Below, one piece after another: positions 1 through 64,000 of a stretch of 64,000 nt of DNA. Numbering within the stretch: position 1 is the first letter of the stretch; the number at the start of each line of letters is the position of its first letter. The notes under the pieces were generated by a model. The model saw only the letters and a program-made list of their open reading frames with translations. It was not told the origin of the DNA and ran no database searches. Position numbers and translations under genes: made by a program. Origin of the DNA: Diogma glabrata (lineage: Eukaryota; Arthropoda; Insecta; Diptera; Cylindrotomidae); NCBI GenBank assembly GCA_963693315.1, contig OY856188.1, positions 188,384,930 to 188,448,929 on the forward strand, given 5' to 3'.

Positions 1-804
1 AACTTTTTCACTTACACGTTTTAGAACCACTTTATTTATTTATATAAACCTGCACCACTTAAACCACCATTTATATAAACCACTTTATTTATTTATTTAA
101 TTTTAATATCAACCATACAATTAACTTTGTGATTAAATACATATGATGTGATATCTTGTTCACAGTCGTATGAAGAATATTTCAAATGTTTTAGAGATGT
201 TTAAAGAAAATCTATATATTTTGAATAATACTATCTCTTTCAAAATTATAGATCATTATCTAAAATATAAAGCAAAAAAGAGATAACATTTTATTTTGAC
301 TTTATACATTCAAAAATTCATTAGAAATTATAACGGGATACTTTAAATAGGATTCGAATTAAAAATACAGTATGAGAGTATTCTATAAAAAGTATGTACA
401 TACTTTTAAATTAAAATAGAAATCCTATAAGTAAAAAATTTATAAATAGGAAATATTGTACTTTCAACAGGAAGGTAATGGGATTGGAACTGTTATTAAA
501 TAACATGGTCACATTATTCAAATTTCGTCCCATACATGTATGAATAATAATACCGGTAACATTAATGTAACACGATTTACTGGAGGAATAATAATATATC
601 TTATTAAATAATTTATATGAACAATCATTTTGAATTTATAATTAAATTTAAGATAAAATTGTTGATGTAACAGTATTTTAATATTAATTCTCGTCTAGTT
701 AAATCAATAGTTGTCTTATTAACTAGTTAATAGGATTTATTTTTCTGAGTGTACTTTAATTTTCAATATAAACTATAAAACAGATCTTATTTCATTAATT
801 GCAG
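1..804. other. AT-rich left flank, no gene seen
   Basis: I see no coding exon here. The stretch should contain upstream exons or the 5' end of the Harbinger element that continues at 805, but I could not place a terminal inverted repeat. Around 745-757 a T-rich run followed by GAGTGTA resembles the right terminus of TE-A (T-rich run, then GAGTG, then TA), so another element may end there. Confidence in that is low. Confidence 0.4.
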
Positions 805-1737
805 AAAAATATATAAGCCACTGTGCTGCTAAGAAACGAGTTTTTCAAAATGTGAGACCAAAAACTCGAGTGTATATGTTTATATGGTATTTGGCAAACA
901 ATGAAACGTTTCGCCAAATTGGAGATCGGTTTGGTTTCAGCCGAAGCCACGCATATGATATCATCGTAGAACTGGCTTTATTTATGGGAAATGAATCAAA
1001 AAATTTCGTTGAGTGGCCATCCTTAGAAGAGCAAAAAAAAAATATCGGCTGGATTTAAAATTTTCAGTAATATAGAGAACATAATTCAAGCTATCGACTG
1101 CACGCATATAGAGATACCTAGACCTCAATACCACCAACGAGATTTTTACAATAGAAAAAAGTATCACAGTTTACAAATGCAGGCAATAGTAGATCACAAC
1201 AAAAAATTTACCAGTGTTTTTGTTGGAGAACCCGGATCTATGCACGACTCACGTGTATTGCGGCGGTCCAAATTATTTAAATACTTATGTGAAAGGCAGC
1301 AACAAATGGTATTACCAAAAGGATTTCTACTGGCGGATCTTGCATATCCGAAAACATATCCATGGCTAGTCCCGCCGTACAAAATTAATCAAGGGATGAG
1401 CAATCATAAACGGCAATTTAATAAGCGTCATTCAAAAACAAGAATAACTATTGAGCAGGCATTTGGCTTATTAAAGATGCGTTTTCGGCGTCTTCAAAAA
1501 TTTGGGAATATAAAAAGAAAATTAATAATATTATTTGTATTAAGTGCTTGTGCACTTCATAATCTATGTATAGATTATGATGATCTAGAAGTGGAAGGAT
1601 CAAATCGATTATCCGATGAAAATGAAAATCAACCAGCTGCAAGCGGACTTAATCAAGACGAAGGAAACCGAAGCATGCAGACAACAAGGCAGGACGAATT
1701 ACTACAAGAGTTAATTCAGAAACACATAATTACTTAA
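805..1737 (+). pseudogene. PIF/Harbinger transposase, copy 1 (frameshifted)
   Basis: This is the terminal exon of a Harbinger-type DDE transposase, which cuts and pastes the element. The exon opens after a plausible splice acceptor (AG at 803-804) and reads through an N-terminal helix-turn-helix-like stretch (FRQIGDRFGFSRSHAYDII, about 905-965). A run of ten A (1033-1042) shifts the frame; with nine A the frame would continue into the catalytic domain. The DDE triad is visible: D in AIDCTHI at 1096-1098, D in LLADLAYP at 1336-1338 and E in RITIEQAFG at 1453-1455. Spacing is about 80 and 39 residues, usual for the family. GEPGSMHDSRVL (about 1225) is a family hallmark. The gene ends at TAA 1735-1737. 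It converges on the Myb-like gene 80 bp away, the standard two-gene layout of Harbinger elements. The same A10 run is present in copy 2, so the frameshift predates the duplication, unless it is a shared sequencing error. Confidence 0.9.
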
Positions 1738-1817
1738 TTCAAACATATTTTAAATTTATTTGTGTTTTAAAAATTATACATAAATTTTAATATTTAGTTT
1801 TATTATTAGTTTTAATT

Positions 1818-2574
1818 TTAATTTCTGTTTTGCAATATATTGCCCAACGTTTCTCTAAATCCAGTAATGGAGGCAGCAATGTTGTTCATTGCTGCCGCCA
1901 CATTATTTTGTGCCTGGGTTAGGCCGTCTATCGACTTAATTAAATCATTATTTAATTTTCTTTTGAACTCCCTTTCTGAGGCTCTATAATTCAAAAGCCT
2001 TTTCATATTTGTTTGGCCCCGTCGTTACCATCGTCTTTGGGTCCGGTTCACTGGTTCCGGCTGATTTTCTTGACGGTTTATTGGTTCACGGTTTTCCACG
2101 TTTTCCATCTGGGAAGCATTATTTTCGCCCTGGTCTAGATTTTGCGCCGACAATTCTAGCCACTCTTCACTATAAGTTTCTGATTCCGCTCTTATTGCTA
2201 ACTCCCCTGTTGCGGCTTCCACTACTTCCGTTGGCCTGTTGCCCAAAATCCGGTCAAGACTTTCGAAATGTATGAATGTAGACTCGCCGCTTGTCCTCAT
2301 TCTATCATTTGCCGACTTGTACAGTCTTACCAAGCCCCTCCACTTGGTTTTTATTTGTGTTACTGTAAAATCCTAAAAAGTTGTTAAGATCATATTTAAG
2401 CTTTTTATATATATGATTTATTAGATTAAAATACAATGAAAAAGTTACTTACATAATTTCTTAGGAGCAAATATTCTTTGATATTTGTCCACATTTGCCT
2501 TCAGCCGATTGCTCTAAATACTTGTACTCCTCAAAAGCCTCTATGAGAACTTCTTTGGCGTAATTCGTCCACAT
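1818..2574 (-). pseudogene. Harbinger Myb/SANT-like accessory protein, copy 1 (broken)
   Basis: This is the second gene of the Harbinger element. In this superfamily a Myb/SANT-like protein binds the element ends and helps transposase enter the nucleus. Exon 1 starts at ATG 2574 (MWTNYAKEVLIEAFEEY) and ends at a GTAAGT donor near 2447-2452. Exon 2 starts at about 2372 (DFTVTQIKTKWRGLVRLYKS, the tryptophan-rich Myb-like helix). Two lesions are visible. Exon 1 lacks 7 bp relative to copy 2, which shifts the frame into a stop. Exon 2 carries an in-frame TAA at 2025-2027, after which the same frame continues open to 1818 through a C-terminal segment that looks helical. The TAA is shared with copy 2; the 7-bp lesion is specific to copy 1. 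Confidence 0.8.
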
Positions 2575-3839
2575 TACCACAACTCTAACTAAAATATACT
2601 AAACTAAACTACTAAACTAAAATATCTATACTCTATTACTCTAAATCTTACTAAAATACTCTATTCTAACTACAATAATCTAACCTAATCTAATCTAATC
2701 TAAAACAACTATAATCAAACTAAATTAACAAATATAATCAAACTAAAACAATAACAATTTTTTTAAATAACCAAAACAATAACTATAAAAAACAATAACT
2801 AATAATGGAAAATCAAGCCAAACGTTAGACTGACAGTTAAATACGAAAAATGTTGACGTTTAAACGCAATAAAAAGGTTGATTTTTTCGTGATAAATGAG
2901 TGCGTTTCATCCTAGGCAACTGACCATAAAAATCATGATTTTTTTTCTCACATTTGCTGTACCGAACACTAGGATTGAAAACCGAAATCAACTCGCTGAT
3001 AGATACGCCAATTTAAAAACAATTCCTGGAACACGGATATCACTCATACATTCCTACAAATGATGGATCCATTTTAGCTAGACGTTATTCTAACTCTAAG
3101 GAATTTAGCAATGTAAAATTAAATAAATGATAAAAAATTTGTGAAATATTTATTTTAAGTTAAAATTAAAACTTGAATATAAAAACACATATCCAAAAAA
3201 ATTGTTCGTTTTTTTATCTCCACTTTTTCTTACGATGAAAAATTTTAAGGTGAGTTGCAATAAAATTAATAAAAAAAAACAAAAAATTTTCGCCTTCTGA
3301 AAATTTTAAAAAATGCTAGTAACATATGTATGTACCTTTCATATGTTAAAAAATCAAAACTTTTAAGAATACGCATTTCTAGAAAATCGATTTTGAATTT
3401 TCTAATTTCTACCGTTATTTTCTAAAGAAAAATGTTGAATATATAATATAATTTTGAATAGCTGTGTTTAATACATTTTGAGCTATAAAACATCAAAATC
3501 AGTTCAGTAGTTTTTTCTGTAGAGCCATTTAAATACACCAGGGTCGAGAGCAATTTCTTGATTTTTCATCACCCCGTATCTAAAGACAGGGTCAAAAAAG
3601 AGAAAATTAAAAACGCAGAATTTTTTTTTATTGATGCCAACGAATACATAAATATACAAAATTAAAACCGCATTTCTAAAATTGCCTGTTTTTGGCTGAT
3701 TTCACGTGTTTCTTGCCATATAAAAAAATGGTAGTCCAGGCATCCCAGTTAGAAAACATGTATCAGTTTTGTTAATACAAAAGAAAATTAAAGTGTATGC
3801 GAGGACGTCACTAAGACCAATTTTGTTCGTTGTTTATAC
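2575..3839. other. non-coding, Harbinger right part and unassigned DNA
   Basis: The first part (2590-2830) is a low-complexity run rich in CTAA and CTAAA words. The rest is AT-rich with no reading frame I can assign. The Harbinger right terminus should lie here, probably near 2850-3000, but I could not identify a terminal inverted repeat. The same sequence recurs at 12531-13795. Confidence 0.5.
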
Positions 3840-4195
3840 CTAATGGCGCACAACGCCATTAAACTCAAAATATGACTTTTCAAGCGTAATCTCAAGATTT
3901 GTATGCGCTTGAATGTATAGTGATCCTTGGTCACAAGTCATCATAACCACATTTAACCCCATTTTTTCTTCACACATCTGAATATTTTTTTTAATTAATT
4001 TACTTAATTTTGAGGATGTAAAGGATTTGTTGACAACAACATTATTAAGGACATATTTCCAGTTCAAAAGTAATGATCGTACCTTAAAAAATAGAGCTGA
4101 ACTGGCTAGCTCATTTTTTCTTTCGGTCCCATCATCATAAAATCGCCTATCCATTAAAATATTTATTATCTTTTCATCGTTTAAGTCCAAAATAA
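3840..4195 (-). pseudogene. P-element/THAP9-type transposase, catalytic-domain fragment, copy 1
   Basis: On the minus strand 116 codons match the RNase-H-like core of P-element transposases: a segment with G-T-E-R-K-N-E-L-A-S-S-A-L-F-F-K-V-R-S-L, then LLLNWKYVLNN, and later a conserved MMTCDQGS motif (family: CDQGS, with a catalytic Asp). Reading on the minus strand, this follows the N-terminal half at 5000-6193, and the two are separated by a Penelope-type fragment. Downstream of CDQGS the frame decays and stops at 3840. The gene is therefore split and truncated. P-like transposases act in the nucleus on element ends. Confidence 0.75.
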
Positions 4196-5003
4196 AATAA
4201 ATCTTTTTTGTTCAAATTTTTAAAAACATTTTTACTTTTTATTTGACGACGTTTCTGCTTACAAAAGCTATCTTCAGGTGAGAAAAAAAAATATCAACTA
4301 TACAAAACAGAAAATGAAAATTATACAATTTAAACAATATTAACAAAAAACACTTACAAAAATGTTTTGTCCAAATAAATGAATTCACTGATGTCACTAT
4401 TACAATATTATTAATTATAATTTTCAAATAAATTTAAAAAAATTTAAATTAAAAAAAGTGAAACTCAACTGAAACTTACAAAATATCTTCTTTAAACAAA
4501 AGGATAAAAAATTTTTTGAAATATAAACCAAAGATAGACAGTATTTAAAAAAAAAAAAAAATTTTAAATATTTAAATAAAAGAAAGGTATACGTTATCCA
4601 AATATGTGCAGTCAGATTGTATGTTCATATTGTTATGGAATTTTTTAATATAAATTGACTCAAGAATTTTGCGCTTAACCGTATTAGACTCAAAATTTAA
4701 AATTTCAGGATTGTCCCAATCAATTTTATGATTACTAGAAATAACATGATCACATAAGGCACTATGTGACCCATTACCTCTAGAAATATGATATCTATGG
4801 TCTTTTAACCTGGAAACCAGATATTGTTTAGTTTCACCAATATATGTTAAGCCACAATTAAGTTCAGCACAATTAATCTTATAAACTAAATTAGAAAAAT
4901 ATTCTTGAGGAACAGGATCTTTAAGATGTGTGAAAATACGATTTTTTAGAGTGTTGCAAGGTTTACCAACTGCTTTAATATTATAATATTGTAGTTTAGT
5001 CTC
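4196..5003 (-). mobile_element. Penelope-like retroelement 3' fragment inserted in the P-element, copy 1
   Basis: On the minus strand about 140 codons (roughly 5003 to stop TAA at 4572-4574) read as a GIY-YIG endonuclease. LVYKINCAELNCGLTYIGET carries the YxI and YIG motifs, followed by R-L-K-D-H and H-S-A-L-C-D-H. This is the C-terminal nuclease of Penelope-like elements; the reverse transcriptase is absent. The 3' region to about 4200 contains a hammerhead-like motif. The fragment sits between FDEISIKRD of the P-element gene and its catalytic half, so it is a nested insertion. No start codon is present, consistent with a 5'-truncated copy. Confidence 0.78.
4238..4282 (-). ncRNA. hammerhead-ribozyme-like motif of the Penelope 3' region, copy 1
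   Basis: On the minus strand the order is CTGAAGA (4271-4277), a stem-loop GCTT/AAGC, GAAA (4252-4255), then a CGTCG-type short stem and TC. This matches a minimal hammerhead core except that CTGATGA is CTGAAGA, which should impair cleavage. Penelope-like elements are known to carry hammerhead motifs in their terminal repeats. Confidence 0.5.
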
Positions 5004-6193
5004 GCTTTATTGAAATTTCGTCAAAACACGAATTTTGTCTTTTGCCACAATTTACGAAAAAAGAGTTGTGTTACTCCATTAACACTTTGTTAACCGGTGG
5101 GATAAACTTAATGGGAAACCACTTGTATATTGATGAAATTGACGGAAATTTCAAATGTAAACTATCTCTAAATACTTGTATAAAATACAAATGTTTCTCC
5201 GATTTCTGTAGACTGTACATTTTTTCTATTTCATAAATCACAGACACGATTTATTTTAGGTTTTATTTTTACTTTATTTACACTTTATTTTAAATTTTTA
5301 TTTTAGCCGTGTTCGATTTGACTGAAGCAACTGAATCATCTGAAAAATTGAATGCAATTGTTGTTGTTTTTTCAGTTGTTTCAGTCAAATCGAACGCACC
5401 TTTTGTCTTCATTCGAAGACGATCAAAATACATCTGAAATTTCATATCTCATAATTCTTGATTTTCCTTTGGTTAGATTTATATTGGTTTTTTTTGTTAT
5501 GTGTGTATGTGTAGTTAAAATAAGGAAAATCAGTTTGTAACCGAACAACAAACATTGTGCAAAATTTTTATCATGATTGTTGTATGAATAATTTTGCTTG
5601 AGCAGAAGCTTACAAACATTTTTAGAATTTTCATTTACACTGAAATAGTCAATAACATTGTCAACAGTGACTACACTATCTTTGTGCAAAAGTCTCGTTA
5701 ATTTTAATTTTCTTTTGACATTTTCAAGTTCTGTTTTATAAGATATGAGTCGTTTCGACTTCTTAATACAATTTTAACAATCACTGACAAGACTTTTGTC
5801 AAATTCGCAATCCGAACAGTTTATTGTATTAATTATATTTATAAATTCTATCATCATCAGTTTTGTCACGCTGTGTGCCAACATCCGATGATTGCATTAG
5901 AACTTAAAAATTAGTCTCTCTTATACTTGGAAAAGAGTAGCTGCTACAGATTTTCAAATCACTTACATGTAATATAAAAAGGGTAGGTACAGCATTTCTT
6001 GTCAACCAACTATTACCGATATATGCCGGTTCGAAATGCTTAGCACAAATAAAATTATGTTTTACCTGTAAATCGTCCGACTTTAATCCAATAGCTGACA
6101 ACCAACGTTCTTTTCTATCCTTCTGTAATGGAAGACGATAAAACCGCATATTTGTAAGCTGCGATTTATTTTTGCAGCACGGAACGATGCATG
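5000..6193 (-). pseudogene. P-element-like transposase, N-terminal half with THAP domain, copy 1
   Basis: The THAP zinc finger (C2CH, DNA binding) reads from about 6193: CIVPCCKNKS, then RFYRLP, W, C-A-K-H-F, and the AVPT motif near 5990. All four zinc ligands and the terminal AVPT are present, but an in-frame ATG upstream is lacking. A second piece at about 5690-5520 (KDSVVTVDNVIDYF to FAQCLLF) and a third at about 5236-5000 (YFIQVFRDSLHLKFPS, IYKWF, CFDEISIKRD) match the middle of P-type transposases. FDE is the first catalytic Asp region. Stops separate the pieces, and a hairpin (5309-5396) lies between the second and third. Decayed and not functional as it stands. Confidence 0.7.
5309..5396. 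repeat. 88-bp hairpin, copy 1
   Basis: Inverted arms of about 24 bp (TTCGATTTGACTGAAGCAAC and its complement, one base inserted) enclose a loop of about 38 bp. It lies inside the P-element relic between coding pieces. No clear target-site duplication. It could be a very short MITE or a structured intron. Confidence 0.55.
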
Positions 6194-6695
6194 AAATATA
6201 TTAACGTATAGGTGTTTCATGGCTCACTAAATAAATATGATCAATAATTTATTATCTATATTATCTATATCTATATTATCTACATATTAAAAAATATATT
6301 ATGAACGTATTATATTATCTAGGGTTATATTATCTATAATATGGTCCGAACGAGAACAAACCAACCATGCCAACAGGTTCTTAAAATTGTCCTAGGTAAT
6401 GAAAATTCATTTGTTAAATTAAAATTTTTTTTAAACACGTAAATGAATTGTCATGAAACGATCAAATTTATCTGAGTAATTTATCTATAATTTCTTTGTG
6501 AATCGATATTTTGATGTTGTTTCTTTAAATTAAAATATTTTAAGTAAAAATATGGTCAAATTCAATTCGTTCCAAATTTCAATAAATATTTAAAACTGTT
6601 TTGTTGTTGTCCCTTAAAATCAAAAACAAAAAAAAATATAAACACCATAAATAATATTTTAATTTAAAAGTTCTAAACTGTAACAAGATATTTAA

Positions 6696-6835
6696 ATAAT
6701 AATAAAATAATAAACGCCTTATTCTTGTTAAATTGAGTTTTTTAGATACTACTGTCGATGAAAGCATAGCTTTCGAAATACGTATTTAGTGAAATAAAAC
6801 TCAATTTAACAAGTGCGTTTATTATTTTATTATTA
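6696..6835. repeat. inverted repeat with ribozyme-like loop, copy 1
   Basis: Arms of about 40 bp (6699-6742 and 6795-6834) are near-perfect complements. The 50-bp loop contains TGTCGATGA, a GC-rich stem AAAGC/GCTTT and CGAAATACGTA, arranged like a degenerate hammerhead core. A Penelope-type terminus is possible. Confidence 0.45.
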
Positions 6836-8076
6836 CATAAATAATAATAATTTCCAACCTATGTTTACAATAATTTCTTCTTTTATTAATTTGTCATACA
6901 CACACTCAAAAATCAGTTCCTTTTGTTTTATATGTAATTTGGTTAAAAAAAATACTAAAAACAACTAAAGTTTTATTTTTTTGTATTTATATTGTAAATA
7001 ATAAAACCACCTTTAATGATTTCTTTTGCTATGCTAAATGTTACTCAGCTGTTATCCCTTTAAATTGAAATATTTAACGATTTTTCATGTGTTCACTGTT
7101 TCGGCGCCATTGTGTGGTATTTTGCTTCTAGAGTTCTCACTTCTTAATAATTTTTCCTTATTATTTAACACAACAAATAATAATTTTGAGTGAGGCTCAA
7201 TAAATAGGGCTATCTCAAGTCTTTAAATAACAACCTTTTAACTTTCGTAGTACTATTATTATTATTTATTCTATACAAATTTCAGATTTAATATCAACAA
7301 TCATACATTATTATAAATAAAACTATTTACTAAAAATGTTTCAAAAAATGTTACTAAAAATGTATCCATTCTTTCTTTTTGTTAAATCAAAACTTTTAAA
7401 AATTAAAATTTTATCAAGCGCGTTGAACATGTCAAACGATTACTAATAAAGTGTATTTTGTTTTTTTCACAACATGGAGGATATCAACTGTGGTATATAT
7501 GTTTCTCTCTTTCCTTTCGATTAAACAATTTTTCTCTTTTTCATTAAATTCGATGTTTTAATAAAGAAGGTTTTAATAAAGAAGGACAATAGAAAAATCA
7601 AATTTTTGTTTTTATTGTTATAAATTTATTTATTGAATACTTAATACAATATATGCAATTTCAAAAAGATACGGCAAATGATTCCGGTGCCAAAAATGAT
7701 TAAATAAACACAAATAACCTAACGACCAATACCAACGTCGGCGAGTAAACTGTTCGCTAGTTTCAAAATATGACTTTTGGGGAGTAGGCGACTACACTTT
7801 TTCTATAAATTGTTAAATATTTTCATTTATACCTACATACATATTTCAACCGCCTTCAACATTTTACAATTTACACAGTATCACACCCTTACAAATTAAA
7901 ATCTTGAAGAAATACTTATAATATTAATTTGCTACTAATTTCTTAAAGATGACACAAATAATAATTCAAAATTTCTGAAATGTTGATGAAATATATAAAA
8001 TAAAAATAATAATTTGAAATAATAATTTTTTTAGTCAGATTCATATGAAATTTTAATTTTTGTGTGTCAGTTGCAA
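6836..8076. other. AT-rich non-coding stretch
   Basis: No open frame of note. A short tandem duplication (TTTTAATAAAGAAGG, about 7555-7585) is visible. Probably the body of a decayed retroelement, but nothing diagnostic. Confidence 0.4.
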
Positions 8077-8122
8077 ATTCTATCTCTGATGATGAATATA
8101 ATTCGAAACATGTAAGAGAAAA
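8077..8122 (+). ncRNA. hammerhead-ribozyme-like motif with canonical core, copy 1
   Basis: CTGATGA (8086-8092) is followed by a GAAT-ATA-ATTC stem-loop, GAAA (8105-8108), CATG and GTA (candidate cleavage triplet, 8112-8114), then AGAGAAAAT. That last segment can pair imperfectly (about 6 of 8) with TTCTATCT before the core. All conserved core bases are present. The sequence then runs into an ATTAAATAAA tail like Penelope-type termini. No GIY-YIG or RT frame was seen beside it. Confidence 0.6.
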
Positions 8123-9160
8123 TATTAAATAAAAAAAGAAATATTATAATTTATAAATAGTATCTTTTTTTAAATTGTAAAATCAATAAATTTTGCCTCT
8201 AAGAAAAAAAACAACATAAATTGTTAGATTCATATGAGTTTAGAATTTCTAAACTCCTTGTTAATTATCACTAAACTATCGAAATCGATTGGGCTTAAAA
8301 ACTAATAAACATATATTAAAAAATTATGTTTCAATTCTAAACTCAAAGAAATCTGAAATATAAAATTGATATCTTTGCTCAAAAAAAACAAAAATTAATT
8401 ATAAAAGCAGTAGTTTTAATTTAGGTCTCGTATATGGATGATGTTTCGTTATTTTATTTCTGAATTATTTACGTACAATATATTATAAGTACATTTTTTA
8501 ATATAAAAATTATTTATTTTATTTTTAATGGTTATGTAAAAGAAAAGTTTGTTTAAATATCGTTATAGTCATGAAACTAATTAATAAAAATTAATATTTC
8601 TGAAATACTTTTTAAGTAGTTCAATAAATTATAATTAAGAAATGCTTTGTATTGTACTAAACTTAATAAATAATATGTATAAATATATAATTGAACATAG
8701 TGTAAACCATGTTATTCTTGTTAATTGAAATAAATAAATAAGTTGTGTTAATTCTATTTTATCTAGTTTTATTATACATAAAAACAACAAATGACAAATA
8801 AATCGGTATAAATAGAGTTATCCACAGGTAAGACTTCAGAATTTAATCTGTCCTTTAAACCGTTAGTTGGATACGGTACAACTGTTTGTTCTAGAGGTTG
8901 ATTTTTGTGAATTACTATAATGAAATCAAAATAAATGTGCTGTTTTTGCTAAACTTTATTAGAGGTGATTTCATATTAAAAAACTGTTTGTGTCAGATGA
9001 ACCAAACAAAAAAAAAACAGATGAAGAATTAGTAGGAGTCCGTCAAAAGTATCGCCTCAGATGTTAATGAAATGCTGGATAATTTCAACAAGAGGACCAC
9101 AATATTGGTATATCGTAGGTGAGTATGAAGTAGAATTGACATTGGCACAAATAAGCACAT
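8123..9160. other. AT-rich non-coding stretch
   Basis: No frame or repeat I can assign. Duplicated exactly at offset 9956 apart from isolated differences. Confidence 0.4.
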
Positions 9161-9445
9161 TTGGAATTTTTTGTCGGATGCGTTAAGAGGATAAAATCGG
9201 AAAATGGCAGAAAATCGAAACAAATTAAAATATTAAAATCAAAAACCAACCAAAATATTTCGCGTGTGTTCAGAAAAAACTCAAATGCTAAAAACCAATA
9301 TCGTTCAAACAATTATAAAGCAATCTCAGAATACAACCCCAATCGACAAAAGAATAAAATTAAGGAAAGGTCAGATAATATAAATAGTAAAAGTTTAAAC
9401 AAGTTTGAGACGAGAACAATTAGACACAAGAAACATAAACAATGA
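9161..9445 (+). CDS. unrecognised Lys/Asn-rich ORF, copy 1
   Basis: A 94-codon frame, very basic and rich in K, N, R and S, with no motif I recognise. It precedes a short frame (9442-9522) reading CDECDCGGSEFRDVNGLWYT, zinc-ribbon-like at its start, and lies upstream of the gypsy RT fragment. It could be a gag or nucleocapsid relic, or chance in A-rich DNA. Low confidence that it is a gene. Confidence 0.2.
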   Translation: MEFFVGCVKRIKSENGRKSKQIKILKSKTNQNISRVFRKNSNAKNQYRSNNYKAISEYNPNRQKNKIKERSDNINSKSLNKFETRTIRHKKHKQ

Positions 9446-9864
9446 AGAACAAAACTATTTGTGATGAATGTGATTGTGGTGGATCTGAATTTAGAGATGT
9501 AAATGGACTTTGGTATACTTGAACCTCTCTTACGTTTTCACCTAAACATCGTGTATTTTTTAAATTTGTACCCATTTTACCAATTAACAAATTTAGCAGG
9601 TGATTGAATTCTGGATTTTGTAATCGAAAAGAGGAAGATGATTGTTAATAGCTGATGGTCTTGATTATTCTACATAGCTACAAAATTTTCGCGCAAATCA
9701 TCGGTCGAATTTTCTCTATTATATTGTTTCCTGGATGGCAAAAGATGTTATATTAAGTTTAGTGAGTGGACAACCCTATAGTTGTAGTTCCAAAACAAAA
9801 CCTTTCAAAGTAGGTGGTATTTATTTTGAAAATAATTAAATTATAATAACAGTTTATAAAATCT

Positions 9865-10160
9865 GTGAAGAGAAGTAGTAATACTATAGTATCAATATCC
9901 ATAAATAACTTAGTCGATTCTGTTTGTGTTAAAAGCGAATTTTCAATTTTCCTATCGAGTTTAAATAGACTTCAACTTGGATATCGATTGGATTACTATC
10001 TAGACGATATTTTAACTGGTGCGCTGGATTATTATGACTGCAAAAAAGTACTTCTATGCGTGCTTGTTCAACTCAACCAGTACAATGTAAAAATAAATAA
10101 AGACATATCTAGTGGTGGTGAGGTAAATTCTCTCGGTCATCACATAGATGATATTGGTTC
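9865..10160 (+). pseudogene. Ty3/gypsy reverse-transcriptase fragment, copy 1
   Basis: About 100 codons include YYLDDILTGA (the YLDD catalytic box of gypsy-type RT), then VLVQLNQYNVKINKD and SLGHHID, the expected order in the palm and following region (YLDD, VL..L, N..K, LGH.I). Nothing upstream or downstream completes a pol gene, so this is a relic. The LINE inserted immediately after it, at 10144-10165. Confidence 0.65.
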
Positions 10161-10165
10161 ATATC

Positions 10166-10776
10166 GCAGGAGAGATCGATTTTGATCGATTATGATCAAT
10201 GTTGATCTACGGGTCTGACTACCCTGCGTACTCCAGTCCCTGCCATTGACATATGAGTTAGCGTGAGATATCACATACCACTGGCAATGGCAGGAGATGT
10301 CATTAGCCAAGATGATATCTTAGGGTGCTGGCGGACGAACTTTAATTAGTCAACGGCAGCACTTCCAGTCTTAGCTGGGCAGCGTTCCGTAGCGGTACCG
10401 CTCATTAGCTCTTCCGAGGAATCGGACCAACTCGTAGTTATGTGTGGGCTTTGTGCCTCGATTGAAGTGGTGGGCGGTGCGTCTGGGGTGCGCTGCATCA
10501 GCTGGATTATTGGCAATTAGTTTTGTTTTGTTTTCTGCAAATTTCTCACAATTTGTTTTCACTTATTTTTTTGTTATTATTTCTTCATCTTATCATGAAA
10601 TATTGGCATATGTCATATTTTGTAGTATGATATGATTTTTTTACTTAGTTATGCATTTTAAAATAAAACATAAAAAAAAAAATAAACATTTTGATATATA
10701 TATGGCAATACAACCGAAAAAAAATAAGTAGGCAAGTGGTAAAGCAAATCGGCGCAATCCACCCGCCCATAAAGCG
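10166..10776 (+). mobile_element. 5' part of CR1/Jockey-type LINE, cut by the duplication breakpoint
   Basis: Identical, apart from one base, to the first 611 bp of the full LINE at 20122. Its 5' target-site copy is at 10144-10165. The LINE stops at 10776, inside the 5' UTR, and the next unit of the tandem duplication follows, so this LINE copy was never complete in this position. Confidence 0.88.
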
Positions 10777-10795
10777 CCACCCACCCGCCACTGTG
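10777..10795 (+). other. tandem-duplication junction with filler
   Basis: Between LINE sequence (to 10776) and Harbinger sequence (from 10796) lie 19 bp. The last nine (GCCACTGTG, 10787-10795) match 817-825 of copy 1, implying a 21-bp deletion (826-846). The preceding bases repeat CCACCCGCC, also found 20-30 bp upstream in the LINE. This looks like templated filler. Confidence 0.8.
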
Positions 10796-11686
10796 AAAAT
10801 GTGAGACCAAAAACTCGAGTGTATATGTTTATATGGTATTTGGCAAACAATGAAACGTTTCGCCAAATTGGAGATCGGTTTGGTTTCAGCCGAAGCCACG
10901 CATATGATATCATCGTAGAACTGGCTTTATTTATGGGAAATGAATCAAAAAATTTCGTTGAGTGGCCATCCTTAGAAGAGCAAAAAAAAAATATCGGCTG
11001 GATTTAAAATTTTCAGTAATATAGAGAACATAATTCAAGCTATCGACTGCACGCATATAGAGATACCTAGACCTCAATACCACCAACGAGATTTTTACAA
11101 TAGAAAAAAGTATCACAGTTTACAAATGCAGGCAATAGTAGATCACAACAAAAAATTTACCAGTGTTTTTGTTGGAGAACCCGGATCTATGCACGACTCA
11201 CGTGTATTGCGGCGGTCCAAATTATTTAAATACTTATGTGAAAGGCAGCAACAAATGGTATTACCAAAAGGATTTCTACTGGCGGATCTTGCATATCCGA
11301 AAACATATCCATGGCTAGTCCCGCCGTACAAAATTAATCAAGGGATGAGCAATCATAAACGGCAATTTAATAAGCGTCATTCAAAAACAAGAATAACTAT
11401 TGAGCAGGCATTTGGCTTATTAAAGATGCGTTTTCGGCGTCTTCAAAAATTTGGGAATATAAAAAGAAAATTAATAATATTATTTGTATTAAGTGCTTGT
11501 GCACTTCATAATCTATGTATAGATTATGATGATCTAGAAGTGGAAGGATCAAATCGATTATCCGATGAAAATGAAAATCAACCAGCTGCAAGCGGACTTA
11601 ATCAAGACGAAGGAAACCGAAGCATGCAGACAACAAGGCAGGACGAATTACTACAAGAGTTAATTCAGAAACACATAATTACTTAA
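10796..11686 (+). pseudogene. PIF/Harbinger transposase, copy 2 (5'-truncated, frameshifted)
   Basis: Same sequence as 847-1737, with the same A10 frameshift (10982-10991) and intact DDE residues (D about 11045, D about 11285, E about 11402). The first 14 codons of the exon and its splice acceptor are missing because the duplication begins inside the exon. Without its upstream exons this copy cannot make full transposase. Confidence 0.9.
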
Positions 11687-11766
11687 TTCAAACATATTTT
11701 AAATTTATTTGTGTTTTAAAAATTATACATAAATTTTAATATTTAGTTTTATTATTAGTTTTAATT

Positions 11767-12530
11767 TTAATTTCTGTTTTGCAATATATTGCCCAACGTT
11801 TCTCTAAATCCAGTAATGGAGGCAGCAATGTTGTTCATTGCTGCCGCCACATTATTTTGTGCCTGGGTTAGGCCGTCTATCGACTTAATTAAATCATTAT
11901 TTAATTTTCTTTTGAACTCCCTTTCTGAGGCTCTATAATTCAAAAGCCTTTTCATATTTGTTTGGCCCCGTCGTTACCGTCGTCTTTGGGTCCGGTTCAC
12001 TGGTTCCGGCTGATTTTCTTGACGGTTTATTGGTTCACGGTTTTCCACGTTTTCCATCTGGGAAGCATTATTTTCGCCCTGGTCTAGATTTTGCGCCGAC
12101 AATTCTAGCCACTCTTCACTATAAGTTTCTGATTCCGCTCTTATTGCTAACTCCCCTGTTGCGGCTTCCACTACTTCCGTTGGCCTGTTGCCCAAAATCC
12201 GGTCAAGACTTTCGAAATGTATGAATGTAGACTCGCCGCTTGTCCTCATTCTATCATTTGCCGACTTGTACAGTCTTACCAAGCCCCTCCACTTGGTTTT
12301 TATTTGTGTTACTGTAAAATCCTAAAAAGTTGTTAAGATCATATTTAAGCTTTTTATATATATGATTTATTAGATTAAAATACAATGAAAAAGTTACTTA
12401 CATAATTTCTTAGGAGCAAATATTCTTTGATATTTGTCCACATTTGCCTTCTGCCTTCAGCCGATTGCTCTAAATACATGTACTCCTCAAAAGCCTCTAT
12501 GAGAACTTCTTTGGCGTAATTCGTCCACAT
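11767..12530 (-). pseudogene. Harbinger Myb/SANT-like protein, copy 2 (exon 1 intact, one stop)
   Basis: Exon 1 (12530-12402, 43 codons, ends at a GTAAGT donor) is open because the 7 bp lost in copy 1 are present. Exon 2 starts after an AG acceptor at 12321 and reads WRGLVRLYKS, then an acidic linker. A single TAA at 11974-11976 interrupts it, after which the same frame stays open to 11767. That stop is therefore the only visible lesion. If it replaced a sense codon such as CAA, the protein would be about 227 residues. Confidence 0.8.
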
Positions 12531-13795
12531 TACCACAACTCTAACTAAAATATACTAAACTAAACTACTAAACTAAAATATCTATACTCTATTACTCTAA
12601 ATCTTACTAAAATACTCTATTCTAACTACAATAATCTAACCTAATCTAATCTAATCTAAAACAACTATAATCAAACTAAATTAACAAATATAATCAAACT
12701 AAAACAATAACAATTTTTTTAAATAACCAAAACAATAACTATAAAAAACAATAACTAATAATGGAAAATCAAGCCAAACGTTAGACTGACAGTTAAATAC
12801 GAAAAATGTTGACGTTTAAACGCAATAAAAAGGTTGATTTTTTCGTGATAAATGAGTGCGTTTCATCCTAGGCAACTGACCATAAAAATCATGATTTTTT
12901 TTCTCACATTTGCTGTACCGAACACTAGGATTGAAAACCGAAATCAACTCGCTGATAGATACGCCAATTTAAAAACAATTCCTGGAACACGGATATCACT
13001 CATACATTCCTACAAATGATGGATCCATTTTAGCTAGACGTTATTCTAACTCTAAGGAATTTAGCAATGTAAAATTAAATAAATGATAAAAAATTTGTGA
13101 AATATTTATTTTAAGTTAAAATTAAAACTTGAATATAAAAACACATATCCAAAAAAATTGTTCGTTTTTTTATCTCCACTTTTTCTTACGATGAAAAATT
13201 TTAAGGTGAGTTGCAATAAAATTAATAAAAAAAAACAAAAAATTTTCGCCTTCTGAAAATTTTAAAAAATGCTAGTAACATATGTATGTACCTTTCATAT
13301 GTTAAAAAATCAAAACTTTTAAGAATACGCATTTCTAGAAAATCGATTTTGAATTTTCTAATTTCTACCGTTATTTTCTAAAGAAAAATGTTGAATATAT
13401 AATATAATTTTGAATAGCTGTGTTTAATACATTTTGAGCTATAAAACATCAAAATCAGTTCAGTAGTTTTTTCTGTAGAGCCATTTAAATACACCAGGGT
13501 CGAGAGCAATTTCTTGATTTTTCATCACCCCGTATCTAAAGACAGGGTCAAAAAAGAGAAAATTAAAAACGCAGAATTTTTTTTTATTGATGCCAACGAA
13601 TACATAAATATACAAAATTAAAACCGCATTTCTAAAATTGCCTGTTTTTGGCTGATTTCACGTGTTTCTTGCCATATAAAAAAATGGTAGTCCAGGCATC
13701 CCAGTTAGAAAACATGTATCAGTTTTGTTAATACAAAAGAAAATTAAAGTGTATGCGAGGACGTCACTAAGACCAATTTTGTTCGTTGTTTATAC

Positions 13796-14151
13796 CTAAT
13801 GGCGCACAACGCCATTAAACTCAAAATATGACTTTTCAAGCGTAATCTCAAGATTTGTATGCGCTTGAATGTATAGTGATCCTTGGTCACAAGTCATCAT
13901 AACCACATTTAACCCCATTTTTTCTTCACACATCTGAATATTTTTTTTAATTAATTTACTTAATTTTGAGGATGTAAAGGATTTGTTGACAACAACATTA
14001 TTAAGGACATATTTCCAGTTCAAAAGTAATGATCGTACCTTAAAAAATAGAGCTGAACTGGCTAGCTCATTTTTTCTTTCGGTCCCATCATCATAAAATC
14101 GCCTATCCATTAAAATATTTATTATCTTTTCATCGTTTAAGTCCAAAATAA
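13796..14151 (-). pseudogene. P-element-type transposase catalytic fragment, copy 2
   Basis: Identical in translation to 3840-4195, including the CDQGS motif. Same split by the Penelope fragment. Confidence 0.75.
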
Positions 14152-14959
14152 AATAAATCTTTTTTGTTCAAATTTTTAAAAACATTTTTACTTTTTATTT
14201 GACGACGTTTCTGCTTACAAAAGCTATCTTCAGGTGAGAAAAAAAAATATCAACTATACAAAACAGAAAATGAAAATTATACAATTTAAACAATATTAAC
14301 AAAAAACACTTACAAAAATGTTTTGTCCAAATAAATGAATTCACTGATGTCACTATTACAATATTATTAATTATAATTTTCAAATAAATTTAAAAAAATT
14401 TAAATTAAAAAAAGTGAAACTCAACTGAAACTTACAAAATATCTTCTTTAAACAAAAGGATAAAAAATTTTTTGAAATATAAACCAAAGATAGACAGTAT
14501 TTAAAAAAAAAAAAAAATTTTAAATATTTAAATAAAAGAAAGGTATACGTTATCCAAATATGTGCAGTCAGATTGTATGTTCATATTGTTATGGAATTTT
14601 TTAATATAAATTGACTCAAGAATTTTGCGCTTAACCGTATTAGACTCAAAATTTAAAATTTCAGGATTGTCCCAATCAATTTTATGATTACTAGAAATAA
14701 CATGATCACATAAGGCACTATGTGACCCATTACCTCTAGAAATATGATATCTATGGTCTTTTAACCTGGAAACCAGATATTGTTTAGTTTCACCAATATA
14801 TGTTAAGCCACAATTAAGTTCAGCACAATTAATCTTATAAACTAAATTAGAAAAATATTCTTGAGGAACAGGATCTTTAAGATGTGTGAAAATACGATTT
14901 TTTAGAGTGTTGCAAGGTTTACCAACTGCTTTAATATTATAATATTGTAGTTTAGTCTC
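14152..14959 (-). mobile_element. Penelope-like 3' fragment (GIY-YIG), copy 2
   Basis: Duplicate of 4196-5003: GIY-YIG endonuclease frame ending at about 14528, and the hammerhead-like motif at about 14194-14238. Confidence 0.78.
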
Positions 14960-16149
14960 GCTTTATTGAAATTTCGTCAAAACACGAATTTTGTCTTTTG
15001 CCACAATTTACGAAAAAAGAGTTGTGTTACTCCATTAACACTTTGTTAACCGGTGGGATAAACTTAATGGGAAACCACTTGTATATTGATGAAATTGACG
15101 GAAATTTCAAATGTAAACTATCTCTAAATACTTGTATAAAATACAAATGTTTCTCCGATTTCTGTAGACTGTACATTTTTTCTATTTCATAAATCACAGA
15201 CACGATTTATTTTAGGTTTTATTTTTACTTTATTTACACTTTATTTTAAATTTTTATTTTAGCCGTGTTCGATTTGACTGAAGCAACTGAATCATCTGAA
15301 AAATTGAATGCAATTGTTGTTGTTTTTTCAGTTGTTTCAGTCAAATCGAACGCACCTTTTGTCTTCATTCGAAGACGATCAAAATACATCTGAAATTTCA
15401 TATCTCATAATTCTTGATTTTCCTTTGGTTAGATTTATATTGGTTTTTTTTGTTATGTGTGTATGTGTAGTTAAAATAAGGAAAATCAGTTTGTAACCGA
15501 ACAACAAACATTGTGCAAAATTTTTATCATGATTGTTGTATGAATAATTTTGCTTGAGCAGAAGCTTACAAACATTTTTAGAATTTTCATTTACACTGAA
15601 ATAGTCAATAACATTGTCAACAGTGACTACACTATCTTTGTGCAAAAGTCTCGTTAATTTTAATTTTCTTTTGACATTTTCAAGTTCTGTTTTATAAGAT
15701 ATGAGTCGTTTCGACTTCTTAATACAATTTTAACAATCACTGACAAGACTTTTGTCAAATTCGCAATCCGAACAGTTTATTGTATTAATTATATTTATAA
15801 ATTCTATCATCATCAGTTTTGTCACGCTGTGTGCCAACATCCGATGATTGCATTAGAACTTAAAAATTAGTCTCTCTTATACTTGGAAAAGAGTAGCTGC
15901 TACAGATTTTCAAATCACTTACATGTAATATAAAAAGGGTAGGTACAGCATTTCTTGTCAACCAACTATTACCGATATATGCCGGTTCGAAATGCTTAGC
16001 ACAAATAAAATTATGTTTTACCTGTAAATCGTCCGACTTTAATCCAATAGCTGACAACCAACGTTCTTTTCTATCCTTCTGTAATGGAAGACGATAAAAC
16101 CGCATATTTGTAAGCTGCGATTTATTTTTGCAGCACGGAACGATGCATG
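14956..16149 (-). pseudogene. P-element-like transposase N-terminal half with THAP domain, copy 2
   Basis: Duplicate of 5000-6193. The THAP finger is at about 15945-16149 and the FDE region near 14970-15000. Same stops and hairpin (15265-15352). Confidence 0.7.
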
Positions 16150-16156
16150 AAATATA

Positions 16157-19116
16157 TTAACGTATAGGTGTTTCATGGCTCACTAAATAAATATGATCAA
16201 TAATTTATTATCTATATTATCTATATCTATATTATCTACATATTAAAAAATATATTATGAACGTATTATATTATCTAGGGTTATATTATCTATAATATGG
16301 TCCGAACGAGAACAAACCAACCATGCCAACAGGTTCTTAAAATTGTCCTAGGTAATGAAAATTCATTTGTTAAATTAAAATTTTTTTTAAACACGTAAAT
16401 GAATTGTCATGAAACGATCAAATTTATCTGAGTAATTTATCTATAATTTCTTTGTGAATCGATATTTTGATGTTGTTTCTTTAAATTAAAATATTTTAAG
16501 TAAAAATATGGTCAAATTCAATTCGTTCCAAATTTCAATAAATATTTAAAACTGTTTTGTTGTTGTCCCTTAAAATCAAAAACAAAAAAAAATATAAACA
16601 CCATAAATAATATTTTAATTTAAAAGTTCTAAACTGTAACAAGATATTTAAATAATAATAAAATAATAAACGCCTTATTCTTGTTAAATTGAGTTTTTTA
16701 GATACTACTGTCGATGAAAGCATAGCTTTCGAAATACGTATTTAGTGAAATAAAACTCAATTTAACAAGTGCGTTTATTATTTTATTATTACATAAATAA
16801 TAATAATTTCCAACCTATGTTTACAATAATTTCTTCTTTTATTAATTTGTCATACACACACTCAAAAATCAGTTCCTTTTGTTTTATATGTAATTTGGTT
16901 AAAAAAAATACTAAAAACAACTAAAGTTTTATTTTTTTGTATTTATATTGTAAATAATAAAACCACCTTTAATGATTTCTTTTGCTATGCTAAATGTTAC
17001 TCAGCTGTTATCCCTTTAAATTGAAATATTTAACGATTTTTCATGTGTTCACTGTTTCGGCGCCATTGTGTGGTATTTTGCTTCTAGAGTTCTCACTTCT
17101 TAATAATTTTTCCTTATTATTTAACACAACAAATAATAATTTTGAGTGAGGCTCAATAAATAGGGCTATCTCAAGTCTTTAAATAACAACCTTTTAACTT
17201 TCGTAGTACTATTATTATTATTTATTCTATACAAATTTCAGATTTAATATCAACAATCATACATTATTATAAATAAAACTATTTACTAAAAATGTTTCAA
17301 AAAATGTTACTAAAAATGTATCCATTCTTTCTTTTTGTTAAATCAAAACTTTTAAAAATTAAAATTTTATCAAGCGCGTTGAACATGTCAAACGATTACT
17401 AATAAAGTGTATTTTGTTTTTTTCACAACATGGAGGATATCAACTGTGGTATATATGTTTCTCTCTTTCCTTTCGATTAAACAATTTTTCTCTTTTTCAT
17501 TAAATTCGATGTTTTAATAAAGAAGGTTTTAATAAAGAAGGACAATAGAAAAATCAAATTTTTGTTTTTATTGTTATAAATTTATTTATTGAATACTTAA
17601 TACAATATATGCAATTTCAAAAAGATACGGCAAATGATTCCGGTGCCAAAAATGATTAAATAAACACAAATAACCTAACGACCAATACCAACGTCGGCGA
17701 GTAAACTGTTCGCTAGTTTCAAAATATGACTTTTGGGGAGTAGGCGACTACACTTTTTCTATAAATTGTTAAATATTTTCATTTATACCTACATACATAT
17801 TTCAACCGCCTTCAACATTTTACAATTTACACAGTATCACACCCTTACAAATTAAAATCTTGAAGAAATACTTATAATATTAATTTGCTACTAATTTCTT
17901 AAAGATGACACAAATAATAATTCAAAATTTCTGAAATGTTGATGAAATATATAAAATAAAAATAATAATTTGAAATAATAATTTTTTTAGTCAGATTCAT
18001 ATGAAATTTTAATTTTTGTGTGTCAGTTGCAAATTCTATCTCTGATGATGAATATAATTCGAAACATGTAAGAGAAAATATTAAATAAAAAAAGAAATAT
18101 TATAATTTATAAATAGTATCTTTTTTTAAATTGTAAAATCAATAAATTTTGCCTCTAAGAAAAAAAACAACATAAATTGTTAGATTCATATGAGTTTAGA
18201 ATTTCTAAACTCCTTGTTAATTATCACTAAACTATCGAAATCGATTGGGCTTAAAAACTAATAAACATATATTAAAAAATTATGTTTCAATTCTAAACTC
18301 AAAGAAATCTGAAATATAAAATTGATATCTTTGCTCAAAAAAAACAAAAATTAATTATAAAAGCAGTAGTTTTAATTTAGGTCTCGTATATGGATGATGT
18401 TTCGTTATTTTATTTCTGAATTATTTACGTACAATATATTATAAGTACATTTTTTAATATAAAAATTATTTATTTTATTTTTAATGGTTATGTAAAAGAA
18501 AAGTTTGTTTAAATATCGTTATAGTCATGAAACTAATTAATAAAAATTAATATTTCTGAAATACTTTTTAAGTAGTTCAATAAATTATAATTAAGAAATG
18601 CTTTGTATTGTACTAAACTTAATAAATAATATGTATAAATATATAATTGAACATAGTGTAAACCATGTTATTCTTGTTAATTGAAATAAATAAATAAGTT
18701 GTGTTAATTCTATTTTATCTAGTTTTATTATACATAAAAACAACAAATGACAAATAAATCGGTATAAATAGAGTTATCCACAGGTAAGACTTCAGAATTT
18801 AATCTGTCCTTTAAACCGTTAGTTGGATACGGTACAACTGTTTGTTCTAGAGGTTGATTTTTGTGAATTACTATAATGAAATCAAAATAAATGTGCTGTT
18901 TTTGCTAAACTTTATTAGAGGTGATTTCATATTAAAAAACTGTTTGTGTCAGATGAACCAAACAAAAAAAAAACAGATGAAGAATTAGTAGGAGTCCGTC
19001 AAAAGTATCGCCTCAGATGTTAATGAAATGCTGGATAATTTCAACAAGAGGACCACAATATTGGTATATCGTAGGTGAGTATGAAGTAGAATTGACATTG
19101 GCACAAATAAGCAAAT
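16157..19116. other. non-coding stretch, copy 2 of 6201-9160
   Basis: Holds the second copies of the inverted repeat (about 16652-16791) and of the canonical hammerhead-like motif (core CTGATGA at 18042-18048). The rest is unassigned AT-rich DNA. Confidence 0.5.
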
Positions 19117-19401
19117 TTGGAATTTTTTGTCGGATGCGTTAAGAGGATAAAATCGGAAAATGGCAGAAAATCGAAACAAATTAAAATATTAAAATCAAAA
19201 ACCAACCAAAATATTTCGCGTGTGTTCAGAAAAAACTCAAATGCTAAAAACCAATATCGTTCAAACAATTATAAAGCAATCTCAGAATACAACCCCAATC
19301 GACAAAAGAATAAAATTAAGGAAAGGTCAGATAATATAAATAGTAAAAGTTTAAACAAGTTTGAGACGAGAACAATTAGACACAAGAAACATAAACAATG
19401 A
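19117..19401 (+). CDS. unrecognised Lys/Asn-rich ORF, copy 2
   Basis: Duplicate of 9161-9445 with the same doubts. Confidence 0.2.
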   Translation: MEFFVGCVKRIKSENGRKSKQIKILKSKTNQNISRVFRKNSNAKNQYRSNNYKAISEYNPNRQKNKIKERSDNINSKSLNKFETRTIRHKKHKQ

Positions 19402-19820
19402 AGAACAAAACTATTTGTGATGAATGTGATTGTGGTGGATCTGAATTTAGAGATGTAAATGGACTTTGGTATACTTGAACCTCTCTTACGTTTTCACCTA
19501 AACATCGTGTATTTTTTAAATTTGTACCCATTTTACCAATTAACAAATTTAGCAGGTGATTGAATTCTGGATTTTGTAATCGAAAAGAGGAAGATGATTG
19601 TTAATAGCTGATGGTCTTGATTATTCTACATAGCTACAAAATTTTCGCGCAAATCATCGGTCGAATTTTCTCTATTATATTGTTTCCTGGATGGCAAAAG
19701 ATGTTATATTAAGTTTAGTGAGTGGACAACCCTATAGTTGTAGTTCCAAAACAAAACCTTTCAAAGTAGGTGGTATTTATTTTGAAAATAATTAAATTAT
19801 AATAACAGTTTATAAAATCT

Positions 19821-20116
19821 GTGAAGAGAAGTAGTAATACTATAGTATCAATATCCATAAATAACTTAGTCGATTCTGTTTGTGTTAAAAGCGAATTTTC
19901 AATTTTCCTATCGAGTTTAAATAGACTTCAACTTGGATATCGATTGGATTACTATCTAGACGATATTTTAACTGGTGCGCTGGATTATTATGACTGCAAA
20001 AAAGTACTTCTATGCGTGCTTGTTCAACTCAACCAGTACAATGTAAAAATAAATAAAGACATATCTAGTGGTGGTGAGGTAAATTCTCTCGGTCATCACA
20101 TAGATGATATTGGTTC
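19821..20116 (+). pseudogene. Ty3/gypsy reverse-transcriptase fragment, copy 2
   Basis: Duplicate of 9865-10160 with the YLDD box. It was the insertion target of the complete LINE at 20122. Confidence 0.65.
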
Positions 20117-20121
20117 ATATC
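20100..20121 (+). repeat. target-site duplication, left
   Basis: A 22-bp word beginning ATAGATGATATTGG recurs exactly at 23757-23778, bracketing the LINE. The first A could belong to the poly-A tail. Confidence 0.9.
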
Positions 20122-23100
20122 GCAGGAGAGATCGATTTTGATCGATTATGATCAATGTTGATCTACGGGTCTGACTACCCTGCGTACTCCAGTCCCTGCC
20201 ATTGACATATGAGTTAGCGTGAGATATCACATACCACTGGCAATGGCAGGAGATGTCATTAGCCAAGATGATATCTTAGGGTGCTGGCGGACGAACTTTA
20301 ATTAGTCAACGGCAGCACTTCCAGTCTTAGCTGGGCAGCGTTCCGTAGCGGTACCGCTCATTAGCTCTTCCGAGGAATCGGACCAACTCGTAGTTATGTG
20401 TGGGCTTTGTGCCTCGATTGAAGTGGTGGGCGGTGCGTCTGGGGTGCGCTGCATCAGCTGGATTATTGGCAATTAGTTTTGTTTTGTTTTCTGCAAATTT
20501 CTCACAATTTGTTTTCACTTATTTTTTTGTTATTATTTCTTCATCTTATCATGAAATATTGGCATATGTCATATTTTGTAGTATGATATGATTTTTTTAC
20601 TTAGTTATGCATTTTAAAATAAAACACAAAAAAAAAAATAAACATTTTGATATATATATGGCAATACAACCGAAAAAAAATAAGTAGGCAAGTGGTAAAG
20701 CAAATCGGCGCAATCCACCCGCCCATAAAGCGGCACGTCCACGGAATTTGCAGGGACAAAACATATATGAATCAATCAAAAATTTTAAAATACATGTTCA
20801 AAACATCTGCGGATTGAACGCTAACCATGACCACGTGCAACATCATCTTGAGCACGACAAACCGAACATTCTATTCCTTACAGAAACACAAGTTTCTGAA
20901 AATTTTCTCTTTATAGAATCGCTTAATTCCAAATATAGGCTCGAATCAGCTTTCAAACTCCATCAGGGCGTATGCGCATTCATTCATGAGAGTGTTGCGT
21001 ACACGCGCTTTCCAAATTTTGAACTACACGGTGACGGCTTCAATACAATGGTTTTAAAGATTTGTCTTCCAGAAATGACTTTTTTTACAATAGCTTTATA
21101 CCGGTCCCTCAACAAACGTAACCCAAACTTTTTTAATATACTGACAAAAATTATGGACGAGATTAGAGCAAAGTCCCCTAATTGTGAAGTTATCGTTACC
21201 GGTGACTTCAACGTCCACAACAAATCATGGTTGGAATTCTCCAAATCGACCGACGATGTTGACAATAGTTGAAAACTGGCAGAAATTTTTGCCGCGTCTC
21301 AGGGCCTATTCCAAATTGTTAAAAGCCCGACTTTCACTCCCCGTAATGGCGGTGATAATAGTTTTCTTTTAGATCTCTATCTTACCACAATGCCAGATAT
21401 TACGAGTGTCGATGTCGCGAAAGGTAGTATTGGAAATTCTGATCATTATTTAATCTCATCAGTTATCAAAACTGATTTACTTAAAACTACAGCTCCCAAG
21501 CCCCGTAAAATATTTCACTACTCAAAAATGGATAAGAGTGGTCTTCAAAATTTTTTCCATGGTTTCCATTTCGACCGTCATTGTTTTTACACTGACAATG
21601 TAAATGTTTCTGCTCAAAACTTTACAGAAACCATCCAATTTGCTATCAATAAATTTGTCCCTTTCTCCATAGTAAAACCCAAACAAAAATACTTGTATTC
21701 GAAAGCTGCCAAAACGGCACTTAGAAACAAACGTAGATCATTTAATATTTGGATTCATAACAAAACTCTCACTAATCGATCCCAATATCTAAAGGCCAAC
21801 AAAATATCTAATCAGATTATCTCAAACGAAAAGTCCGAAATTGACAGAGCGAAAGCCTCAAAACTTACGTCTATGTCTGTTTCTGACAAGAGTTTCTACA
21901 GTGCCATTAATTCTTTAAATTCTGGTACAAAATTTTCTATTCCCCTATTATTGATGGTGATTTAATCGTCAATGATCCCGCAAGAAAAGCTAACTTGTTC
22001 GCTGAACGCTTTGCTCTGAACTCCACTGTTTTGGAAACTCCTAAAGAAATACCCCAAATCCAGTCTTCAGGAGTTAATATGAATGAACTTCACTTCAAAC
22101 CCAAAATAGTCGCTAGACTTTTAAAGGGGTTAAACATCAACAAAGCATCAGGAATGGACAATATTCCACCCATTATTTTAAAAACATTTTCCAAAGAACT
22201 TGCACCAACTTTAACTAAAATATTCTACCAATCCTACAAATCTGGTATATTTCCCTCGTGCTGGAAGTTGGCAAATGTCCAGCCCGTCCCCAAAAAGGGA
22301 CCAAAATCCGATATCTCAAATTATAGGCCAATAGCTTTACTATCGGTCCTATCCAAAGTCTATGAGCATTATATTAATACACATATTTCAAAATTTCTGG
22401 AAGAAAATCATTTAATATCCGACAGCCAATACGGTTTTCGAAACAAAAGATCAACTACCGATCTATTAAACTATGTAGCGCATTGTTGGAACAGCATACT
22501 TGATAAAGGTGGTGAAACATACGTTATCGCTTTAGACATCCCCAAGGCATTCGATCGAGTCTGGCATGCCAACTTAATCAACAAGCTCGTTGCGTACGGT
22601 TTCCATCCCAATGTTGTGAAGCTGATTCAAAATTTTCTATCCAACCGATACATTTCGGTAACCTTAGACGGATTTTCTTCTGAGTCTAAACTAATTAACG
22701 CTGGTGTACCCCAAGGCTCAGTATTGTCCCCAACCCTATTTTTGATTTATATCAACGAATTGTTGAAAATCACCAGTAACCCAATAAATAGTTTTGCAGA
22801 TGATAGTACTCTGCACAAGTCGTTCGAGCCCCTTCCTTCAAAAGGTAAAATGCACGAACGAATTAATCCTGCCCGGAGAGACGCTGCCATAAACGTGAAC
22901 AAAGACCTGAATAAAGTCGCCGACTGGGGTGACCAAAACCTTGTCAATTTCAACTCCACCAAAACACAGCTGTTGATTGTTTCCAGATTAAAGACCGAGT
23001 TCCCCAAAGGTATTTTATTTAGTATGTGTGATGAACCAATAGGTGAATGTAAAAACATTCGTTTATTGGGTGTCACAGTTTCAAATGACCTACTCTGGAA

Positions 23101-23756
23101 CGATCTTGTAATGGCGATGGCAAAAAGTGCGTCTAAAAAACTCGGACTCCTAAATAGATGCAAAAAATTTTTCACTCCATACCAATTGCTCCATGTTTAT
23201 AAGTCCTATATTCGTCCCTGTATGGAGTACTGCTGTCTAGTTTGGGGTGCTGCCTCTGTTTCCATCTTGGCACTCTTGGACTCTGTTCCAAAGCGAGCTA
23301 TACGAATTGTGGGTGATCGAACTTTGACATCAAAACTTGATTCCCTACAACATCGTCGCACTGTTGCTGACCTCGTTGTTTTTTACAAATATCGTCATCA
23401 GCAGTGCTCAGATGAAATCAGCGGCATCATGCCTCAAACTTATTCTTACCCCCGTTCCACTCGGCAATCGGCTGCCGCAACCAGTGAAACGGTAAAGATC
23501 CCGCGCTGTCATACTGGCAGATCGCAGAGAGACTTCTTTGTCCGAACTGCGTACAAATGGAATAGTTTGCCGGAACACTTAGTCTCAGGTGGCTTCAACC
23601 CACAGATGTTTAAAAAAAAGCGTTAATCTACACCTTAGAACGCCAGTTGTTGTGGGACCCAGGTCTAGACCTAGGTCCTAAAAGGTATTTATGTGTTGTT
23701 GTGACACATATTCTAAACCCTATTACACAACACATTTTATTAAAAAAAAAAAAAAA
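20122..23756 (+). mobile_element. CR1/Jockey-superfamily LINE, full insertion
   Basis: A 3.6-kb non-LTR retrotransposon flanked by a 22-bp TSD. It has a GC-richer 5' UTR of about 620 bp, then an endonuclease/RT frame, a 3' UTR of about 115 bp and a terminal A run (23742-23757). No separate ORF1 (gag with CCHC knuckles) is visible between 20122 and 20748, unusual for a Jockey-clade element, so ORF1 was lost or never present. Clade assignment between CR1, L2 and Jockey is uncertain. Confidence 0.92.
20748..23626 (+). pseudogene. LINE ORF2: APE endonuclease plus reverse transcriptase (one stop, one frameshift)
   Basis: The N-terminal APE-type endonuclease nicks target DNA. Motifs: NICGLNAN (20800s), LTETQ with catalytic Glu (about 20880), VTGDFNVHN (about 21200) and GNSDHYLI (about 21435). 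The RT follows from about 22080: GMDNIPP, NYRPIALLS, ALDIPKAFDRVWH with the first catalytic Asp, GVPQGSVLSP, and SFADDST with the catalytic pair (about 22795). Two lesions: in-frame TGA at 21270-21272, and loss of one base near 21940, after which the frame of 21995-23626 continues. All key catalytic residues are intact, so the copy is young. The product would act in target-primed reverse transcription. Confidence 0.93.
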
Positions 23757-23778
23757 ATAGATGATATTGGTTCATATC
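23757..23778 (+). repeat. target-site duplication, right
   Basis: Exact match to 20100-20121, directly after the A tail of the LINE. Confidence 0.9.
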
Positions 23779-24144
23779 AAAATAATATTAAATAAAATTT
23801 AAAATCATAAATGCAAATTTTTAATAAGTCGAAGATCACAAAAATGTATATAATATACCTTGGCGAAAAGCGAGGATATATATCGCGTAGCATAATGCAG
23901 ATTAAAACTTAGTAAACTAGCTAAGAACGTCAGGGAAGCTCAATATAAAACCGTAAGTTTTATTTTCCTTAACTATTCATATTCAGATCGTTTTACTACC
24001 AACACTAATGGTACCTTTTAGCATCCCCATTGATTAATGCTATCTGTTAGCATCCCCAATGCAAATTATGGTCGGTGCGCACCAAAGGATGAATCTAGTT
24101 GGATTAAACTAGATAAGCGTACCTAGTATGAACAAATGCATGTT
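23779..24144. other. non-coding, resumes the DNA interrupted by the LINE
   Basis: This should be the downstream part of the decayed gypsy element, but I see no pol frame. A short repeat, TAGCATCCCCA, occurs twice near 24019 and 24049. Confidence 0.4.
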
Positions 24145-24370
24145 GCTTACAATAGCTTTATATCGATCTCTAAACAAATATAACCCCAATTCTTTTAATC
24201 TAATATTGTGATCGAAATTAGAACATATTTTTGCAATTGTGAGGTTATCGAAACCGGTGATTTCAACGTCCACAACAAATTATAATTTGAATTTTTTAAG
24301 ACGGCCGATGACGAAAACGATGAAAGGTTTTCAGAAATATTTGCCGCATTACTGACCTGTATCAAATTGT
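24145..24370 (+). pseudogene. diverged fragment of the same LINE endonuclease
   Basis: The stretch translates, with breaks, to TIALYRSLNKYNPN, then VIETGDFNVHN, then ERFSEIFAA, and aligns with 21087-21295 of the complete LINE. It is clearly an older copy of the same family. Opposite the TGA of the young copy it has a sense codon (DER), supporting TGA as a recent mutation there. Confidence 0.8.
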
Positions 24371-24562
24371 AATTTGTTTTTGAGGGTACAAATATTTGAA
24401 GAATTTAATCGGTTACATATTTTAAAATAACAAGATTCAGTATATCTCAACTTTAAATTATGTTTTTTAACATTCAATTAAACGATCAGAATAATCTTTA
24501 TCGGTCAATTATGAACATAAGCTTAAATTTAGAAAGAACGAAATAGCTATTTTTGTACCAAG

Positions 24563-24666
24563 GGCGTTATGTAGGTTATTGCGCCCGGAAAGCGACGCAA
24601 TCTAGCCCGAGGGCCTCTGGCCCGAGGGGTGGATGTCGCTTGATGGGCGTAATACCTAGTAACGCC
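24563..24666. repeat. GC-rich hairpin H1
   Basis: Arms 24563-24596 and 24634-24666 are imperfect complements (about 80 percent). The centre holds two CCCGAGGG words and GGGCC-TCT-GGCCC. Strongly GC-rich against the surrounding AT-rich DNA. Confidence 0.7.
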
Positions 24667-25040
24667 AGTGGTGCAAACAAGATTTTATGCTTCACTTAAT
24701 AAGCTAAAAACTAAGAAAGAATTTAATTTACGCACAAACGAATTGTAAAACACATTTTACAACCTAGTTATCATGGCTAAAAGTTGAACTTAACGTTCGT
24801 AAAATAAAAGCCCGTTGCTATATGAAATATTAGTATATTTTTCTACTTTACCGCCCGTAAAATATTCATAAAATTAGAACAAACAAATAAATTATTGTAT
24901 GAAGTTTATAGAGACAATCATGGCATGTTTAGCAATTTTCAAAATGTCTAGCGAGCTCAAAACACTCAAAAATTGATATATTCTACAATTAAGTTGTGCA
25001 GTTGTGCGTAAAACGTTGTACATACACTCAGGCTGAAAGG

Positions 25041-25113
25041 AAGATTACGCCCTTGGTTCAATAAAAGCCCTCGCTCCGCGTCGGGCTTCAATATGAACCA
25101 CAGGCGTAATCTT
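25041..25113. repeat. GC-rich hairpin H2
   Basis: Arms 25041-25070 and 25083-25113 (AAGATTACGCC at one end and GGCGTAATCTT at the other) pair with a few mismatches around a CTCGCTCCGCGTC centre. Same architecture as H1, H3 and H4 but different arms. Confidence 0.7.
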
Positions 25114-25490
25114 CTACTTCCAGCCCTCGATATGTAAATAACTATTGTTAGTCTATATTGACTAGGGGACCCCTGTGCCTTTGCACAACATTTTTTTCAT
25201 AAATTAATAACATAAACCCTGTTTGCAACGTCTAGTTCAAGCATAGCATAAACTGAAACTGAAATGAAATTTATTAAAATAAAATTTAAAGATATTCAAA
25301 GTTTGTTTCGTTTATTTTAATCGTCGTTTAATTTTTTTGTATTCTATCCTTTCCTTTCCGTATTCTCTTCTTTCCTATGATATGGCTACGCTTTTTCGTA
25401 GCTTGTGTTATTATATATATGATATGCAAAAAAATACAAATGCAGCCTAGTATGCCAAGAAAATAACTATTATGAACTTTAAAATAAATA
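25114..25490. other. non-coding
   Basis: AT-rich, no frame or repeat recognised. Its last bases (TA at 25489-25490) are the likely 2-bp target duplication of TE-A. Confidence 0.4.
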
Positions 25491-26201
25491 CACTGAAAAA
25501 AAAGGAGGCTTGTAAAACTAACATTTTTCCAATGTTAATTGGCAAAATGTTAATTTTTAGGCATGAAATTAAAATAACATTTTCTTTAACAAAATTATAA
25601 AAATTCTTAGCATATTTGTGCATAAAATGTTACTTTTTTAAGCATTTCAAACTTTTAACAAATAAATTGTTAATTTAATATTGAAATTTTAATGTTGATC
25701 GTCCATGTCATTTCTACCTTTTCTATTTAAAAAAAAATTTGTCGAATTTTGAACATGATGTATCCTGTGTACGAAATAACAGTAGACTAAATTAACCCAA
25801 AACTGCCTGCTATTTTGAAAATATATTATTAATATTCGCAAGTCTTATTTTTTTAAATATAAAAATATACGGATTTTGTATAATTATTTATTAAATGGTA
25901 TACGTTTTTACGGATTTGTTTTACTTTTTCCAAAAAATTGATAATAGCTGGAAATTGAAATATTTATGTTCGTAGTGGGTTAAGTAATTAACATTGTAAA
26001 GGTTAAATTTATGCTGAAAAATGTTAAAAAATGTTCAAACAAAATCACATGATAGCAAATGAATCCTCAGATTGTGTAGAGTGTTTGAACAATTAACATG
26101 CGTTATAATTCTTTTTAAAAACAAATAATTTTGTGTATTTAAGTAGTTTATATAGTGTTTCATGTGCGTATAAGTGCTCAATTTCTAAAATATAGGTGAA
26201 A

Positions 26202-28405
26202 ATGGCAGAAAATGGTTTTGTGAATGCCATTAGAGTGTTGGATAATGAGTACAGTTATGAAGATGTATATTACGAGCCAAGGAACGATGCGGCTATTACA
26301 TCAAATGTGGCTTTTTCTACACAAACAACCACGGAGGGAGTGGTTTTAAATTTAGATACTTTTCATGAATCAAATGAAACTACTGTAAGCGTTTCACATG
26401 ACCAATTCGCTCTTTATGATTTGATTAAATCTTGGAAATTTGATGATGAAGTATATAATACTTTACAAGGTAAGCAAAATTATATTTATCGGGTATTTAT
26501 CGCTCATAAATTAAACGTTTTAATTAACAGTAAAGTTGTATTGTATAGAGTTGTTTAATGTGCTATTGGTTAATTTTCAGAACACAAAGTTACATACGAG
26601 AAACTGCGCTATTTAAATAAAGAAGATCTATGTGACCTGTTTCCTCATGTGGGGATTAGAATTGAATTTAGGGAGAAGTTATTCGCTTGGAAAAGCAAAA
26701 TAGTACTATTTTTTTGATTGCAAAATTTTCTTTATTCTATTTTTTTATAAATTTTTTTAATTTAGGATTCTGAATTAGATACCATTTCCGTTGATTCTAA
26801 AACTTCAAATTGGATGAGTTCTTATAATAAGTCTTGTACTTACAGTCGAAATAAAGCTCATGAACATCATAAGGTGATCGAAAACACTATCTTTAATTTT
26901 TTTATATTAATAAGGTTTATTTCAGCATGTCAGGGATATATTAACAAGTAACAAAGATGGGCAATCGATTTTAAATTTTTACAAGAAAAATTCCAGTTTA
27001 ACAGAAACTTACCGCAAGGAACTTGTGAATCTTATTATAAAAGAATATTATGATTCAGAAATGAACTTTACTTTTATCCCTGCACCGAATGAAATGATAA
27101 AAATTGTTGAACAGATCCTAGAAGTATTCCCCACTGAAGATAAGGTAATTGGATTATTTAATGATTTTTTTTATTTTTATGTCCTCATTTTCGTGTGCAG
27201 TTAAATAATTTTATACTTCTAATAGGATATATATTATATTCCACAAAAAGAAGCTAATAGTCCTAATCCCAAAGGAAAACTTATTAATAGATTCAGAAAT
27301 ATAAAGCGAAATGAAAATGGACAATCTAGTGGACCGATAAAAAAGATTTGCCGTCCATCAACATCATTTGATAACGTCGACAGCAAATTTAATAACACAC
27401 CATCAGAAATAGAGAATTTTGTACATAGTATAGAGGTAGCTTCTATTCAGCGAGAAATGAAACTGACGAAAGCTTTTAATTCAAGCAAAGCTTTAGACGA
27501 TTGGGACAAAACCTTTTCTGCTAGGCAACTTTTCATCAAAAATCCAATCAACACAGTTGAAAGAGTCTTTGAAGAATGGTCATATCTTATTTCGGCAGAT
27601 AGTTCAAATTTTGTATGTAAATGTTTTACCGATTTCATAATAACTTAAAAATTTCATACAAAATTTTTTGTTCCTTTCAGATTGATTTTGATTTTCAGAA
27701 AATGTTTCCTGGAAAGAAACTTAATCTTTTTGATAAATGGGAAGAGTTTTTATCAAAAATTCTTTCTTATTACGATAAAGGCACAATCAAGGATAAATCT
27801 TGTATTGAAATCTATGAGAAAATGAAGCAAAATGATGTTAACAACGGTAAATATTACCTTTAGTTGAAATTCAAAATATAAAAAAACATTTTTTCACAGA
27901 TTCTAAGGAATACATTCTAGCAAGATTGCTTCATTCCATTTTAAAACCAGTTTCAAGAGTTTCAATAAAAACTCAAAATGATGCAAATTTAAGTTCAGCA
28001 TCAAAATCGAGAAAGAACTTTTACCACCCTTCAATCAAAGATGGCCAAGAATCGTTTGCCGTTCATTTACGAACAATAAACGATCTCGAGAGGGTTCGGG
28101 ATGATTTAATGGATAAATGTTTATCAAAAAATTTGCGTATGCAACCATATATTATAGTAGTTGGAACCGATGAATTTTCATTGGAAGAATTTTATATTAA
28201 CATTGATGCAACAACTTTAAAATTTAGAAGCTTTGTTCATGCTTTAGATACATGCTTCAAATCATTTTTTGTTCTAAATTTACAATATCCGATAGAAAGT
28301 GAACTAGTTTGGCTATTTATACAAAAATATTTTTATGAAATATCTCTGAGCAGTGACAAAAAAAGTCCAGCTCTTTCTGGACTAATTAAGAATTTAAAAA
28401 GTTAA
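26202..28405 (+). CDS. SAM-domain (SAMD3-like) protein of TE-A, seven exons, intact
   Basis: The exons I can join with GT-AG borders are 26202-26469, 26581-26702, 26766-26873, 26926-27144, 27226-27612, 27681-27846 and 27900-28405. Together they make 1776 nt with no stop, coding 591 aa. I start at ATG 26202 (MAENGFVNAIRV). Residues about 70-130, across exons 1-2, look like a SAM domain: FALYDLIKSWKFDDEVYN, HKVTYEKLRYL, EDLCDLFP, GIR, FREKLFAW. The C-terminal region has ATTLKFRSFVHALDTCFKSF followed by a WLFIQKYFYEI motif, which I associate with many unnamed animal proteins labelled SAMD3-like. SAM domains usually oligomerise or bind partners; catalytic function is unknown. Splice sites and frame are all intact among otherwise broken genes, so it may be expressed. 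Confidence 0.8.
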
Positions 28406-28409
28406 AATT

Positions 28410-29285
28410 ATGCTAAAATGTTTTAGATGTAAAATTTTTTTTGTAGATTTAGCCAAACTGTGTTCTCATTTTAAATTATTTCATGGATATAAGTTAAATA
28501 GTATGTACAGATGTGTTCAAAATCAGTGTTTGCAATCATTTTCAAATTTATCTTCTTTTAAAAAGCACATTAAGTGTAAACATCTTAACCATTTTGGTGG
28601 TTCAAATAACTTTAAACAAACTCCTAGACAAAATATGACAAATTTTGAGGTTTTAGAATCAAACTCTATGAATCTAAATAAGTCAAATAGTGATGGTATT
28701 GAAAATTCACTAAATAATAGCTCTAATATTGTAAAAGTGTCTAGCACAAACATATTAAACTTTAGTAATAAGCTTCACAAAAATAGTAATTTCAATAGAA
28801 AAGACATTCAAACCATACAACAGGATATTCAAGATTTAATATTAGCACCTCTGATTCTCAATTTAAAACAGCTTATATCGGAGTCCGCTGAAAATTATAC
28901 TCAAATTGAGAAACTACTAAAAGTTTATTCAGACGCATTTCAAGATATTAATAGCGACTACAAGTATTTAAACTGCTTGTTAACAAACGAATTTTTCGTA
29001 TATCCTAAAAAGTTCAACATAAATAATGAGATTACTGAAGTTATACTCCAAGGAAAGCCTACTTTGGATTCAAGTAATGTTAACGGTTGTATTATGCCTA
29101 TTTCATTTCAAATAAAAAAGTTTTTTGAGCTACCAGATATTTTAAGAGTTACTTTACAAAACACAATTATTCATTTGAAAAACAATGATAATATTACACA
29201 TTACGTAAACGGCAGTGTTTTTAAAGAACAAATTAAAATGTTTCCCAATAAAATAGTTTTTGTTACTTTTAGTTTATTTAGGTAA
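28410..29285 (+). CDS. C2H2-type zinc-finger ORF of TE-A, probably truncated
   Basis: The ATG lies 4 nt after the stop of the SAM-domain gene. The N-terminus has two zinc-finger-like units: CFRCKIFFVDLAKLCSHFK followed by LFH, and CVQNQCLQSFSNLSSFKKH followed by KCKH. A serine/asparagine-rich linker and a helical segment follow (about residues 130-200). The end reads ITHYVNGSVFKEQIKMFPN and then TAA. In similar unnamed animal proteins I recall a much longer C-terminal half after this point, so the ORF is probably cut by later rearrangement; the piece at 30914 may be its terminus. A DNA-binding role is inferred only from the fingers. Confidence 0.65.
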   Translation: MLKCFRCKIFFVDLAKLCSHFKLFHGYKLNSMYRCVQNQCLQSFSNLSSFKKHIKCKHLNHFGGSNNFKQTPRQNMTNFEVLESNSMNLNKSNSDGIENSLNNSSNIVKVSSTNILNFSNKLHKNSNFNRKDIQTIQQDIQDLILAPLILNLKQLISESAENYTQIEKLLKVYSDAFQDINSDYKYLNCLLTNEFFVYPKKFNINNEITEVILQGKPTLDSSNVNGCIMPISFQIKKFFELPDILRVTLQNTIIHLKNNDNITHYVNGSVFKEQIKMFPNKIVFVTFSLFR

Positions 29286-30913
29286 CAAAAAAGTAAATTT
29301 TATTCTTCAAACATGGCGATCTCAAAAAGTACCTTTTAGTTTTCTTTCATGTTTTTTATATTTTACAGATTTGTTATTTACTTTAAACATACTAAACCTA
29401 TAAGGACAATTGTTATTTTTTGTTTTTGAGAAAAACACATTTGAATATAGGTTGATTTTTTTTGTACTTTGTGCCATACACTAAACCCAAGTTTACTGAT
29501 TCTATTAAACTTATTTTGGGTTTAGAACGTACTAAATGAGGTTTAAAGAAGGTACTAAATAAGCTTTTTTTGGGTTTTCTGAAGGTTTAATATTTTACCC
29601 AAAACATACTCAAATTACAGACAGACGTTTTGTTCGACGATAAAAACCAATTCGAATATTTGTTAGCAAAAATATGCCAGTTGCAGATTTTGCTGAAATT
29701 TATCAAATAGATAGTGAATTTTCCTTTCAATTACAATAAAAAATTCATATTAAATTAAAATATATCATATATTAATTATCATATATTATAAACTAAAATA
29801 AGCATTAAATATTTTAGAAAAATGAAAATTCTGCCAATCCCACGTACTTTCGAAATCAAATTGCTCAAGAACGGCTTTACCAATTTTATCAAACTTTTTT
29901 TTTTTTTTGTAGGTGATTAGTAAATCGTTTGAAAAAAAAAATAATTAATTGTTTTTGTAATTAATTTTTAAATTAAAATATTGAAAAACTTTTTTAAAGT
30001 TGGCGCTTGGGTTGAAGATCAATTGAAATTTAATTTATTTTTTTTTGTAAAAACAGTTCTATCCTTACTCTAAAATATTACAAATTTACAAAGAGGCTAA
30101 TATTCGTGTTCTTGAGATATTTAATTTTTAAGATTTTTAGTACGACTGAAATTCTAATTTTTGATTATTTCTTCGAACAATTTTTATCAAGTTCGAAAAC
30201 GAAAGCATCTAATTATTCATAAATGTATTTTCGAATGATCGTTGTTTACGTAATAATAAAAAAAATAATATGATTTTATTAATTAGTAACGATTATTCAA
30301 CGATAAATATGCAAATTACCACGAAAAAAGCAATTTTTTCGGTTTTTTCAATTTTCTCGCCTTTTTGTCCATAGATTTATACTTTTTTTACCATTTATCA
30401 AAAATAGACGTAAGAACGAGTAAATGAGTCAAAACTGAACTCTTTAGGAGGCGTAGTTTTAAGAGGAATCGCAGTTAAAAATTTGTTTTTTTTTTCAAAA
30501 AAATTAATTTTAACAACAACATCTAAATATTTCCCTCCGAAAAAATTGCTGCCTTTTTCCAATAAATGGAGGTATCTTTTTCCAAAATTTGAACTTCATA
30601 AAATTTTTTTTGTAAAAGAAAACAAGAAAAAAGAAAAAAATCGGTTTTTCGCATTTTTTTCGAAAAATGTTGAGGTGAGGGTAAAAATGGTCCGTACAAA
30701 AAGTGTAGATCTTTTTATTCCCTACAACTTTTACATATAACTCTTTTTGATAGGATGCACGGTTTAGCCAGAAATCACGAAAAACCTTTTTCAACCCCTA
30801 AAAACCCTCCCCATTCTCCCCCGGATAGCAGCTGCTGGTTCGATTTATGTTTCCCTCTTTTACAATATCGTGTTCTACAATATCCCGCTGTCAGTTTGCT
30901 GTAACGAATTTTT
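29286..30913. other. non-coding interior of TE-A, probable insertion
   Basis: No convincing frame. The complement of 30640-30780 resembles 39670-39820 (shared words such as GCATCCTATC, AAAAGTTGTAG and AAATGCGAAAAA), so a dispersed repeat has inserted here between the two coding parts of TE-A. Its ends were not located. Confidence 0.5.
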
Positions 30914-31111
30914 TTGTTGTTAAAAAACTATTTTTCCTGGCCTAGTTATTCTATTGAAATTATTAAATATTTAAGTCATTATCAATCCTACTTAGTAGGA
31001 AATAGAAATCAAAATATAGTATTTTTAAATATTGACAAATTTGCAGGACCTCCAGTCCATATATATTATTTACCAAATGGAATGAAACTTATTAGACTGA
31101 AATATTTTTAA
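30914..31111 (+). pseudogene. terminal coding piece of TE-A
   Basis: A 65-codon frame (NYFSWPSYSIEIIKYLSHYQ ... VFLNIDKFAGPPVHIYYLPN ... LKYF) ends in TAA 570 bp before the TE-A right end. Position and composition suggest the last exon of the zinc-finger gene, stranded by the insertion upstream. I cannot prove the link. Confidence 0.4.
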
Positions 31112-31682
31112 GCCTTATATAGTTACATATTTTAAAATGTTTATTTTATAGAATTTTGAACTAATGTATTATTCTATTTTCTGTTATATCTTCTATTATA
31201 TTAAATAAATAAAATTAAAAAAATCATAAAAAAAGTATTTCATTTTTGGCCAAAATTGTTCCAATTAAGAAAAATAATGAAAATAAATAAATAACATTTT
31301 ATTTTGTTAATTCTACTTTTTTAACTTAATAAAACATCATTTTTTAATGTTGTTTCAAATACTATATATTAGCAAATTTATCATTTTAATGGTTATTAAC
31401 ATTTTTTATTCACAAATCAATATTTGTTTCAAAGTATTCGTTGTTAATTTAACACTTTTAATACACAAAATCAACATTTTATAAATGTTGAATGATTCAT
31501 GACGTTTTCGTTCTTAATTAAATATTGTATAATATCAATTTAACAATAAAAATGTTAAAAAAAATCTGTAATCATGGTTATTAGAATTCAACATTAAAAC
31601 TTGACAATTTTTACATTTTTTGGTGTCGGACGAAAATTAATATCCTAAAATGTCGTTTTTACACACCTTATTTTTTTGAGTG

Positions 31683-31919
31683 TACTTGTTGTTTGTACGT
31701 TGGTGTAAACATGTAAACAAATTCTCCTAAATTTTGTAGCGTATGACAAAAACATTGTATGACGTTTGAAATAATTTGATAGTTTTGGAAAACTAGATGA
31801 ACATTTAATAACTAAAATGTTGTTAAACATTTTTAAACAAATGTAAAAATCTTTTACTAGCTTAAATTGAATAAGAATTATTTACATTTTGTAGACAAAC
31901 CCACAGTAAATAGTTATTT
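31683..31919. other. non-coding flank of TE-A
   Basis: AT-rich, nothing recognised. Confidence 0.4.
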
Positions 31920-32034
31920 GTTTAACTAGGCAGCAAAGTAGTAGATTGACTGCCGCGGCTGATAGTTCATAGCCGAGCGAGCGAGGCTAGGAATTCAGCC
32001 AAGGCAATCAATCTACCTTGCTGCCGAGTTGAAC
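31920..32034. repeat. GC-rich hairpin H3
   Basis: Arms 31920-31965 and 31990-32034 pair (TTAACTAGGCAGCAAAGTAG against the complement of CTACCTTGCTGCCGAGTTGA) around an AGCCGAGCGAGCGAGGCT centre. The word AGGCAGCAAAGTA recurs in the palindrome at 32190-32230. Confidence 0.7.
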
Positions 32035-32189
32035 ATATAATTTTTTCTCCGATTAATTACAATGATATGTAATTTAATAATTATTACTTTAAAAATAAAG
32101 CAAAATTTTAAAAATGAAAAAAAAAATCGATTTAAAAATTTTTTTTTTAATCGCAATATCTGTTTATTTCTATGAAGTCTAATTATTTT

Positions 32190-32230
32190 GCTGCCTAGGC
32201 AGCAAAGTACTTGCTTTGCTGCCTAGGCAG
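32190..32230. repeat. 40-bp palindrome
   Basis: CTGCCTAGGCAG, itself a palindrome, occurs at both ends, and the whole stretch is nearly self-complementary. Related in sequence to H3. Confidence 0.65.
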
Positions 32231-32558
32231 GAGAAGTGCCACTTTGCTGACTGAAATAAGTCTGCAAAATTTATATTTGCTGTCTATCTGAGAAAAAATA
32301 ATTTTATTTAGTTTTTTAGGCGATATGAATTCATAATTCCCTCTCATAACGCCCCGGTTTTTATTAATGTGTTTATATATAGCGTATCCTAGATATTATA
32401 CCAACTTTATATCATTGAGAAGCATAAAAATATAAATAAATGAATCAAGGTAAATATAAATTTATAATCTTAAGCTTACAGTTACAGGTTTTTATGCTAT
32501 TACGTCCGGTGATTAATTGACTTATCCATTATCGCAATAATCAGAGTATATTGCTGAA

Positions 32559-32662
32559 ATTAAAAACAGTGCAAAAAACACCTGTTGTATGGTGGACTCC
32601 CACACCCAACATTAAAAACAGTGCAAAAAACACCTGTTGTATGGTGGACTCCCACACCTTCG
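32559..32662. repeat. 52-bp direct tandem repeat
   Basis: A unit containing AACACCTGTTGTATGGTGGA occurs twice, 52 bp apart (32559 and 32611). Confidence 0.85.
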
Positions 32663-32792
32663 TCCAATGTACCTCAAAAGCTAATGAAATCTTTCCCATT
32701 TTGATTGAAACCTTTTACCAACCTTTCATGGAAATTTGAAACTGTTGGTATACAGAAATATTGGAAACTGACCTAAAACCTTAAATACCATG

Positions 32793-33784
32793 TCTCAATA
32801 TTGATTGAAAGCCAGTATTAGAAGTTATTAAAGATTCAAACTAACAGGTGTTAGAGGAGACCCTTCGCCATTTTGGCCAATTTTGAAATAATTCCAGATC
32901 TTTTATTTTCGAGTTAACCTGGATTACATTCCAAAGCTTCATCAAGATCCTATTCTAACGCGTGTTTCATCACTTGTTGCAAAATGTACTATTGAATGTT
33001 ATGTTGTAATTTTCTAATTAAATAATTTACAACAAATATTGTATATATTTATACTATCGTAGAAAAAATTGCATTTCCTACGTGCGATAAAAACATTTTT
33101 CAAAAAACGGTGTTTTTCGGCAAACAACTGTAAAGTTTAACTTTACTGCCGCTATGGAGTTAGTTAAAGTCTTGCTTTTTTGCCTGCGGCTGCCATTTTA
33201 ATTTTATATTACGCAGCTGTAAAGTAGCATTTGTCATTTGTTATTTTGTTATGTTTTATGTTAAACACAATGGATTTTCTAAACGTTATAATTTTATTCG
33301 TTCCAGATTTGACAAGAGAAATATTTCTCTTATTACTTTTTTTTTTCCTTTCTACTTATAACACTGTTAATTTTAACTCGCCTATATCACTGCTAAATTT
33401 TATACTTTTTCTATCGCTGACAAACTTATACTTACTTATCCTCTAGCGACACCTCTTATAATAGCCTCGATATCTCGACAATATTCTAGACAGAACTCAC
33501 CCTTTTTTTTCCTTCCTTTATCAACATAAACATAATAAGACGATCTTCAAATATTCACACCCGGTGTGAAATATACTCTTTTTAATTTGATTTATACCTA
33601 TTCTCTAATAGATTTACTTTAATTTACGTTTACTTTGGCTACGTTGATATGGTTTTATTGATTTTTATATTTCTTTTGTAGAACTATTTTTTCTAACGAG
33701 TATTTTCTCGAAAGATGTTCTATTGTGTTGTGTTCTATCATCTTCCATAATCATCACAATATTTTGAATTATTGTATGTTAGTT
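32793..33784. repeat. 1-kb direct repeat A, first copy
   Basis: Matches 34041-35031 at offset 1248, almost without difference (one C/T seen near 33559/34807). No gene inside; a 71-codon frame present in both copies looks like chance. The complement of X' (33785-34037) follows directly. Confidence 0.92.
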
Positions 33785-34037
33785 AATTGATATTCATTTT
33801 TATCGGCGTATCCAAAGTTCATGGTAGATTCCCATTTTAAAGCCCATTCGAAAAGTTTTTTTGGTGTATCAATAATATTATCTTCGCTCGCCATACTATA
33901 ACGGTGTGCAGCACGCTTCAGTGTACCACCAATTCCATCACAAGGTCCCTTTCCATGGCTGGTAGCATGAAAATGCCATTCAGCGTCAACCTTAAAGTCT
34001 TCTTTATGGTGGCATAAGTTAATTAGTTAATTAACTC
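33785..34037 (-). repeat. partial third copy of the palindrome arm end (X')
   Basis: Matches 36405-36655. On the minus strand it carries the start of the ORF described at 36251-36649 (motif HATSHGKGPCDGIGGTLKR) and is cut at 33785. The A-X' block looks like the A'-palindrome block with about 1.37 kb deleted between them. Confidence 0.88.
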
Positions 34038-34040
34038 AAG

Positions 34041-35031
34041 TCTCAATATTGATTGAAAGCCAGTATTAGAAGTTATTAAAGATTCAAACTAACAGGTGTT
34101 AGAGGAGACCCTTCGCCATTTTGGCCAATTTTGAAATAATTCCAGATCTTTTATTTTCGAGTTAACCTGGATTACATTCCAAAGCTTCATCAAGATCCTA
34201 TTCTAACGCGTGTTTCATCACTTGTTGCAAAATGTACTATTGAATGTTATGTTGTAATTTTCTAATTAAATAATTTACAACAAATATTGTATATATTTAT
34301 ACTATCGTAGAAAAAATTGCATTTCCTACGTGCGATAAAAACATTTTTCAAAAAACGGTGTTTTTCGGCAAACAACTGTAAAGTTTAACTTTACTGCCGC
34401 TATGGAGTTAGTTAAAGTCTTGCTTTTTTGCCTGCGGCTGCCATTTTAATTTTATATTACGCAGCTGTAAAGTAGCATTTGTCATTTGTTATTTTGTTAT
34501 GTTTTATGTTAAACACAATGGATTTTCTAAACGTTATAATTTTATTCGTTCCAGATTTGACAAGAGAAATATTTCTCTTATTACTTTTTTTTTTCCTTTC
34601 TACTTATAACACTGTTAATTTTAACTCGCCTATATCACTGCTAAATTTTATACTTTTTCTATCGCTGACAAACTTATACTTACTTATCCTCTAGCGACAC
34701 CTCTTATAATAGCCTCGATATCTCGACAATATTCTAGACAGAACTCACCCTTTTTTTTCCTTCCTTTATCAACATAAACATAATAAGACGATCTTCAAAT
34801 ATTCATACCCGGTGTGAAATATACTCTTTTTAATTTGATTTATACCTATTCTCTAATAGATTTACTTTAATTTACGTTTACTTTGGCTACGTTGATATGG
34901 TTTTATTGATTTTTATATTTCTTTTGTAGAACTATTTTTTCTAACGAGTATTTTCTCGAAAGATGTTCTATTGTGTTGTGTTCTATCATCTTCCATAATC
35001 ATCACAATATTTTGAATTATTGTATGTTAGT
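34041..35031. repeat. 1-kb direct repeat A', second copy
   Basis: See 32793-33784. It continues into the region that becomes the left palindrome arm. Confidence 0.92.
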
Positions 35032-35282
35032 ATGACAACAAAACATAACAAATAGTTTCATTGGATAATGATATTTTGAATTATTGTATAGCTAACAAAA
35101 AGGCCAACAAAATAACAATTATTTCAACTGGATTATGAAATTTTGAGAAGGCTGCTTTGATAAAAAAAATTTATTCATACAAATTTTTTAATGTTTTTTT
35201 CTCTTTTCGGAAGTAATTATGACGATAAAAATTCACATGAGCAATTTCACGCAAGTTCAGCAAATTTTTGGGAAATTTTGAC

Positions 35283-36615
35283 TTGACCCCTTTTAATTTT
35301 GGTTATTTTTTGTTTATAGATAGTCTTTGATAAATAAAAAATACAAGTTCTCTTAGAATTTTTTTTTTCGACCAGGGGTCTTCACAGGGTGCCCCTCAAT
35401 TTTTTGTTATTTTGTGATGTGACTGCATTTTGACGAGCGATTGTAGAAAAACTACTGAATCGATTTTCATAAATGATATGTCGTTGAATAGGTATTAGAA
35501 CAAAGTTTTTAAAAATGTACACTGTTAATTTTTTGAAATAATTTTTAACGGTGTAACATAAGAAAAAAACGGTGTAATTGAAAAAAAGATGGCATAGCCT
35601 CTTTTTTTTTTTTTTTTTTTTAAGCTTAATTGAAGCTTATTTTATATCTAACCACTTGTGAAAGTTGAGGACACGTGTTATTTTTTGTTTTAAAGATAAA
35701 ATTCGTTGTGCATATGACTGTCGGGAATCAGTTTTTTTTGTTCTGAAGGAAAATTATAAAAATGGCGTTATAAACTAAGAGATATTTTTTTTATGTTAAA
35801 TATCAAATATTTTATTATTAGATGAACTTTTTAAAATATTATAAAAATTATATATGTAGTACAATAAATAAAATAAATACAATTGTTAAAAATGATTTAC
35901 TTATTTTACAAACAGAAGTTTCTTTTGAATAGGAAAGCACTTCTGCAATTATTTTCTTTGTATTAGATGGCATAAAAAATGAAATGTTTATTTATCACTT
36001 TTAGTAATCACTTGTCACTCTTATAAAAAATAATTTGACAGTCTTGACTGCAAACAAAAAAGCCGTATAAACAACTAAATCTATTTAGGAACTTTTGACT
36101 GGAGAAGTATTATGTTCATATTATGTTATTATGGAATCATAAAGTAAAAGATTGTTTTTCAACATTAAATTACAAATATTTTATTATTGAATAAACTTTT
36201 TAAAATATCATACAAATTATATATGTGAAAATAAATATAGTTATTAAAAATTATTTACTTATTTTACATTCAAAAGTTTCTTTTGAGTTGGAAAACATTT
36301 TTGCATTTATTGTCTTAGTATCTACTGGTACAAAAGAATGACATTTTTGAGTTCCACTTATAGTAATCGTATTTTTATATCGATTTTGTAATTTTTCTTT
36401 TGTTAATTGATATTCATTTTTATCGGCGTATCCAAAGTTCATGGTAGATTCCCATTTTAAAGCCCATTCGAAAAGTTTTTTTGGTGTATCAATAATATTA
36501 TCTTCGCTCGCCATACTATAACGGTGTGCAGCACGCTTCAGTGTACCACCAATTCCATCACAAGGTCCCTTTCCATGGCTGGTAGCATGAAAATGCCATT
36601 CAGCGTCAACCTTAA
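35283..36615 (+). repeat. palindrome, left arm (1.33 kb)
   Basis: The arm is the complement of 36652-37983 with only scattered differences, separated by a 36-bp spacer (36616-36651). Outside the arms the flanks diverge (35283 and 37983). It includes a run of about 20 T (35603-35622) mirrored as A in the other arm. Confidence 0.92.
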
Positions 36616-36649
36616 AGTCTTCTTTATGGTGGCATAAGCTAATTAGTTA
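36251..36649 (-). CDS. unnamed transposon-protein fragment (HGKGPCDGIGG motif)
   Basis: On the minus strand the frame reads CHHKEDFKVDAEWHFHATSH, then GKGPCDGIGGTLKRAAHR, then LFEWALKWESTMNFGY, TITISGTQKCHSF, and stops at 36251. I recognise the W-F-ATSHGKG-CDG-GGT-KR signature from many unnamed arthropod proteins that look transposon-borne. The conserved His, Asp and Lys suggest a catalytic or metal-binding core, but I cannot name the family. This is the C-terminal part only. The frame starts in the palindrome spacer, where a stop cuts off any N-terminus. The mirrored copy (+) is stopped at TAA 36861-36863 by a 4-bp deletion. Confidence 0.5.
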
Positions 36650-36651
36650 AT

Positions 36652-37983
36652 TTAAGGTTGACGCTGAATGGCATTTTCATGCTACCAGCCATGGAAAGGG
36701 ACCTTGTGATGGAATTGGTGGTACACTGAAGCGTGCTGCACACCGTTATAGTATGGCGAGCGAAGATAATATTATTGATACACCAAAAAAACTTTTCGAA
36801 TGGGCTTTAAAATGGGAATCTACCATGAACTTTGGATACGCCGATAAAAATGAATATCAATAAAAGAAAAATTACAAAATCGATATAAAAATACGATTAC
36901 TATAAGTGGAACTCAAAAATGTCATTCTTTTGTACCAGTAGATACTAAGACAATAAATGCAAAAATGTTTTCCAACTCAAAAGAAACTTTTGAATGTAAA
37001 ATAAGTAAATAATTTTTAATAACTATATTTATTTTCACATATATAATTTGTATGATATTTTAAAAAGTTTATTCAATAATAAAATATTTGTAATTTAATG
37101 TTGAAAAACAATCTTTTACTTTATGATTCCATAATAACATAATACGAACATAATACTTCTCCAGTCAAAAGTTCCTAAATAGATTTAGTTGTTTATACGG
37201 CTTTTTTGTTTGCAGTCAAGACTGTCAAATTATTTTTTATAAGAGTGACAAGTGATTACTAAAAGTGATAAACAAACATTTCATTTTTTATGCCATCTAA
37301 TACAAAGAAAATAATTGCAGAAGTGCTTTCCTATTCAAAAGAAACTTCTGTTTGTAAAATAAGTAAATCATTTTTAACAATTGTATTTATTTTATTTATT
37401 GTACTACATATATAATTTTTATAATATTTTAAAAAGTTCATCTAATAATAAAATATTTGATATTTAACATAAAAAAAATATCTCTTAGTTTATAACGCCA
37501 TTTTTATAATTTTCCTTCAGAACAAAAAAAACTGATTCCCGACAGTCATATGCACAACGAATTTTATCTTTAAAACAAAAAATAACACGTGTCCTCAACT
37601 TTCACAAGTGGTTAGATATAAAATAAGCTTCAATTAAGTTTAAAAAAAAAAAAAAAAAAAGAGGCTATGCCATCTTTTTTTCAATTACACCGTTTTTTTC
37701 TTATGTTACACCGTTAAAAATTATTTCAAAAAATTAACAGTGTACATTTTTAAAAACTTTGTTCTAATACCTATTCAACGACATATCATTTATGAAAATC
37801 GATTCAGTAGTTTTTCTACAATCGCTCGTCAAAATACAGTCACATCACAATATAACAAAAAATTGAGGGGCACCCTGTGAAGACCCCTGGTCGAAAAAAA
37901 AAATTCTAAGAGAACTTGTATTTTTTATTTATCAAAGACTATCTATAAACAAAAAATAATCAAAATTAAAAGGGGTCAACTCA
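36652..37983 (-). repeat. palindrome, right arm (1.33 kb)
   Basis: Complement of 35283-36615. Differs by a 4-bp deletion near 36860 and a few substitutions (for example near 37145 and 37838). Confidence 0.92.
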
Positions 37984-38093
37984 AAACGTTGTTGAATCTT
38001 CGTGAAATTGCTCACATATATAAAAATTTTGATGTATTAATTTTATATTTATTAAAAATTAAAACGTTTGCCGAAAAAATATTATATTTAATT

Positions 38094-38190
38094 CGGAGCT
38101 AAAGTGACTTTTTATGGATCGTCTATAATTGTTAAACTATAGACTTAACACAAAAAGTATCACTTTAGCTCCTAATTAAATAATGTACAA
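38094..38190. repeat. hairpin H5
   Basis: Arms of about 38 bp (GGAGCTAAAGTGA at the left, TCACTTTAGCTCC at the right) flank a short AT loop. Similar layout to H1-H4 but not GC-rich at the centre. Confidence 0.65.
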
Positions 38191-38324
38191 TTTTAGCTAT
38201 TGTAGGAAAATAAACTATAACTATTTTTCAACTCCTCACAAAAACTGTTTTTCTCATGTTTTTAAATAACAGCAATAAGATATTTTATTATATTACATCC
38301 TTTAAATTGGTAATTTATTTCCTA

Positions 38325-38865
38325 TTTTTTTTTTTTTTTTTTTTAATAAAATGTGTTGTGTAGTAGGAATTACAATATGTGTCACAATAACACATAAAAA
38401 CCTTTTAAGACCAATGTCCCACAACAACATACGTTCAAAGGTGTTGATGGACGTAAATCATTCTTTTTTTTTTGTTTTTTTTTATATTTTTTGTTAAAGA
38501 ATGGATAACTAAACAAAAAAATCCTATCACTGACAAAATATGACATAGGCCAATATTTTATGATAGAATAGAGAAAATAAAAGTAAATTAAAAAGTAAAT
38601 AGCAAATTTTTACAAAAATTTGCTGAAACAAAACAAAAATGTAGTTGCCAATAATCCAGCCGGTTGCATATTCCTTGATCCTGTGACGCACAGTCTTTCT
38701 TAATGATTGAAGCCCACACATAGTTATATGAAGGCTCGTATCTTCAAGAAAGCAATAGCGTCTCATCATCAAGGATTATTTCACAGCTAAGATTGAGGAT
38801 GCTACCGTTGACTGAACACAGTTCATCCGCCACCACCCCTAAGATGTCACCTTGGCATGTTTACT
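38325..38865 (-). mobile_element. LINE-derived non-autonomous element (fused 5' and 3' UTR), copy 1
   Basis: On the minus strand 38865 to about 38500 matches the 5' UTR of the LINE at 20122 (shared stretches around GCCCACACATA, TTGCCAATAATCCAGC, AAATATGACATA.GCCAATATT). It then runs straight into the LINE 3' UTR (about 38460-38345, TGTTGTTGTGGGAC, TGTGTCAC) and a 20-base A tail (T at 38325-38344). The whole endonuclease/RT gene is missing. The joint lies in an A-rich tract. Confidence 0.8.
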
Positions 38866-39059
38866 AATTTTCAATTCTGAGGTCCACAATGAAATATAAT
38901 TTTTGTAGAATAGGTCAGTTTTGAAGTGTTTTTCCACCTATGTAGTAGTCTAAATAGTATAAGTAGTAGTATAAATTATAATGTATGACATAAATTGCAC
39001 CGTAATCACCTAATCACATAAACAGATCGAATCGACATAATTAGGTAAATTTACATCAA

Positions 39060-39240
39060 GCTGTAGTTAATAGCCAGGTAATCCAAGCCACAGGTTGTTT
39101 GGACTACCCCAGACGTAACACCCCAAATATAAGCTCAAATAAATCAGATTTTAAACTTCATCAAGCTGTATATGGCGTGCATACATCCATGAGAGAGTTG
39201 CATTTAAATACTGAACAAATTTTAGCTACATAGTGATTAA
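39060..39240 (+). pseudogene. LINE endonuclease fragment
   Basis: A diverged stretch aligns with 20930-21010 of the LINE (CCAAATATAAGCTC, AAACTTCATCAAGC, CATGAGAGAGTTGC). Frames are broken. Orientation is plus, opposite to the neighbouring LINE-derived elements. Confidence 0.6.
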
Positions 39241-39261
39241 AGTGATTAAAGGTTTTTTTGT

Positions 39262-39500
39262 TTTTCTTTTATAAAATATTCAGTGTAGTTATAGGAATTA
39301 CAATATGTGCCACTACAACACATTCAAAACCTTTAAGACAAAGGTCCTACAACAACATGCGTCTGAAGTGTGGATGGACACAAATCTTTTATTTTTGTTT
39401 TTATATTTTTTCTAAAGAAGGGATAACTAAACAATAAATCCTATCACATATAAAATAAAACTGACCAATATAAAATCATGATAGGATAGTAGACCAGGGC
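39262..39500 (-). mobile_element. LINE-derived non-autonomous element, copy 2
   Basis: On the minus strand it has the same order as copy 1: sequence like the 5' UTR end (TTTAGTTATCCCTTCTTTA), an A-rich joint, then the LINE 3' UTR (ATGTTGTTGTAGGACC, TGTAGTGGCAC). The identical joint shows that this is a family and not one accidental deletion. Confidence 0.7.
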
Positions 39501-40590
39501 CAAACCGTTATAAACATCGAAATAGATGAAAAATTCTTAGCAGCATACGAATGGTCGGAAAATGTAGTTAATGGTCTAAGTAATTAAGGAAAAATCGACC
39601 GAACTGAGTAAAAGTCCGGAAAGTGGTGGGTGACTACTAAGTATATACTACACGTTTTTAAGGGTTTGTATTAGTTTTTTGCGATTTGCGACTAAACTAT
39701 GCATCCTATCGAAAAAAATTAAATGCAAAAGTTGTAGATAATAAAGATAATAAAAAATCTAAAACTTTCTTACTGGACATTATTGACCATAACCACAAAA
39801 TTATCGATAAAAATGCAAAAAACGTTTTTTTTGTTTTTAATTTATAACTATCGCAAAGTTTTTATATTTTCATGAAAATCGGTGAAACTGTTCTTTTTTG
39901 TGTTTCAAACAGTCCCAAATTTTTTCAAAGCGAAATATTTAATTTTCGATGGTTTATGAAGAAAATTATAAAAAAAGACCTAATTTTCAATCGAAAAATT
40001 TGGTTAGGAAATTTTCGATTTTTGAACTTTACCAGTGCTCATTTTTTTCGTTGAAATCCCAACTTTAATATAGAATTAAAATGTAATATTGTTTTGTACA
40101 AAAATTTCGTTAAAAAAGCGAAAAACCGAAAAAACTACTTTCAAATCATGAATTTCTTTTTCTTTGTTGTAAATAAACGTTTGCATTCATAAAAGTCCAA
40201 GCGGCACGTATATCCGCTAGAAATAGGTAGATTTCGAGATCAGACAGTTTCGTGTGCCAGTAGAATCTGATGTATCAGATTAGTTTAAACAAAACAAACT
40301 AATTTCAAACAGATATCGAACAAATTTTAAAAAGAAAATTAGCTACCTACAAGCAAAATTATATCTATCCAATTTTGCAACAAACAAATATCAAATCTAC
40401 CACAGAACATGTGTGTGACAATTTATGACACAAACCTACTCTATATCGTATGTCGTGCAATTACTGCAAAATATCAAAATAGTTTATTTCTAAGAAAAAA
40501 AAATTAATTTCTTCTATTCAAATCTTTTATTTTTTTGACTGTTATAAGGTTGACATTGACTGTTATAAGGTTTTTGGAAATTGTAGTTGG
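39501..40590. other. non-coding, includes a dispersed repeat
   Basis: Positions about 39670-39820 resemble the complement of 30640-30780. Otherwise AT-rich without recognisable genes. Confidence 0.45.
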
Positions 40591-40599
40591 GGATTGTTG

Positions 40600-44516
<3,917 letters not shown>

Positions 44517-45035
44517 TAATAGTTTTCTCACATATGGACTATATAGAAAACTATTACCATGTCCGGGTCCGTGGATTTGGGAATTTTTTTTTGTTGTATA
44601 AAAATGTTAATAACTTATCACTTAAACATATATCACTAACTAAAAATAAAAACTTAAAATTAACCTACATCTAATTTTTTTGTAACTCTTTCTCTCAATA
44701 AATAAACATATAATTCTTTTTATAATGATTAATTTAAGTCCTCCTCCTTCGTATCCTTTCCAATCCATCACTGTATTTCCAACATCTGGTCACCAAATTT
44801 TGTAAATTCCCAAATTCGTAATATGAATTGGAAAGGATAATCAATAAATAGTAAACATAAGATTTCTAGAAAAAAAGTAATAAAATAAGGAGGACCAGAT
44901 ATCATAAACTATAAAACTAAAAATTTAAGAAAATATAAGAAAAATAAAATGATCAGACCGTTTATGATCGCAGATCGATCAAAGTGACGCCACATAACAA
45001 TTATACAGTAGATCAATTAATTGTTATGTGTTACT
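44517..45035. repeat. dispersed repeat D, first copy
   Basis: Shares long blocks with 59905-60245: GGACTATATA.AAAACTATTACCATGTCCGG, AAACTTAAAATTAACCTACATCTAATTTTTT, CGTATCCTTTCCAATCCATCACTGTATTTCC, AGACCGTTTATGATCG and AAAGTGAC.CCACATAACA, in the same order and orientation. Family unknown. The first copy begins with an inverted pair GTAATAGTTTTCT/AGAAAACTATTAC. Confidence 0.82.
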
Positions 45036-45445
45036 GCGTGGTTTGAAGGACCACGCAAGTAGTCTCTGGGATGGATCTGATAATCACGATTATGACACTA
45101 TTTTGTGTAATACTTAATTTTATAATTTTAAATTTATATTTGTTATGGGTTTTTTGTTTAGACTAACTTAACTAACAACTATATCCTATTACAATAATTA
45201 GAAAAAATAAAATGTTTTGAAATTGTTGATAATATAAAATTTCTGCTTGTCTTCTATTTTTCTTTGCATCCTTTATCTTACCTATGGCTAATTGTTGCTA
45301 CTTTCAGAGATTCGATGAACTTGTGTTTTACAATCTGAGAAATCGTTTAATAACTGCTTTTATTTCCCGTATCCGTTTGTTTGAAATCAGGTGTATTTTT
45401 TCTTGTCCGCAACTTGTAATAATTGAAACAACGTTATCGCACTTA

Positions 45446-45600
45446 TAGTCGAGTAAAATTAGGTTTTTACTTCTAAGTCCTCAGGGACAGCTCTGATTTT
45501 GATGATTTTTTTTTTAAATCTTTGATTTTGTGTTTTATTTGAAATCAGAAACATTACAATGTGCGCAATTAAATATTTATATTGTTTAAATAATAAAAAC
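45446..45600 (+). repeat. TE-B terminal inverted repeat, left
   Basis: Pairs with 50847-51001. The right arm has about 12 extra bases near its outer end (AGCTTCAAAATCGTC against AGGTTTTTA). Confidence 0.8.
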
Positions 45601-46183
45601 CTAATTTATGCTGAGATTAAATTTTTTTAAGGTATTTATTAACTTAAAATTGTAAAAGTGTTTGTTTCGTTTTTATTTTACAATTATAAACTGCTGTAAG
45701 TCATATAAAAATAGTAAAAAAAAATTATAAACAATTATAAATGATTTTTTATTTATTTTACATTTAAATATGGTATGTTAATATTTGGTATTTAAGATGT
45801 TATGATGTAATAAATTAAACAATTAAATTCGCATTTTAGGTAACTCCTTTTTCAAAATATCGTTCCTTAACATCGTTTCAATTTATTATCTCAAATTTTC
45901 AAACCTTGCGATTGTTATATTTTATTGCTTATTGGATTGTTATCATCGCTAGCCATTAGCACGTTTAAAAAACCAAAAAAAAAAACAAGAGATTTTAAAG
46001 TTTTTTCTATTTCTTTTCAGTTTTCTTGTAAATTTGTTATGATGCAATAAATTAAACCACCAGAGGTGAGTGGTCCTCTTAGTCTCACATTCCATTTCAT
46101 ATCTGATTGAATTTTGGATTTTGACCGTAACAAACAATATTTATTTATTTATTTTGTTTCTGGTAATTAAGCTGTATAGGCTT

Positions 46184-46505
46184 CTATTTACATTCTGGTG
46201 ACGATATGGTGGTGTGTGAATATAGCAAAGCTGACAAGGAAGAAAATCTTAGATGTATCCGTTGTGGGGACGACATTCTGGAATTTATAAAACCTACACC
46301 TTTTAGTTTATCAAAATTGGGGATTCTAATAAATACATCACCGCGGCCGTTCAGCATATGAAATGAAGTAATCCATAATTGGTATAATTGAGTTGATAAT
46401 ACTGTCTTATCCTGCTTATCAACCCATCCTATCCAACATATCATTTTAGAATCATTGGAAGTGATCACAGGTCGCCATTCTAGTAGACTCTTACTATTTA
46501 TGGAC
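46184..46505 (-). CDS. unrecognised ORF in the left half of TE-B
   Basis: On the minus strand the frame is open from about 46490 (LEWRPVITSNDSKMICW...) to stop at 46184. WIGWVDKQDK and YQLWITSFHMLNGRGDVFIR have ordinary protein composition, unlike the low-complexity surroundings, so it may be a real exon of TE-B or of another element inserted in it. No family recognised. Confidence 0.3.
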
Positions 46506-46805
46506 GGAAATATATATCAACTTTAAATCAAACAATGATTTTCTTGTGGCAGAGCGAAAGTGTTCTTTATGCTTTATAACTAAATTTGTTGGAATTTACT
46601 ATTTTTGGTAAGGTAATTGTTATCATCAGCTACAAAATTTCTTTTGTTTAAGAAAGGATTAATCCTGGCGAATTGTTCCGGAAATGTTCTTGCGTCACCT
46701 CTTATATAAAAAGGACAATTTACGGATAAGTAACTTTAAATTTCAGTCAGTTTTAATGAAGATATACCTTGCATTAATTTTAATACAAGTCAATTCGTGT
46801 TTAAC

Positions 46806-46915
46806 ACGATATCTGTTTGTGTGCATGTGTGTGTGTGTGTGTACCTGAATATATGTTTGGGGGTACGAATGTGTGTGTTTGAGTGCATGAGGTTTGAGAG
46901 CATGTGAATGTGTGC
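46806..46915. repeat. GT-rich microsatellite region
   Basis: Interrupted (GT)n and GTGTGTTTG words. Confidence 0.8.
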
Positions 46916-47212
46916 TGAAAATTGTGGGGTTGGACGTGGTGATCGCAAGTTTTTTTTTCACATATGGGGGGTCGCCAGAGTCTCCTTATTTCACTTGTTT
47001 TTTTGTTTTCCGTTTTTATCATGAGAAACGCGTACTGTACTGGTTATTTCTGCTGGAGCAGCAGGTATTCATTGTTCGATCCCACTTACTGAAGCTAGTT
47101 TGGGGCTTAAAAATCTCGCTAGGTGTGCGGCCTGCTAAACGACTTCGTTGGTTTACCAATGAAGCAGTTCTCCATTACAAAGAATATTTGATGGTTTTTA
47201 AATATATACAGG

Positions 47213-47531
47213 TCTTGCAGTCCAAATTCAACATTTTGCAAATCAAATTCAACTTTTGCAAATCAAATTCAACTTTTCTCAAATCAAATTCAACTTTTTG
47301 CAAATCAAATTCAATATTTTGAAAATCAAATTCAACTTTTTGCAAATCAAATTCAATTTTTTGATATTCAATTTGATTTGCAAAAAATTGAATTTGATTT
47401 GCAAAACGTTGAATTTGATTTGCAAAATATTGTATTTGATTTGCAAAATATTGAATTTGAAATCTTAAAATTGAATTTGAGTTGCAAAATGTTGAATTTG
47501 ATTTGCAAAATGTTGAATTTGGACTGCAAAC
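47213..47531. repeat. inverted minisatellite (palindromic array)
   Basis: A unit of about 20 bp (TTTGCAAATCAAATTCAAC, variants) repeats about seven times to 47365. It then continues as its complement (GTTGAATTTGATTTGCAAA) about eight times to 47531. The outer ends (GCAGTCCAAATTCAAC and GTTGAATTTGGACTGC) are exact complements, so the whole array can fold on itself. Confidence 0.9.
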
Positions 47532-48000
47532 CCTGTATAAATAATTGAATAAATTATACAAAATGATATTCTTTAATTTTCATTCCCATATTATGTGTCG
47601 AGGCTTTCATTCTCTTCAGGTTGTGGCGCGTTATCACAATTCGTTCCCCTACAATTAATGCATGCATGTGAGCAATGCAGACCTCCTTTTCTGCATGCAC
47701 ACGCTGTACCGCATCCAGTTTTGCAAGAGCAAAATATAATTTTTAAAATGTTAGTTGGGGCTGCTGGTTGTGTCATTTTTATTGGTGTTGAATGGATATC
47801 TGTCTGCCAACCCCAGTGTTTGAGAGATATGTTAGAATTAGATTCTCATTGTTGTACTTGAAGATAAACTCTTTTAATGTGATGCTTCGCTGCATCTTCT
47901 GTTGGAGGTAATGAGCTAAGTTGGACACTTTTCTCTTTTGACACTAGTGTTACAAAACGTTTATATCTTAGTTCATTTAAACTTGTCGCCGTTTCAGCTC

Positions 48001-48951
48001 CATACTAGGGTGGCTATCAGCTGTGTGGGGAATTTTTTTTTTAAAATTTCTTAGGTCTCAGGGCAAAAATTTATTCCTTTTAACAAAAGGAAAAAAAATG
48101 TTCTGGAGAAATCCGATCAAAGTAGTTTAAGGCGGCGCGACGGCGGTTTAAAGTTGAAAAATCTCATATTTTCTCATATTTTCACGCTTTACAACCCTTA
48201 TATCGCGTTTAGCAACCCTAGATCCAAAATTAAAAACTTAAGCGTGTAATTTAGTTCAATAGCTTTCCAAAAACATTCAAATCGGACAGCAAATAACGAA
48301 GTTATGGAAAATATAAGCATCGGTCTGACGTCTCACGTTTTTTTTTTGTTTTTAAATAAAAAATGTTGTGTTATAGGGTTTTATGTGTCACAACAACAAA
48401 TAAATACCTTTTTATAATGTTTCATGTCAAACAAATAATTAATTTAATTTTTGGGTGAAAAAATTGGGTGAAAAAATAAATAAAAATCTTCTTTTGACAC
48501 ACTTGACAGCATTTTTTGGACAAACTTATAATGCAATAATCTAGTTTTTGATCTCACATACCAATCCTGACCATCTAGGTTTTTCCTCATGTCCTTGTTC
48601 CTACTCATTATCACTTAAAACCAACGTTTTTTTAAGTAAAAAATATGCATATTTCCTTGTTTTGACACACTTGACGATTTTTTGACACACTTCCGGTACA
48701 GTCATCGAACACATCGTCCTTTCGGCTCTTACCATTGAGCGTACCTATTTTTAGAAACCAACATTTTTAAAATCCCTTCATCCGTTTTCTAGATTTCATC
48801 GGTCGTGAAGGCCAGACGGCCGGCCGATCGGTCGGACGGTCGGCCGGCGCCGCAGACAGGCATAAATTTTTTTTTTTGCTTTTTTAGAATCAGTAGTAGG
48901 TCCTAAAACGTCAAGAAATGACAAAAAAGTGGGGGTAAGAATTTCACTTTT
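48001..48951. mobile_element. 951-bp insertion in the TE-B gene
   Basis: AGCTC occurs on both sides (47996-48000 and 48952-48956), a candidate 5-bp target duplication, and the TE-B frame resumes outside. Inside are a LINE 3' fragment (48341-48425) and a very GC-rich stretch (48807-48863: GGCCAGACGGCCGGCCGATC, then GTCGGACGGTCGGCCGGCGC). No gene recognised, and no terminal inverted repeat. Confidence 0.6.
48341..48425 (-). mobile_element. LINE 3' UTR fragment
   Basis: On the minus strand it matches the LINE 3' end at 23660-23757 (TTATTTGTTGTTGTGACACAT, AACACAACATTTTT, A tail). A 5'-truncated insertion nested in the 951-bp insert. Confidence 0.75.
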
Positions 48952-50846
48952 AGCTCATGAATGTAATACTTAAGACCGAAATATTTTGCAGTCGTGGATA
49001 AAATAGCATCTTGTATTGCTCCATACATTGTAAGAAGTAGTAAACCTTCTGTACCTGTAACGCTCTTCTTTACTTACATTTCAATCATAAAAGTTTTAGC
49101 TGCTGCACGTAATTTATTAGAATTGAAAATTTTAAAAAATTGATTTTTTCCCTTATTATAAAAAGCTGATGTAGTATCACATCCTGTGATGGAGAAGGAG
49201 AATATGTTCGTTTTTTTATTCAATAACTGATTAAGTTTTTTTCGTTGAATAAACTCGCTGTAAGACATTATTTCTTGACGGTTTCAAAAATAGAATTCTT
49301 TATCATTTGGTGATAAAGCCATCAATAGCACTAACACATCTATGTCCTCTGCTACAACAACTACATGACAAAATAGACAATTTAGAGCATATTGTACAAT
49401 TAATTGATCAGCATCACTTTCTGCTTGACAACACTCCATATCATTTGCTAAAAGTTTTTCGCAAAGAAGAATAATAAATCTATTTTTATTAAATTGTTTG
49501 CTAAGAACTTTTCTTTAGTGGTTTTTAAGGGCATGTCTTCATTGAATAAATAATTAATGGAACTATTACCAATGTATCTTCGATTTCTTTCAGAAGCTTT
49601 AGTTCCATCACTACTGTAACCATCAAATACCACTTTAACGTTAGTTCCATAGTTATGACGCAAATATTTGATGTATTGTTCACAAATGCTAGAAAACTTT
49701 TGATTTTGTTCCCATTTTAATCTAGCAACATACCTCCATCAATGATGTAATAAAACTTACGAACATCGGTAACATCTTCTTCACATTATTCGAACATATC
49801 ATATAGCGATGATTTCTTCGACTTTCTCATTCCAACATTATCGAAAATAGAAAGTGGATAGGGAGCTAATTCATAATCAAAATTCATCCTAAGTCCCTTA
49901 TTAGTCTTTCTTAAGAAGCATATGCGTTGAAAAATTAAATTTGGGTCTATAGCAATTTCATTATTATAAATTTTAACTTTGCTATTCATGCACAATAATG
50001 ATTTAATTGTTCCTTTAACTGTCATTTTTAGATCTTTAAAGTTTGAACCATTTATTGCATTTCTTAATTAAGTTCCAACATCAAACGCTTTATAGCAATC
50101 AATAGTGTCATTACCTACAATTCCTGTAGAAATTGATGTCACTTGTTGCAAGTCAGGAAAAGGGTTGTGAATACTGAAAAAATCTGCTATTGTATTTACA
50201 GACTTAGGATCTTCATTGATTCTACTATCACTAGCATCAACATGTTGATACGACGATGTAAATGAAACTTCACAAAATTCTTCCATTCCGTTAACAACGT
50301 CTGTTGTAAAATCGTTGATTTTATCCATTTAAAAAACAACACTTCGAGTTTCACCACGTCTAAGTTGACCACCATCTACTTTCATTGATTTCATCAGTGT
50401 TTGCTCCATTGTCTGATCTGTTGAAATTTTTGAAAAATAAACTTTAGATCTTCGAGTGCTATGGTTGACGCATTTTTTGTAAATAAATTTCACTTGGCCT
50501 TAGCATAAAAAAAATGTCTTGCAGCAATAAAAAAACGGAATCAATTAAATCTCAATCATTATTTTGAGTAAAAAATATTTCACCCTACGATAAAAGGTGG
50601 AATCTACCCCCTTACACGCATAAAACTTGTCTGTTCGTAAAACTCAGCAAAGTCTCTTTATAGCAGTGACAAATACATACACATGTAATATATAATTAGA
50701 CATAGCGCATATATACTTGCTACTCTCATAATAACATATTTTTATGTTATAAATAAATGAAATTTTCTATCAATTTCACCTTAACAATTTCTTATAGTAT
50801 AAACTTCGTAAAAAACTAATTTCTGCATCTATTTTTGTTTATATTG

Positions 50847-51001
50847 TTTAAAAAATATAAATACTTAATTGCGCACATTGTAATGTTTCTAATTTCAAAT
50901 AAAACACAAAAACAAACATTTAAAAAAAAATCATTCAAAATCGGAGTTGTCCCTGAGGACTTAGAAGTTTTGACGATTTTGAAGCTAATTTTACTCGACT
51001 A
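50847..51001 (-). repeat. TE-B terminal inverted repeat, right
   Basis: Complement of 45446-45600. Confidence 0.8.
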
Positions 51002-52143
51002 TTAGTTTTACCCCTGGTTTTAAATCAGAATCATAGTAATGTTGATGTTGAGTTTAGACATAACGATTTTCATTGAATTCTTCAAATAATTAAAAACCTT
51101 GTTTTACTTTGTAGTACTGCAGCTCAGTGATTTATTAAAAGTTTTAGTTAGTTTTAATTTTCTGAATTCCTTTCGTTAAATTCATGATACTCTGACATGA
51201 ATATTATTTCTGCTTTATCACAAGACAATCTTCTTCAGTCGTGAGTTAATTGTTTTCTGCTTATTGCCGCGTTTAAACTCAGAACACCTTGTCATAAAAT
51301 ATTATTGTATATCCGCTTTCCCCTTTGAAAGTGATAATATTTTGGGTAATTCCAGGTTCAAGCGAAGTATTTTCTCTCCCATTTCCTCCAAATGTGGCTT
51401 CCGGTTTCTTGATTGACACACACAAGTCTTGAAGTTATTTTAAAAATAAAATAAAAAAACGATGTTCAAAAACTAAAACCCGACTACTGAAAAATTGCGC
51501 TCTAAAAAAACTAAAATAAAAAAAGGAAGTTCAAAAACTAAAACCCGACTACTGAAAAATCGCGCTCTAACAAAAATAAAACAAGAAAATATTCTCATCT
51601 GAAATTGTTATGTACAATACCAAACTATTCAATATTTACTGTCTATTAAATAAACAACTTACACATAAATAATTTTAACATATTTAATACATAGTGATTT
51701 TCAGAGGATAGCCGTGGTCGTATGCCACCTACCCTAGACAAAACAATACAGTGTGATGCACTTTGACCTTAAAAGCTGATGTTATGGACTCCCGGACCGT
51801 TGAAAACTCTTTAATTTTAATACCACTTAAAACACTAAACTTTTGAAAACAACTTTATTTTTATGGAAATTTTAATTATAATACAAGTACTTTTCTATTT
51901 GATAAGTCCGCGGTATAAATCGGAGTTATCGTGTTATCCAAAACATTCTTAAAATTAAATTAACTTAACAATTAACAATTGGAGGGGAGTGTTAGTGTAA
52001 TAGTACATATGGATTTATTTAATTTATAATAATTACACAAAAAAGGCGTGATATAATAATTTACATATTATTTTGTTATTGGTCAGAACATTTATCATTA
52101 CTTATGCTCTGACCTACGTTCAATAATTGCTTTTTCATAACAC
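51002..52143. other. unassigned, with a 65-bp tandem repeat
   Basis: A unit containing GTTCAAAAACTAAAACCCGA and GCGCTCTAA occurs twice at 51464 and 51529 (period 65). The rest shows no gene. Confidence 0.6.
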
Positions 52144-52400
52144 TTATTTAAAGTCAACAAACCGATTTGATACATATTTCCTGCAAACATTTGGCGGGCA
52201 TAACAATATTGTCAGGTCTTTCCCTGGATTCGTCTCTTTTGAAAGTTTATTTATTGTTGCTACCAGGGTCTGAATACGTTCTGCGAAAGCTAGAACAGGC
52301 TCTCCTAAATGCTGTTTACACTGACTAATTTTATGTAGTAATTCTTGAACAGACATTTGTATATAGTATTTCGTAAGAAAACTGTTGTTACCTTTATACT
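52144..52400 (-). pseudogene. gag-like fragment of an LTR retrotransposon
   Basis: On the minus strand: MSVQELLHKISQCKQHLGEP, then VLAFAERIQTLVATIN. This resembles the capsid segment of gypsy-type Gag proteins (short helices with Q-x-x-x-E-x-x-x-x-FA-x-R-I). No protease or pol beside it. The block TGGCGGGCATAACA.TATTGT at its end also occurs at 59104, at the insertion site of the solo LTR, so both may derive from one family. Confidence 0.4.
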
Positions 52401-53560
52401 TTTACACACAAATTTGTTTATGATAATGTAAGTATATACAGCCGGGAACGAAATAACAAAAAAAAAAAAACGTTCCAGACGTATCTGGTCTATGAGAACC
52501 TCTTACCAAAAAAAAATTCACATTAGCCCAACATAACGAAGGAAAATTGATAGTAAATATAATTAACAACAGAAAATAACCTAACCTTATTAATCTTATT
52601 AATAGCTGCACCTGGATGAGTTGTCCAGCTCCAGAGAAAAAGAATATATGGTAGACCTTGATGTTCCAAGAAAATAAATTGCATATATGATTGTATTCTA
52701 TGTGATAACGATGATAAGGTCCAGAAATGGTAGAAAATCCCACGATGTCAGCCACCTTGTCATCTATGTATTCAATATATATTAGATCCTTGGTTTAATT
52801 TTTATTATTTGCTCACAATGTCGTTTTTAATTAGTTACGGTTCAGCATCACATTTTCGAAAGCAGTATATATGTATAACATAACAACAACTTGGCAAACT
52901 ATATTGTTGACCTTCACTTATCAAATTTTACGTTCTTTATTATTTACGTGACAATGATTTGTTACAATTTGTCGTCTGTATTAATTTAATTTTGATATAC
53001 ACATTTCGTATGTCAATAGAAGAAAATTATGATTAAGTATGTTAATAGAAGAAATTATGAATTAAAAATTATGAACTTTAGTTTTCCTCGGACAAACATA
53101 AAAAGAAACTTTATTTTATTTTTATTTTGTGAATTTTTTCTTTTAAAGATAAACTTAGAATTTTTTCTTTTTTTTACATGTTTGTTACTTTACAATTAAA
53201 CTTCCAATTTGCTCTAAAGTTAAAACTAGAATGCCCCAATGAAAAATCATGAAATGTGATTTATTGACAAATTTTTTCAAGAACGAAGAAAATGAAGCAA
53301 CGTTGAGCAACAATATCTGTTCGTTAAAAAAAATAAATAATGAGTTCTTTTATCCATTTGTTTTTATATTCGAAATTGAGGCGGTTCGTTATAATTGGAA
53401 AATTTTTTTAAATTGTTATTATTGTAATTTAGAAAAATGAAATGATTGAAATATATCTTAATTAAACGGAGAAAAGAATAGAAATTGGTTTCAATATTAT
53501 TTATGAGAATTCTCGACGTTACACTGTAAAATTGATTTAAATCTTCGAAATTTTCAGAAT
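52401..53560. other. unassigned AT-rich DNA
   Basis: Frames of 60-117 codons exist but show no motif. Confidence 0.35.
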
Positions 53561-53579
53561 GAGTCATAAGAAAACCGTC

Positions 53580-54045
53580 GCTACAAGGGGTTATTAATTA
53601 CAAAATGGTGTCATCGATATTTATTGTGGTGAGCCTGGATCTATGCATGATTCAAGATTGTTGAGATAATCAAGCTTATTAAGAAAGGTGGAAGAACACT
53701 CATCGTATATGTACGGTTATATTCTTCTTGGCGGCTAGGCTTATATGTAAAATGATTCCGATTACAGATTAATTCCGCCATTCAAAGATAATTGTAGGTT
53801 AACCGAGGACGATTCCGTAGGTTACGGGAATTTCAAAATATTACCAGGACATTTACAATCAGAGCAACTGTAGCTGCGGTTGTGCTACACAATATTTGTA
53901 TAAGACAAAATGACAATATAGATGTTGCAAATGAAAACGAAACTCAAACAATAGAGGCATATCCTGAATCAGAAGATATTGCTTCAGCTCCTTGTACTAA
54001 TAGAAGACAGCAGGCGTTTTTCCAGTTATTCGCCAGTACCAACTA
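53580..54045 (+). pseudogene. decayed Harbinger transposase
   Basis: The sequence encodes, with stops and shifts, YCGEPGSMHDSRLLR at about 53625-53670, then YILLGG.AY (second Asp region) and RLIPPFKDN. The order matches the Harbinger gene at 1220-1400, but the sequence is much diverged, so it is a different and older family member. A third catalytic region is not recognisable. Confidence 0.7.
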
Positions 54046-54436
54046 ATGTTTATATTAGTTAACAAGCAAAGTTAGTTAATTTAACATTGCTTATGCAATT
54101 TTTACATAAAATAAAGTTAAAATTACATTTAAATTTGTGACTTAAACTTTTCAATAGTTGAAATTAGTTAAAATGTTTTATAACATTTTTTGAGTTAACT
54201 CAACTAAATCAATTGCCTATTTATGTAGTTTTGACATGTTCAATAGTATAACGAACATAAATTTTTTTTTAATATAACATATCAAAAATTGTAGCTTTAA
54301 CATTGCTTTGTTGAAATTTGATAAAAAATATTAACTTTTGAATTGAGTTAAATTGAGCAAAACTAACGTTGATTTTACAATTTTTGCCTAACTTAGCCTG
54401 CAATGTTAAAATTACCTACGATTTTTTTTGAGTGTA
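54046..54436. other. terminal region of a TIR element
   Basis: AT-rich, with several TTAACATT/AATGTTAA words, ending in a T run, GAGTG and TA (54430-54438). This is the same terminal form and the same subterminal words as TE-A. It probably belongs to the element holding the Harbinger relic. A left end may be at 53525 (TTACACTGTAAAA), but the match is weak. Confidence 0.4.
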
Positions 54437-54962
54437 CAAGAACTCTGACGACCCTAAAAGACGGAAGAAACCAGACCGTCACTCACCCTACATTAATATA
54501 TACCTAAGGCATCTATTATCCAAGGGTTTTCAAATTTTAAAAGTGATAAACGGTTATTCGCGGTTAAAAACGCGAACTCTAGTCCCAACAAAAGATCTCT
54601 AAGTACAAAGTTATAATTCAATTTATATGACCATGATGGTCTAAAACAAAGATAAAGAATTTAAAAAAATTGAATATAAACATAAATTTATCTTACTTTA
54701 GTTGCATGCAGTTTGATGTTGAAAGCAAATCAAAAAACTGTGTCCAATATCCAAAAACGCCCTGGCGTTGCACCCAAAATTTGAATGTTGATTGGATTAG
54801 CATAGGTGGTAAATACCGTATCTATGCTGATAAATTTTACAAATAATTTAAACCACTTTGCAATTGGTTTAAAAATAATATTAACAGATTTAATAAGCAC
54901 AACTAAACTTACAAGATTTCTTATTGAAATCATTATTATAACTCTCTCTCTCTCTCTGGCGT

Positions 54963-56471
54963 TTACATCCCATGGAGGGATTTTGCCGTCTGTGCAATCA
55001 GCTTCCAATCGTCTCGTTCCATGACCAGTTGACCCCAGTTTCGACATCCTATATCACGAAGGTCTTGGATGATGTCATCACGCCAGCGTTGTCTAGGTCT
55101 TCCTCTTCGACGAACACCAGCTGGTTGTTGTTGGGACGTTTTTTTAATCATTCTATCTAATGGTGCCCTTTCTACATGACCAAACCATCTAATCCGGTTA
55201 GATTTAATGAATCCGATTACATCGCAGCCTCCAAGAAGCTGTCTGATTTCATGGTTCATTCGGATTCTATACTGATTTTCAGCAACTTTACATGGACCAT
55301 AAATTGTTCGTATGACTTTCCTCTCGAATGTTGATAGAATTCTACAATCGGAGGAAGTCAGTGTCCAGCTTTCGCTTCCAAAGGTAAGCACAGGTCGAAT
55401 TAATTCTTTGTAAAGTGTGAGTTTGCACGACTGCGAAAGATGTTTGGATCGCAAAAGTTTTGAGTATGCGTAGAAAATTCTGTATGCCGCTGAGATACGG
55501 GCTTTAATTTCTGCCTGCATGTCATTTGACGATGTTATTACAGATCCGAGCTATTTGAAGTTTTCTACACATTCCACTTCATAGTCGCCAGTATTCAGAT
55601 TGCCGGGAGGTATATTCCTGGATGTTGTTAAAAGTTTAGTCTTGCCGGTGTTAATGCATAATCCAAGTCGTTTAGCATTTCTTTCAAGCTGAGAGAGACT
55701 ATCCTTGATATCGCTTGTTCTACGTCCGAGAAGCACAATATCATCTGCATAGCCAAGAATTTGACTAGATTTGTTAAATATACAGTTTTGTGTCTCAATG
55801 CGGCTTTTTCTTATCGTGTACTCAAGCGCCAAATTAAATAGTACGGGCGCGAGTGCATCACCTTGTCGAACACCTGATGTTATATCAAAAGAGTCAGAAA
55901 CTGACCCTTCGATTACTATTCTACAGTTTGATCCCGATGTTGTGATTTTGCACAGAGAAACAAGTTTCACTGGAATACCAAGGAATATAACTGCAGACCA
56001 GAGGTTGTCGCGGATGATGCTATCATATGCTTGCTTGAAATCAACGTAGATCTGGTGAATGCTGATGTTGTACTCCCAACATTTTGCCAGAATCATCCTT
56101 AAGGTAAAACATTGATCTGTGGTTGAACGGTTGGGACGAAAACCACACTGATAGTCGCCGATGATAGATTCGGCGAACGGGATGAGCCGAGCGAGTACGA
56201 CATTAGCTAGTATTTTATATGCAGTGTTCAACAGTGCGATTCCACGATAATTCGCATACTTTAGGCGGTCACCTTTTTTATGTAGCGGAAAAATGAGAGC
56301 TGTTTTCCATTCAGCAGGTAGTTCTTCTTGGTCCCAGATTGCAAGAATCAGATCATATATACGTGAGACCAGAGCTGCTCCTCCATTCTTAAATAGTTCT
56401 GCAGCGATTCCATCGATACCTGGTGATTTGCCATTTTTTAATTTTTTGATGGCAGCTTCCACTTCTTCTAT

Positions 56472-56502
<31 letters not shown>

Positions 56503-58364
56503 TTTCAATTTAAATACTAGCAAACGGAAATGTTTCCAATAACATGCTAGTTATATAAGTAATACAAATTAAAGACAATATTTAAAAAATTATATAAAAA
56601 ATTACAATAAAAAGTTTAAATTTAAAAGTAATACAAATTAAAGACAATATTTAAAAATAATATAAAAAATTACAATAAAAAGTTTTAATTTAGTTTATAA
56701 AAAGATAATTTTAATGTAATAAAAGAAGAATATTTAACACAAGATAAAATAAATAATATTAGAATTTAAAATATATAAGAAAATAATGTTAATTTAATTT
56801 AATTTAACAATTTGTAAAAGACTTCTTTTAAACTGGACTAAGTTTTGTTTTCTATTGTTGGGTAAGGGACAAAAATCTCCTCAGTTGACGGAGCAATTGC
56901 TCGAATAGGATGAACTTCATTCGTCCTATTCAGTAGGTCTTAAAAGTGGGATCGCCATACTTCCAGCACATCACGTTCACTTGTTGTAAGCTCGTTGTTT
57001 CCATTTTTGATGGAAAGGTTTGGTTTGGTCAGATTCCGCGCATTGGCAAAACACTCTTTCGAATTTCCATTAGCCGCATGTTGGTTGATGTTTTCGATAC
57101 AGCTCTTCATGTGTTCGCGTTTCTTTTTCCGTAGGAGTTTTGCTGAGGCTTTTCTGGCGCATAGATAATCAGTTTGGGAGCTTCGGGTGTTTCTTGTTAA
57201 CCATTTTTCTCGCAGTTTTTGTTTGTGCTCAATGCTTTCGCGGCACTCGTCATCAAACCATTCGTTACGTGATTTTGGTGGTCGTTTTCCGATTGTAGTT
57301 TGTGCTGCGGATATGATGGTTGATTGAAGCGTTTACCATTCTTCTTGTATGTTTAATGGCATCTCAGATGGGATGTCATGCTCTTCTATGCTTTGCGTTA
57401 CAATTTCCTGATATCTATTCAGTGTTTCCAGGTGTTTAAATGCTTCGACATTCCAGGGCACGGTCTTTTTTGCTTGCCTATTAAATGTAGATGATAATTT
57501 GCACTTATACTTGAAGATGACAAGCATATGATCGGTGTCCATATCAGCACCTCTGTATGATCGAACGTCAGTTACACTTGTAGAGTGTCTCTTAGAAATC
57601 ATGACGTGATCGATTTGATTTTCAGTTCTTCCATCATTTGATTTCCACGTTGCTTTGTGGATTCTCTTATGAGGGAAGAAAGTGCTAGAAATTACTAGAT
57701 CATACATCATAGCCAGTTCAGCTGCGCGAAAGCCGTTATTGTTACTAGCATGATGCAAGCTGTTAGGGCCGACATGGGTTTTAAGTTCTGCACTTCTACC
57801 AATTTGCGCATTGAAGTCACCTACCACAATTTTTATATCGTGTCGCGGGATGTTATTGATGACTTCTTCGAGTTCTAGAAAGAACAGGTCTTTAATGTCA
57901 TCTGCTTTGTCTTCGGTAGGTGCATGAACATTGATGATCGTTACATTAAATTTTTGCGTACGGATTCTCATTGTGCATATCCGCATATTAATTGGGCGAA
58001 AGTCGATAACATGTTGATCCACGCGACGATGTATGAGAAAGCCAACTCCAAATTCTCCTCCGTTTTCATGACCGCAATAGTAGAGAGTGTATCCCTTGGC
58101 TGTTTCGTGGATTCCACTCCCTGGCCATCTTATTTCTTGTAACGCCACTATATCCAGTGTATAGCTATTGATTTGGTTTGTAAGTTTTAGTAGATCTCCT
58201 GGTCTTCTAAGGCTTAGCACGTTCCAGGTTCCCATTTTTAAATCGTAGTCCGGGTACAGTTTCCGAGGTCGTTCTAATAATGAATCCGAGATATTCCGAG
58301 GCCTGTGTACAGAATTCATGACAAGTAATTTTTTACGGAAATGGGGTGTTAGCCCTTCGCCCAA
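54963..58364 (-). pseudogene. RTE-like LINE polyprotein: APE endonuclease and RT
   Basis: The endonuclease (58364-57333) shows MGTWNVLSL, LQEIRWPGSG, VVGDFNAQIG, QIDHVMIS and DTDHMLV, so all catalytic regions are present. A TAA at 57333-57335 and another near 56939 interrupt the linker (EWFDDEC near 57240). The RT (56462-55551) has LKNGKSPGIDGI, YVDFKQAYDS, SGVRQGDALAP and GYADDIVLLG with the catalytic Asp pair. A TAG at about 55548-55550 precedes the C-terminal part (55520-54963), which has RIRWFGHVERA and RRRGRPRQRWRDDI, typical of this clade. Three stops and one insertion in otherwise well-preserved sequence indicate a fairly young, inactive copy. It would perform target-primed reverse transcription if intact. 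Confidence 0.88.
56469..56880 (-). mobile_element. insertion with (TTTA)n edge inside the RTE-like LINE
   Basis: The LINE frame reads up to ...APSTEE near 56885 and resumes at EEVEAAIKKL near 56470. Between lie a (TTTA)n run (56469-56505), which is an (AAAT)n tail in minus orientation, and AT-rich DNA. That DNA contains an internal 60-bp tandem duplication (AAGTAATACAAATTAAAGAC at about 56559 and 56627). Probably a truncated non-LTR or SINE insertion. Confidence 0.65.
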
Positions 58365-58480
58365 CCCAAATTTTTGTGAATGGGTTCGTTCTGCATCTTA
58401 AGGTCACCAGAAACAACCTTTTTACATGTTTATATAGCGAGCCGCTTGATCCAAGACAGACACCCGCTCTAAGCCGCCCC

Positions 58481-59120
58481 TAACATGGAGAACAGACGCT
58501 TGAGTTGCATTGGTTTTGTGGCGCCAATGACTCGCCATGGTGCAGAATCATTGAGTATAAGCAGTATTTACTCTGCACCTCTCAACTACACCAACCTAAT
58601 TCTGTTAGCATTACCCAGGTAGCACGGCGTGGACGTAGAATTTCGGATTTCACTACCCATTATTATAACTATAAAACAGTAATTATGCTTTAATTTTAAT
58701 TCACAACTCAAATAAATACAAAAATATTTTTTGTATTTATAATATTTTAAAACAAAGAACAAAAAAAGAGAATGATTGTTTGTTGATTAATGACTCTCCC
58801 GTTTCATTTTATTTAGCAAAGAGATAAAATATAACAATTAAATTCGAAATATTTTAGAGAGAACTCAAACATATAAAAAAACCATTATGCCTTTGATGTT
58901 TTTTTACAGGCAGTCCGAAGATTATGTATACTGATTGTTTGGTGATAAACAGTGTTAATGAAAAAAATGTAATGCAGCCGTATTATACATGAAAATGGTA
59001 ATGTTTGGTGGTTGAACAGGAATTTAGTTTCTACTATTAGTTTGTTGTTCTAGAGTTGGTGTAGATTTCTTAAAAAATGCTACCTGTTAAATATCACGTA
59101 GTATGGCGGGCATAACATAT
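58481..59120. other. unassigned; leader of the RTE-like LINE and flank
   Basis: 58481-58650 is GC-richer and may be the 5' leader of the LINE. Beyond 58690 it is AT-rich without features until the solo LTR. Confidence 0.4.
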
Positions 59121-59797
59121 TGTTACGATTGCAGAAAAATCTAGACGATTACAGAAAAATCTAGACGATTACGGTCACTTCTAGGAAAATCAAATCAACA
59201 AAATACTACAACAGATTAATGAAATGAACATTGTTGTTGTTGTACATATTCTTAGAATTAAGGTCTATTTGTTTTATGATTTTATGAATCAAATCAACGT
59301 AACGTAAAATAATCGAATATTCTAATATTTTCTCAAGGTTTCTAAAAAGTGACCTAGAAATTTCTAGAGATTAAGCAGAATGTATATAAGGAAATTGCTT
59401 CTTGTAGTTTTTAATTAGTTTTATTTTAAACCTGCGATAGTGAAGTTAAAATTATAAAAGTGATCTTTAAATTAGTTTTTGTGTAAAGTTATAAGTGTAA
59501 TAAAGTTATAAGTGTTATTGAGTAGAAATATTTTGTGTATTATTTTGAACGTGGTGTACTGGAAATTTCTACAATAAACCGTTGGAGTTTCTGAAGCTGT
59601 TGAAAGAATATTCTAGTTAGGAATATTGTTTGCTGTATTGTTTTCCTATTGTTGTGAAACAATTAAGGTGTTGAATACTTAATAAAACCTGGTGTTTGTG
59701 CTTACTAATCAGTGATCGAACTCAGAAAGAGATTGGGAATTACGTTTATCGAATTGTGAGTTAGGCCAATTCGAAGGAGGTTAAGAAAAACGTAACA
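59121..59797. mobile_element. solo LTR, 677 bp
   Basis: Starts TGTTACG and ends CGTAACA, a 7-bp terminal inversion with TG/CA ends. ATAT flanks both sides (59117-59120 and 59798-59801), a 4-bp target duplication usual for Ty3/gypsy. It contains a TATA box candidate (TATATAAGG, about 59393) and AATAAA signals (about 59572 and 59680). No internal region is attached, so it arose by LTR-LTR recombination. Near the start an 18-bp unit (AGAAAAATCTAGACGATTAC) is repeated. By the TATA position it reads on the plus strand. Confidence 0.88.
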
Positions 59798-59904
59798 ATA
59801 TTTTACTCACCCTATTAATTCGTGTTTTGATCCCACTCTTCTTCACAATCTGTTCCCGTAGCCTGCCATCCCTAGTGTAGTATTTAAAATGCGCCTGTTT
59901 TTTT

Positions 59905-60245
59905 CTACATGTGGACTATATAAAAACTATTACCATGTCCGGGATTCAAAGTTTTCTTTTTTTTTTTTAAATTAATAAATTAAAAACGTCTTTCTATTTT
60001 TTATATATTTCTTTCACACTTTTAATTAACGATTTAATTAACACTTAACGACCAATCAAAGACTAAAATTAAAACTTAAAATTAACCTACATCTAATTTT
60101 TTTTAATCTCCTCCGCTCTCAATCAATAAATATATAATTCTGTATAGAATTATTAATTTTAAGTCCTCTTCGTATCCTTTCCAATCCATCACTGTATTTC
60201 CAAATGATGAGACCGTTTATGATCGACCAAAGTGACTCCACATAA
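59905..60245. repeat. dispersed repeat D, second copy
   Basis: Shorter, diverged copy of 44517-45035; see there. It abuts the gag-like ORF on its right. Confidence 0.82.
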
Positions 60246-60540
60246 CAAGAGTTTTCGTAGAGTTTAGGATGTTAAGCTTGTCAGTAAAAGAAAATAGATG
60301 CAAAGGGTTGCCATCATTATCATCCTTTATGATTTTTGTAACTATTTGGATTACTTCTGTTGGTTGAAGTGACATTTTTAATTCTTGATCAGTTTTTTCT
60401 ACATTTTCGATTTTATCTTCTAACTTGGTAATAACTTTTTTTATTGGAACGTACGCCTTCTTGTTTCTTTGTGCCTCTTCATAAAAAGTTTTCTGTTCTT
60501 CTAAAAGCTGTTTTAGATTGTTTAATTCATGTTCGCTCAT
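60217..60540 (-). CDS. gag-like N-terminal fragment
   Basis: 107 codons from ATG 60540. A coiled-coil-like start (LNNLKQLLEEQKTFYEEAQR, then KKVITKLEDKIENVEKTDQE) is followed by MSLQPTEVIQIV and DDNDGNPLHLFSFTDKLNIL, reminiscent of the start of gypsy-type Gag capsid (F-D-G-N-P-x-x-L-x-x-F). The frame then enters dispersed repeat D and stops. Function as Gag is inferred from this weak similarity. Confidence 0.4.
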   Translation of the reverse strand: MSEHELNNLKQLLEEQKTFYEEAQRNKKAYVPIKKVITKLEDKIENVEKTDQELKMSLQPTEVIQIVTKIIKDDNDGNPLHLFSFTDKLNILNSTKTLVMWSHFGRS

Positions 60541-60958
60541 ATGTATGTTTAAATAATTAATTTTATTTTAAAGATTTAAATTGTTAAGCTTGCGCTTAAT
60601 TGGACTTTGTTACACAATAAAAGACTATATGGAATTAAAGCTCATCTCCATGACGATTCTTATTTTGAAAACCTATATACTATTTCCCTAACCTAACCTT
60701 TTTATTTAAAACTATTCATGATAGAAAGGAATTGAATTTAAAATGAAATGAATTCTATTAAATGTTGATAATATGTATATATACAAATATATGAAGGAAA
60801 ATTATATATAATTTTGTTTGTGACTCACTCTCTCTACCTGGATCTCCCGTTTGTGATGACTTTCCGTCCCAATGGAGTTCCGTTCTCCCTGCGATCACTG
60901 ACCACTAAAACCCAACGCTTATTGACCCAACAATTTTCTTTTAACAGCAATCTTTCCA
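60541..60958. other. unassigned
   Basis: Possible leader of the gag-like ORF (reading minus); no LTR pair identified. Confidence 0.35.
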
Positions 60959-61165
60959 ATACTTCCACAATACTTTGTATTACAATATCACCAGTAGTTG
61001 TTCTTGATGTTTTCATTCACTTAAATAAATGCTTCTGACTCAAAAATTCTCGTTCACAATAATCTCTTAATGCTTCCACAATACCTTTGTATTATAATAT
61101 CACCAACATCTTTGATGTTTTCATACACTTAAATAAATGCTTCTGACCTAAAGATTCTCGTCAGC
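60959..61165. repeat. 113-bp diverged tandem repeat
   Basis: The blocks CTTCCACAATAC, AATATCACCA, GATGTTTTCAT and CACTTAAATAAATGCTTCTGAC occur twice in order, about 113 bp apart. Confidence 0.8.
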
Positions 61166-62029
61166 TTTACACCAAACCAAAAATGACAATCAGGTAAGTA
61201 AATGAACTACAGCCATTTTATAATTTTTTGTTACAATCTTTTTTTATTACAATTTCCTTCACTATCCAGAGTTCTACAATGTAAATCTTAGAAAAATGTA
61301 TTATATCAATAAAAATGATCTTTTAACTTATTTTCAAACAGATCTCAAGCAAAATATATTTTGTTTTAATTGACAGTGAAAAAAAATTGCTTTGTTTGTT
61401 CTTTTTGAAAACTGAACATGGAATTTATTATTTTTATTCTTTTGAACACTGTTCAGGTTTCTTTAATGTGAAACCTGGAAAAATATCATTATTTATCTTT
61501 TTTTGTAACTAAAAAGAAACACTTTAAATATTCACTCAATCTTATTATTTGTGAATTAAATTAGTTACATAACCAGTTTATTAAAAATAATCTTACTTTT
61601 ATCTTTTATATTTAAGTGCTAAACACTAAGTGAATGCAAACATGCCATTGATCAAAATATATAGCCATGACAGCATATTGCTTTCTTAGTTCTTCATTTG
61701 TTTTAAATTTTTTTTTACGAAGGCAGTACCAACGTGATTACCTTAATCAAAAATTCGTTCTTTTTTCGTTGTTTATTTTTTTAAACATTTGAATTTGAAA
61801 TTCGAACTTCTTTTATTTTTCTTGTTTCAGAATAACGATTTAGGATTTAGGAATTGTTTATTTCAGATGTAGGAAGTTAAAGGGAGTCAGACAAAATAAA
61901 AAGAATAAAATTTGCTTCCAATAATTTGTTCTAAACAGTCGACCATTGCGGTGCTAACGGCATTTGTTTGTGTTCTCTTGCAGCTGTTCATTGCTTTTTG
62001 ATAAATTTTCCTGCCTAAATAGATGAACT
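61166..62029. other. unassigned AT-rich DNA
   Basis: No gene or repeat recognised. A short duplicated word, CCTGCCTAAATAGA, lies just beyond at 62010-62050. Confidence 0.35.
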
Positions 62030-62049
62030 GATGATCTCCTGCCTAAATA

Positions 62050-62721
62050 GAAGAACTGATTTTTACCCACAACCTGATTGATACATTTCCCATTGCGATA
62101 TGCATAAAATAGGTGGCGATCCTTTGCTGCTGCTGGATGAATGGCTATGTATATTCGGTAAAATTTAATATATTCTGCAGTAACTACAAATCTCCTGTTT
62201 ACATCTTCGTTTGCTTAAGTTTCACAATTAATAACGTTACCGAATCTTCAACATAATCTAATGTTACATGACTGATTTGAGCTCCTGTAATCCCAAATAC
62301 AACAATAACCTTTTCCATTAAATAAATTTCATCGGGAGCACTATTTAGAAATCACTAATTTGTGTAGTCGTAAAAATATTAGCTTTCTTGGGCTTGTAGC
62401 CTTTCCCATTTTTTTTCAGAAATGTAATTAATTTGAAATATTTTGAAATGTCTACATTATTATTGGATTGAATCATACTTTTAATCATTGAATAGTTCGA
62501 ACATACTGTTGATGCCTTTTGTTGTTGTGCCAGTTCCGAAAAATAAGCCAAAAACACCGTTTCCGAGAAAGAACTGCGTGCCTTTTTTATCTTCCATTCC
62601 TTAAATCTTAAATACGTGGTTTCGTAAATTTTTCGCGATTTAGCTGGCAATAATTTATATGACCCTACTTTCGCTGCTTCTACTAACTCCGGTGGTATCA
62701 GGGATTACTCGGACATCTGAA
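62050..62721 (-). pseudogene. tyrosine recombinase of a Crypton-like element (decayed)
   Basis: From ATG near 62721: a TAA four codons in, then LIPPELVEAAKVGSYKLLP and KSRKIYETTYLRFKEWKIKK. This is the N-terminal SAM-like DNA-binding domain of animal Crypton-type tyrosine recombinases, with LAYFSELAQQ, the YSMIKSMI region and GYKPKKANIF. After a stop near 62345 a second piece reads APDEIYLMEKVIVVFGITGA, then VTLDYVED, and after a shift RRFVVTAEYIKFYRIY and YRNGKCINQVVG. In functional members GA-C-R-x-x-E carries the first catalytic Arg; here the site reads GAQISHV, so that Arg is lost. The HxxR and Tyr region is absent. Clearly dead. Confidence 0.7.
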
Positions 62722-63318
62722 ACATTTTTTAACTTTATATTATTCACAAATTTAAAAAATATATAATTTTCTAAAATAAATATGAAAAATTTAAGGAATA
62801 ATTAGTTTAAAGAATATTTATGAATATTTTGTTTTTATAAAAAGTTATACCTTTTTCTTCTTGATGTTAATAATTCCTTTTCACAAATAAAATGAAACAT
62901 AATTTTATGTTTTTATTCAAGAAAAATTGACAGCTTAATATGTTGGAACTTGACCTACTCACACTAATTCATATAGGCTTTTCTTGAGGTAAGTTCGTAT
63001 GGTGAATATACATATTGTAATATTTTTCAATAATTATATTAATATTTTTCCAGTCACAGAAAAAAATAATAAGCTCTTTAGCTTCGCGTCGGAAGACAAC
63101 ACAACCTCGCGCTAAAACCTACTACTTTTTTGCCTTGTATAATAAATAACTATTGTTTGCTTTGATTAATAACAAAAAAAATTTGATTTTGCGTGGTTGC
63201 TTTTTCAAAAAAAATTAAATATTTCGAATCGTAATCGATTGATCGTATGATCAAAAAAATTATAAATTTTTATTTATTGATTTTTTTTTTTGGCATTTAA
63301 TAGTACATTATATAACAA
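62722..63318. other. unassigned AT-rich DNA
   Basis: No gene recognised. A short GC-richer patch at 63080-63110 (CTTCGCGTCGG, CCTCGCGC) recalls the hairpin centres, but no arms are visible. Confidence 0.35.
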
Positions 63319-63416
63319 GGTTGAGAAGTAAGCTATTATTGACCGAGAACTTTTAGATCCTGAGGCGCGTAGCGCCGAGGGATATAATGTTCGAGGTCTA
63401 TATTAGTCTTCTCAAC
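63319..63416. repeat. GC-centred hairpin H4
   Basis: Arms 63319-63364 and 63373-63416 (GGTTGAGAAG ... CTTCTCAACC) pair imperfectly around GAGGCGCGTAGCGCCGAGG. Same architecture as H1-H3. Confidence 0.7.
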
Positions 63417-64000
63417 CGAGGTATATATAGAATTTTTTTAACTACTAACACTAATTATCATATTTGCTTCGATTAGATTTTGATATTAGTCATATTCCAT
63501 TTCATTTTTTAAATAATATCTTAAAATATCAAGTAGCCTGGCAGTTTAGTTTCATACAAATAATAGACTGAGAGCCAGTGACCGGCAGACTTACGGTATT
63601 TTAGCAAACTCCATATTGATGCTAGGTATAGTTTTTAACCTGCCGTAGTTGAAATGGGTATTCACTATCCCCGCCGATGGTTCCTTTGGGCGTGTCCGCA
63701 AGTCAAAAAACGTAAAAATTGACTTCAAAAACGTGATTTCAGCAAGTCTGCCGTTTTAATATCTTAAAGTATACAATCTTTTTTTAGTAAAAAATCCAAT
63801 GGCAGACACCTACTCCGGTTCCGAGTATTTTGTTTTAAATTTCAAAGTTTTAAAATTTCATGAAAATTTACTTTATAGTCCAGTAACTTTATACATCACA
63901 GTATGCGTCAAATCCGGTAGTTCTGATTTTTTGCAGATTTGTTTATGATGTTGGACTAATGAATAATCCAAGTTTGTGACCTCGAGTGCCGAACGCAACT
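63417..64000. other. unassigned right end
   Basis: Slightly GC-richer in 63530-63700 (GTGACCGGCAGACTTACGG, CCCCGCCGATGG), with no frame or repeat recognised. Confidence 0.35.

Follow-up and report, generated by a model that had tools for sequence, protein, structure and literature searches.

The remains of a gene for a nuclease-like protein with a cysteine-rich tail lie on the minus strand of the window, the 64,000 bp of Diogma glabrata DNA analysed here. They raise the question of what the complete protein was and what kind of element carried it.

Extent and decay of the gene

When the window was compared using tblastn with P0203 (1429 aa), its closest full-length relative in the set compared, four aligned blocks with 71, 70, 71 and 53% identity were found. 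What survives is the C-terminal part of a transposon protein, corresponding to P0203 from about residue 750–800 (750–760 when read by eye) to residue 1429. The remains were placed at 47591–50609 (minus strand) from tblastn matches to P0203, starting at residue 801, and to P0028, together with a blastn match to a sister copy. A preliminary description had set the gene boundary at 50328, which proved too short, the homology reaching 50544 against P0028 and about 50609 against the sister copy. The same description had recognised the copy as inactivated, and it is, but the damage, given there as at least three stops and two frameshifts, was understated. There are six in-frame stops (50331-50329, 50070-50068, 49788-49786, 49286-49284, 49076-49074 and 47848-47846), the reading frame shifts near 49723, again near 49500 and, as read by eye, near 50520, and an insert of ~1.0 kb is present.

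This insert, at about 48006–49017, splits the gene and is flanked by a direct repeat of 8–9 bp, (G)TATGGAGC, the length of which would fit a hAT-like element. The sister copy does not contain the insert and its site is uninterrupted (blastn). A 75-bp stretch of the insert recurs near 23680–23757 and 38328–38406.

A tblastn search with residues 1–800 of P0203 gave a best match in the window of only E 0.35, and queries taken from the N-termini of eight other relatives hit nothing but the known gene and background (best background E 0.23). The window copy is dead and non-autonomous, having lost the N-terminal half of the protein.

Terminal repeats and target-site duplication

The gene lies within a whole transposon copy of 5556 bp from one terminal inverted repeat to the other (45446–51001, minus strand), with the target-site duplication (TSD) TTA at 45443–45445 and 51002–51004. 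The left repeat (45446–45687, plus strand) and the right repeat (50777–51001, minus strand) both begin with TAGTCGAGTAAAATTAG, pointing inward, and an alignment of positions 45441–45660 with the right arm (235 columns) shows 80% identity. The 9-mer TAGTCGAGT has only two sites in the 64 kb, the element ends, and the left arm is 93% identical to that of the sister copy, L047. Inside the element, behind the gene, a palindromic array of 21-bp units is located at 47202–47542. Elsewhere in the window, tandem-repeat rows within 1–19912 come back about 9.95 kb further on (as at 2597 and 12553), which suggests a direct duplication of ~9.95 kb or an assembly artefact, and some 930 bp of (TA)n repeat occupy 41616–42549.

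Because a genome search with the ~225-bp arm gave at least 40 scored matches (683 first-look candidates), those of the window and the sister copy among them, a chance pair of unrelated repeats was initially favoured. This is ruled out by the shared TAGTCGAGT ends, the TTA duplication and a sister copy with the same layout. Seven loci with the arm were L002–L008, where L002 is the sister copy and a second inverted arm is within view only at L004. The six loci L003–L008 carry the TAGTCGAGT end, and the second, inverted arm of L004 starts about 1.6 kb away. Judging from these sequences there may be an abundant non-autonomous family sharing the same ends.

The duplications were scanned in 33 loci, comprising 30 matched by P0203, L047, L048 and the window, with an end pattern built from the same families. 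Both ends were found in nine loci, the other 24 being without one or both by the pattern used. An exact 3-bp TSD surrounds eight of the nine (ATA, TAA, TTG, AAT, TTT, TAT, ACA and TTA) and is missing at L010, while mismatched pairings, used as control, gave 0 out of 72.

Copies in the genome

Searching the 1.33 Gb genome with P0203 gave at least 38 match rows from 33 scored of 3878 candidates. Several groups of copies are 97–99.9% identical, up to 99.3% across contigs, other pairs being 82–96% identical, and the near-identical groups imply that parts of the transposon group moved recently. The four longest matches contain one to four stops each, and among the 30 loci fetched six shorter matches have no stop inside the match. 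Two copies on the same contig, L028 and L029, are 99.9% identical; they are inverted relative to each other and separated by about 20 kb.

The copy closest to that of the window is L047, 84–95% identical over three gene blocks, with the same N-terminal loss and no similarity past the element ends. Since the two share the loss and nothing beyond their ends, the deletion form probably moved in trans, with transposase from another copy, before it decayed. The case for movement in trans is weakened by L047 itself, as its ends are altered and no matching 3-bp flanks were seen by eye.

Nuclease motifs and predicted fold

Five motifs were located on the minus strand between 49746 and 49167, in the order in which they had first been noted. 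The first, IIDGG (49732–49746), holds an aspartate found in all 126 full-length relatives. The second consists of VVFDGY (49633-49616) followed by KASERNRR (49600-49577) and was assigned by profile alignment to Exo1; its D, its K and its last R are each kept in 124 of the 126 relatives, with gaps in the other two. The third and fourth acids are found in AESDAD (49407–49424; acidic in 124, gaps in two), the fifth and sixth in AEDIDVLVLL (49323–49352; D in 123, gaps in three) and the seventh in GCDTTS (49167–49184; D in 123, S in one, gaps in two). In P0203 the equivalents are D1043, D1083, D1153/D1155, D1176/D1178 and D1235, spaced by 40, 70, 23 and 57 residues and close to the gaps of 39, 68, 25 and 56 residues first reported for the window. 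In 122 of the 126 full-length relatives every one of the seven positions is acidic, gaps accounting for most of the misses, and in the first-search alignment (82 rows) each position holds an acid in 80 to 82 rows, so the motif set is beyond chance.

Profile alignment pairs six of the acids with acids of Exo1, and the first D lies outside this alignment and inside the fold match. The basic pair K1091 and R1098 of P0203, present in 124 of the 126 relatives, aligns with K85 and R92/R93 of Exo1, where K85 and R92 have a catalytic role, and the G.GK that follows GCD in the element nuclease aligns with the G.G of Exo1.

The structure of P0014, a relative without internal stops, was predicted with a mean pLDDT of 85.3 (means of 10-residue blocks 72–98 between residues 661 and 900). 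A fold search with this model matched Exo1, FEN1, XPG/Rad2 and GEN1 over about residues 648–987, and Exo1 was the sole family matched in three profile searches. The motifs had been read as those of a FEN/XPG-type nuclease, with a fold unrelated to PIN/FEN named as the result that would speak against it; the model has the PIN/FEN fold, which together with the profile searches supports the reading. Superposition suggests that the seven acids cluster in the predicted structure. The PIN/FEN fold, the seven ordered acids and the basic K/R pair, all features of the FEN1/Exo1/XPG family, are thus found in the element nuclease. Pfam gave a single weak match to XPG_I (E 0.099, one of 32 proteins), which, like the weak matches to OrfB_IS605, TraI_middle, NYN_YacP and 5_3_exonuc_N (E 0.033, two of 32), was not used as evidence, and an NCBIfam scan of four proteins returned one weak, unrelated match.

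The N-terminal half and the cysteine-rich tail

Both parts of the architecture first proposed, a nuclease and, joined to it, a CXC-like tail, are present, but they do not make up the whole protein. The full-length relatives, usually about 1,430–1,500 aa, add a large DDE-like N-terminal half, the DUF6589/DDE-like region that is missing from the window copy. N-terminal to the nuclease, D414, D417, D579 and E745 (P0203 numbering) are found in 126 of 126 full-length relatives. Equivalents in the P0014 model are D41 in strand 35–46, D207 after strand 202–206 and E375 in helix 353–377, and D, D and E in such a strand/strand/helix order form the pattern of DDE/RNase H transposases. The invariant acids and the predicted secondary structure would fit a DDE-transposase-like half. 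No DDE transposase was found among the best 50 fold rows for the P0014 model, a list filled by the nuclease.

DUF6589 is the one Pfam family that recognises the N-terminal half. Its curated cut-off of 27 was passed by a single one of six full-length relatives, P0187, with 30.3 bits, and P0119 scored 26.4, just under the cut-off; at looser thresholds the family was matched in 6 of 15 proteins (E ≤ 0.05) and 7 of 32 (E ≤ 1). At the extreme N-terminus, Cys/His positions kept in 111–117 of the 126 full-length relatives form a probable zinc finger.

The cysteine-rich, CXC-like tail is located at 47636–47731 (minus strand) and contains nine cysteines, each kept in 117–119 of the 126 relatives. Some relatives are annotated at source as Tesmin/TSO1-like CXC, and no Pfam CXC match to the tail was found among the families listed for the relatives scanned (25 of 27 families in one scan).

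Relatives in other organisms

A read-through query of the window gene gave 117 relative proteins. A profile built from 32 of these gave 444 matches, and a search with residues 400–860 of P0187 gave 358, the best 120 being listed in each case. Among the matches listed, the hosts are insects, spiders, molluscs, a soft coral, a bony fish, a hagfish and, in one record, a rust fungus, with source names including Cotesia, Aquatica, Araneus, Bemisia, Trachymyrmex, Photinus, Parnassius, Cydia, Acyrthosiphon, Mytilus, Patella, Dendronephthya, Epinephelus, Myxine and the rust fungus Austropuccinia. Gene models in these animals called "uncharacterized" or "Tesmin/TSO1-like CXC" are suggested to be transposon proteins, whose nuclease would have the fold described above.

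In a tree of 39 rows the window groups with P0203 (support 100/100). Cotesia and Aquatica are joined at 100/99, and the rust record and Parnassius at 98/95; such a patchy host pattern would be consistent with horizontal transfer. The rust record, P0281 from Austropuccinia psidii MF-1, is a 1213-aa relative placed beside a butterfly protein, by horizontal transfer or contamination. A search of viral_contigs gave eight pattern matches, none of them relatives.

Assignment of the element

The element is probably a decayed non-autonomous DNA transposon of the Academ type, belonging to a nuclease-bearing, AcademX-like lineage whose relatives combine a DDE-like domain, a FEN-like nuclease and a CXC-like tail. 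Membership of AcademX is likely from the nuclease, the TSD and the size, which were compared with published descriptions. This leaves some room for a new, non-Academ superfamily in which a DDE transposase and a FEN nuclease were joined independently, as does the N-terminal half, which Pfam knows only as DUF6589 (P0187), a term not found in the literature searched. We consider a new superfamily unlikely, as the nuclease, the 3-bp TSD and the size of ~5.5 kb agree with the AcademX and Academ descriptions in the passages available.

Within an Academ-type element the nuclease fold might be retained purely as a DNA-binding or structural module, and cleavage by the element nuclease is indeed a prediction. 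Such a role is very unlikely, however, when seven acids are conserved in 122 and the K/R pair in 124 of 126 relatives, neither being needed for binding alone. A FEN/Asteroid-type repair gene, belonging to the host or domesticated and lying among repeats by chance, could draw on the FEN fold and on P0098, named at source as Asteroid domain-containing, but is contradicted by the inverted repeats and TSDs around the gene, the many near-identical copies, the DDE-like half and the broken frame, and its probability is negligible.

Possible mechanism

As far as can be judged from sequence, a predicted N-terminal RNase H-like DDE domain in full-length relatives would cut the transposon ends and join them to the target, whose two strands would be attacked with a 3-bp stagger, and the fused FEN-like nuclease may act on the branched DNA that results. 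With a chance slightly short of even, it would either clear 5' flaps from the non-transferred strand once joining is complete or make the second-strand cut, in the latter case at the long, partly palindromic ends. The CXC tail may bind DNA. More speculatively, the long inverted repeats, which are repetitive in some families, and the palindromic array at 47202–47542 could provide hairpins for the nuclease.

Host FEN1 is thought to remove 5' flaps in retroviral integration, and to our knowledge other integrating elements depend on host enzymes or on hairpin chemistry for the second-strand or flap step. We tentatively propose, as a possibility clearly below even chances, a transposase with its own flap endonuclease, where the DDE half makes only the transferring-strand cuts and the FEN nuclease takes care of the second-strand cut or the 5' flaps. 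If the two halves cooperate, this widespread group would offer a naturally fused transposase and flap nuclease, making it possible to follow what becomes of the second strand within a single protein.

Comparison with known systems

The nuclease call is good and supported by the fold, and the element is probably a member of a known transposon lineage with an unusual, testable enzyme. Exo1, FEN1, XPG (Rad2) and GEN1 have the fold, the seven acids and the K/R pair in common with the element nuclease, and Exo1 also the G.G aligned behind GCD, but identity in the fold comparison is only 10–15% and, unlike them, the element nuclease is part of a larger protein with a transposase-like half and a CXC-like tail. 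The cysteine pattern of this tail is similar to that of the Tesmin/TSO1 CXC domain, from which it differs in having one CXC-like unit only.

The AcademX nuclease is of the XPG type. The preliminary description knew of no named transposon enzyme combining such a nuclease with a CXC domain, which probably does not hold, since AcademX elements encoding a nuclease are in print, the enzyme being called simply "nuclease" in the passages available (PMC10045372). In the literature searched, no DDE-FEN-CXC protein was found besides AcademX in these passages, and the parts available of PMC12730594, PMC9587614, PMC10799480, PMC10294476, PMC9004415, PMC8290104 and PMC12210899 describe no such nuclease. 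The CXC tail and the match to Exo1/FEN1 are known from the relatives of the element and absent from the AcademX passages, and the window copy differs from AcademX in being without the transposase half. AcademH belongs to the same superfamily by name and is likewise a DDE transposon; it encodes a helicase and, in the passages available, has TSDs of 9 or 10 bp (PMC10045372). No helicase family was listed in the Pfam scans of the relatives (25 of 27 families in one scan). In size the element, at 5556 bp, is like the curated bivalve Academ elements, with a mean of 5565 bp in the part of the source available (PMC10294476). The same passages that tie the longer TSDs to the helicase tie TSDs of 3 or 4 bp to the nuclease of AcademX (PMC10045372, 2023), and it is this pairing that is found here, in the remains of a nuclease and a 3-bp TSD.
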